This document shows positions 1 to 42,392 of a stretch of 42,392 bases of DNA, in pieces. A program made the position numbers and the translations under genes. Source of the DNA: a virus. The stretch is from the IMG/VR virus record IMGVR_UViG_3300034200_000772, positions 1 to 42,392 of that record; one strand, 5' to 3'. The notes under the pieces were generated by a model that was given only the letters and a program-made list of their open reading frames with translations, had not been told where the DNA came from and ran no database searches. Every line of letters begins with the position of its first letter. Positions within the stretch are counted from its first letter, which is position 1.

Positions 1-648
1 CGCGACACGATCAGCCCCGACGCTCCGCTCGACGCGAAGCACGCGATCACCGAGTTCTTTCAGTACAAGCAGGACTTCGCTGATCGCTTCCTGTCGAACC
101 CGGAAGAGGCACTCGCCCCCCTTCTTTCCAAGTACGCATCCGAGCAGGCACAGCAGATTGTGCAGGAGCGTTTGGAGGAGGCTGGACGCCAGCAGTATGT
201 CCAGACTCTGGAGCAGTCCAACAAAGATTGGCTGTACGACAAAAACGGAAATGTATCAAAAGAGGGCGAGGCTGCCAGAACCTATATCGAACAGGCAAAG
301 GCCATGGGCATCTCCACACCGGAGGCCCGATGGGACTTCGCCTTGAAGATGGTCGAGCGTGACCTTCTTCAGCAGGTTCAACAGGCTCAGGTGGTGCAAG
401 CACAACGTCAGGCGTTCCAACAGCAACTGTCCGCCGCCCCGCAGGGTGTGATCCCGACTGCTCCGCAGCCGACACCACAGCCGCAGCAGAGTCAGGCAGA
501 AGCGAACATGGAATACCTGCGACGTGCTGCATCGCGGACAGCAAACCGTGCAGGTGTGACAACGAATAGCCCCGAAGCAGGACGCAAGGGGATGAGTTTT
601 GCGGAGCACCTTCGCTCCACGCTTTCGGAAGACGGGCTGATCGGTTAA
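1..648 (+). CDS. Candidate scaffolding protein, 5'-truncated by window edge
   Basis: The reading frame is open from base 1 and ends at TAA 646-648, so 215 residues are visible and the true start lies upstream. The product is hydrophilic and rich in Gln, Ala, Glu and Lys, with predicted long helices. A Gln/Pro-rich stretch lies near residues 120-165, and the end is a basic-acidic segment rather than a folded domain. This composition and the position directly before the major capsid gene, 30 nt away, are typical of phage scaffolding proteins, which guide procapsid assembly and then leave or are cleaved. No sequence motif proves the role, so function is inferred from composition and neighbourhood. 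An internal ATG at 160 exists, but coding clearly continues upstream of it. Confidence 0.55.
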   Translation, partial: RDTISPDAPLDAKHAITEFFQYKQDFADRFLSNPEEALAPLLSKYASEQAQQIVQERLEEAGRQQYVQTLEQSNKDWLYDKNGNVSKEGEAARTYIEQAKAMGISTPEARWDFALKMVERDLLQQVQQAQVVQAQRQAFQQQLSAAPQGVIPTAPQPTPQPQQSQAEANMEYLRRAASRTANRAGVTTNSPEAGRKGMSFAEHLRSTLSEDGLIG

Positions 649-678
649 CGACAGCCACAACACGAAAAGGATAAGCAC

Positions 679-1797
679 ATGGCGAGCGCGACTGATTGGG
701 CAAGGGCGATTGGCACAACGCTGACAAACCACCTGCGCCAAGAAGAAATTGCGGTGCTTCGCAAGTTCCGCATCTTCGCCTCGCTCGAAGGTTCCGGCAA
801 CGTGCTCACCAATCAGTCGGGTCGCGGCTTTTCGTGGGAAGTTCGCTTCCGCAATCAGCCCGTGTCGGGCAACAACGGCGAGACTCCTCGGGTCTACTCG
901 CGCCAGAACCTGTGGAAGACGGCGAAGCTCGATTGGCGTGGGTATCAATGCACCGACGCGATTCTGCGCCGGGAGATGCTGGAGAACCGCGGCCAGCAGG
1001 CGCTGATCAACGTCGCAGGCAAGATGGCCTCGCGTCTTCAGGAGTCGGTCGAGCAGCACCTCGCCCGCGAGGTCTACGTTGACGGCGATGCGCCGGGCAA
1101 CGAGCTTCGATTCCAAGGGCTCGACTCCATGTTCGCGTATGACGGCACCGTCAACGTGGACACGGGTGCGAAGCGTGCCTACAACGCTGCCGATCCGTTC
1201 TGCTGGGCGAAGGACAGCTACGCCGGTCTGAGCACCGAACTCGGTGCCGAGGCTGGCTCGCAGCTGGAGAAGGGCAGCTGGCCCAACGTCGCGTGCGACC
1301 CGGAGTATGACTACTACACCCCGGTGATCTGCGCGTACAACAGCACCTTCTTCAAGGGTGCGACTCCGACGTGGAAGGATCAGTGCGTCGAGGCGGTGCG
1401 TGAGGCGATTCACCAAACGAAAAGAAATGATTCCAAGGAATCGGCCGTCGATCTCGTGATCGTGGATCGGCGCATGTACATCGACTACATGAACCGCCTC
1501 GACTCGAAGGAACGCACGCTCGTCACCCGCACGAACGGCCTGAAGTCCTACGGCTTCAGCGACGTGTTCGAGCAGGACGGCGTCGAAATCTCGACGGAAT
1601 ACGCCGTGCCCACGGGCTGCGGCTACGGCCTCAGCGTCGGCAACATGTACCTCCACTGCATGGAGTCGCAGCTGATCACCGCCGAGGGGCCGTACTACAA
1701 CCACCACAACCAAGCTTACGAGTACAACGCCAACGTCCTCGCCAACCTCCGCTTCGTCAGTCCGAGGAATTTTTTCAAGCTCGTGGCGGCGAAGTAA
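679..1797 (+). CDS. Major capsid protein, HK97-fold type
   Basis: A 372-residue protein likely forming the icosahedral shell. An A/G-rich Shine-Dalgarno stretch (AAAAGGAT) precedes the ATG at suitable spacing. Size, single-domain composition, an N-terminal helical segment followed by mixed alpha/beta sequence rich in aromatic residues, and an upstream scaffold-like gene all fit an HK97-fold capsid subunit. The middle holds a Cys-containing region (about residues 170-215, with PFCW and ACDPEYDYY) that may be a surface insertion. Residues 245-255 are encoded by an AT-rich patch with AAA, AGA and AAT codons unlike the GC-rich surroundings. The next gene follows after 33 nt and may decorate this shell. 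Family assignment is by overall character, since HK97 capsids share few motifs. Confidence 0.8.
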   Translation: MASATDWARAIGTTLTNHLRQEEIAVLRKFRIFASLEGSGNVLTNQSGRGFSWEVRFRNQPVSGNNGETPRVYSRQNLWKTAKLDWRGYQCTDAILRREMLENRGQQALINVAGKMASRLQESVEQHLAREVYVDGDAPGNELRFQGLDSMFAYDGTVNVDTGAKRAYNAADPFCWAKDSYAGLSTELGAEAGSQLEKGSWPNVACDPEYDYYTPVICAYNSTFFKGATPTWKDQCVEAVREAIHQTKRNDSKESAVDLVIVDRRMYIDYMNRLDSKERTLVTRTNGLKSYGFSDVFEQDGVEISTEYAVPTGCGYGLSVGNMYLHCMESQLITAEGPYYNHHNQAYEYNANVLANLRFVSPRNFFKLVAAK

Positions 1798-1830
1798 CCC
1801 AACCACTCCCCTTCCCCAAGGAACAGTTCG

Positions 1831-2319
1831 ATGTCCTACACGTTCGATCCCGGTTTCGGTCGCGGTCAGGTGCTCGGCGCTCTGTGGGTGCACCCCATCG
1901 AGAAGACCGATCCGACCGTCACGGGTGCCTCGCAGGTCGGCACCAAGAAGCAGTTCACCGACGTGCACGCCAAGACGGGTGCCGTTCTCAGCAATGAGAT
2001 CGTGACCTGCGTGGCCGTCCGCAACACGACCGGCGCGGCGGTTCTCCCCGGCACGAAGCAGGTGGTCAAGGGCTTCGACGGCGTGGTGGACGAGTACCTC
2101 CCCGCCGCTGGCTGCCCCGACGGCGAAGTCTACTGGCTCGTGATCGACGGCCCGACGCAGCAGCCCCTCGGCACTCGCGTCAGCCTGCTCGTGAAGGGCA
2201 CCTCGTCACCGCGTATGGTGACGGGCAAGGACGGCACCGAAGTGCCCGAAGTGGTGGACGTGGTCGAGGAAGACTCGGCCGACGCCACGACCGACACCAC
2301 GACCCCCACCATCCCGTAA
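1831..2319 (+). CDS. Candidate capsid decoration protein
   Basis: A 162-residue protein starting at ATG after an AAGGA Shine-Dalgarno. It is rich in Gly, Val, Thr and Asp. Residues 1-125 look like beta-strand sequence, and the last 35 residues are an acidic Asp/Glu/Thr tail that is probably disordered. It sits directly downstream of the major capsid gene, where small beta-rich head-stabilising or decoration proteins are usually encoded. No catalytic motif, signal peptide or membrane segment is visible. The role is inferred from position and composition; an unrelated minor virion protein is the main alternative. Confidence 0.5.
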   Translation: MSYTFDPGFGRGQVLGALWVHPIEKTDPTVTGASQVGTKKQFTDVHAKTGAVLSNEIVTCVAVRNTTGAAVLPGTKQVVKGFDGVVDEYLPAAGCPDGEVYWLVIDGPTQQPLGTRVSLLVKGTSSPRMVTGKDGTEVPEVVDVVEEDSADATTDTTTPTIP

Positions 2320-2328
2320 GGTAACAAC

Positions 2329-2556
2329 ATGAAGTTTCTACTGTCCGCCCTGATCGTCTCGTTCGCTGCCACGGCCATCGCGGCTGAGGATGCGAAGAAC
2401 GCCGCTGAACTCGGCAAGCAGGTTCACGCCATCAAGCGTGAGGCTCGCGTCGAGAAGGCTTCGGCCTACCGGCGATTCAAGGCTCGCAAGCTGGAGCTTC
2501 GTGCTGTCAGTCTGCGTAAGGCCAACGACGCCGCCGCGAAGGCGGTCGCGAAGTAA
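2329..2556 (+). CDS. Small secreted or periplasmic basic protein, function unknown
   Basis: A 75-residue product. Residues 1-19 form a textbook signal peptide: Lys2, a hydrophobic core (FLLSALIVSF) and an AIA-A signal peptidase I site. The mature part of about 56 residues is highly charged, Ala/Lys/Arg-rich and almost certainly helical, with heptad-like spacing. The ATG follows 9 nt after the decoration-gene stop, with GGTAAC as a weak Shine-Dalgarno, so translation is probably coupled. A signal peptide inside a structural block is odd. It could act on the host envelope during infection or be a secreted host-modifying peptide. No recognised family. Confidence 0.5.
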   Translation: MKFLLSALIVSFAATAIAAEDAKNAAELGKQVHAIKREARVEKASAYRRFKARKLELRAVSLRKANDAAAKAVAK

Positions 2557-2580
2557 CGAGTCGGCTCCATGCTGATCTGG

Positions 2581-2622
2581 CGGGCGGCGGGATGACAGGA
2601 GGTCGCCCCGCCGCCCGTTTTT
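2581..2622 (+). terminator. Rho-independent terminator after capsid cluster
   Basis: A perfect 11-bp inverted repeat (2581-2591, CGGGCGGCGGG, pairing with 2607-2617) with a 15-nt loop, followed at once by TTTTT at 2618-2622. It lies between the stop of the secreted-protein gene (2556) and the ATG at 2636, so it should end or attenuate transcripts carrying the scaffold, capsid and decoration genes. Confidence 0.85.
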
Positions 2623-2635
2623 ATTAGGACACGCA

Positions 2636-3022
2636 ATGAACATCGATCCTTGGAAAGACCTAGCCAAGCACGAGACGGGCTATTCGAGCAAGTCGGATAG
2701 CTCTAGCTCTGTTGCCTACGATCATTCGGGGGCCGACCTCGCCCACAAGTACGGCAGCGAGTTGCAGTCCATGCAGGCCGCTCACAGTCAAGCACTGATG
2801 AACGACCCGATGAGTGCTCTGGCAACCGGCAAGCGGATCGGCCAGCTGCAACGGTATCTGTCTGCGTACAAGGGCGGATACAACCTCCCCGACCAAGAGG
2901 TGCTCCCAGCTGCCCGCGTGGCCCGCTCTGAGTCCTCTCAGTCCTCCTCCGCGGGCGGCGACACGGGGGTCACCTTCTACGATCCGCAGAGACTTCTCGG
3001 TGCACCACGAAAGGGAGACTGA
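2636..3022 (+). CDS. Hypothetical Ser-rich virion-type protein
   Basis: A 128-residue product beginning MNIDPWKDL. It has a Ser-rich, low-complexity N-terminal segment (residues 16-27), a helical middle (residues 35-85) containing a KRIGQLQRYLSAY segment, and a second Ser-rich stretch before the C-terminus. There is no signal peptide, membrane segment or catalytic motif. The gene starts 14 nt after the terminator U-tract and is followed 2 nt later by another Gln/Gly-rich gene, with which it is likely co-transcribed. The pair resembles the small Ala/Gln-rich proteins at 24282-25147, so a minor virion role is plausible but unproven. Confidence 0.6.
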   Translation: MNIDPWKDLAKHETGYSSKSDSSSSVAYDHSGADLAHKYGSELQSMQAAHSQALMNDPMSALATGKRIGQLQRYLSAYKGGYNLPDQEVLPAARVARSESSQSSSAGGDTGVTFYDPQRLLGAPRKGD

Positions 3023-3024
3023 CC

Positions 3025-3609
3025 ATGGGGTATGTGAATCAAGACCTTGAGCAGGATTGGTGGGCCAAGTCGCAGCAGATGCGTGGCATGAACCACGCCA
3101 AAGCTGACGCGGCCCACGCGGCCCAGATGGCAGCTTCGCGTGACCAAGCGGCCCGCAGCAGCGGCGGCTTCGGCGGCGGCTTTACTGGTGCGCAGAACGC
3201 CGCCTTCGCTGGCAACAGTCCTCTGTGGGACGCCGCGGCGAATGCCAACCGAGAGCTGGCTCAGGGGCAGGACATGGAGAACGCTTGGGCAGCTGGTCGC
3301 CAGATGCAGCACGAGCGAAACCTCCAGAACGCCGCCATGGAGGAGAAGTTCTACGGCCACGACACCGACCGCTACACGGCCGACGCCCAGCGGCAGGGGG
3401 TCGAGGCGATTGCCCGCGGCATCAACAGCATCCCCGGCAACCCGTGGACGAACGGCGATTCCGCCGGGGGCGGTGCCAACGGGTTCACCATCAACGATGC
3501 GAACGGGAACAAGATCGGCGGTGGCGGCTACAGCGGCTCGCCGCTGGCGGGCCTGACCCAGAACCTGCCGCAGCAGCAACAGCAGTACGGATACGGAAGA
3601 AGGCGCTAA
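3025..3609 (+). CDS. Hypothetical Gly/Gln-rich virion-type protein
   Basis: A 194-residue product starting 2 nt after the previous stop. Residues 15-45 are Ala/Gln-rich and helical, followed by a glycine-rich hinge (GGFGGGF near 48-54). A helical, Asn/Gln/Ala-rich middle comes next, then a Gly-rich low-complexity tail ending in QQQQQ and RRR. Such Gln/Asn/Ala-rich, motif-free proteins are common as internal virion or ejection components of podoviruses. Nothing enzymatic is visible. Tandem hairpins follow its stop codon and probably terminate this transcript. Confidence 0.6.
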   Translation: MGYVNQDLEQDWWAKSQQMRGMNHAKADAAHAAQMAASRDQAARSSGGFGGGFTGAQNAAFAGNSPLWDAAANANRELAQGQDMENAWAAGRQMQHERNLQNAAMEEKFYGHDTDRYTADAQRQGVEAIARGINSIPGNPWTNGDSAGGGANGFTINDANGNKIGGGGYSGSPLAGLTQNLPQQQQQYGYGRRR

Positions 3610-3611
3610 TA

Positions 3612-3673
3612 GACCGGCTCGTGCCGGTCGCTCGGGGCCGTACCGGGGAGGACGCTCTCCGGTACGGTTTCTT
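3612..3673 (+). terminator. Tandem hairpins with terminator before terminase genes
   Basis: Two hairpins follow the stop of the Gly/Gln-rich gene. The first is a perfect 7-bp stem (3612-3618 with 3623-3629, loop TCGT). The second is a 13-bp stem with one G-U wobble (3638-3650 with 3655-3667, 4-nt loop) followed by TTTCTT, a good rho-independent terminator. The next gene has its own strong ribosome binding site (CAGGAGG) at about 3677-3683, so the terminase block probably depends on read-through or a promoter not recognised here. Confidence 0.8.
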
Positions 3674-3687
3674 GCTCAGGAGGAGCA

Positions 3688-4248
3688 ATGGCCGACAAGA
3701 CATGTGAAGACTGTGGCGAGCAGCGGGAAGACACCCCGCTGAACTTCCCCGTCCACAAGAAGCGGCGGCAGAAGTGCCTGTCGTGCGTGGTCAAGATTCG
3801 TCGCAGAAAAGCCGACGCCAAGGCGGAGCACCGTGCCCGCAAGATGCAGCAGCTGGAGAACGCTGCGGTCGATGAGATGCTGAAGGCTGCCCGGCGTGGC
3901 GGCACAGACATCCCGCACTCGGCGGAACTGCTGGAGCAGGTGATGCACTGCTTCGGTGGCGTCAATGGGTTCTCGAACCTGCTGATGAAGAACTACTTCG
4001 ACTCGAAGCCCGGCAGCCCGCAGCGGACGAAGATCATGGAGATGATCACTCGTCTGGTGACGACCAACGCCGATCAGGGTGGGTCGAAGAAGCCGCTTAC
4101 GTTCTGGTCTGAGGAGGAGCTTAACGCCGAACTGGACGCCCGACTCCAGCAGGCGGTGGAGCAGTACATGCCCGCTCGCCAGCTGCCGGGCGTGCCCCGC
4201 ATGGAGGTGGACATTGCAGCCCTTGCCGAACATCCCGGTAACGAGTAA
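3688..4248 (+). CDS. Candidate small terminase subunit with zinc-ribbon-like N-terminus
   Basis: A 186-residue product with a strong Shine-Dalgarno. The N-terminus carries two CxxC pairs (Cys6/Cys9 and Cys30/Cys33), separated by a basic stretch, which could bind one zinc ion. Residues 35-65 are a strongly basic helix, followed by helical segments and an acidic helix near 140-160. The stop codon lies inside the start of the large terminase gene, the usual arrangement for TerS-TerL pairs, so DNA recognition for packaging is the likely job. A zinc ribbon is not standard in TerS families, so this is inferred from position. A small DNA-binding protein co-transcribed with the terminase is the alternative. 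Confidence 0.5.
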   Translation: MADKTCEDCGEQREDTPLNFPVHKKRRQKCLSCVVKIRRRKADAKAEHRARKMQQLENAAVDEMLKAARRGGTDIPHSAELLEQVMHCFGGVNGFSNLLMKNYFDSKPGSPQRTKIMEMITRLVTTNADQGGSKKPLTFWSEEELNAELDARLQQAVEQYMPARQLPGVPRMEVDIAALAEHPGNE

Positions 4249-5917
4249 CTACGCCAAGGAGAGGCTGCGCGAGCTACAGTCCGAGCTTCACGAGCGGCGG
4301 ATCGAGGCTCTCAAGCTCTACCGGCCCTCGAAGTTGCAGGATCAGGTTCACGCCTGCACGGCCTCCGAAGTGCTCGTCATCGGAGGCAACCGAAGCGGCA
4401 AGAGCTTGTGCACGTTCGTGGAGGACGCTCGTGCCGTCACGGGCCAAGACCCGTACAAGAAATATCCCGAGAAGGACGGCGTGCTCGTCATCATCGGCAG
4501 GAACTGGACACACATCGGACTCGTCTGTGTGCCGTACCTCCTGCGTGCGGGAGCCTTCAAGATCATTCGGGACGAGAAGACCAATCAGTGGCGGGCCTAT
4601 GACCCATCCACCGACTCGGCTCGCTCGCACCTCGCGAAGCCCGCCCCGCCGCTCATCCCGCCGCGGATGATCAAGTCGATCAGCTGGGTGCTGAAGTCGG
4701 CCAACTACTGCAACAACATCGAACTGCACAATGGATGGCGGATTCAGTTCTTTTCTGCTGAGGGAGAGCCTGCGCAGGGATATTCTGCCGACCGTATCCA
4801 CCTAGACGAGGACGTTGGGAACGACCAAATCCTCCCCGAAGCGCAGGCCCGACTTGCGGATCGCAAGGGTGTGCTGTGCTGGTCGGCTATGCCACATTCC
4901 AAGTCGGAGTCGCTCCTCGGCCTGTCCGAGCGTGCCGACCGGGCCGAAGAGTCGGGCGACCCGAATCCCTCCATCAGGAAGTTCACGCTCCGCTTTCTCG
5001 ACAACGCTTGGATCGACAACTCCGAGAAGGAGAAGATGATCCAGCGGTGGGCGGCACAGGGCGAGGACGTGCTGCGGATGCGTGCCGAGGGCGAGTTCAT
5101 CACCGACTCGGTGCTCGTCTACCCCAGCTTCTCCATGTCGGTGCACGGGATGTACCGGAACGAACTCCCGAACGGAGCTTCGATACCGGAGGAGTGGACA
5201 CGCTACGCCGCCATCGATCCCGGCCACGCCGTCACCGCGGTGCTGTTCATGGCCGTGCCGCCCGACAATTCGATGCTCCTCATCTATGACGAGCTTTACA
5301 TCCGGCAGGCGAACGCCACCCTCTTCGGGGAGAAGTTCGCCGAGAAGGTGCGGGGGCAGACCTTCTATCAGTGGATCATCGACATGCGTGGTGGTCGGCT
5401 CCGCGACATCGGATCGGGCCGTCAGGTGGTCGAGCAGTACATGGTGGAGCTACGCAAACAGAACGTCCGCTCTCTGACGACGGGGGCCGGGTTCATGGCG
5501 GGATGCGACGACATCCAATCCCGCACCAGTGCCGTGCGAACTGCCATGCACATCCGCCCGACGGGCACGCCGCGTTTAAGAGTACTCCGCGACTCCTGTC
5601 CGAATCTGGAGAGGGAACTCAAGAGGTATAGGAAGAAGACGCAGTTCGTGAACGGCATCGCAATCGTCTCCGATGAGCCGAACACCAAAGGCGAAGTGCA
5701 TGCATGCCAGTGCATGGAGTACCTCGTCGCTGCGGAGCCGAAGTTCGTGGCGCGCAAAAAACAAGACGAGGAAATACAGACCCCTGAGTGGATAATTCGC
5801 TACATGGAGCGGAAGAACCGCGGCCGACCGCCGAGCAACTTCGTGTACCTCGGCCCTCAGTCGGACATGTCTTCACAGGAAATGGAGGGAGCGAATGGCA
5901 TCGCAGAGTGGGTCTGA
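4214..5917 (+). CDS. terL: Large terminase subunit (ATPase-nuclease)
   Basis: The packaging motor: it cuts concatemeric DNA and pumps it through the portal. Measured from the proposed start, Walker A is GGNRSGKS at about residues 57-64, Walker B is IHLDED with its Asp near 198, and the RuvC-like nuclease domain opens with AAIDPGH, its metal-binding Asp near 335. The frame has no suitable ATG near the homologous region. A TTG at 4214 lies 6 nt after GGAGG (4203-4207) and gives 567 residues, a usual TerL length, overlapping the upstream gene by 35 nt. TTG at 4223 is an alternative. A far-upstream ATG at 4079 would force a long overlap encoding Arg/Ser-rich out-of-frame sequence. Identity is secure; the start is inferred. 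Confidence 0.9.
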   Translation: MQPLPNIPVTSNYAKERLRELQSELHERRIEALKLYRPSKLQDQVHACTASEVLVIGGNRSGKSLCTFVEDARAVTGQDPYKKYPEKDGVLVIIGRNWTHIGLVCVPYLLRAGAFKIIRDEKTNQWRAYDPSTDSARSHLAKPAPPLIPPRMIKSISWVLKSANYCNNIELHNGWRIQFFSAEGEPAQGYSADRIHLDEDVGNDQILPEAQARLADRKGVLCWSAMPHSKSESLLGLSERADRAEESGDPNPSIRKFTLRFLDNAWIDNSEKEKMIQRWAAQGEDVLRMRAEGEFITDSVLVYPSFSMSVHGMYRNELPNGASIPEEWTRYAAIDPGHAVTAVLFMAVPPDNSMLLIYDELYIRQANATLFGEKFAEKVRGQTFYQWIIDMRGGRLRDIGSGRQVVEQYMVELRKQNVRSLTTGAGFMAGCDDIQSRTSAVRTAMHIRPTGTPRLRVLRDSCPNLERELKRYRKKTQFVNGIAIVSDEPNTKGEVHACQCMEYLVAAEPKFVARKKQDEEIQTPEWIIRYMERKNRGRPPSNFVYLGPQSDMSSQEMEGANGIAEWV

Positions 5918-6242
5918 CTTCACACCACCCGAGGTGGCGCTGGGCGACAAGGTTCTCTGGTATGACAACCCGCTGAACCTTCAAGAGCCGCAGCTGGGCT
6001 GGGTTTCCCGACGCCCCGGCTCGAAGACCGTCTGCGTGCTCACCTTCTCAGAGTCCTTCGGCTGGATCGAGAAGACGAGCGTTCGCCACGCCGATGATCC
6101 CGGCCTCCAAGAGAACGCCTCGTGGCGTCAGTGGGGCTGCTGGTCGTTCCATCCCGAGACTGACCTGCTGCGAAAGATGGGTGGGCTGCTGCCGCAGATC
6201 GTGGCACTGCTCGCCCGCCAAGGCAGCAAAAACAAGGACTGA
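5895..6242 (+). CDS. Hypothetical protein overlapping terminase end
   Basis: A 115-residue product whose ATG lies 23 nt inside the end of the terminase gene, with GGAGGGAG upstream as Shine-Dalgarno. Residues 13-60 (containing GDKVLWYDN and GWVSRRPGSKTVCVL) look like a small beta-barrel with alternating hydrophobic and aromatic residues. A Trp-rich middle and a C-terminal helix (LLPQIVALLARQ) follow. No family is recognised. The position between terminase and portal suggests a virion or packaging accessory role, inferred from context only. Confidence 0.6.
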   Translation: MASQSGSDFTPPEVALGDKVLWYDNPLNLQEPQLGWVSRRPGSKTVCVLTFSESFGWIEKTSVRHADDPGLQENASWRQWGCWSFHPETDLLRKMGGLLPQIVALLARQGSKNKD

Positions 6243-6271
6243 CCCCACAAAGGGGATAGAGGAGTATTCGG

Positions 6272-8362
6272 ATGGACGAGATCGGCGACCTTTCTGACAA
6301 GGGCATTGACCCTACGCCCAAGCAGTCGAGCCTTCCGCCGGATTCCCCTCTGCGGCCCATTGCCGCCATGTGGCTGAAGAAGATTGCATCCGCCAAGCGT
6401 GCCAAGTCTGCCTTCGACGCAGACGCCCGCGAAGGCATGTATTTCTTCGATGGCGGGGCACGCTGGTTCTTCGAGAACAGCAACAAGGGGCAGAGCCTGA
6501 TGAGCAGGCCAGCCCCGGCCCCTGCCTTCAGAATCGTCGTCAATCGCGTGTTCGAGGCCGTGAAGCTGCTGGGGGCGGTGCTCTACAACCGCAACCCCGT
6601 CCGTACCTGCACGCCACGCAAGTTCCCGGTCATCGCTCCGCAGATGCTCGGGATCATGCCCGACGCCCAGCAGATCGACCCGATGACGGGGATGCCGATG
6701 CCCAACCCCGCCGTGGACATGTTCATCCAGACGAGTCAGGCGGTGGAGCTTGCGGAGCAGAAGAAGCAGATGCAGGGGCAGCTGCTGGAGGCGTACCTCA
6801 ACTGGACGCCCGTCGAGAACAACCTCAAGGCCCACTCCCGCAAGGCGATTGACGAGGCGATCATCAAGGGTGCCGGGGTGTTGTGGACTGAGGCGCTTGA
6901 GCAGCCGAACGTCCCGCCCGCAGAGCCGACGCTCGTGGTCGGTTCGTTCATGGACTCCATCGACAACCTGCTGCTCGACCCCGACGCTCAGGTGATCGAT
7001 GAGATCACATGGTGCGCCCGCCGCTGCGTGCTGCCCATCGAGCAGGTGGCTCGCATGTACGGCCTGTCGCGTGAAGACCTGAAGCCGAACCTTGAGAGCT
7101 ATGACTCAGCGACTCGTCAGCACGACGACCGCTACCAGCAGGGGTTCAAGAAGCGGACGGGCAAGACCAACGACCTCTGCACGTTTTACAAGATTTGGTC
7201 GAAGACGGGATTCGGCGACCGGCTCAAGGATTCAAAGAAGGAAGACCGCGGCATCTTCGATCCGCTCGGTGACTACGCCTACATCGTCGTCGCCGAGGGA
7301 GTCGAATATCCCTTGAACGTCCCACCGGAAGCACTGAAGGAGCAGCTGGACGAGGACGGCCTGCCGCAGTCGCTGCGAGTGAAGACCTCGTGGCCGATCC
7401 CCTACTGGGCAGACACGAACGGCTGGCCGTTCGAGATGCTCGCCTTCCACCCGAAGCCCAACAGCCTGTGGCCTATCAGCCACATCAAGCCGGGCATCGG
7501 CGAACTCCGCTTCATCAACTTCGCCCTTTCGTTCCTCGCCACCCGCATCGGCGTCAGCTGCGAAACCATCGTGGGCGTGAGCAAGGCCGCAGACCAAGAC
7601 CTCAAGGATCAGTTGCTTGCACCCAGCGAGCAGGGGTTCAAGGTGTTGGAGATTTCTGAAGCACTCGGGAAGAGCGTCAACGAAATCGTAAGCGTGTTCA
7701 ACATGCCGCAGGTGAACCGCGACGTGTGGGAGATCATCGCTGCCGTCACCGAGATGTTCGACAAGCGTGTCGGCCTGACCGAACTCGCCTACGGCCAAAC
7801 GCGGGCCCAGATGCGCAGTGCCAGCGAAGCGAGCGTGAAGCAGGAGAACATGTCGATCCGCCCCGACGACATGGCCGCAGTGGTCGAGGATTGGATGAGT
7901 GCCATCGCACGCAAGGAAGCCATGGCTGCACGCTGGCTGCTGCAACCCAAGGACGTGGCCCCGGTGCTCGGCCCTCTCGGTGCTGAGGCGTGGGGCATGC
8001 ACCTCTCTTCTGCGTCGGGCGACCCCGCGGGCTCCATCGCTCGCGAGTTCGACTACCGGATCGAGAGCGGCTCCGCGAAGAAGCCGAACAAGTTGACTCG
8101 CATCGATCAGATGCAGATGGCCCTCCAGACGCTCGGCCCTGTGTTGCAGGGTCTGATCCCGATGGGAGTTGTCGATCCGTTCAACGCACTCATCTCGTCG
8201 TGGGCCGACTCGCTCGACCTCGATGCCACGCCCTTCCTAGTTCCCCCGCCGCCGCCGCCGCCCATGCCTCCTCCAGCTGGGCCTGCTGGCGCGGCGGGGG
8301 AACCGCCACCGAATGGCCCGCCGCCCGCCACCGCCGGAAGTGAGGCGATGCCGCAATCTTAG
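6272..8362 (+). CDS. Portal protein
   Basis: A 696-residue protein with a GAGGAG Shine-Dalgarno. Length close to P22-type portals (about 700 residues), location directly after the large terminase, and overall character support the portal: a ring at one capsid vertex through which DNA is packaged and ejected. Visible segments include an N-terminal helical wing (YFFDGGARWFFE near residue 62), several Trp/Pro-rich wing segments (TSWPIPYWADTNGWPFEML), and a long helical C-terminal crown or stem region (EMFDKRVGLTELAYGQ onward). The last 50 residues are a Pro/Ala/Gly-rich disordered tail with a run of eight prolines. That tail DNA also encodes the start of the endonuclease VII gene in another frame. 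Confidence 0.8.
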   Translation: MDEIGDLSDKGIDPTPKQSSLPPDSPLRPIAAMWLKKIASAKRAKSAFDADAREGMYFFDGGARWFFENSNKGQSLMSRPAPAPAFRIVVNRVFEAVKLLGAVLYNRNPVRTCTPRKFPVIAPQMLGIMPDAQQIDPMTGMPMPNPAVDMFIQTSQAVELAEQKKQMQGQLLEAYLNWTPVENNLKAHSRKAIDEAIIKGAGVLWTEALEQPNVPPAEPTLVVGSFMDSIDNLLLDPDAQVIDEITWCARRCVLPIEQVARMYGLSREDLKPNLESYDSATRQHDDRYQQGFKKRTGKTNDLCTFYKIWSKTGFGDRLKDSKKEDRGIFDPLGDYAYIVVAEGVEYPLNVPPEALKEQLDEDGLPQSLRVKTSWPIPYWADTNGWPFEMLAFHPKPNSLWPISHIKPGIGELRFINFALSFLATRIGVSCETIVGVSKAADQDLKDQLLAPSEQGFKVLEISEALGKSVNEIVSVFNMPQVNRDVWEIIAAVTEMFDKRVGLTELAYGQTRAQMRSASEASVKQENMSIRPDDMAAVVEDWMSAIARKEAMAARWLLQPKDVAPVLGPLGAEAWGMHLSSASGDPAGSIAREFDYRIESGSAKKPNKLTRIDQMQMALQTLGPVLQGLIPMGVVDPFNALISSWADSLDLDATPFLVPPPPPPPMPPPAGPAGAAGEPPPNGPPPATAGSEAMPQS

Positions 8363-8684
8363 GTTTCGATACGGCATAACCGCGGAGCAGTTTGACGAGA
8401 TGATTCGTCGCTGCAAAGGCGCGTGCCCTATCTGCCTCAAGAGGCGTCCCCTCGTTTGCGACCACGACCACCACACGGGGGCCGTGCGGGGAGCAATTTG
8501 TCGCATGTGTAACTCGGCCGTCGGGCAGCTGGGTGACTGTCCAGACACACTTCGCAGAGCACTCAATTACTTGGAGGGTGACGATGGGACTGATCGAAAC
8601 GATACGCCGTGCCGCTGGTCTTGGCCGAGTGGAGCGGGAGCCCGCCCCAGTACTCGAACTCCCGTTCGAGCTAGAGCAGGCTGA
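8313..8684 (+). CDS. Recombination endonuclease VII family nuclease
   Basis: A 123-residue protein of the T4 gp49 (endonuclease VII) superfamily, which cleaves Holliday junctions and branched DNA so that packaging can proceed. All key elements are present: YGIT...F near residues 20-27, the zinc pair Cys38/Cys41, the catalytic segment DHDHHTG (Asp50, His51), RG at 59-60, the second zinc pair Cys63/Cys66 and the adjacent Asn67. A C-terminal helix ends near residue 89. The last 35 residues are Arg/Pro/Ser-rich and lie in DNA shared with the next gene, so they may be a passive extension. The gene overlaps the portal by 50 nt and the next gene by 101 nt. A GTG at 8340 is an alternative start. Confidence 0.85.
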   Translation: MARRPPPPEVRRCRNLRFRYGITAEQFDEMIRRCKGACPICLKRRPLVCDHDHHTGAVRGAICRMCNSAVGQLGDCPDTLRRALNYLEGDDGTDRNDTPCRWSWPSGAGARPSTRTPVRARAG

Positions 8685-9255
8685 ACCCGCCCCCTCCGAG
8701 GTGGAGGTGCACACGGTCGAGGAGTACCCGCCGGAACTGCGGCATGCCGGGTCGGAGGCCAAGGCTATATATAGAAGGGCTATGGCGAACGGGGGCGGGC
8801 AGCGGTTCGCCGTCATGTGCGCCCTCCAGACCCCGCCGGGCACGAAGGGCACAGACCGCACGTTTTTCGAGGGGAAATACGCCGGGGGCGATCTGGACAA
8901 GCTCCCCGAGAAGCAGGCCAAGCGGCTGCTTTCCGACGCCAAGAAGGCCGGGATCAGCACCACTGGCAAGACCTACATCAGCGGGCTGGCCGACAAGCGG
9001 GGTGGCGGCGATCCCGAGGCGTGGGTTTCCGACAGCCACGACGTGCTCCGGGTCGCCAAGAAGCGGAAGCTCGAACTCAAGGGGGCCATCAACTACACGC
9101 CCCCGGAGCCAGCTGGGCCTCCCAAGCGCGTGGACATCAACCCCAAGCTGGTCAAGCAGCTGGCCGCGGGGGAGATGCAGAAGAACCCCGGCCTGACCCG
9201 CAAGAAGGCCGAGGAAATCGTGCGTGCCAAGCACACCCTAAAGCGGACGCTCTGA
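8584..9255 (+). CDS. Hypothetical protein downstream of endonuclease VII
   Basis: A 223-residue product. The ATG at 8584 is preceded by GGAGG (8573-8577) at good spacing; a longer upstream start in the same frame (8533) would lie deep in the endonuclease gene and lacks this support. Residues 1-50 are helical and acidic. Residues 55-150 hold a conserved-looking globular part with RRAMANGGGQRF, GKYAGGDL and a Lys-rich helix. The C-terminal 45 residues are basic and helical. No catalytic motif or known family is recognised. It closes the packaging block before a conserved intergenic element, so a virion or packaging role is possible. Confidence 0.65.
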   Translation: MGLIETIRRAAGLGRVEREPAPVLELPFELEQAEPAPSEVEVHTVEEYPPELRHAGSEAKAIYRRAMANGGGQRFAVMCALQTPPGTKGTDRTFFEGKYAGGDLDKLPEKQAKRLLSDAKKAGISTTGKTYISGLADKRGGGDPEAWVSDSHDVLRVAKKRKLELKGAINYTPPEPAGPPKRVDINPKLVKQLAAGEMQKNPGLTRKKAEEIVRAKHTLKRTL

Positions 9256-9273
9256 TCTGCCGCCTTTGTCGCC

Positions 9274-9297
9274 TGCCGGGCCATAAACCCGGTAGGA
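9274..9297 (+). promoter_or_regulatory. Conserved 24-nt intergenic element, copy 1
   Basis: The first of two near-identical 24-nt elements, beginning TGCCGGGCCATAAACCCG. It can fold into a short hairpin (CCGGG, 7-nt loop CCATAAA, CCGGG complement) and ends in TAGGA, which doubles as the Shine-Dalgarno of the next ATG 7 nt downstream. The second copy at 24248-24271 differs at one base. It could be a phage promoter, an operator or a translational signal; the sequence alone does not decide. Confidence 0.55.
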
Positions 9298-9304
9298 CAC
9301 AAAC

Positions 9305-9631
9305 ATGGGAGGCCAGATGGCACGCATGGAGCGGAACTCGGGAGTCTTCCCGATCAAGATCACTGCCGACGCGGCAACCTCGCAGGTCATTCCCTACGGG
9401 GCATCTGCGGGCGGCATCTTCATCTGCACCGACGGTGCGGGGAAGGTGACGTGGAATGTCGTCGGCAAGCCCGGCGATACGCCCGCTCCGCTGTTCGACT
9501 CAAAGAACAACCCCGTCGAGAGCGACGTGGCGGCTGGCAACGCTGTCGAGCTTCCGGCGGCACTGTTCGCCTCCAGCTACATCATCGGCAGCGGCTGCGA
9601 CTGCGAAGGCTACCTCTGCGTGTCGGGGTGA
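9305..9631 (+). CDS. Small beta-rich virion-type protein
   Basis: A 108-residue product that looks entirely beta-stranded, with Gly/Ala/Val-rich alternation, and ends with a short Cys-containing tail (GCDCEGYLC, three Cys in nine residues). It is the first gene of the tail-fibre block and lies just after the conserved 24-nt element, whose AGGA is placed 7 nt before this ATG. A second ATG at 9317 has GGGAGG 4 nt upstream and gives a product four residues shorter; the sequence does not decide between them. It may be a decoration or fibre-base protein. No family recognised. Confidence 0.55.
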   Translation: MGGQMARMERNSGVFPIKITADAATSQVIPYGASAGGIFICTDGAGKVTWNVVGKPGDTPAPLFDSKNNPVESDVAAGNAVELPAALFASSYIIGSGCDCEGYLCVSG

Positions 9632-9634
9632 CCC

Positions 9635-9790
9635 GTGCCGCACTCCCAAGTCACCCTAACGAATACCGAGGACTCGGGGGGGACGGTAGCCCCGCCGCCC
9701 GCACCAATCACCTACCGCATTCTCCAAGAGAACGCATTCATCCTCCTGACTGAAGACGGCAAGCCACTCAGGAAAGAACAGAACACCTAA
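9635..9790 (+). CDS. Small 51-residue protein with GTG start
   Basis: A short frame filling the gap between two virion genes. It starts at GTG 9635, three bases after the previous stop and with GGGGTG upstream, and ends at TAA 9788-9790, which overlaps the next ATG as TAATG. The 51-residue product has a Thr/Pro/Gly-rich N-terminal half with a PPPAP segment. Its C-terminal half (ITYRILQENAFILLTEDGK) looks like a beta-hairpin. Exact fit into the gap, the coupled stop/start and sensible composition support a real gene; the function is unknown. Confidence 0.55.
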   Translation: MPHSQVTLTNTEDSGGTVAPPPAPITYRILQENAFILLTEDGKPLRKEQNT

Positions 9791-10584
9791 TGGCCGACAC
9801 GAAGATATCCGCACTGCCAGCTGGAGCGCCCGCGGCGACGAGCATCCTGCCCGTCGTCAACGGCACCACCACGCAGCGAGTGACGGTGCAGCAGCTGCTC
9901 GACATCGTCGGCACGGTAGAGGGCCCAGCTGGCCCAGCTGGCCCAGCTGGCGCTGACGGGCCTGCTGGCGTGGACGGCGAGAGCGTCACCGTCTTCGATG
10001 GAGCAGCCGAGCCGACGGCCCTGCGAGTCGGCGATGTCTGGCTCGCCCCTACACCGGGCGGCGAGACGGCGCTTCGCGTCTGGTCGGGCACTGCGTGGGA
10101 TGAAGTTGCTGCCAGCTGCAACGACGCGCACATCGTGTCCGCCATTGAACCGCCGCCGGGCACTGAGATCGGCCAGCTGTGGATCGACCCAGACGGCGAA
10201 CTCACGGTCACGCCCGGCTCGGTAGACGTGCTGGCTGCCATCAAGGGTCAGGTCATCGCCCCGAAGGCTATCGACCTCGACGGGCCGCACACGCTCTACA
10301 TCACGGCGAACCCAGACGGCACGGCCAAGCTCACGCTCCGGGTGGACGGCACTCCGCTGCGGGCCATCACAGAAGAGAACGTAGCCACAGAGGAATGGGT
10401 GCTCGCCAACAGCGGCAGCATTCATGTCGGCCCGGCTGCCCCAGCCAACAGCAACCTTCTGTGGTTCGACCCGGCTGGTGCCGGTGGCGATGGCGGCGTC
10501 GTCCCCGGCCGTGAGCCACCGTTCGTGGTTTCCGAATTTGCCCCACTGACCACCTCAAGCATCTGGATCAATCCCAAGGGTTAG
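9790..10584 (+). CDS. Collagen-like tail-fibre protein 1
   Basis: A 264-residue protein starting MADTKISALP, an opening common in phage fibre proteins, with translation coupled by TAATG. A short collagen-like triplet run (GPAGPAGPAGADGPAG, about residues 45-60) follows the N-terminal helix and would form a triple-helical trimer stalk. Downstream are several modules of the kind EPT.....GDVW and IGQLW, which recur in the neighbouring fibre genes, and an internal VWSGTAW. The C-terminus ends WINPKG without an obvious receptor-binding domain, so it may be a connector fibre rather than the tip. The next gene starts 2 nt after its stop. Confidence 0.7.
   Translation: MADTKISALPAGAPAATSILPVVNGTTTQRVTVQQLLDIVGTVEGPAGPAGPAGADGPAGVDGESVTVFDGAAEPTALRVGDVWLAPTPGGETALRVWSGTAWDEVAASCNDAHIVSAIEPPPGTEIGQLWIDPDGELTVTPGSVDVLAAIKGQVIAPKAIDLDGPHTLYITANPDGTAKLTLRVDGTPLRAITEENVATEEWVLANSGSIHVGPAAPANSNLLWFDPAGAGGDGGVVPGREPPFVVSEFAPLTTSSIWINPKG
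9922..9948 (+). repeat. Three tandem 9-nt repeats encoding Gly-Pro-Ala
   Basis: GGCCCAGCT is repeated three times exactly, encoding Gly-Pro-Ala triplets of the collagen-like stalk. The CCA-GCT codon choice places a CAGCTG palindrome at each junction. Exact DNA repetition suggests recent expansion by slippage and a potentially variable stalk length. Confidence 0.85.
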
Positions 10585-10586
10585 CC

Positions 10587-12275
10587 ATGCCTACGCTGAA
10601 CTATTTCGACAAGGACAAGCAGGAGTGGGTTGCCATTCCTCTGGGCGGCGGTAGCGATTCGGTCATTACTGCCCACGACGGCCCGGTTCCAGACGCTGGT
10701 GCCGACACACCCAAGGGGCTGGAAGATGCCTTTGCCGGTCTGGCTGACGGCCTGCACTACTTCAGGGATGCTGGCTCCCTTGTTGCGATTACCCGGCAGG
10801 AATACCAGACCACCATTGCGATCACCGGGCAACTGAACTCACACGTCAAAATCGTCAAGAGTCAGGCGGGACTGCCAACTCCCCAGAATCCGTCCTTGGC
10901 AGTCATGCAGACGCCCGAGGGCCAGTACCTCAAGTTGTCCAGCGATGAGCTGGACAAGCCGTTCGGCAACCCCCAGAGGGTTGACCTGTTCGCTTTGCAG
11001 GGCGGCGAAGGCGGTGTGGTCGATCTGACCAACTACTACACCAAGCAAGAGATTGACTCCAACCTGACGAGCATCACCGATCAGATTTCTGCTATCGGTG
11101 ACCTGAACTTGCTGAACAGCCAACTTCAGGCACTCGCCACCATCACCCAAGATGTGATGGACAAGGTGGACGCCAAGGCTGACAAGACCACCGTCGCCAC
11201 TCTCTCCACCACGCTGATGAACAGCATCACAGAGGTGAAGGCAGACACCTACGCGAAGGCGGAAACGTACACCAAGGTCGAGGTGGACGACGCCATCGCT
11301 GGCATCGTGACCGGCGACCTGTCGCAGGAGCAGATCGACGCGATCATCTCGCAGGTCGGCCCCGTCGATCTGACTGAGTACGCCAAGAAGGAAGACCTGT
11401 CGGGCTATGTCGAGAAGCCGGTAGTCACGCTGATTCAGAACCAGATGCAGACTCTGTTCGACAGCATCTACACCCGCCCCGAATCTGATGACAGGTATGC
11501 TGCCAAGTCGGACAACACCCAGAACCTTCTCGCCAAGACCATTGTGGCCCAAGCGGTTGGGTTTGGTGACTCGGCTCAACCTCCCGTCGCTCTGGCCTAC
11601 ACAGACATTGGAGAGGGATACGGTGAGCGTCTTGTCCTCAACATGGGGCTGACGAACGAATACCTCGTCTACAAGTCCGACCTCGATGCCCTGCTCCCGT
11701 GCATCGACACCAGCCAGTTCTCTACAACTGTCACGGTCGCTGCACTCGACGCCCGCATCAATACCCTTGAGTCCACAAGGGCAACCACGACAACCACTGC
11801 CGCCCTCGACACCCGAATCAAGAGCCTTGAGTCCAAGTCGGCGGCGACATCAAACATCAACGACGCATCCAACGCCGCACTCAAGAAGTCCATCTTGGAT
11901 GCCGTGGCCCTGATGCTTGCCGGTGGAACGAAACAGCCCCCTGCGGACATTGGCTGGACGGCTTGCCGTAATTTCGGCAGCGGAGATCACCCAACCGCAC
12001 AGGCCCGCATGATCGGTGGTGTCATTGAGTTGCGAGGCACACTCTCGTACCCAAGCGGCACGACGGGCGATCAGTCGTTTTGCCGACTTCCTGCGGGTTT
12101 CCCTCTTGCCGAACTCAATGCAAGTGTACCCGCCGCCGCGAAGGTCACTTCCGGCAGTGTGGCAGTTGCGGCCTATGTCACCTTCAGTTCACTCAGTGCC
12201 AACTTAGGCTTCGACACAGCATCCAGAGCCAACGAAATTTTCCTTACCGGCATCAAGGTCAAGGCAGCTTACTAA
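10587..12275 (+). CDS. Long coiled-coil tail-fibre protein with paralogous C-terminal domain
   Basis: A 562-residue protein. Its N-terminal part (residues 1-140) is globular. The central 260 residues are rich in helical stretches with repeated YTKxEhD-type motifs (YYTKQEIDSN, TYTKVEVDDA, EYAKKEDLSG, YTRPESDDRY), the hallmark of trimeric coiled-coil fibre shafts. The last 130 residues, starting near SILDAVALML, are beta-rich. They are clearly paralogous to the C-terminus of the next gene, with shared PP-DI-WT, QARMIGG-IEL, FPLAEL and a final KAAY. The conserved tip is probably the receptor-binding or trimerisation domain. The stop overlaps the next ATG. Confidence 0.75.
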   Translation: MPTLNYFDKDKQEWVAIPLGGGSDSVITAHDGPVPDAGADTPKGLEDAFAGLADGLHYFRDAGSLVAITRQEYQTTIAITGQLNSHVKIVKSQAGLPTPQNPSLAVMQTPEGQYLKLSSDELDKPFGNPQRVDLFALQGGEGGVVDLTNYYTKQEIDSNLTSITDQISAIGDLNLLNSQLQALATITQDVMDKVDAKADKTTVATLSTTLMNSITEVKADTYAKAETYTKVEVDDAIAGIVTGDLSQEQIDAIISQVGPVDLTEYAKKEDLSGYVEKPVVTLIQNQMQTLFDSIYTRPESDDRYAAKSDNTQNLLAKTIVAQAVGFGDSAQPPVALAYTDIGEGYGERLVLNMGLTNEYLVYKSDLDALLPCIDTSQFSTTVTVAALDARINTLESTRATTTTTAALDTRIKSLESKSAATSNINDASNAALKKSILDAVALMLAGGTKQPPADIGWTACRNFGSGDHPTAQARMIGGVIELRGTLSYPSGTTGDQSFCRLPAGFPLAELNASVPAAAKVTSGSVAVAAYVTFSSLSANLGFDTASRANEIFLTGIKVKAAY

Positions 12276-13090
12276 TGACAAGACCATCGCTCTTTCCCAA
12301 CGTCTTTCCCTCTGGCAATACCAGTGCCACGGCCACTGATGCCTACACGAAGGGCGAGGCAGACTCCAAGTATGCCACCACAACCGCACTTGAAGCCACG
12401 CAGCAGATTGTCGCTGCAACGTATGCGGAGAAGACAAAGACCTACACGAAGACTGAGTGCGACGGCAAGTTCCTCACGCTTGTGGATATTGACCAGTTCG
12501 CTTACCGGGCTGACGTTTACACGCAGAAGCAGACCGACGACCGCTTCATGCGGATCGACCAAGCGTTCAGCAAGGTTGACTTCGACAACCAGATGGCGTT
12601 GATGTTGTATTCCCGCAAGCAAGTCGATGACAAGCTGGCGGCGATCAGTCCGCTTGGTGCCAATTCGATTGACGATCCCGCACTGGCTGGATTCAAGACC
12701 TCTATTCTCGACGCCGTGAAGCTGATGCTCGTGGGTGGTACGAAAATGCCGCCGCCCGACATTGATTGGACATGGATGGTGCGCATGGATGGGACGCGAG
12801 AGTCTGTATCTACCGAGATTCAGGCGAGGATGATCGGTGGCTTCATCGAACTCAAGGGCACTCTGGCGTTCGGTGCTGGCATTGGCGAGTGGGTGCCGCT
12901 GCGACTGCCGCCTCAGTTCCCGCTTGCAGAACTGGAATCGAAGTACCCCCTTGCCATGCGGCTTGTTGGCACGGCTGTCACCTACGGATTCTGCACGATT
13001 CACCAGAATAATCGTGACATCAAAGTTAGTCCCGGCGCACGCTCAAGCGAGGCGACATTCTCAGGCATTCGCTGGAAGGCGGCTTACTAA
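12275..13090 (+). CDS. Short tail-fibre paralogue of the preceding gene
   Basis: A 271-residue protein starting at the ATG embedded in TAATG at the previous stop. A longer upstream frame from 12080 is open, but it would overlap the previous gene by almost 200 nt and reads Cys/Arg-rich there, so the coupled start is preferred. It has a short shaft with YTKGEADSKY, YTKTECDGKF and YTQKQTDDRF motifs and a C-terminal domain (from about residue 145) matching the tip of the preceding fibre. It looks like a duplicate with a shortened shaft. No strong Shine-Dalgarno is visible, so expression probably depends on translational coupling. Confidence 0.75.
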   Translation: MTRPSLFPNVFPSGNTSATATDAYTKGEADSKYATTTALEATQQIVAATYAEKTKTYTKTECDGKFLTLVDIDQFAYRADVYTQKQTDDRFMRIDQAFSKVDFDNQMALMLYSRKQVDDKLAAISPLGANSIDDPALAGFKTSILDAVKLMLVGGTKMPPPDIDWTWMVRMDGTRESVSTEIQARMIGGFIELKGTLAFGAGIGEWVPLRLPPQFPLAELESKYPLAMRLVGTAVTYGFCTIHQNNRDIKVSPGARSSEATFSGIRWKAAY

Positions 13091-13094
13091 CATC

Positions 13095-13388
13095 ATGGCA
13101 GCACTCTTCTACTGGTCAGGCACAGAATGGTTACCAATTGCAACTGGTGGCGGTACGCCCGGCCCCGCTGGCCCAGCTGGTGCCGACGGCAGGTCGATCA
13201 ACGTGTTCGTGCAGGCAACGCAGCCGACGACGCCGAACGTGGGCGATCACTGGATTAACGAAACCGCCGCTCGGACATATGTCTCCGTTGACGCGATGGT
13301 GGCGTATCCGACCTTCGACACGAAGACATACCCGAGCCTCGACTCTCTGAAGACCTACCCTTCCCTAGATGACGTGAAAGGATCGTGA
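13095..13388 (+). CDS. Small collagen-like tail-fibre module protein
   Basis: A 97-residue protein with ATG 4 nt after the preceding stop. A longer frame from 12837 is open but overlaps the previous fibre. The start MAALFYWSGTEW carries the W-x-G-x-x-W motif also found in the next two genes. A short GPAGPAGADG collagen segment, one QPTTPNVGDHW module and two TYPSLD repeats near the C-terminus follow. It lacks a receptor-binding domain, so it may be a fibre connector or a remnant of a larger fibre. Confidence 0.6.
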   Translation: MAALFYWSGTEWLPIATGGGTPGPAGPAGADGRSINVFVQATQPTTPNVGDHWINETAARTYVSVDAMVAYPTFDTKTYPSLDSLKTYPSLDDVKGS

Positions 13389-13389
13389 C

Positions 13390-13992
13390 ATGGCCGACGC
13401 ATTGATCTGGACAGGATCACAGTGGATTTCGCTCCGCGGCCCAGCTGGAGCCGACGGCGCTCCCGGCGTGGCGGGCGCAGACGGCGCGGACGGTCAGGAC
13501 GGTGCGCCGGGCTTGCCGGGGGCCGACGGGGCCGACGGTGCTCCGGGTGCGAAGGGCGACAAGGGCGATGCCGGTGCCGACGGCAAGGACGGCAAGGACG
13601 GCGCGGGCGTATCCATCGTCGGCCCGCTGACCGCCTACCCGCCGACCGCGACTCCCGAAGCTGGTGAGATGTGGATCGTGGCTGATCCGATTCCGCCGGG
13701 AGTGCCCGCAAGCGCCGAAGGCCCAGCTGTCGCTGGCGACGGCATCGTGTGGAACGGCACGTCCTACGAGAACGTCGGTCGGATTCAGGGCCCAGCTGGC
13801 CCCGCTGGCAAGGACGGCAAGGACGGTGCCGATGGTGCCGATGGTGCAGACGGTGCAGACGGTGCGCCCGGTGCCAAGGGTGACACGGGTGCGCCGGGTG
13901 CCGACGGTGCGGACGGCCTCAACTACGAGGTCTACACGCAGGCGACCGAGCCGACTGCGCAGCGTGCCGGTGCCATCTGGTTCCAAGTCTGA
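13390..13992 (+). CDS. Collagen-like tail-fibre protein 2
   Basis: A 200-residue protein beginning MADALIWTGSQW, with AAAGGA as Shine-Dalgarno inside the preceding gene's end. Two long collagen-like Gly-X-Y stretches (about residues 17-74 and 134-181) rich in GAD, GKD and GAP triplets flank a central module with ATPEAGEMW and VWNGTSYENV. The end carries one EPTAQRAGAIW module. Such Gly-X-Y runs form triple-helical rods in phage fibres. The repetitive DNA makes length variation by slippage likely. It appears to be a stalk without a recognisable tip domain, perhaps joined to the next gene's product in the fibre. Confidence 0.7.
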   Translation: MADALIWTGSQWISLRGPAGADGAPGVAGADGADGQDGAPGLPGADGADGAPGAKGDKGDAGADGKDGKDGAGVSIVGPLTAYPPTATPEAGEMWIVADPIPPGVPASAEGPAVAGDGIVWNGTSYENVGRIQGPAGPAGKDGKDGADGADGADGADGAPGAKGDTGAPGADGADGLNYEVYTQATEPTAQRAGAIWFQV

Positions 13993-14008
13993 CCCCGAGA
14001 GGTGCTGA

Positions 14009-15514
14009 ATGCCCGCGACGAAGATTTGGAACGGTACAGCATGGGTTGACCTCGCCGGGCCGCAAGGCCCGGCGGGGCCGACCGTCGTCTCGGCCGATGC
14101 GGGCAATGCCTCTCGGCTCGGCACCGACGGGAAGCTCTACACGCCAACCGTCACGCCCCCCGCAGCCGCAACGACGGCCCCGCTGAACCCAGCGGCTACC
14201 GCAGCCGTTGGCACTTCGCTCGCCTATGCCCGTGCCGATCACGTTCACCAGTTGCCGATAGCCACGGCGACCGTTGTGGGTGGCGTGAAGCAGGGCACGA
14301 ACATCACCATTGCGGCTGACGGGACTATCTCCTCGTCCGCTGGCGGAATCTCGCAGGCCGATGCCGATGCCCGCTATGTGAACATCACTGGCGACACGAT
14401 GACGGGTGGCCTGACAACGACTTCGATCACGGCAGGCCCAGCCAGAAGTGTGTTCTCGGCCAACAACGAGCAGTATGGGATTGGCGTGAAGTACGCCCCT
14501 GCGGGTGGCGCAGTCTATTTCGGTGCAGCCAGTGCGTCAGCGACACCGGATGCTGTAATCAGCGGTGCGGGCGGTTCGCCGCTGATGACCCTGACAAACG
14601 GGGGCAACGTCGGCATCGGGACTGCGAGCCCGCAGCACCGACTTGACGTTGAAGGCATCGCAAGCGTTCACGGCTTGTCGATAGACTCCAATGACACGAA
14701 CGGGGGGCATATCTCTGCCGAGCCCGCTGGCCTTAGCGTATGGCGGGGCAAGTGGGGAACCGGCGACCTGATTGGGTGGTGGCGTTCGGACGCACTGGAG
14801 CATTATTCAGACAACTCAGTGTCGTTTGTGGGTTCTACGTGTGCCGACACGACGAATGCAGGAAGTTTTGCGTGTGTTCGGGCTTATCACGTTTCTTCCG
14901 GCTCAGTGCAACTAATTGCCTATCCCGGCGGCGGGCACTACGCATACAGCGACGGCACCGGCGGGACTTTCAACATAGGCACAGCCAGCACGAAAGACCT
15001 TTACCTTTACACGAACAACGCCAATAGGCTCTTGGTCTCAAAGGATGGGCCTGCAACTGCATACTCGTCTTGGACGTTTACGCAGAACGCCACGTTCCAA
15101 GGCACGACCAATACATTCCCTGCCCGCTCGATCAATAACAACGCCGTTGCCTTTGCGACCCCCAAGCAGATCAACGTCGCGGCCTACACGGTGGTGGCGG
15201 CTGACGCGGGCACCATCCTTTGGAATGTTCACACCGCAGCCGATGCCTTTATCAATCTGCCGACCGACGCCGAGGCTGCCATCCCCGTGGGAGCCATCAT
15301 CCGCATCATGGCCGACACGACGAGGCTGACGTACATACGCCCCAACGCGGGGGCTTCCTTGTTTTGGCAGGCATCGTCATCTGGGTCTTTCCCCGACAAC
15401 AGCACTAGGCAGGGTGGAAGCGGCCCCACCTTTGCGACTCGCCCGCTTGGCCGCTTGTCCTTGACTCAGGTTGTCAAGGTGGCCGCAAACACTTGGTATC
15501 ACTTCCCGAACTAA
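14009..15514 (+). CDS. Large tail-fibre/tailspike-like protein
   Basis: A 501-residue protein starting MPATKIWNGTAWVDL, sharing the W-x-G-x-x-W opening of its neighbours, followed by a short collagen-like GPQGPAGP. A YARADHVHQLP segment (about residues 73-83), often seen in phage fibre proteins, is followed by DADARYVNITGDTMTG, another widespread fibre motif. The middle is beta-rich and resembles fibre knob or intramolecular-chaperone-adjacent regions (GNVGIGTASPQHRLDV). The last 130 residues form a beta domain paralogous to the next two genes, ending KVAANTWYHFPN. It is the most likely receptor-binding fibre of the array. Confidence 0.75.
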   Translation: MPATKIWNGTAWVDLAGPQGPAGPTVVSADAGNASRLGTDGKLYTPTVTPPAAATTAPLNPAATAAVGTSLAYARADHVHQLPIATATVVGGVKQGTNITIAADGTISSSAGGISQADADARYVNITGDTMTGGLTTTSITAGPARSVFSANNEQYGIGVKYAPAGGAVYFGAASASATPDAVISGAGGSPLMTLTNGGNVGIGTASPQHRLDVEGIASVHGLSIDSNDTNGGHISAEPAGLSVWRGKWGTGDLIGWWRSDALEHYSDNSVSFVGSTCADTTNAGSFACVRAYHVSSGSVQLIAYPGGGHYAYSDGTGGTFNIGTASTKDLYLYTNNANRLLVSKDGPATAYSSWTFTQNATFQGTTNTFPARSINNNAVAFATPKQINVAAYTVVAADAGTILWNVHTAADAFINLPTDAEAAIPVGAIIRIMADTTRLTYIRPNAGASLFWQASSSGSFPDNSTRQGGSGPTFATRPLGRLSLTQVVKVAANTWYHFPN

Positions 15515-15517
15515 ATC

Positions 15518-15946
15518 ATGCCAACAGAGCCCGCAATCCCGACGCAGATACGGCCCGTCAGGGGGCTCAATGCAGCCGCCTATACGTTTGTGGCTGACGA
15601 TGCAGGCGGCATTGTCATCAACAGCAATACCGCCAGCGATACCGTCTACACGATCCCGCCCGATTCTCAGGTGGACTTCCCCATCGGCACCGAGATCAAG
15701 ATTCTCGACAACACGCCGCGAATCACCTTCGTGCAGTCTGGGGCGGGCGTGAGCCTGTTCTTCAATGACGTTACTACCGGCACGGCACCCGCGACCATCG
15801 TTGGCCCCAATCAGGGCCGAACGTACCGAGAGCCGCCTGCCGTAAAGCGGGGTGGTCTTGGGGCTCGCTCCCGCATTACGGGCGCACACACCTTGACCAG
15901 AATCATCAAGGTTGGCCCTAACCTCTGGTCGCACTTCCCGAACTAG
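15518..15946 (+). CDS. Stand-alone tail-fibre tip domain, paralogue 2
   Basis: A 142-residue protein consisting almost entirely of the C-terminal domain of the preceding fibre. It shares a DDAGG segment, an alternating strand region, GAGVSLFF (compare GASLFW) and the terminal IIKVGPNLWSHFPN. It lacks a shaft, so it could cap the fibre, form a separate small trimer, or be a cassette exchangeable by recombination. Its ATG lies 3 nt after the previous stop, with no strong Shine-Dalgarno. Confidence 0.65.
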   Translation: MPTEPAIPTQIRPVRGLNAAAYTFVADDAGGIVINSNTASDTVYTIPPDSQVDFPIGTEIKILDNTPRITFVQSGAGVSLFFNDVTTGTAPATIVGPNQGRTYREPPAVKRGGLGARSRITGAHTLTRIIKVGPNLWSHFPN

Positions 15947-15955
15947 GACGGCATC

Positions 15956-16579
15956 ATGTCTGAATACACGAAAGATTCTTACACGGTCGCGCCGCGATCC
16001 GGCCTCGATGATGGCTCTGCGTTCCCGCCGCAAGTGGTCATGGGAACGTCCGATGATGCCGCCAACGCAATCATCTTTGGGACTGACGGTGGCTTGTATG
16101 CCCCAGCGTCACTTCCCCTTACCGGCGGCACGGTCACCGGCAACGTCACTTTTCAGGGTGCCTCTAACACCTTTGCTCAGGGCTCGATCAACTCGATTGC
16201 ATGGGGCCCGCTGGTAATCGTTACCGAAACCGTCAGCGGCACCATCGACGCCACCGACGCCGGAAAGGTGCTGGTCGCCGCCCCTGCCGTGAACCTCGAC
16301 CTGACGCTTACCCTTCCAGCCGCTGGCACGGCAGCCGTCAAGCCCGGCATGGTAGTGGAGTTGGTAAGCAACGTGCCGACTACCGCCAAGTATTTCTACA
16401 TCCAAGCCCCAGCGGGCGTGGCCCTGTTTTTCAACAGCACGGTGGGCGGCTCCGGTGACGGCACTCTCGGTGGTGGTGCTGGTGCCCGAATCCGGCTTCG
16501 TGGCCCGATGACCTCTGCCCGTCTGCTTGCTGTGGACGCTTCGACTTGGTGGGCATTTGGCGAATTGGTAGGAGCATAG
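15956..16579 (+). CDS. Tail-fibre tip domain protein, paralogue 3
   Basis: A 207-residue protein with AGGA upstream. The first 60 residues contain the fibre motif LPLTGGTVTGNVTFQG, close to the FQGTTNTF segment of the 501-aa fibre, and the rest is a third, more diverged copy of the same tip domain (TDAGKVL, AGVALFFNST, terminal STWWAFGELVGA). It has its own short connector, unlike the preceding 142-residue copy. Likely part of the fibre tip or an alternative adhesin. Confidence 0.65.
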   Translation: MSEYTKDSYTVAPRSGLDDGSAFPPQVVMGTSDDAANAIIFGTDGGLYAPASLPLTGGTVTGNVTFQGASNTFAQGSINSIAWGPLVIVTETVSGTIDATDAGKVLVAAPAVNLDLTLTLPAAGTAAVKPGMVVELVSNVPTTAKYFYIQAPAGVALFFNSTVGGSGDGTLGGGAGARIRLRGPMTSARLLAVDASTWWAFGELVGA

Positions 16580-16581
16580 CC

Positions 16582-16866
16582 ATGACCGAAGAAGAACTCA
16601 CGCCGGTACTGACGGTCACCTCAGAGTCTCGCCCGCCAAGCGAGATGACCCAAGAGGACTACCAGCAACAACAGCGGGACTTGGCTGCGATCAAGGCTTC
16701 TGCCGACGCCTACGAAACCCAACAGGCTATCTATGCCGCAGAGAATGCTGCCAGATGGGAGGCCATGCGGGCGGCACTTGCCAACTGCGAAAGGGAGATG
16801 CGGCAGCGGGAGGGTGAATACCAAACGGCCATGGGACACAACCGCCCCCCAGCCGGTGACGCATGA
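16582..16866 (+). CDS. Small coiled-coil protein
   Basis: A 94-residue product with a good TAGGAG Shine-Dalgarno before ATG 16582; a further upstream start at 16546 would overlap the previous gene. The middle (residues 25-80) is Gln/Ala/Glu-rich and predicted to be one long helix, suited to a coiled coil. The stop overlaps the next gene's ATG as ATGA. It may be a fibre connector or chaperone; neither is provable from sequence. Confidence 0.6.
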   Translation: MTEEELTPVLTVTSESRPPSEMTQEDYQQQQRDLAAIKASADAYETQQAIYAAENAARWEAMRAALANCEREMRQREGEYQTAMGHNRPPAGDA

Positions 16867-17924
16867 GCATCCGAACATGGCTCGATCCATACCCGCAGCA
16901 ATTCCGTAGCACCTCCAATGACACGGGCTATACAACCGTCCGCTATGCCAACGGCGTGTATGTCGCGGTGGGGCATCAAAAGGATTTCCCGCTGGCAAAT
17001 TACCCGAACGTGGGCGGGGCGGTGACAGCCGCTGGATGCTGTTGGTCTACGGACGGCGAAAACTGGACGGACGCAAGGCTCCCGTTTCGGGGAACCTCTA
17101 CTTGCTATACGGCGGTTGCCTTCAACGGCTCGATATGGCTTGCGGTTGGGCAGGAGATCGTCAACGGCCAGTACGCTGCGGTGTATGCCCGCTCGCTTGA
17201 TAACGGCAAGACTTGGGCTATTGATCCGACCGGCTATCGCAGCGGCATTTTTCTCTTGAAGGCGATTGGTGGCGCAGGATCGTTCCTTGTGCTGGGGCAG
17301 CGGGCCCCACCAAGCCCGAACCAAGCCTGCTCCGAGCGAGGCACGACGGGGCTTGCGGCGAATATGCAACAGGATTTGTTGCCAGCAAGTGTCGCAAGAC
17401 TGAACGCGGGTGCAGTGGTGCCAACTGCGGGGCCGTATTGGCTGGCAATGGGCGGCAATTCCGTCTACACCTCCAACAACAACATGGCAACGTGGGCAAC
17501 CGTAAACAATCCGGCCTATGGCTTTGGTTTAGTTAGTGCTGGCACACCAAGAGAGCCACTGCACTGCATTGCCGCCCTCGCAGACTTTTATGCCCTTGTC
17601 TCCGATACCAGTTACCAACTGCCGCCGCGAGGCAGAAACATTTGGAGTTCCGCTACTGGTGCCACTTGGACGCTGCGGGCCTCCCTGCCGATCTCTGCCA
17701 CGCAAGGCCCGTACTACGAACTGGGCTGGAATGGCCGCGTGATGGTCGCGGTGGGTGACGGCATTTGCATGGCGAGCCGCGACGGCGTGAATTGGAGAGA
17801 CACGCCCATCCCGTCCGGTTCGTGGCGAGGAATTGCTTCAGACGGCACGGACTTCGTAGTGGTGTCCCAGAACGGCGACCGGCTCAAGGTCAGCGGCGTA
17901 TCGCTTGAGGGAAGGGTTTCATAG
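16863..17924 (+). CDS. Beta-propeller tail protein with Asp-box-like repeats
   Basis: A 353-residue protein whose sequence repeats about five to six times a unit of the form [YF]-x-x-G-x-[VW]-[VL]-A-V-G followed 15-25 residues later by S-x-[DN]-G-x-x-W. Examples are YANGVYVAVG/STDGENW, FNGSIWLAVG/SLDNGKTW, SSATGATW, and WNGRVMVAVG/SRDGVNW. This is the pattern of Asp-box (BNR, sialidase-like) beta-propellers used by phage tail adhesins. No catalytic sialidase Arg triad or Glu/Tyr pair can be assigned with confidence, so carbohydrate binding is more likely than hydrolysis. It ends the fibre block; an AT-rich gap follows. Confidence 0.7.
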   Translation: MSIRTWLDPYPQQFRSTSNDTGYTTVRYANGVYVAVGHQKDFPLANYPNVGGAVTAAGCCWSTDGENWTDARLPFRGTSTCYTAVAFNGSIWLAVGQEIVNGQYAAVYARSLDNGKTWAIDPTGYRSGIFLLKAIGGAGSFLVLGQRAPPSPNQACSERGTTGLAANMQQDLLPASVARLNAGAVVPTAGPYWLAMGGNSVYTSNNNMATWATVNNPAYGFGLVSAGTPREPLHCIAALADFYALVSDTSYQLPPRGRNIWSSATGATWTLRASLPISATQGPYYELGWNGRVMVAVGDGICMASRDGVNWRDTPIPSGSWRGIASDGTDFVVVSQNGDRLKVSGVSLEGRVS

Positions 17925-17993
17925 ACAACCTACGCACGCGCACAGCCGTTCAGTACAATTATATTAAACCCCTGACAATGTAAGGAGCCTGAC
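17925..17993 (+). promoter_or_regulatory. AT-rich gap with possible promoter
   Basis: A 69-nt gap that is the most AT-rich pocket in this part of the genome. It contains TATATT (17960-17965), which resembles a sigma-70 -10 box, but no good -35 hexamer lies 16-18 nt upstream. The strong AAGGAG at 17982-17987 serves the next gene's GTG. It may mark the start of a separate tail transcript after the fibre block; evidence is weak. Confidence 0.25.
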
Positions 17994-18950
17994 GTGTACT
18001 ACACCGCCCATGACGCCATCGACTATCTGCTGCAATCGGCTGGTGGCGGCGCTCAGGATCAGGAGCACCGCATCATTCGGGCAGCTGTCCACCACGCCTA
18101 CCGCGACGTGAGCAACGCCAAGGATTGGCTGTGGTATGTGACCGAGAACTCGATCACCACCGCACAGGGCAAGAACACCTACCTCCTGCCCGAGGACTGC
18201 TCGAACGTCGATGCGCTGATCTCGCCCGACAACACGACCATCACCAGCTACATCTCGCCAGCTGAGTGGGTTCGGCTGGAGAAGAGCAACCTCACCCTCG
18301 GCGAGCCCGTGTACTGGACGGTGATGAAGTCCAGCGACCCGAAGACGTTCGACCGCTGGGAGATTCGCATCGCAGGGCAGGTCAAGGCCGGGACGATGTT
18401 CCGCTACACCTACCGCCGCCGACCGAAGCCGCTCACGCTGATGGGCTACGAGACGCAGTGCCGCACCGGCTACGCCACCGTCGCGGGCGACGTGGTGACA
18501 GGGAAGAACACCAACTTCCCGACCAAGTGTGCGGGGGCCATCTTCCGCATCGGCACGCCGGGCAACTACCCGGAGCCGCTGTCGGGCATGTACCCCTACG
18601 CCGAGCAGGCCAAGATCATGGCCCGCGGCGACTTGGACTCCCTGACGCTGGAGCTTCCGCTCACCGGCAGCTACGAGGACTGTCGCTATGTGATCTCGGA
18701 TCACCTCGACGTGTCGCCCAACATGTTCACGGCCGTGCTCACGGGTGCGGAGATGTGGATGGCCCGCATGCAGGGCAAGGGCATCGAGGGTGCTGTCGGG
18801 CTGTACACCCGCGACCTCAAGCTCGCCATGGAGCAGGACGTTGTGGCCCCCATCTCGGGCCGTCGTGCGCCGTATGACCGGGTGCCCGACTCGGATGGTG
18901 CAAGGTACGCAGGCGTCTACTCTCCGCTCGGCCCCGACCAAGGGACGTGA
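17994..18950 (+). CDS. Head-tail adaptor protein (podovirus type)
   Basis: A 318-residue protein with GTG start and a strong AAGGAG 6 nt upstream. The N-terminal helical domain (AHDAIDYLLQ, HHAYRDVSNAKDWLWY) followed by a beta-rich region (TYLLPEDCSNVDALI, WEIRIAG, FRYTYRRRPKPL) and a C-terminal helical part is the layout of podovirus adaptors or tail-tubular A-type proteins (P22 gp4 or T7 gp11 function), which join the portal to the nozzle. The following genes look like nozzle components, supporting the call. The stop is 3 nt before the next ATG. Confidence 0.6.
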   Translation: MYYTAHDAIDYLLQSAGGGAQDQEHRIIRAAVHHAYRDVSNAKDWLWYVTENSITTAQGKNTYLLPEDCSNVDALISPDNTTITSYISPAEWVRLEKSNLTLGEPVYWTVMKSSDPKTFDRWEIRIAGQVKAGTMFRYTYRRRPKPLTLMGYETQCRTGYATVAGDVVTGKNTNFPTKCAGAIFRIGTPGNYPEPLSGMYPYAEQAKIMARGDLDSLTLELPLTGSYEDCRYVISDHLDVSPNMFTAVLTGAEMWMARMQGKGIEGAVGLYTRDLKLAMEQDVVAPISGRRAPYDRVPDSDGARYAGVYSPLGPDQGT

Positions 18951-18953
18951 TAG

Positions 18954-19235
18954 ATGCTGCGAATCAACAAGTGGAGCGGCCTGCTCACGCAGGCTTCTCC
19001 GTACTCCATTCCGCCCGGTGCTGCGCAGAGGCAGATCAACTTCATCCTCTCGGCCCCCGGCCAAATATCGAGCCGAGACGGCATGGTGCCGATTAACTTC
19101 CGCTCTGGCCGGGCAGCTGTCAGCGGCGTGATCGAGCAAGCGTTCCCCATCTCGGGCGGCATGGGGAGCCCCGACCGAGTACTCGTAATCGACTCGGAAG
19201 GGAATATCGACATCGTCAACGGCGCGCTGATGTGA
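18954..19235 (+). CDS. Nozzle N-terminal segment, separate small gene
   Basis: A 93-residue product beginning MLRINKWSGLL, with a SPYSIPPGAAQRQINF segment. This resembles the first strand region of podovirus nozzle proteins (T7 gp12 or P22 gp10 type), which usually start with a 'Pro-Gly-Ala ... N' segment and an R-x-G-x-x-P-I strand. Here it ends with its own TGA at 19233-19235 and is followed 7 nt later by the 961-residue nozzle gene with an independent GAGGAG. It looks like a natural split of a usually single gene, though a stand-alone assembly factor cannot be excluded. Confidence 0.5.
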   Translation: MLRINKWSGLLTQASPYSIPPGAAQRQINFILSAPGQISSRDGMVPINFRSGRAAVSGVIEQAFPISGGMGSPDRVLVIDSEGNIDIVNGALM

Positions 19236-19242
19236 GGAGCAA

Positions 19243-22128
19243 ATGGGAATCCACAGGCTCGCCGCGAACAACCCCGCGACCGTCGTGGTCGGTAGGCACC
19301 AGTTTGCCTATCTGTACCAAGGGAACGGGCAGCGACCGCTCCGCATCGATCTGACCAACGGCACCGTATCACCGAGCGGCATCGACGCCCCGGAGAACGA
19401 GCCCAAGATCGCCATCGGGACGACGCCGCTGTACTACGTTGCCCGTGCGGACGTTGGCAACCGCGGCACTCAGTACACGCTCCCGCCCACGATCACGTTT
19501 CCGGGGGATTGCGAGCGGCCAGCTGTCGCAAGGTGCTTCCTTGAGGGCGACGGCATCGGCTCGGTAACGGTGATCGACGGCGGTCGTGGGTACAAGGCAC
19601 CGCCCACCTCCTCGCTCGGCGGAACGTCTGGAACTGGTGCGGTGCTCGAAGCTGTTCTCGGTGACGCCTCGACGGCGAACACTGGCATCTCGGCTGGGTC
19701 GCTCGTTCGCAACGCCGATTACTCGCCGTGCCTCCTGCCGGTGAACTATGACGGCTTGCCCGTAAACGGCCTCTCGCCGCTCCCTAATTGGTCGGTGACC
19801 GACAGCCGCGGGAACGTGTGGAAGTTTGTCCGCAAGGTCGGGAGTGCACTCACCTACTCGGTCGAGATTCGCCAGAGCTTCGGAAGCACACCGACGACCT
19901 TCACCACCCCGGCCTTGGCGGAGATCACCTTCGCCACCACCGTGGTGATCGACTCGCTAACGTATCCCATCTCGCTCAGTAACGCTGGCATCAAGATCGT
20001 GCGGCCGGGCGAAGGCTACTCCCCCACGCCAGTGGTCATCGAGGTGCCCGGTGCCGGTCGGCCCACCGTCGCCGACGGCAAGCCGGTGTACACGTCCTGC
20101 GGATCGCCGGGCACCCAGCCGCTGGTGCTGGAGTTTCGAGTGGACGCTGGCGAGGCGACGACCGACCGACCGATCAGCCGCGTGAATGTGGTGAGCGGGG
20201 GATCGGGGTACACCGGATCGCCGCGGATCGCTGTCGCTCAGAACTACGGCAGCGGTGCGTCTCTGCGGGCTATCACCAGCGGCGGAGCGATCACGAGCGT
20301 GGAGGTGGTTCAAGGTGGTGCGTACTCGGAGCCCCCCGAGCTTGCACTGGACAGCGGCGGCGCTGCCGTGATCCCAATCGCACGGGCCCACCTCCGCGGC
20401 CTCTATCAGTGCTGCTACCGCTACGTTGACGACACGCCGCCCGAACGCGGTGGCCCCATCTGCTCGTCCATCTCGCCCATTGCCGAAGTGGACTGCGGGG
20501 ATGGTGCCGGTTCGATCACATGGGTGGTCGATCCGCCGCCGGTCGTGCCGGGCCGCACCCTGAAGCTGGAGCTTTGGCGGAGTACTGGGGATCAGGCGTA
20601 CCAGCTGTATCGCCTGCCCGACTCGGCGATCACCAAGGACGACTTCACCGACGCGGAACTCCAGAACCCGAACCGAGAGGGCTACCTCTCGATGCCGATC
20701 CTGCTGCCGAACGGCGAGCTTAACGCCGGTCGCTTCGGAGTGCCGCCGTCGGACAAGGCCGTCGCCTGCATGTTCCAAGACCGCCTCTGGGTGGCGGGGG
20801 ATACGAGCGGCAAGCAGCCCAACACCCTCTACTACTCAGAGGTGGACGAGCCCGAGAGCATCCCCGAGGTGAACGACCTCGTGCTCCAGACGAACGTCAA
20901 GGGGCACGACCACATCACGGCACTGATCCCATACGGCGGCTCGCTCGGCGTCATGCAGACGCACCACGCCTACCGCCTCTCCTATGTGGCCCAGCCGCTC
21001 ATCGACGCCAACCTCCAGCTGGCCGCATTCCGGGGCTGCGTCAACCAGCGGTGCTGGGACGAGTACGAAGGCGTCATCTACGCCATGGACTCAGACGGCG
21101 TGTACGCCATGGATCAGGGCGGGCAGGTCAAGTCCATCAGCGAACCCATCGCCGATCTGTTCATGTCCAAGATCGACTTCACCGACCCGCGGTGGTTCAG
21201 CGTCGTCGCGGACAAGAACCTGAACGTACTCCGCGTGAGCGTGCGTCTCGTCGGCGACGAGCCGGGGCCGTACCCCACAAGGCAGTTCGTATACTCGTTC
21301 ATCGCTAACGGCTGGTGGGAGGAGCGTTACCCCAACCCGCTCGTCGGCGGCTGCAACCTCAACGACGCTACCGGCTATTACCGCTGCTTCTTCGGCGGAG
21401 CAGACGGCACGATGTATGGGGTCGCATACGGCAATGCCGACTCCGCATACAAGACGATTCACAAGGTGACGCTGGCCGACGCGGGCACGGGATACACGAT
21501 GCCGCCGAAGGTCAGAGTCACTGGCGGTGCCGGTGCGGAGATCGTGACGGCAGTGCGAGGCGACGGCAGCCTCCTTGGCATCTACATCCGCTGCGGCGGA
21601 TATGGCTACGAGAACCCCACCATAACCATTGACCCGCCGCCCGAGGGACGCACGGCCACGGCCACCTGCGAGACTTTCACCGGCCCGGTGCCCATCCCCT
21701 GCTGGTACAAGTCGGGGAACATGGAGTACCCGAGCGACTCGCTGGCTCCCGGCGGCAAGGTTGATCAGAACCGGAGCGTGTCGGTGCTCTTCACGCCGAC
21801 GCAGGGGCCAACGCCGCTCAAGCTCTTGATGTACTACAACAACGCGGCCTTCCCGCGTGGCAATGTCGTGCAACGTGATCGCGGAGATGGGGCCGTCTAC
21901 AACGACCACGAGCCGACCGTCAGCATCGACATGGATGCGGGCCTGCTTCCTCCCGACATCTCTTCCGGCGTGTGCCGAGCCATCTTCACGGGCCACACGA
22001 TGGACGACATCCGCGGCAATGACCGCCACGTCGCGGTCGAGCTTGCGGTGGCACGCACCTCGTCTGGCAAGGCGACGATCCACCAGCTGGATGTCTACGG
22101 GGTGCCCAATCCCAACGGGGGTGGCTGA
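19243..22128 (+). CDS. Tail nozzle-like protein with inserted GxGYxxP modules
   Basis: A 961-residue beta-rich protein with GAGGAG upstream. The core (about residues 385-720) contains strings typical of phage nozzle propellers: KLELWRSTGDQAYQLYRL, VACMFQDRLWVAG, TLYYSEVDEPESIP, ITALIPYGGSLGVM and CWDEYEGVIYAMDSDGVY. Inserted around it are six copies of a G-x-[GA]-Y-x-x-x-P module (near residues 114, 256, 320, 357, 748 and 786), a small beta unit known from phage tail and baseplate proteins. The protein is longer than T7 gp12 (about 794 residues), consistent with insertions. It probably closes the tail tube and contacts fibres. TGATG couples it to the next gene. Confidence 0.6.
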   Translation: MGIHRLAANNPATVVVGRHQFAYLYQGNGQRPLRIDLTNGTVSPSGIDAPENEPKIAIGTTPLYYVARADVGNRGTQYTLPPTITFPGDCERPAVARCFLEGDGIGSVTVIDGGRGYKAPPTSSLGGTSGTGAVLEAVLGDASTANTGISAGSLVRNADYSPCLLPVNYDGLPVNGLSPLPNWSVTDSRGNVWKFVRKVGSALTYSVEIRQSFGSTPTTFTTPALAEITFATTVVIDSLTYPISLSNAGIKIVRPGEGYSPTPVVIEVPGAGRPTVADGKPVYTSCGSPGTQPLVLEFRVDAGEATTDRPISRVNVVSGGSGYTGSPRIAVAQNYGSGASLRAITSGGAITSVEVVQGGAYSEPPELALDSGGAAVIPIARAHLRGLYQCCYRYVDDTPPERGGPICSSISPIAEVDCGDGAGSITWVVDPPPVVPGRTLKLELWRSTGDQAYQLYRLPDSAITKDDFTDAELQNPNREGYLSMPILLPNGELNAGRFGVPPSDKAVACMFQDRLWVAGDTSGKQPNTLYYSEVDEPESIPEVNDLVLQTNVKGHDHITALIPYGGSLGVMQTHHAYRLSYVAQPLIDANLQLAAFRGCVNQRCWDEYEGVIYAMDSDGVYAMDQGGQVKSISEPIADLFMSKIDFTDPRWFSVVADKNLNVLRVSVRLVGDEPGPYPTRQFVYSFIANGWWEERYPNPLVGGCNLNDATGYYRCFFGGADGTMYGVAYGNADSAYKTIHKVTLADAGTGYTMPPKVRVTGGAGAEIVTAVRGDGSLLGIYIRCGGYGYENPTITIDPPPEGRTATATCETFTGPVPIPCWYKSGNMEYPSDSLAPGGKVDQNRSVSVLFTPTQGPTPLKLLMYYNNAAFPRGNVVQRDRGDGAVYNDHEPTVSIDMDAGLLPPDISSGVCRAIFTGHTMDDIRGNDRHVAVELAVARTSSGKATIHQLDVYGVPNPNGGG

Positions 22129-22811
22129 TGGCTTTCACCAAGCAGGGCGGTGCCGTAGAGCAGGCGCTTGTCACTGGTGGCCTGACGCCGCTGGCGGCGA
22201 ACGCCGTCATGTACGCCATTGGCAACTGCGCCCAGCCGCTCGAACACCGCGGGCCGTTCAAGATTTCTTACGTTCCGCAGACCGTTCGGCTCCAGACCGC
22301 GGAGCAGCGGAAGTACTCCTATGACCGCTTTGACTTCAGGACATCTGAGGGCGAACGCCGCGCGCTAAAGCCGATCCCCTGCGACCCGACGAACCCGCTG
22401 GGGGAATGCTATGAGCCGCCACCGCCGTGCGAGCTATCGGAAGTCTGCGAACGGCTGTCGAGACTTGAGTCGCGAGTAGACGGCCTTGAGGGACGGGTGA
22501 CCGGGCTCGAATCCCGAGTCGCCACCGTCGAGGCGTTCATTCAGGAGCTTGCCGCCAGCGTCGAGGCCATCGAGCGGCTGCTGGCTCAGGTGACGAGCAT
22601 GGACGTTGTCGTGTCCAGCGGCGGCGGTGGCAGCGAGTGCAAGCTCTACCTCAACAAGAAGACCATTCGTGCGTGGTCGGGCGGCGGCGAAGGCGGCAAG
22701 GACACAGTCGATCTGAAGTGCAATGACCTTGAGCCGCGAGTGAAGGCCATCGAGGAGAAGCTCGAAGACACCGTAGAGTGCGAGCCCGCTTCCGGCGGAG
22801 GCACTCCCTGA
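22128..22811 (+). CDS. Coiled-coil virion protein
   Basis: A 227-residue product coupled by TGATG to the nozzle gene and by another TGATG to the next. Residues 1-85 are globular. A Pro/Cys-rich linker (ECYEPPPPCELSEVC) precedes a heptad coiled coil with repeated 'LESRV..LEGRV..LESRV' (about residues 103-165), then a Gly/Ser hinge and a second, shorter helix. The coiled coil should trimerise, as in fibre connectors. Six to seven cysteines are present, and the following gene is extremely Cys-rich, so the two may be linked through disulfides or metal. Function beyond a structural role is unknown. Confidence 0.6.
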   Translation: MAFTKQGGAVEQALVTGGLTPLAANAVMYAIGNCAQPLEHRGPFKISYVPQTVRLQTAEQRKYSYDRFDFRTSEGERRALKPIPCDPTNPLGECYEPPPPCELSEVCERLSRLESRVDGLEGRVTGLESRVATVEAFIQELAASVEAIERLLAQVTSMDVVVSSGGGGSECKLYLNKKTIRAWSGGGEGGKDTVDLKCNDLEPRVKAIEEKLEDTVECEPASGGGTP

Positions 22812-23812
22812 TGTCCTTTCTGCTCAAGGGCGACAAGCTCGTTGTCGAGGGCGGCAAGCTAGTCACGACCGACGACCCCTCTAACTGCAAGTGCTGTGAT
22901 ACGCCGCCGTGCAGCGGGTCATGCGACGATAGCAACCCCTGCCCGCCGGGATGCTATTGCTGCAACGGCAAGTGCCAAGGCAAGCCGTGCTGCGAAACGG
23001 AGTCTGGCAGCTTCACTCGCAGCTACGGCGGCTGCGAGAGCGTCTCGGATATAGAGACGGTCACCAATAACTTTGGCAAAGTGGCCTACCTGAAGGCTTC
23101 GGGAAATGTGGACGACGATGTTCTGATCGATGGCACTGTGTATCAGGAAGGTCAGTTCGCATTCCCGTGGGAGTATTACGGAGCGCCGTGCGGCTCCACC
23201 AATAGCTCGAACGGCTATCATGCATGGTCTTTTGAAAAGGAGCTTCAGCCGGGCGAGTCGGTCAAATTCGGTGGTAAAGACAACGGCTACGGCGGCGGCA
23301 TCGAAGGGACGTGGACTCTCAGCACATGCAAAGACCCGCCGCCACCACCGCCGCCGCCGTGTGAAGGCGGCTTCTGCGATTGGTATGGCTCCTGCCCCTC
23401 GGGCTGCGTGTGCTGCAACGGTAAGTGCGTCAGCGCAGACAGCGCAAGTTTCTTTTGCCGACAGCTTTATGGCAATCCATGCGAGACTGTCTTGCCGGTG
23501 GGTGCGAGTTATTGGGGAGAGCCCGGCGATTTTGAGTGCCCCGATGGGGCTTATAAAAACACTGTCGCAGATTGGTGGGGGCAGGTTTATACCCAATGCA
23601 CCAAATGCCTGCCGTGCCCAGATGGCTACACGCGGGGTGGCCCCCAGCCCGACCCGCAGGGAGGGCCATGCGACTGCGGCGGCGACTGCTACAAAGACAC
23701 CCCTGCCCCCAATGGGTGTAGCGACTGTGAGGCGATTTCCGCGACTTCGTTCAGTGCTGCCTGTCTATGTAATGGAGCCACTCAACGCGACGAAATTAAC
23801 CCACTCCCATGA
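22811..23812 (+). CDS. Cysteine-rich (about 35 Cys) protein, possible disulfide-knotted tail component
   Basis: A 333-residue product starting at the coupled ATG 22811; an upstream in-frame start at 22778 would overlap the previous gene and reads Arg-rich. By hand count about 35 of 333 residues are Cys. They cluster in two repeats of the kind CPPGCYCCNGKC (about residues 44-55) and CPSGCVCCNGKC, which resemble granulin/WAP-like or small disulfide-rich domains, plus a C-terminal cluster (CTKCLPCPDG, CDCGGDC, CSDCE). A run of eight prolines separates the halves. Phage structural proteins are usually Cys-poor, so this is striking. No signal peptide is present, so disulfides would have to form outside the cell or the Cys may bind metal. 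The gene overlaps the next by 4 nt (ATGA). Confidence 0.65.
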   Translation: MSFLLKGDKLVVEGGKLVTTDDPSNCKCCDTPPCSGSCDDSNPCPPGCYCCNGKCQGKPCCETESGSFTRSYGGCESVSDIETVTNNFGKVAYLKASGNVDDDVLIDGTVYQEGQFAFPWEYYGAPCGSTNSSNGYHAWSFEKELQPGESVKFGGKDNGYGGGIEGTWTLSTCKDPPPPPPPPCEGGFCDWYGSCPSGCVCCNGKCVSADSASFFCRQLYGNPCETVLPVGASYWGEPGDFECPDGAYKNTVADWWGQVYTQCTKCLPCPDGYTRGGPQPDPQGGPCDCGGDCYKDTPAPNGCSDCEAISATSFSAACLCNGATQRDEINPLP

Positions 23813-24228
23813 TCACCTGCGAACTCCAACACCTTGAGGCCCGCTGCCGTGAACGCGGCTACACCCTAGATGAGGTGCGGCCCTGCATTGTCTCGCAGGA
23901 CGGCAGCCGAATCACCGTAGACCCCGAGCACCCGGCCTACCCCAAGACACCCAAGGCGCAGCCCGCACGGTGCCTAGCCGGAACCGAACTCAAGAAGCTG
24001 CTCGGGCGGATTGGGATCAGGGCGACCGACAGCTGCCCGTGTAACAAGCGGGCCAGAGAGATGGACGAGCGTGGGTGCCCGTGGTGCCGCGAGAACATCG
24101 ACACCATCTCGGGCTGGCTGGAGGAGCAGGCCAAGGCCCGCCACCTACCCTACAGCCACATGCTCGGAAAGAAGCTGATTTCCATGGCTATTTCCGCGGC
24201 CGAAAAGAAGCTGGCTGCGGCCAGCTGA
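23809..24228 (+). CDS. Conserved Cys-containing phage protein
   Basis: A 139-residue protein overlapping the Cys-rich gene by 4 nt. The C-terminal half (about residues 57-115) matches a block I recognise as recurring in phage and bacterial proteins: GTELKKLLGRIGI, then CPCNKRAREMDERGCPWCRENIDTI split across two Cys-containing segments, then a GWLEEQAK helix. The Cys83-x-Cys85 ... Cys95-x-x-Cys98 spacing could bind zinc. The function of the block is not known to me. The stop lies 20 nt before the second conserved intergenic element. Confidence 0.6.
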   Translation: MITCELQHLEARCRERGYTLDEVRPCIVSQDGSRITVDPEHPAYPKTPKAQPARCLAGTELKKLLGRIGIRATDSCPCNKRAREMDERGCPWCRENIDTISGWLEEQAKARHLPYSHMLGKKLISMAISAAEKKLAAAS

Positions 24229-24247
24229 TTTTGCCCTGTTTGCTCCA

Positions 24248-24271
24248 TGCCGGGCCATAAACCCGATAGGA
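24248..24271 (+). promoter_or_regulatory. Conserved 24-nt intergenic element, copy 2
   Basis: Matches copy 1 (9274-9297) at 23 of 24 positions, the change being G to A near the end, which replaces one stem pair with C-A. As in copy 1, it follows a gene stop by about 20 nt and ends in TAGGA, here extended to TAGGAG as the Shine-Dalgarno, 10 nt before the next ATG. The conserved loop CCATAAA is identical in both copies, although the stem is weakened here. Confidence 0.55.
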
Positions 24272-24281
24272 GCACAGGCCG

Positions 24282-24692
24282 ATGGCATCTCAGCTGACCT
24301 ACCAAACCGGCATCAACGTCACGCAGCCGACGAACCCCGGAGTACTCAAGGGGCTGCTGACGGCCCCGGTGCGTTCGGCCATGGGCACGCGCACCGGGCA
24401 GATGGCCGCTCGTCAGTTTGGTCGCCAGCAGCAGCTGAACGATTGGGGCCAGATGTCCACGGCCGTTCAGGGCAGCAACGCCCAGACCATGATGGCCGCT
24501 CAGAAGCTGCGAAGCGAGGCATCTCAAAGCGGCGTGCAGAACCTCGCGAACATCTACTCGGACTTCAACGAGCGTGCCCGCAATCAGGCGGCTCTCAACG
24601 CCGACATCTCGGCCTCCAACATTGGCTACTCGTTCGGTGCACGGGCAGCTGCTCTGCGTCGTGCCGCCAACATCGCGCGAGGTAACCCGTAA
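24282..24692 (+). CDS. Small Ala/Gln-rich internal virion-type protein
   Basis: A 136-residue product with TAGGAG upstream. Residues 25-135 are Ala/Gln/Arg/Asn-rich and predicted almost entirely helical, with no membrane segment or catalytic motif. The stop overlaps the next gene's ATG as TAATG. Small Ala/Gln-rich helical proteins encoded just before the large ejection proteins are typical of podoviruses, where they travel inside the capsid and enter the host with the DNA. Role inferred from composition and position. Confidence 0.6.
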   Translation: MASQLTYQTGINVTQPTNPGVLKGLLTAPVRSAMGTRTGQMAARQFGRQQQLNDWGQMSTAVQGSNAQTMMAAQKLRSEASQSGVQNLANIYSDFNERARNQAALNADISASNIGYSFGARAAALRRAANIARGNP

Positions 24693-25147
24693 TGGCTATC
24701 GCCTCCGACCCCAATCTGGGCGGGAAGTACGCCGCCCAGACCACCTACAAGGCACCGCCGAAGATCGACCCCTCGGCGAGCATTAACGCCACGCTCGCTC
24801 AGGGCGAAGCGATGGGCGACTTCCGCGGCAACATCAAGGGGCTGGACAAGGCCGGGTTCTCGCGTGGTGCGGGCTCCGCCTACGCCGCCGGTCTGGCGGG
24901 CATGAAGGCGATTGGCGATTCCCGCAACGCCGCCGCCCAGACGCAGATGCAGGCCGACGTTGCCAACAACCAGATGCAGCAGGACTACGAGTACGGCCGC
25001 GAGATCGAAGGCCAGAAGCTCGCCATGGTGCAGCACGCCATGAGCCAGAGCGATTGGTCTGTGGCTCTGGCGCAGCAGCAAGCCGCCGCTCGAATCAACG
25101 CCGCCAATCAGGCGGGCCAGCTGCAACTTCTCAACGCCGTTGTCTAG
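24692..25147 (+). CDS. Small Ala/Gln-rich internal virion-type protein
   Basis: A 151-residue product coupled by TAATG. A hydrophilic N-terminus (residues 1-50) precedes a Gly/Ala-rich segment (RGAGSAYAAGLAGMKAIG) and a long Gln-rich helix to the C-terminus. It resembles the preceding protein in composition but not obviously in sequence. An ejection or internal core role is inferred from location. Confidence 0.6.
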   Translation: MAIASDPNLGGKYAAQTTYKAPPKIDPSASINATLAQGEAMGDFRGNIKGLDKAGFSRGAGSAYAAGLAGMKAIGDSRNAAAQTQMQADVANNQMQQDYEYGREIEGQKLAMVQHAMSQSDWSVALAQQQAAARINAANQAGQLQLLNAVV

Positions 25148-25156
25148 GAGACACAG

Positions 25157-25507
25157 ATGAAAGAGCCCGTCGATGTCAGCGACCTGAAGCGTTCCACCCT
25201 TGAGCGGATGCTCAAGGCCGCACTCTCCCGCCTCGATGACGCCGAGCGGAAGGAAGTCGAGGCCACCGAGGCCGACAAGGAACAGAACGACCTCGCCGAC
25301 CTGCACGCCGAGAAGGGCGACTCGAAGGCTCCGAAGGTCAAGAAGGACGACCTCCCCTCGGACATCCGCAAGCTGGCCGACAAGGACGAAGACGAGGGCG
25401 AAGACGAAGAGGACGAGGAGATCGCCGACAAGAAGCCTTCGTTCGGCAAGCCGAAGAATCCGGCCAAGAAGAAGAAGAACACTTTCCCGTTCCAGAAGAA
25501 GGGCTAA
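25157..25507 (+). CDS. Small, highly charged protein
   Basis: A 116-residue product with AGGAGA upstream of the ATG. The first half is helical with mixed charge. Residues 78-95 are extremely acidic (Asp/Glu run DEDEGEDEEDEE) and the last 25 residues are Lys-rich (KKKK), giving a strong charge dipole. It has no hydrophobic core and is probably disordered. It may bind DNA or a basic partner inside the virion, or act as a scaffold; nothing more specific is visible. The next gene starts 3 nt after its stop. Confidence 0.6.
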   Translation: MKEPVDVSDLKRSTLERMLKAALSRLDDAERKEVEATEADKEQNDLADLHAEKGDSKAPKVKKDDLPSDIRKLADKDEDEGEDEEDEEIADKKPSFGKPKNPAKKKKNTFPFQKKG

Positions 25508-25510
25508 CTC

Positions 25511-28500
25511 ATGGGTCAGGAAATCTGGAACAAGGTCTTCACCAAGCACCTCTCGAACCTCGGCGACATTGGGGATTCCTCGAAGTCTGCCAAGAAGGGC
25601 AAGAAGGCCAAGGGCGGCGGTGCGGCCGGTGGCGAGGTTTCAGCCGAGGCGATCCGCGAGATGCTCTCGTCTGAGGACGGCATCAAGCAGCTGACCGAGA
25701 TCATCGACGGCGACACGAAGAAGCAGAAGGCCATTCGGGCCACGCTCTCGGCACGCAACAAGGCGTGGGCCGACGACTTCGATGAGGCGATTGCCGGGCA
25801 GACGAAGGCCGCGAAGCTGGACTCGGGCTACGAGGGGCCAGACGTGGAGTCGATGGCAGGCGAGGGATCGACCACCGAAGACCGCATCCTCGACGGCGTG
25901 GAGAAGGTGGAGAAGGCTGCGGAGCGGAAGAACCTTTCTCGCAGTGGCCCTCGCGAAGTGCGCCGCAATGTGGCCGACAACAAGCGCGGCCAGATGCGGG
26001 AAGAGTATGTCGAGAACGAGGTCGTTCCCCCGCTCGTGGAAGAGGCGAAGCGGCAGGACGACATCGTCGGGCTCGGCGAGGACGAACTGCCCGATGACCC
26101 GAAGGTCGCGAAGTCGCCCGAGCGGAAGACCGCGAAGACCCTCAAGATCGGTGAGCAAGAGTTCTTCGTGAAGTCCCGCGGTGACGCCCGCAGCCGGTTC
26201 GACAACATGCCGAAGCCGACCCGCTCCAAGAAGGGGCCGGATGGCAAGGTGCTCCGCGACGAGGATGGCAATCCCATCGAGGAACCGCAGACGCTGATGC
26301 AGCAGAAGGGCATCAGCGACAAGCAGCTGTCCATGTCTCGCGACCAGTTCGTCGCCGACGTGAAGAACTTCCTCAAGCAGGCCAAGCCGACGAAGGCGGA
26401 CGGCAAGCCCTACAAGCTCGATGAAGTGCTCGGCATGAATAACGAGCAGCTGCGCGAGTTCGCGATGAAGCACCGCGGTGGCGGCGACCTGTTCAGCCTC
26501 ACGCACTTCGATGGCGAGATGAAGAAAGGCCACGAGCCCGGCAGCCCCAAGGGGCAAGAGAGTGCCGTCAACAAGTCCATGACCTCTAGCGAGCGGCTCC
26601 AGCACGAGACTGCCCGCAGAGCAGCTGGCACCGACCCGGCTGCACAGCGCGGCCGGTCAGTGTCCGAAGAGGAGGCCATCGAGGGCGGCATCCCGCTCAC
26701 TGCACTCCCGCAGTCGGCCTTTGGTCGGCAGTCGGCGTCGGCCACCTCGCGGATCGGCGACGGCATCGACGGCCTTGAGAACGCATTCGGTGCCCGGCAG
26801 GCCATGCAGATTCGGGCAGCACTCTCGAAGCTCCCAGATGACGAGGCTTTCACTAAGGCTTACGAGATCGCCGAGGTCATCAACACCCGCGGCCTGATGA
26901 ACACCGAGCGGACGACGCCGCGGGCGGACATCGACGCGAAGTTCGGCACCGCCTCCGCCATCCTCGCCTCGGTCGGCAAGGAGATGGGTGTGATGCCCCG
27001 CGGTGTAGCCACCAAGGCCAACAAGGCCACGCGGGCTACGGGCGACACTGCATCGAACCCGCCCGTCCAGCCCGACCCGGTGAAGCAGGCTCCTCTCGGC
27101 GAGCACTGGCGGCACGATTGGCAGCAGGCCGATGGCCCAGCTGTCGATCCCTCCGCCGATCCGCAGCCGTCGATGAAGACCCCTGCGCCGACCGGCCCTG
27201 AGTACCGCAGCAACGTGGGCGGCAAGACGGCCGACCAGCTGATCGAGGACTACCGGGCGGGTCGCATCACTGACCCCGACGAGGCGGCGAAGGTCGAGGA
27301 GTTGATCGAGTCCCGCCAGCAGTGGGACGACCACCTCGCGGCCATCGGCAAGGGCAAGACCAAGGGGATGGGAACGGAGCAGAAGACTCCCGTCCGCAAG
27401 AAGTTCGACCCGAACCCCGTCAAGCAGACCGTGCCCCGCCCGACCATTGACGACATCGGTGGCGACGGCTCTTACCTGCTCGGCAAGAAGGGCAAGTCTG
27501 CCGAGACTGAGGTGGGCGTGCCTGACGAAGAGGCCGTCGAGGGAGTTGTGGACGTGACGAACGTGCCGCGCAAGCGTGGTGCTGCCGCGAAGCCCGAAGC
27601 TCCCGCCGCAGCTGCACCGGCACGCACGTTCAAGACATTCAAGGATGAGTACAGCGACCTGCTGGCTCGTGCCCGTAGCTCCGACGGCTCGAACGCCGCC
27701 GAACTCACTGCCGCCTACGAAGACATCCACGCCCGCCGCAGCCGGATGGGTGGCGTCGGCACCAACCCCGAGGTCGATGCGTTGGTCGAGGAAGTTGCCG
27801 CAGCACTCGGCGATCTTCCGGTCGCTTCCGCCGCGAAGGCTGCACCTGCCGCCAAGGGCACCGCTCCGAAGAAGGCTGCCGCACCTGCGAAGCCGCAGTA
27901 TGACGAGCCCCTCGGCCCGTCACGCAACGCTTGGGAGTTCTACCGCGACGAGATCGGGTTCACGCCCGACGGCACCTCGGTGCCTGCCGACTCGGTTGAC
28001 GCCCCTGCCCCGGAGGTTGTCGCCCCCGAGAAGACTCCGGTGCGTCGAGGCCGCAAGCCGAAGGCCGCAGTGTCGGAGGCCGCACCTGCTGACGTGACGG
28101 CCACGCCTTCCTCTGAGCCCTACGGCCCCAGCCGGGCAGAGTGGGCCAACTCCCAGATGGATGCGTGGGAACTGGAGGACGACCTCGCACGCATGGACGA
28201 CGAGGGCGGCATGTACCCCGTCACCCCCAAGCGGCCCGATGCTGCCCCGGCTGGGCAGCTGCGTGGGACGCAGGGTGCGTCGGGCTATGACCCCAACTAC
28301 AACAACGTGCCGTGGCCTCGCACTCCCGACCAAAGCGGATGGCCGACTCAGACGAGCACCTACGATCCTTACCGCACCGTGGCCGACGACACTGGGATAC
28401 AGCACGGCCCGTTCCCCGAGGACGTGGTCGGGTGGTCTTCTGACCTGCCCGCGTTCTCGCGATATGACGAACCACTCGGCCCTCCCCGCCCCGATGTATC

Positions 28501-28819
28501 GCCGAGCAGGCTGACCGACGGGGAGAAGAGGTTCCTCGCCGCGGCCGGTGGCGGTCTTGGAATCGCCGGGCTCGTCGCACTCCGAAACAGCGTATCAATG
28601 CCGAACGCTGTGCGACCGGCGCGGGCACCGGCGGGCCCGGCTGTCACCGCCGGATCGGAAGACACGATGGCCGGTGAGGGCGGCGACTTCACCGCGGCTG
28701 CCGCAGTGGCCGCGTCGTTGGGCGACAGGTTGGATCGCGTTCGCTCTGCCCGTGAGCGAGTGGCACGCAGCCGACTCGGCCTGCCCGGCTTCCTGCATTC
28801 TGACACCTCAGCGGAGTAG
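25511..28819 (+). CDS. Large internal (ejection) virion protein
   Basis: A 1102-residue Ala/Lys/Pro-rich protein, mostly low-complexity linkers with helical islands. A hydrophobic segment near residues 1007-1024 (FLAAAGGGLGIAGLVAL) could be a membrane-active helix used during DNA entry. A motif of the form [YD]EP[LY]GP[SP]R occurs three times (about residues 797, 869 and 985), and a second unit, EEA[IV]EG...[LV]T..P, occurs twice. There is no lytic transglycosylase or peptidase signature. Size, position and repeats fit a podovirus core or ejection protein. Much of it is probably disordered, and its function cannot be read from the sequence. Confidence 0.55.
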   Translation: MGQEIWNKVFTKHLSNLGDIGDSSKSAKKGKKAKGGGAAGGEVSAEAIREMLSSEDGIKQLTEIIDGDTKKQKAIRATLSARNKAWADDFDEAIAGQTKAAKLDSGYEGPDVESMAGEGSTTEDRILDGVEKVEKAAERKNLSRSGPREVRRNVADNKRGQMREEYVENEVVPPLVEEAKRQDDIVGLGEDELPDDPKVAKSPERKTAKTLKIGEQEFFVKSRGDARSRFDNMPKPTRSKKGPDGKVLRDEDGNPIEEPQTLMQQKGISDKQLSMSRDQFVADVKNFLKQAKPTKADGKPYKLDEVLGMNNEQLREFAMKHRGGGDLFSLTHFDGEMKKGHEPGSPKGQESAVNKSMTSSERLQHETARRAAGTDPAAQRGRSVSEEEAIEGGIPLTALPQSAFGRQSASATSRIGDGIDGLENAFGARQAMQIRAALSKLPDDEAFTKAYEIAEVINTRGLMNTERTTPRADIDAKFGTASAILASVGKEMGVMPRGVATKANKATRATGDTASNPPVQPDPVKQAPLGEHWRHDWQQADGPAVDPSADPQPSMKTPAPTGPEYRSNVGGKTADQLIEDYRAGRITDPDEAAKVEELIESRQQWDDHLAAIGKGKTKGMGTEQKTPVRKKFDPNPVKQTVPRPTIDDIGGDGSYLLGKKGKSAETEVGVPDEEAVEGVVDVTNVPRKRGAAAKPEAPAAAAPARTFKTFKDEYSDLLARARSSDGSNAAELTAAYEDIHARRSRMGGVGTNPEVDALVEEVAAALGDLPVASAAKAAPAAKGTAPKKAAAPAKPQYDEPLGPSRNAWEFYRDEIGFTPDGTSVPADSVDAPAPEVVAPEKTPVRRGRKPKAAVSEAAPADVTATPSSEPYGPSRAEWANSQMDAWELEDDLARMDDEGGMYPVTPKRPDAAPAGQLRGTQGASGYDPNYNNVPWPRTPDQSGWPTQTSTYDPYRTVADDTGIQHGPFPEDVVGWSSDLPAFSRYDEPLGPPRPDVSPSRLTDGEKRFLAAAGGGLGIAGLVALRNSVSMPNAVRPARAPAGPAVTAGSEDTMAGEGGDFTAAAAVAASLGDRLDRVRSARERVARSRLGLPGFLHSDTSAE

Positions 28820-28824
28820 AAAAC

Positions 28825-30816
28825 ATGGCCGACGTTCGTGAACTGCGCGCATTGCGTGATGAACTGGTCGCATTGCGCGAGGGGATGGCTGCTCGCAGAA
28901 CCCCCGCCACGCCCGTGTCTCTGACCCCACCGGAGACTCCGAAGGCCGGGGGTGTGACGCTGCCGTCGCGCGCCGAGAAGGACATGATGACCCGCGGGCC
29001 GCTCACGTTCCTCGACAACACGGGCCAGCACTCCACGTCTGGACACATCTCATCGTTCGACCCCAAGAACGGCGTCGTGCAGATCAAGAAGGAGAACGGC
29101 AGGAACACTGTCGTTCCGCTCCAGCGCCTCAGCCCCGAGTCCCGCGACTTGGTCTACGCCAAGGCGGGCATGCGCGACACCGTGACGGGCGAGCTTCGCC
29201 CCGATCTGGTGAAGCACGCCAAGTCCAAGATCGGCAGCAAGCCCATCGACCGTGCGACCGCCGTCGCGAAGAAGGTCGTTGAGTCCACGATGCCGAGCAA
29301 GCCAGCTGCTAGCCCTGCCGCTGCTCGCCCCGCCCCAACCAAGAGGCCCATGACCGACGACGAGCGCGGCGCTAGGGTGGCCGAGCTTATCCTCCAAGAG
29401 AACGGCGGCGACACGGCCGACGCCCACGCCGCTCTGTACCAGAGCCTGCTCGCCTCCGGGGCCAGCAAGGAGACGGCCATGCGAGTGGCCGCACGCGACA
29501 TCGCTCGTGCCCAGCTGAAGCCCCGCTCCACCGAGGCCGACGTGCAGCGTGAGCGTGACGCCAGCATGAACGAAGCACGGGCAGCGAACGGGCTTCCTCC
29601 CATCGCCACCCGCAGCACCACTCCGCCCACGAAGGCGGAAGGCGTCGGCACGAACCGGCTCCCGCCCTCTGGTGAGCGAGACGAGTCGGGCCGAGATTGG
29701 AGCAACTGGGTTCCCGGCATGCCTCTCCCCGCCATGGGGCCTGACGGCTCTGTGCTCGCCGACAACGCACGCCGTGCACGCGAGGCGGAACGCAAGGCCG
29801 AGAACGACCGGAAGCGTAACGAGGCGATTGGCGAGAAGTTCGGGGCCAAGGCCCAGCAGATCGCCGAGGACGGCGACCGCCGCGGCGTGACCGACTACAA
29901 CGCCACTCGCAAGCCGATCAACCAGCGGCGACTCGATCAACGCCGCGAACTCGAAAAGCAGCGGGACTTCGGTACGCCGGAACAGTCCGCACAGGCGGAC
30001 GCCAAGCTGCGTGCGATGGACGCTGCTGCTGCTCAGGCCCGCAAGGATTTCCGAGCAGGCGTTCGCGGCACCGACTCGTACCAGCAGTACGAGGCTCGCC
30101 AGAACAACTCGATGAACGATTGGAAGCAGGCCGCAGTCGAGCGGTCGGGCAACGCTGGCGGCATGATCTCCCGCCTCATGGGAACCGGCGAGGCGAGTGA
30201 CGCCATTCACGCCTACCAGCTGCTCACTCGCCTCAACCCGCAGAACGCCGCTGCGTACACGCGGCAGATGGAAGCGATCATGGATGCCGAGAAGGGCAAG
30301 GCTGCCGCCGCCGCCGAAGCTGCCCGCGTTCAGGGCCGGGAGAAGGACAAGGAGAAGGAGAACCCCTCCACCTACGCCTCCAACTGGATCAGGTCGAACA
30401 GCAATAACGGCATGACGCTGGACGCCAAGGCAGCAGCCTTGCGGGCCGACCTCGAAGCTCAGGGGGTTGACCCCAAGACGGCGGCGGAGCTTGCCGCTCG
30501 TGCCGTTGAGTCGCACTCCTTCGAGCGGGCCGCGATGGGCCACGTCTCGCCCGACATGCGGCAGCACATGCTCAATATCATCGGGCAGATCGACCCGGCT
30601 ACCGGGAAGCCGAAGCTCGACGCGGACGGGAAGACGCCACTGCCGCCGCTCTCCCGCGACGAGTTCTCGCAGCGGGCTGCCATGCAGGGGCTCGCCCCGG
30701 AAGTGTCTGGGCGCATCTATGACTCCCTCACGGCGAAGCCCGCGGCTCCTGAGCGGGCACAGGCAGCCCTGCCGCCGCAAGCTGTCCGAGGCCAAGACTT
30801 CCGCCGAGGGGGTTAA
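28825..30816 (+). CDS. Ejection-type virion protein with SHD1-like domain
   Basis: A 663-residue protein. An N-terminal helix and Pro/Thr-rich linker precede a domain at about residues 57-112 that matches the SHD1 (SLA1 homology domain 1) pattern: an opening 'RGPLTFLDNTG', a strand 'GHISSFDP', 'VVQIKKENGR', then 'VVPLQRLSPESRDLV'. SHD1 is a small beta domain particularly abundant in planctomycete proteins, where it occurs beside secreted or cell-surface modules. The rest is Ala/Arg/Asp-rich, helical and low-complexity. The 3' end runs to 4 nt before the next gene. The SHD1 match is by pattern recognition and deserves a profile search. Confidence 0.55.
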   Translation: MADVRELRALRDELVALREGMAARRTPATPVSLTPPETPKAGGVTLPSRAEKDMMTRGPLTFLDNTGQHSTSGHISSFDPKNGVVQIKKENGRNTVVPLQRLSPESRDLVYAKAGMRDTVTGELRPDLVKHAKSKIGSKPIDRATAVAKKVVESTMPSKPAASPAAARPAPTKRPMTDDERGARVAELILQENGGDTADAHAALYQSLLASGASKETAMRVAARDIARAQLKPRSTEADVQRERDASMNEARAANGLPPIATRSTTPPTKAEGVGTNRLPPSGERDESGRDWSNWVPGMPLPAMGPDGSVLADNARRAREAERKAENDRKRNEAIGEKFGAKAQQIAEDGDRRGVTDYNATRKPINQRRLDQRRELEKQRDFGTPEQSAQADAKLRAMDAAAAQARKDFRAGVRGTDSYQQYEARQNNSMNDWKQAAVERSGNAGGMISRLMGTGEASDAIHAYQLLTRLNPQNAAAYTRQMEAIMDAEKGKAAAAAEAARVQGREKDKEKENPSTYASNWIRSNSNNGMTLDAKAAALRADLEAQGVDPKTAAELAARAVESHSFERAAMGHVSPDMRQHMLNIIGQIDPATGKPKLDADGKTPLPPLSRDEFSQRAAMQGLAPEVSGRIYDSLTAKPAAPERAQAALPPQAVRGQDFRRGG

Positions 30817-30819
30817 CTC

Positions 30820-33800
30820 ATGTCCCTGACCGGAACTCCCTCGTTCCTCGGGCAACGGACGGCAGACCTCCCTGCAATCTCGCAGGCAGAGGAGGACTCC
30901 CTGCTCGCCAAGTTGGGCAGGCAGGGCGGGCAGTTCGTATCCGATCTACTCTGGGGGCTCGACACTCCCGGTGCCGTCATCCGCAGCGGCATCGACTACC
31001 TGCAAGATGGCAAGTGGAACAACCCGCTCGACGCTGACCAGCGGGTGAGCGGTGAGCAGCTGCTCGACAACGCTGGCGTTCCTGCTGGCACTGCGAGATG
31101 GCTCGGAGGAGCGGCGACCGACATCGTTCTCGACCCCCTGACGTGGCTCGGCGGGCCCATGACCGCACTGACCAAGGGCGGGCGAGCGGCCAAGGCTATC
31201 GGCACGCTCGATGAAGCCGCCGAAGTGGCGAGCCGCAAGCTGCAAGACGCCGCCATCGCAGGCAGGACACCCATCGCAGGCCGTGCCCAGCGAACACTCG
31301 ACGCAATGGACTCGAACATCGAGGACTACATCGAGCATTCGGCCCGCCCGCTCGTCGGACAGCGTGTCGCCATGCGGCAGCAGACGCTCGAAGACCTGAT
31401 GCAGGGCAAGGATCAGAAGACGTTCGACGCGCTCAATGCCTTTCTCGAAAAAAAGGGCTGGAAGTACGATGACATCAAGGGCGAGAAGCTGGGAAAGTCC
31501 TTCGGTGTGGCTGGAACCCCCATTGCCTTTGATCCGCTTGGCTCGGCTGCGGGCGAAAGGCTTGCTGCTGGCATGGATCGCGTCGGAGAATCGATCCGCT
31601 GGTCGAAGCCCGGCCTCGTGGCGCACTCCATTTTCAACAAGGCGGTCGGGGGCCAGACCGACGCCATCACGCAGGCTGCGGCCACGCGGATAAACGCAGC
31701 CGCCGAGGTGGGAGAATCTCGCGGCCGGGTCGCAGCGGCGGATATGGCCCACGACCTCACTAATGCAAAGATCGATGACGCCGTTGCCCAGCGCACCGGC
31801 ATCTCCGCAGTGTTCTCGCCCGAGGCGGCGGACGCGATGGATCGCTACATCGAAGGCGTGGCGGCTACGGCCAACGACATCGACTTCGTCAACAGCACGC
31901 CGGGCGTCAAGGCGTTCATCGACAAGTGGGGAGCACAGGCTCCTGACATCCTCCGCCGCAGCGAGGAGATGGGGCTGCGTGCCCACCAGCTGGATCACGC
32001 TTTCGGGGCCAAGTACCGGCCGTATCAGATGGAATCCCTGCTTGAGCGTGCGGCTGGCGGCAAGAAGGGGAAGACCGCCCTCTTCGACATGGCGACCGGC
32101 GACATGCTGAAGCGCAAGAAGTCTCTTCAGCTGCCCGGTGGCATCGACCAATTAAGAGCACTCAGCCAAGACCCCCGGTTCGTCGGTCTGGGCGATGCGT
32201 TCCAAGAGGATCGTGTCGCTCAAGAACTGTTCGATGAGATCAACAACTTCGCTGGCGGGCAGTACTACCAAACGCCAGCCGGGCAGGCGGTCGCCCAGCG
32301 GCAGCAGCAAATCCTGCAAGGAGTGCAGGCGTTCCCTCCGGGTGCACGCCGCCCGCTGAAGCCGGGCGTACACGGGCCTGTGATTGGGACGCCTCAGCAG
32401 TCTGGGCTCGGGGCATACAAGAGCGGGCCGTACACAAAGGGCAAGGCCCGGCAGCTGGCGAAGTTCCTGCACGATCTGGATGTGGTGAAGGATGCCCAAG
32501 GCAACATCACTTCCGGCCCGGTGTTCGGCAACAACCCGCTCGAAGCTGTGGCCCGCTACACCGTGGGCCGCGAGCGAGCCATCGACACCGCGGATGCCGT
32601 CATCGACACCATCGCCTCCCGGCTGGTGCAGGGAACTGCTGGCGGCATGCAGGGCGGCAAGCACATCTCCGCCAAGAACGCACTGGCACGGGCGGGCATG
32701 CGGTCGCCACTCGATCCGGCCACCAACATTCGAGGCGGTGCTGCCCAGCAGCTGCGTGAGCGGATCGCCGCCAAGCTGACCAAGACCACGGGCCAGACGG
32801 TCAACCCTGACACCATCGACCTCGCGCACTACGCCATCTCCGAGGACGCTATCAACAGCCTCACTCGGATGCACGACTTCTACGCCCAGCCAAAGGCGGT
32901 GGAAGGACTGAGCCAGTACCTCGACCAGTACACCAAGGTGTTCAAGGCACAGGTGCTCACTTGGCCGAGCCGGTTCACGCGGGACTCGATGAGTGGGTTC
33001 GTGAGCAACTCCATCGAGGCCGGGCCCGCGGCTGCCCTCGAAGGGACGATGCAAGCGGCGAGCCTGCTCGAAGGCAAGTATGACAAGGTGATGCCGTACA
33101 TCCGGCGGATGCCGCTGTACTCACACTACACCACTAACGAAGAAGCACTGAAGCAGTTCCTGCTCGACTCGGCTGAGGCGAAGATTCTCCGGGGCGGCTC
33201 GATCACCGACGTGATGGCGGGTGACCGCTCCGCTGCGTCGATCCAGAAGCTGCTGCCCGGCCAGACGCCGCAGTCCATCGTGGGCTCGATCAACTACGAT
33301 CCCACTCGCTCATGGGGCACGGCACTCAACCCCTTCGGCGTGCGTGGAGTGGCGGGCCGGAAGGACACGACCAACGCCATCTACAAGACAGGCGAAGCAC
33401 TCGGCGACTACACCGACTCGCTCAACCGGATGGCCGGGTACATGGCTCTCCTTCAGAGCGGCGTGTCTCCGCAAGAGGCGGCACGTCGCATGGGTGCGGC
33501 ACATGTGTTGTATGACAACCTCTCCACCGTGGAGCGCCAGCTGCGTGACCGCTGGATGCCCTTCTATGCGTACTCCAGCCGCATCGGGAAGTACGTTGTC
33601 GAACGCATGGCGGAGCGGCCGGGCGGGCCATACGGCCAGATGCTCAAGCTGGTGGACAAGGCGCAGCAGACAGACGACGACACCTATGTACCGCAGACCA
33701 TGCGCGAGCAGACCGGGTTCGCCATCCCGAAGGAACTCGGGGCGTTCACCGAGGCGATGGGTCTGGGCAACGTGGCGGAGCCCAACCCCGGCGTGCGTCG

Positions 33801-34476
33801 GTTCGTGAAGAACCTCGACCTCCCCGGCCTGAGCGTGCTGAACCTGCTGTCCACCGCGAAGACCGGCGGCGAGTTCGACGCCAACGCATCAATCGTCAGC
33901 ACGATCCAGAACGTGGGCCAACAGCTGGCACCCCACCTGCGGTCGGGCATCGAGCTTCTCACGCAGCAGGACATGCACACCAAGCGGAAGCTCGGCGAGG
34001 TGCCCAGCGAACTCGACACCATCATCGGTGCGGCCACTGGCAACGAGGACTTCCGGCTGCCCAGCGCGGTCAACTCAGCCGTGGACATTGCGGCTCCCGG
34101 TGCCAGCCGGGTACTCAGTCTCGGTCGCCAGATCGCAGACCCGAGGATCGAGAACGTGGGCGAACGTGTCGGGCAGGCTCTCTTCAATCAGGTGAGCCCC
34201 GTGCGATTCGGGCTGGTAGACGAGAAGCGCCAGAGGAACGACGCCATCCGACAGCTGGATGAGGAGCTAGGCCGCACGCCCCAAGCTCGCACCATGGAGA
34301 TCACCTCCATCGCCAAGGATGACTTCGACAAGCTCACGCCCGAGATGCAGAAGTACTACCTGTTGCGGCAGCAGCTTCAGAAGAAGAACCGGGCCGAGTC
34401 GAAGAAGCGGGAAGACGCCCAGAAGCGGGCCGCTCGGTTCAGCGGGTTCTCTGCTCAGTCGGCACTGTTGCAGTAG
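30820..34476 (+). CDS. Very large internal virion / ejection protein
   Basis: A 1218-residue protein with GAGGGGG upstream. The N-terminal 130 residues (with LLWGLDTPGAVI and ATDIVLDPLTWLGG) resemble the opening of large proteins of many podoviruses and of polyvalent mobile-element proteins. The middle is helical. The region around residues 835-965 (NPFGVRG, NAIYKTGEALGDYTDSLNRMAGY split over helices, LRDRWMPFYAYSSR) has the aromatic-rich membrane-proximal look of the same family. There is no catalytic motif. It ends the rightward structural block and is likely injected with the DNA, helping form the trans-envelope channel. The family is not named with certainty. Confidence 0.6.
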   Translation: MSLTGTPSFLGQRTADLPAISQAEEDSLLAKLGRQGGQFVSDLLWGLDTPGAVIRSGIDYLQDGKWNNPLDADQRVSGEQLLDNAGVPAGTARWLGGAATDIVLDPLTWLGGPMTALTKGGRAAKAIGTLDEAAEVASRKLQDAAIAGRTPIAGRAQRTLDAMDSNIEDYIEHSARPLVGQRVAMRQQTLEDLMQGKDQKTFDALNAFLEKKGWKYDDIKGEKLGKSFGVAGTPIAFDPLGSAAGERLAAGMDRVGESIRWSKPGLVAHSIFNKAVGGQTDAITQAAATRINAAAEVGESRGRVAAADMAHDLTNAKIDDAVAQRTGISAVFSPEAADAMDRYIEGVAATANDIDFVNSTPGVKAFIDKWGAQAPDILRRSEEMGLRAHQLDHAFGAKYRPYQMESLLERAAGGKKGKTALFDMATGDMLKRKKSLQLPGGIDQLRALSQDPRFVGLGDAFQEDRVAQELFDEINNFAGGQYYQTPAGQAVAQRQQQILQGVQAFPPGARRPLKPGVHGPVIGTPQQSGLGAYKSGPYTKGKARQLAKFLHDLDVVKDAQGNITSGPVFGNNPLEAVARYTVGRERAIDTADAVIDTIASRLVQGTAGGMQGGKHISAKNALARAGMRSPLDPATNIRGGAAQQLRERIAAKLTKTTGQTVNPDTIDLAHYAISEDAINSLTRMHDFYAQPKAVEGLSQYLDQYTKVFKAQVLTWPSRFTRDSMSGFVSNSIEAGPAAALEGTMQAASLLEGKYDKVMPYIRRMPLYSHYTTNEEALKQFLLDSAEAKILRGGSITDVMAGDRSAASIQKLLPGQTPQSIVGSINYDPTRSWGTALNPFGVRGVAGRKDTTNAIYKTGEALGDYTDSLNRMAGYMALLQSGVSPQEAARRMGAAHVLYDNLSTVERQLRDRWMPFYAYSSRIGKYVVERMAERPGGPYGQMLKLVDKAQQTDDDTYVPQTMREQTGFAIPKELGAFTEAMGLGNVAEPNPGVRRFVKNLDLPGLSVLNLLSTAKTGGEFDANASIVSTIQNVGQQLAPHLRSGIELLTQQDMHTKRKLGEVPSELDTIIGAATGNEDFRLPSAVNSAVDIAAPGASRVLSLGRQIADPRIENVGERVGQALFNQVSPVRFGLVDEKRQRNDAIRQLDEELGRTPQARTMEITSIAKDDFDKLTPEMQKYYLLRQQLQKKNRAESKKREDAQKRAARFSGFSAQSALLQ

Positions 34477-34883
34477 GCCAGCGATCCCTCTCATGGGATG
34501 GCTCTGGCTCTGGCACTGTAGACAATCACATCAGGGAAAGCTGGGGTTACCAGCCGGTTAAGCCATCGGTTGCCTTTTGGGGCAGAGCGTTGGCAAGCGA
34601 TGTCGTTTCTCCCTCGGGCCGTGGCCGTCTGGTCTTTCCCATCGCTGGGTCACAGTGTTTGGCAACAGAGCCTGTGGTGGATGTATGACCGTCATCCGGT
34701 AGCTACGAGTGTTGCCCTGTCACTGCTAGCAGGGTCGCTCGTAGGTGCCGCCCGGCCCCGCCCCCTTTTCGTAGCTTCTGCCCAAGGGATGCCGTTGGCA
34801 TGCGTCGGGCGAGAGAGTGCAGGCGGTGCCTTACGCCATACATTCTCAACCCGCCGTCAATGGTTGGCCGAAGTTTTCTCCAC
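34477..34883. other. Long gap between structural block and integrase
   Basis: A 407-nt convergent region with no gene I can support firmly. Directly after the structural stop, 34477-34508 can form a two-part hairpin (GCCAG...CTGGC enclosing ATCCC...GGGAT) but lacks a T-tract. A further stem-loop lies at 34703-34744. A 120-codon frame (34570-34932, TTG start or ATG 34600) crosses it and ends inside the integrase gene. It contains one hydrophobic segment (VALSLLAGSLVGA) but has no clear ribosome site, so it is at best a candidate small membrane protein. Composition is slightly less GC-rich than in the genes on either side. Confidence 0.5.
34703..34744 (+). other. Two-tier stem-loop in the convergent gap
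   Basis: CTACGAG (34703-34709) pairs perfectly with CTCGTAG (34738-34744), and inside it CCCTG (34715-34719) pairs with CAGGG (34730-34734) around a 10-nt loop. There is no T-tract on either side. It could be part of a bidirectional termination region, a small structured RNA or a protein-binding site near the integrase 3' end. Confidence 0.4.
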
Positions 34884-35835
34884 TCAATCCAACAGCGGGG
34901 CAGACGGCATCTGCTCGATCATCTGCGTGTAGTCACAGTAGTGCTTCTCGAAAAGGCCCTGCGTCCGGTGACCAAGTACTTTGGCACCTGCGCCTTTCTC
35001 TAGCATCTCTGCGTGAGTGGCTGCCGCACGCCTAAGCCATTGCGAGCGGCCTTCCTTCAGGCCCAACCTTACGAAGCACTTCTTAATGTTGGCGAAGGCC
35101 CACCGCCTGCTGACCGCCCAGCTGAATACGGTGCCATCTGGCGACATCTCAACCAGCTGATCGAGCAGCTGGCTGGTGCGGGCCGACACCCGTCGGATCA
35201 CGGGCTGCCCGGTCTTCGAGGCCGTGAACGCCACGCCGCCCGGCACCACCGACTCGGCCCGAAGAGCGTATCCATCGGTGAACCGGCATGCAGACTCGTA
35301 GCACAGCCTTGTCCATGCCTCCATCCACAGTCCGACCGGGCATTTCGATTTCTTGAATACGCCTATTTCCCGAGAGAAATCGCATTGAGAAAAACTCTTG
35401 ACCGCCCTTGTACACTGATCACGAGTGAAAGCACGAACGACCTTGCGGGGCACTTTGACCTTCGGAAGATTGCGGAGCGGAGCAGAAATCATCCCCTCCT
35501 CGATTCCGAATTTCCAAATTGTGATTGCAGTCCGTCGCTCGCTGTGTACACTCCTTGGACTTAGACCTTGAGCCCTCATGGAGGAGAGCCAGTGCGAAAC
35601 GATTTCGCCATTGATGTTGTCTGCGGTGATCCCGGCAGCATCCATCTTTCGGGCCGTGCGGAGCACGTTCGCGGCGTAGCCCCGCGATATGTCCCGATGC
35701 TTGCAATAAGCATCAGCAACGAATAGCATCGTCCGACCAGCCCCTGTACGCTTGTTCACGCTGTGAGTCATTCGGCCCGACAGAGTACCGACAACTACGC
35801 AGCGGTCAATCGCCCGGTTCTCCCGAGTTAAAAAA

Positions 35836-36836
<1,001 letters not shown>

Positions 36837-36837
<1 letters not shown>

Positions 36838-37505
36838 TGAGTGAGCAGATTGAAGTGACCGACCTCGATGGTATCCCGTGCCGACGCGACCCGCGTCTCA
36901 AGCCGCAGACATCGCACCTTCCTGCGATGGAGTCCGAGTACACGGACTTGCTGTGCGCCGCCAAGTGCCGTGCCCGTGCTGCCTACAAGCAGATTCGCAA
37001 GAACGCGAAGGGCAACTACGGGATGTACGCCACGCTTGATGAGGTGCTCGATGCCGTGACCGAGGCGAACTGCCGGAACGGACTCGACCTCTCATCCAAG
37101 ACGGTGATCATCGGCGACGAGCAGTGGCAGGTTTCTACCCTCCGCCACGAGAGCGGTCAGTTCGAGCGGTCGGCCTGCCGTCTCGCCGAGCGCCAGCCGC
37201 AGAAGATGCTCGCCGAGACGACTTACTTCCGCCGGAAGCACTACGCGGAACTCTGCGGCGTTGCTGCGGATAGCGATCTCGATGGCGAGGGGCTCAAGGG
37301 GCCGACGCCGAAGGGCACCCCGGCGCTCGGGCTCGCCCGCTCTGCACTGCGTGGTGCGAAGAGCGACCACGACCGTGATCAGGTGCTCGCCCGTGCTGCC
37401 CTGTCTGTCGCCTCTGGCCGGATGACAGAGGACGACCTGCTCGTTCTCAAGGCCGAGCGAGAGGAGATGTCGCCTACGAAGAAGGAGGTGGCGGGTGCTG
37501 ACTGA
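36837..37505 (+). CDS. ERF-family single-strand annealing protein
   Basis: A 222-residue protein coupled to the exonuclease by TGATG. Residues 45-125 fit the ERF superfamily: KNAKGNYGMYATLDEVLDAV is the usual K/N..Y..LD.V...V opening (split here by the family's Tyr), followed by a C-terminal side with 'GLDLSS' and 'WQVSTLRHESGQ', the 'L.H.SGE' motif of the family. It would anneal ssDNA exposed by the upstream exonuclease, as in phage recombination pairs such as Red. The region after residue 150 is Ala/Arg/Asp-rich and probably disordered. A longer Lys-rich tail follows. Confidence 0.75.
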
Positions 37506-37968
37506 TCAGCAGCTGGCAGAGATCGAGGAGCGGGCGAGCAACCTCTTCCTCGAATCCCTGCCGCAGATCGTCAACGTCGATGTGCCCGCACTCATCACCG
37601 AGGTCAAGGCACTTCAGTCAATGGTGTTCGTCAAGCAGTTTCTGTCACTTCATGGAGGAGAAGCAGATGGTAGCGTCAGTGATCAGCCACACCGAGCGAC
37701 TCAAGATGGGGGTGCAGCTGTACCTCACGGGGATTTCGTTCCGGGCGGCAGCCCAGCAGTCGGGCACGACCCCGGCGGTTCTGTACGATCACCTGCGGGG
37801 GACGAATCAGATTCGCCGGATCGGCAAGGCGTGGAACAAGCAGCCCGACCCCACAGAAAGCGAAATCCGCGAAAGGGCCGAGGAGATTCGGGCCGGGTGG
37901 TCACCAGAAGAGGCAAGCCGAAGGTGGGTCGGAAGAACCCACGGTCGGGTGATCGAAGTCAGGAATGA
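37495..37968 (+). CDS. Small acidic protein with doubtful C-terminal extension
   Basis: Starts at GTG 37495, overlapping the ERF gene by 11 nt, with GAAGGAGG upstream. Residues 1-50 (MLTDQQLAEIEERASN, VPALITEVKALQ) look like the helical start of small phage proteins of the 'LTDEELAAIE' type. After about codon 55 the sequence becomes Gly/Pro/Arg/Asp low-complexity and runs in a different frame over the next gene for about 300 nt, which looks like out-of-frame reading. Either the two genes truly overlap or a frameshift joins them. The first 50 residues are the trustworthy part. Confidence 0.4.
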   Translation: MLTDQQLAEIEERASNLFLESLPQIVNVDVPALITEVKALQSMVFVKQFLSLHGGEADGSVSDQPHRATQDGGAAVPHGDFVPGGSPAVGHDPGGSVRSPAGDESDSPDRQGVEQAARPHRKRNPRKGRGDSGRVVTRRGKPKVGRKNPRSGDRSQE

Positions 37969-37993
37969 CCGTCGCCGCGGGAGGGTTGCCTGA
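37667..37993 (+). CDS. Small helix-turn-helix DNA-binding protein
   Basis: A 108-residue product with GGAGGAG before ATG 37667, the preferred start; an earlier frame start at 37580 lacks support and reads Cys/Ser-rich. Residues 8-40 (ERLKMGVQLYLTGISF, AAAQQSGTTPAVLYDHL) form a homeodomain-like HTH of the type found in transposases and phage regulators. A second helix region (ESEIRERAEEIRAGWSPEEA) follows, then a basic tail. The ATG of the helicase follows immediately (stop 37993, ATG 37994). Likely a regulator or replication accessory; not assignable further. Confidence 0.6.
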   Translation: MVASVISHTERLKMGVQLYLTGISFRAAAQQSGTTPAVLYDHLRGTNQIRRIGKAWNKQPDPTESEIRERAEEIRAGWSPEEASRRWVGRTHGRVIEVRNDRRRGRVA

Positions 37994-39541
37994 ATGGTCG
38001 CCACCCGCGATCTCTTCAACGATCCGCGTCCGCAGCCCCGTGACTATCAGGTTCACGGGGTTGCGGGCCTGCTCGCCACGCTCAGGCAGCACGGCATCGC
38101 TGCGTGTGAGTCTGCCACCGGCACCGGCAAGACTCTCATGCAGGCCATGCTGTCGGAGCACTACGGCAGGACGCTGTTCGTCGCACCGCAGATCAACCTC
38201 ACGCACCAGCTGGCGGCGGGCGTCGAGGCGTACCGGCTGCGTGGGGTGGAGATCGAGCAGGAGATGAACTGGGCTTCCCCTAACGCCCAGCTGATCGCGG
38301 CCTCACTCGACACCCTGCTGACCGGCAACCGTGCCGAGAGGCTGGGCAAGTTCGATCTGGTGGTGGTGGACGAGATGCACTACGGCCTCGGCGAGCAGTG
38401 CCGTGCCATGCTCGACCGCTACCGTGCAGAGGGTGCCCATGTGTGCGGGTTCACCGCCACGCCCCACGTTCGGCCCGATGGCTCGACGCCTCTCCACTAC
38501 TACGGCCACTGCCCTGTGCAGTACGGCGTGGTGCCTGCCATCGCCCACGGCTGGCTCGTCCCGCTCAAGGCACGCCGGGTGGTGATGAAGGGGCTGGACT
38601 ATTCCAAGGTGCCAGTGTTCGGGGAGTTCGATCAGCAGTCCATCGAAAAGATTCTGCGGTCGGAGCAGGTGATCCAAGAGCAGGCCGCACTGGTCGCAGC
38701 GAACCACGACAAGCGCCGATCCGGTGCGGTGTACTGCTCCTCCATCGCCACGGCCGAGGCGTTCAGGGCGATGATCGAGATGCGGCACGGCATCAACTGC
38801 GCCCTCGTCCACTCGAAGATGCCCGCTGCCCAGAGGGCTGAGGAACTGAAGAGGTTCGAGTCGGGCGAGGCCACGCTGATTGCCAACGTCGCCGTGCTCC
38901 GCATGGGGTGGGACAGCCGACGGTGCACCGAGCTTCACATCCTGAAGCCGACCTCGTCCCTGCCCGCCTACATCCAGACAGTTGGTCGTGCCCTGCGTCC
39001 CAACCCCGAGGACGTTCGGCATCCGACCGAGTACCTCCGCAGGTTGGCGATCAAGAACGGGACGAAGCCCGAGGCTCTGATCATCGACTACACCGACACG
39101 ACTCGGCACCACCGGGTGTGCTCGGCCATCGACGTGATGCTGCCCCCGGCCAAGGTTCAGAAGTACCGGGAGAAGTTGCTGCGTCACGCCGAGGAGGAGG
39201 ATGTCACCGCCCTCGAACTCGACGCCGCCATCAAGGCAGAGGAGAAGCGTGAGCGGGATCGTGCGTTGGCCGAGCAGCTGGCCGAGAAGGAACGCCGCCG
39301 CCAGCTGGTGCTGGGCGTGACGTTCGACGCCCACACCATCGACCCATTCGCGAAGCCGACTGCTGCATCCCCCAGCCGCCGCGAGCCGCGGATGTTGTGG
39401 GGCCCATACAAGGGGCAGCCGATCCGCCTGATCCCGGCATCCGACCTGAAGCGAATCTTCAAGGGCATGCGCCGCACGCCCGGCAACGAGTGGCTGGTGA
39501 AGGCGATCAAGCGAGAGCTAGAGAAGGTGGCACGCCCATGA
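37994..39541 (+). CDS. SF2 DEAD/DEAH-box DNA helicase
   Basis: A 515-residue superfamily 2 helicase: RDYQ (residues 16-19), Walker A SATGTGKT (40-47), DEMH in place of DEAH (126-129), motif III TAT (154-156) and motif VI QTVGRALRP (about 328-336). This is the layout of phage helicases related to UvsW and RecG-like ATPases, which remodel branched or recombination intermediates. The C-terminus (about 470-490, GPYKGQPIRLIPASDL) resembles a DUF3820-type module found on various phage nucleases. The stop overlaps the next ATG (ATGA). Lacking motif details beyond these, substrate specificity is not known. Confidence 0.85.
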   Translation: MVATRDLFNDPRPQPRDYQVHGVAGLLATLRQHGIAACESATGTGKTLMQAMLSEHYGRTLFVAPQINLTHQLAAGVEAYRLRGVEIEQEMNWASPNAQLIAASLDTLLTGNRAERLGKFDLVVVDEMHYGLGEQCRAMLDRYRAEGAHVCGFTATPHVRPDGSTPLHYYGHCPVQYGVVPAIAHGWLVPLKARRVVMKGLDYSKVPVFGEFDQQSIEKILRSEQVIQEQAALVAANHDKRRSGAVYCSSIATAEAFRAMIEMRHGINCALVHSKMPAAQRAEELKRFESGEATLIANVAVLRMGWDSRRCTELHILKPTSSLPAYIQTVGRALRPNPEDVRHPTEYLRRLAIKNGTKPEALIIDYTDTTRHHRVCSAIDVMLPPAKVQKYREKLLRHAEEEDVTALELDAAIKAEEKRERDRALAEQLAEKERRRQLVLGVTFDAHTIDPFAKPTAASPSRREPRMLWGPYKGQPIRLIPASDLKRIFKGMRRTPGNEWLVKAIKRELEKVARP

Positions 39542-39855
39542 CGAGGAAGCGTGAGCACGAGGCGATGTTCGTCATCACCAAGAAGAATCGGTGGGTCTTG
39601 ACCGCCACGTTCCGGCATGGCGAAGAGGGCTCTCCGGTGGCCGCGAAGGACGGCATTGTGGATAAGGAGGCACCCTTCAAGTACCGGCTCGCCACGCTCA
39701 AGTGCAAGCGACCGTGCGTGCTCTTCAGCACGCCGCCTATCTGCGTCCTGAACACTCCCGAGGAGTGCTGGGCTCTCGCCCAGTGGATGATCGCCGCAAG
39801 CATGGCGATGCAGTCGGCCATCGACCGTCGCAAGCAGAAGCGGGGGGACGAATGA
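39538..39855 (+). CDS. Hypothetical protein between helicase and membrane peptide
   Basis: A 105-residue product starting at ATGA overlap with the helicase stop; an upstream frame start at 39397 would lie inside the helicase gene. The sequence contains a basic N-terminus, a conserved-looking beta segment and two Cys (RPCVLFSTPPIC). It ends in a Lys/Arg-rich tail whose last bases overlap the next gene. No family recognised. Confidence 0.6.
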   Translation: MTRKREHEAMFVITKKNRWVLTATFRHGEEGSPVAAKDGIVDKEAPFKYRLATLKCKRPCVLFSTPPICVLNTPEECWALAQWMIAASMAMQSAIDRRKQKRGDE

Positions 39856-39956
39856 TCACTCTGCTCACGGCCATCGGTCTTATCGCTGGCGTGGTCAACA
39901 CGATGTTGGCCGCGTGGTTCCTTTACTGCCTCGCCACCAAGGAGGGTGATGAATGA
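39852..39956 (+). CDS. 34-residue single-pass membrane peptide
   Basis: A tiny gene overlapping both neighbours by ATGA (39852-39855 and 39953-39956). Its product is essentially one hydrophobic segment (LLTAIGLIAGVVNTMLAAWFLY, residues about 4-25) followed by a short charged C-terminus (KEGDE). It is translated in frame with clean start/stop coupling, which supports a real gene. It may anchor a neighbouring complex or act as a small holin-like peptide; no family assigned. Confidence 0.55.
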   Translation: MITLLTAIGLIAGVVNTMLAAWFLYCLATKEGDE

Positions 39957-40684
39957 TTGGCTATCTGATCGTGGCTCTGCTCGCCGGTATCGTCGCAGCC
40001 GCGGCGATCACCATGTGTCCGCAGCTGGGCTCCGCAGAGGCGGAGTATCCGGTAGCCCACCCCGTCCGCAACTGCTGTTCGGAGTACCCGGAAACCCTGC
40101 GTGACATCCTCCAGCACCTGCCGCCAGCTGACGCCATGCGTGCCCGAGAGGATGACGACCTGATCACATGGGCCCACGAGGGGCACCACTTCGTGAACAG
40201 TCGCCTGAGCAATCCCCGCATGCGGGGCTTCTACCTGCTCGACTCCTACAGCTGGAGGTTCCCCATTCCGCAGCGGGCGAAGCTGATTCATGTGGCCGAG
40301 GCCGTGCCGAAGGAGCACCGCGGCCACGTCTACCGCACCTACCTGCTCGATGCCCAGAAGGATTGGAACGACATCGCCCTGTACCCGTTCGATGAGGCGC
40401 TCGCCTACTGGACGGGGGCCATGGTGCGGCAGGAGATCGAGCGTCCCGACCGGCAGGAGACTGAGCGGTACGGCGTCGAGCTTCTCGTCTACTCGATGTT
40501 CGCCACGCAGGAGATATGCCGCCGCGAGCCAGATGATTACCCGAAGCAGGAGCTTCAGGAGTTCCTCGACATGCTCGTCGCCCGCGGCAGGCTGATCTGC
40601 GTGGAGTTCGATGAGCAGCCCCACGCCGAAGCACTCGGGAATCTCGGCCGCAACGTGGAGGTGGTGGATGCCAAAGCCGAATAG
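39953..40684 (+). CDS. Membrane-anchored HExxH metallopeptidase-like protein
   Basis: A 243-residue protein with an N-terminal hydrophobic anchor or signal (residues 1-21), followed by a pair of Cys (41-42). Residues 75-79 are HEGHH, the HExxH zinc motif of metallopeptidases, in the context ITWAHEGHHFVNSRL. A downstream DEALAYW (Glu148) could provide the third zinc ligand as in gluzincins. The rest is helical. It is placed between a membrane peptide and an HNH nuclease in an ATGA-coupled run. It could cleave envelope or host proteins; the motif is seen, but activity is inferred. Confidence 0.65.
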   Translation: MIGYLIVALLAGIVAAAAITMCPQLGSAEAEYPVAHPVRNCCSEYPETLRDILQHLPPADAMRAREDDDLITWAHEGHHFVNSRLSNPRMRGFYLLDSYSWRFPIPQRAKLIHVAEAVPKEHRGHVYRTYLLDAQKDWNDIALYPFDEALAYWTGAMVRQEIERPDRQETERYGVELLVYSMFATQEICRREPDDYPKQELQEFLDMLVARGRLICVEFDEQPHAEALGNLGRNVEVVDAKAE

Positions 40685-41033
40685 GCAGCTGGCCGAGTAC
40701 GCCGAAACCCACGACCGCTGTGCCGTGTGCTACTGGCGCAGGGGCAGGCCGGGCAGGCGGATGGAGGTGCACCACATTCAGGGTCGCCGGGGCAAGACGC
40801 CTCACGATCCCCGCGGGCTGATCCTGCTGTGCGATGAGTGCCACTACGGTGTTCATTCGGGTGGCGGCAAGAGCCTCACGATCTGCGAGATCATGGGTGC
40901 GAAGGAGCAGGAAGATGGCAGCGTGGATCAGGTCTACCTAGCTGGCATGCGGATGAAGAAGGGCATGCCGTGCGACCCGTGCGACGTTCCCGATTGGGCT
41001 CGTGCCGAAAGAATCGATAACCGTCACCGATAA
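40668..41033 (+). CDS. HNH endonuclease
   Basis: A 121-residue product; ATG 40668 has GGAGG upstream, and the frame open from 40611 lies inside the previous gene. Motif: Cys18-x-x-Cys21, His35-His36 (EVHHI), Cys55-x-x-Cys58, His59 and His63. The Asn usually found before the LxxLC strand is Gly50, so the fold is present but the canonical HNH triad is altered. HNH proteins nick or cut DNA; in phages they can be homing or packaging-associated nucleases. The stop is 30 nt before the next gene. Confidence 0.75.
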   Translation: MPKPNRQLAEYAETHDRCAVCYWRRGRPGRRMEVHHIQGRRGKTPHDPRGLILLCDECHYGVHSGGGKSLTICEIMGAKEQEDGSVDQVYLAGMRMKKGMPCDPCDVPDWARAERIDNRHR

Positions 41034-41063
41034 AACCATTGACACGACAGGGAGAATAAGAGC

Positions 41064-41453
41064 ATGTCCATCCACAGCAGAAACAAGGGTGCCGCAGGCG
41101 AGAGAGAACTCGCAGAGAAGTTCGAGCACATGGGCTACACCGCCCGCCGCTCGCAGCAGTACTGCGGTGCCAACTCCGACAGTGATATCACCGTCGAGGA
41201 GTTGCCGTCGCTCCTGATCGAGAGCAAGAGAGTCGAGCGGCTGAACCTGCACGAGGCCATGGTCAAGGCTGCGTCGGACGCCGCCCCCCACCTGAAGACT
41301 CCCGTGGTTTGCCACCGCCGCAACGGTGCCGAGTGGCTGCTCACGATCCGACTCAAAGACCTTCATGTGTTTGTGGAGCGGGTGACCAGAGGCATGGCAA
41401 GGAGGGCGCATGGACGTGCTGACGCCACGGGGCCAGCAGACGCTCAAGGATGA
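41064..41453 (+). CDS. Hjc-like PDDEXK Holliday junction resolvase
   Basis: A 129-residue protein with a GGGAGAATAAGAG ribosome-site region. It opens NKGAAGERELAEKF (catalytic Glu in GERE), followed by SDSDI (Asp) and IESKRVERLNL (Glu-x-Lys), the layout of the archaeal-type Hjc fold used by phage recombination resolvases. The remainder contains HRRNGAEWLLTI and a C-terminal helix. The C-terminal 15 residues (RRAHGRADATGPADAQG) are in DNA shared with the next gene. It would resolve recombination or replication junctions together with the ERF/exonuclease pair. Confidence 0.7.
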   Translation: MSIHSRNKGAAGERELAEKFEHMGYTARRSQQYCGANSDSDITVEELPSLLIESKRVERLNLHEAMVKAASDAAPHLKTPVVCHRRNGAEWLLTIRLKDLHVFVERVTRGMARRAHGRADATGPADAQG

Positions 41454-41898
41454 GCAGTCTGCCGCCAAGATATTCGAGGAGAGCACCGGCCTGTCCTACG
41501 TTCGCACGCCCGACGACCAGCCCGCCAAGGTGGACGCCGTGATCGTGGACAAGGGCAGGATCGTGGCGGTGGTGGAAACCAAGTGCCGCTACGGGGTGGA
41601 TCGCAAGACGCTGCGAGAGAAGTGGAGCGACGAGTGGCTGGTCACGATGGAGAAGGTCGAGAGTGCGAAGGACGCAGCTGCCCTGCTGGCCGTGCCGCTC
41701 TACGGATTCCTGTTCCTCGTGGACGAGGGGGTGCTGCTGACCAAGCAGCTGGCCGACGCCACCGGGCAGTACTCGTGCAAGATGCGGCTCGACAACACGA
41801 GCACGCAGAGAACCGTTAACGGAGGGAGCATCGTCAGATGCAACGCATTCATCGATATGACTGCGGCGAAAGAGTGGAAGCGTAGCGAGGAGAATTGA
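41410..41898 (+). CDS. PDDEXK-type nuclease
   Basis: A 162-residue protein overlapping the resolvase by 44 nt, with GCAAGGAGG upstream. The core (about residues 12-60) shows a helical Glu-bearing start (AKIFEE), VDAVIVD (Asp) and VVETKCRY (Glu-x-Lys), the PDDEXK nuclease signature. A C-terminal helical and strand region containing LRCNAF-like segments follows. No restriction-specific domain is evident. It may act on recombination intermediates or as a small restriction-like nuclease. Confidence 0.65.
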   Translation: MDVLTPRGQQTLKDEQSAAKIFEESTGLSYVRTPDDQPAKVDAVIVDKGRIVAVVETKCRYGVDRKTLREKWSDEWLVTMEKVESAKDAAALLAVPLYGFLFLVDEGVLLTKQLADATGQYSCKMRLDNTSTQRTVNGGSIVRCNAFIDMTAAKEWKRSEEN

Positions 41899-41900
41899 TC

Positions 41901-42278
41901 ATGGGATGGGGCAAGCCGAAGGTGAGTGGGCATGTGGCGACCTATGGCAGCGGTGCCAAGCGTTCGGCCAAGGACGTGCGGTTCGAGTTGCTGTCGCCCA
42001 TCGGGCTGCGTCGGATGGCACAGGCCAGCCACGAGGGTGCCGAGAAGTACGGGTCGATGAACGTCGAGAAGGGGCTGCCTGTGAGCGTGTTCTTGAACCA
42101 CGCCTTGTCGCACATCTACGCCTACCTTGAAGGGGATCGCGGCGAGGATCACCTCTCGCATGCGGCGTGGAACCTGTGCTTCTCGATGCACTCCGAGGAG
42201 TTGTGGCCCCACCTCAACACCGACCTGCGTCAGGCTGGGTGCAAGCCCCCCGCTCAGGAGGAGGTGGCTGGTGAATAA
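41901..42278 (+). CDS. dATP/dGTP diphosphohydrolase-like protein (DUF5664 type)
   Basis: A 125-residue product. A TTG at 41895 is in frame, but ATG 41901 has GAGGAG 8 nt upstream and is preferred. The pattern RFELLSPIGL, GAEKYGSMNVEKG, HALSHIYAYLEGDRGEDHLSHAAWNL is that of phage dATP/dGTP diphosphohydrolase-like proteins: all-alpha with conserved Glu, His and Asp that could bind metal. These can shape the nucleotide pool, including in phages with modified bases. The next gene begins before this one ends. Confidence 0.6.
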   Translation: MGWGKPKVSGHVATYGSGAKRSAKDVRFELLSPIGLRRMAQASHEGAEKYGSMNVEKGLPVSVFLNHALSHIYAYLEGDRGEDHLSHAAWNLCFSMHSEELWPHLNTDLRQAGCKPPAQEEVAGE

Positions 42279-42392
42279 CAGCCTCACCCCGGAGGAACTG
42301 GAGGGTGCATACCGCAAGCTCTGCGGTGCGATGCTCGTGCAGACGGCACTGTCCCTGAGTACTCGGGCAGCCCACAGGAAGGACGACTACGG
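42271..42392 (+). CDS. Partial gene cut by window edge
   Basis: Starts at GTG 42271 with GGAGGAGGTGG upstream, overlapping the previous stop by 8 nt, and is open to the window end (about 40 codons). The visible start is MNNSLTPEELEGAYRKL, helical and acidic. No family can be assigned from this fragment. Confidence 0.5.
   Translation, partial: MNNSLTPEELEGAYRKLCGAMLVQTALSLSTRAAHRKDDY

Follow-up and report, generated by a model that had tools for sequence, protein, structure and literature searches.

The window, by which we mean the whole stretch of 42,392 nucleotides analysed here, belongs to an uncultured tailed phage, with genes for capsid, terminase, portal-like, SU10-type adaptor and tail proteins, an Erf annealing protein, an exonuclease and a helicase. 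The features on which the analysis turns are the following:

679..1797, plus strand: major capsid protein (PHROG major head protein, E 1e-11)
4079..5917, plus strand: terminase large subunit, true start probably near 4256 (weak Terminase_6N match; tblastn to annotated terminases)
6272..8362, plus strand: portal-like protein (weak SU10 portal match; conserved in all relatives)
17994..18950, plus strand: head-tail adaptor of SU10 type (PF24175 above cut-off)
19243..22128, plus strand: tail/head-closure protein, lying upstream of the gene trio (matches to structural PHROGs, among them head closure Hc2 at E 4e-18)
25511..28819, plus strand: 1102-aa protein, first of three (no Pfam or PHROGs family)
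28825..30816, plus strand: 663-aa protein with the SHD1-like domain, middle of three (ORF list, composition)
29005..29157, plus strand: SHD1-like domain, residues 61-111 of the 663-aa protein, predicted small barrel of four strands and a C-terminal helix (profiles, Pfam segment scan, AlphaFold2 with and without alignment, Foldseek to 2HBP)
30820..34476, plus strand: 1218-aa protein, third of three (relatives in phages G007 and G308 and in Pirellulaceae contigs)

The tail-fibre region (9790-16579) carries collagen-like G-x-y repeats, and its ORFs at 10587 and 12837, as well as those at 14009, 15518 and 15956, have similar C-terminal domains, as if duplicated. A cysteine-rich protein with repeated C-C-N-G-K-C blocks, unusual in a phage, is encoded at 22778-23812; a cysteine-rich ORF is also present in the relative G817:C68 (2951-3883).

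The 663-aa ORF has a GC3 of 0.81, and its product is charged and of low hydrophobicity outside the SHD1-like domain, which lies near the N-terminus after a short helical or linker region. Neither Pfam nor PHROGs had a family matching the whole protein at E<0.1, and tblastn against 50,697 phage records returned nothing. When viral contigs were scanned with one protein at a time, no relatives of the 663-aa or the 1218-aa protein emerged; an alignment query retrieved the G007 group alone. Relatives of the 1218-aa protein, 23-26% identical, were found in G007, G308 and three Pirellulaceae genome contigs. The 1102-aa protein has a hydrophobic stretch near its C-terminus, as does its positional counterpart in G007.

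An earlier reading of this DNA, made from the sequence only, had described at about residues 57-112 an ordered pattern of D-N-T-G, VVQIKKENGR and VVPLQRLSPESRDLV, and had assigned it to the SHD1 family. All blocks were found in the same order, and the pattern is real, but the span proved slightly narrower (residues 61-111). Neither hmmscan of the whole 663-aa protein nor a direct PF03983 search of the record gave a Pfam SHD1 match. When the 61-aa segment was scanned alone, SHD1 ranked first of 24,736 Pfam families (E 0.014), but its 15.6 bits fell below the curated PF03983 cut-off of 23.7 bits; thus, we call the domain SHD1-like and do not file it as a Pfam member. The absence of an SHD1 profile hit, which the sequence-only reading had named as grounds for abandoning the assignment, was therefore seen solely in its weakest form, a missed PF03983 cut-off, while profiles built from bacterial domains indicated clear homology.

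For these profiles, bacterial SHD1 domains were collected by scanning the genomes of 84,980 species with a general consensus of the family, which yielded 21 SHD1 loci, all in Planctomycetota, Verrucomicrobiota or (one) Acidobacteria. The profile of these 21 domains scored the phage segment at 31.1 bits (E 2e-7 among 20,001 sequences), while the maximum for 20,000 shuffled copies of the segment was 10.5 bits. Against the whole ORF it gave E 8e-7, the top result of a six-frame search that took in the window and two relatives and whose next best value was 0.04. A second profile, made of 26 domains from proteins that Pfam's own SHD1 model found in three planctomycete genomes, gave 30.7 bits for the segment and E 1.2e-6 for the whole ORF; with both bacterial sets combined, the whole ORF reached E 1.1e-7. 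The hhalign probability for the phage domain against SHD1 was 96.5%, and a profile of phage and bacterial domains together retrieved the SHD1 domain of yeast Sla1 (2HBP) at 1.9e-10. Judged by these profile scores, the match is far beyond chance, and homology to SHD1 in the broad sense is clear. A PDB sequence search with the segment alone returned just weak antibody look-alikes, and no SHD1 was present in the annotated phage records or phage protein families searched. A clear SHD1 also occurs in a second IMG/VR contig, which has tape-measure and other tail genes (L154:2-481, RTWTDATGKFSVEARYVKR); the ORF that holds it is cut by the contig end and may be a host gene at the edge of a prophage.

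The AlphaFold2 model obtained with the SHD1 alignment placed strands at residues 60-64, 70-79, 84-89 and 94-98 and a helix at 104-113, with pLDDT about 90 in the core. Its best solved match, and the sole one below 0.001, was Sla1 SHD1 (Foldseek E 7e-4, TM 0.71/0.76), which superposed with an rmsd of 1.6 over 59 columns. To guard against a bias from the aligned SHD1 sequences, the segment was also folded without any alignment, and the same strands and helix were obtained at pLDDT 75. This single-sequence model resembled small barrels generally, with PHF1 Tudor domains first; 2HBP ranked ninth (E 9e-3) but had the longest alignment (58 columns). A search of viral structures in BFVD gave no match below 0.001. 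The segment is thus predicted, with and without an alignment, to have the SHD1 fold, a small barrel with a C-terminal helix, as the earlier reading would have it. The missed Pfam cut-off and the slightly better fit of the single-sequence model to PHF1 Tudor than to 2HBP would also suit an unrelated small beta barrel of the Tudor, SH3 or chromo kind, whose likeness to SHD1 arose by convergence. However, on the whole ORF two SHD1 profiles attained E about 1e-6 and nothing else was significant, and this, together with the hhalign probability and the two 2HBP results, leaves convergence very improbable.

A planctomycete host had been proposed for the phage on the basis of the domain. Independent evidence supports infection of planctomycetes, more exactly of the Pirellulaceae type, through related terminase, portal and capsid genes in Pirellulaceae genomes. 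In a search within that family, the terminase profile matched 4 of 241 genomes, with a best score of 795 bits, while the best terminase match in the 50,697 phage records was 73 bits at 22% identity (tblastn); a query with one terminase sequence, put to 294 genomes from across the phylum, had no match. The 55-kb contig G817:C68 repeats the phage gene order, with capsid, terminase and portal 60%, 54% and 50% identical, and G776:C50 has the same core at a greater distance and a tyrosine integrase adjoining the TrmO gene, so that it is apparently an integrated prophage; such contig evidence carries the caveat that genome bins can contain stray phage contigs. The prophage-like span of G776:C50 covers about 1152-37950 (L167, L168), with the integrase by trmO and a serine resolvase at the opposite end. 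SHD1 itself is concentrated in Pirellulaceae: of 41 genomes sampled from the family 37 have it, against 2 of 40 taken from across the phylum, and one of these two is the Pirellulaceae reference, Stieleria tagensis.

Host prediction by tRNA, which had also been suggested, did not hold up. Upstream of the exonuclease gene the window contains the 5' half of a tRNA-Pro(CGG) gene (35918-35976), which reaches 96% identity with bacterial tRNA-Pro across some 53 nt, while the 3' half is degenerate; ARAGORN places a tRNA-Pro at 35922-36013, and there was no Rfam match at the gathering score. The half gene, possibly an integration relic, matches equally well in Planctomycetota and Verrucomicrobiota and thus carries no host signal. 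CRISPR-spacer and prophage DNA matches to the right half of the window were sought in 392 and 289 genomes and set aside, the matches listed all being to this tRNA-Pro half.

Close portal genes occur at eight loci. The longest relative, G308 (63 kb), has ends that overlap by 127 bp and is therefore probably complete. The window is likely incomplete, missing about 20 kb that G308 has; a stretch of about that length without counterpart in the window lies at about 12300-33000 of G308:C1 (L078, L079). The SHD1 domain was absent anywhere in G007, G308, G817:C68, G776:C50 and G696:C100. Its absence from every relative examined indicates that the domain is lineage-specific, and since these relatives live without it, that it is not essential to the phage family.

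In sequence terms the phage domain is divergent. It scored 34 bits, at the low end of the 25-88 bits of genuine SHD1 domains left out one at a time. Two near-invariant residues are replaced, R (93%) by L and D (96%) by S, and F stands conservatively for a near-invariant W; the near-invariant G, L and S are retained, and the D-x-x-G, V, N-x-G and LS positions are conserved. With R and D lost and a low-end score, the ligand of the phage domain may have changed. The same losses, with the absence from all relatives, might mean that the domain is a relic or neutral passenger of recombination that lost its ligand site and serves as a mere spacer, yet the reading frame, the hydrophobic pattern and a confident predicted fold have been kept, as if the fold were under selection, and we consider such a relic distinctly unlikely. 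As to the source of the domain, acquisition from the host had been proposed, and a host origin seems probable; base composition gave this idea no backing, as the GC3 of the domain (0.92, against 0.80 for the rest of the gene) lies inside the range of 60-codon windows (0.70-0.93) and so shows no sign of recent transfer, and 50 aa offer too little sequence for a tree.

The 663-aa product had also been called an ejection protein. In favour of this is the position of the gene, which belongs to a run of large genes following those for the adaptor and tail; no match to a known ejection protein was obtained. In phage T7 the ejection genes gp14-gp15-gp16 follow the adaptor and tail genes. Both the window and G007 have a trio of large, medium and large genes in such a place, with its gross features preserved; G308 shares the similar block after the tail genes, and a comparable trio exists in G817:C68. 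None of the three window proteins has a sequence match to PHROGs, Pfam or PDB, known ejection proteins included. The 593-aa counterpart in G007 was considered as a hidden homologue of the 663-aa protein and rejected on comparison. Gene order thus makes an ejection role a reasonable inference. Alternatively, the 663-aa product could be a cytoplasmic late protein, absent from the virion, whose domain acts in the host cell after entry. It has no homology to any structural protein, and the gene block starts with a small acidic, lysine-rich protein of no family; against this, the gene is closely flanked by two very large ones, downstream of the tail genes, in an order kept in relatives, which renders a cytoplasmic role quite improbable.

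The yeast SHD1 domain binds the NPFxD endocytic signal, of which NPF and DPF are weaker variants (PMC7889276), and extracellular bacterial proteins with SHD1 have been described (PMC5906684); a structure paper is cited in PMC12808100. Several of the bacterial SHD1 proteins that we fetched start with hydrophobic, signal-like stretches. Of the 57 proteins in set 1, 9 had an N/D-P-F motif no more than about 30 residues behind SHD1 (9 in 1,825 positions, compared with 7 in 26,971; loci L018, L019, L017, L021, L045, L042, L022, L037 and L026), as had 6 of the 29 in set 2 (6 in 749 positions, compared with 4 in 13,100; L125, L129, L130, L142, L144 and L150). In each set, NPF showed the strongest enrichment of all tripeptides in the stretch directly following SHD1. 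The enrichment P values were 2e-9 (set 1, in which four proteins had been seen before the motif was picked) and 2e-7 (set 2), and both overstate independence, because outside the domain the proteins fall into about two families. The motif-bearing proteins form about two such families, one with SHD1 near the N-terminus and one with SHD1 at the C-terminus and NPF as a tail.

The phage 663-aa protein has no N/D-P-F after its domain, and binding of a short motif in trans is therefore proposed. An NPF partner inside the phage was considered and rejected, N/D-P-F not being enriched in phage proteins (4 against 2.1 in shuffles). The same count bears on another explanation, in which the SHD1-like domain would be an assembly contact with a neighbouring internal protein and never touch the host. 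The three genes are adjacent, and the 1218-aa neighbour has a single NPF, at residue 837 (LNPFG), with GNPFL in a comparable region of its G007 relative; however, G007 has the NPF without SHD1 and G817 has neither, and an assembly contact seems to us unlikely, if worth keeping in mind.

The explanation that we prefer, with a probability of roughly 45%, is that the 663-aa product is an ejection-type protein of a Pirellulaceae phage whose SHD1 barrel grips a short motif during entry. The protein would probably belong to a set of three internal virion proteins in a tailed phage of Pirellulaceae-type planctomycetes, with a divergent SHD1 near its N-terminus of the kind that these bacteria appear to use in secreted proteins. 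The domain would most likely be a small peptide-binding barrel; as the 663-aa protein leaves the capsid, the barrel could grip a short motif on a protein of the host envelope or on a partner virion protein, and so dock or steady the ejection assembly. Both the ejection role and the peptide binding are to be read as inferred. Our leading conjecture is that the module acts in the host envelope by binding peptides, perhaps N/D-P-F motifs, given their enrichment beside bacterial SHD1 and the ligand of the yeast domain. The more specific proposal that planctomycete SHD1 recognises N/D-P-F in extracytoplasmic proteins, and that the phage SHD1 takes hold of that system during DNA injection, is doubtful.

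A phage that bears SHD1 and is tied to Pirellulaceae by independent evidence offers a handle on the function of bacterial SHD1, which is not settled, and on host entry by phages of a poorly known group. The occurrence of N/D-P-F after bacterial SHD1 makes that bacterial function directly testable, as the yeast domain binds the same motif.

Among known systems, Sla1 SHD1 (2HBP), an endocytic adaptor domain, shares with the phage domain the predicted fold and the D-x-x-G, V, N-x-G and LS positions. The two are 20% identical, the phage domain departs at the near-invariant R, D and W, and the Sla1 domain belongs to an actin/clathrin adaptor whereas the phage domain lies in a phage protein. Secreted SHD1 proteins of Pirellulaceae and Verrucomicrobiota (PF03983) are related to the phage domain by profile homology, and many of them, like the phage protein, have one such domain close to the N-terminus with a long region behind it. 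These host proteins have beta-propeller, protease or PQQ parts, whereas the phage protein has no recognisable partner domain, and it differs from them also in the missing N/D-P-F and in its score below the Pfam cut-off. The relatives G007/G308, G817:C68, G776:C50 and G696:C100 have the same order of capsid, terminase, portal and 1218-aa relative as the window; in carrying SHD1, the window phage stands apart from G007/G308 and the Pirellulaceae contigs. Finally, although none of the three window proteins matches gp14, gp15 or gp16 of T7 in sequence, the trio resembles these internal virion proteins in gene order and size pattern.
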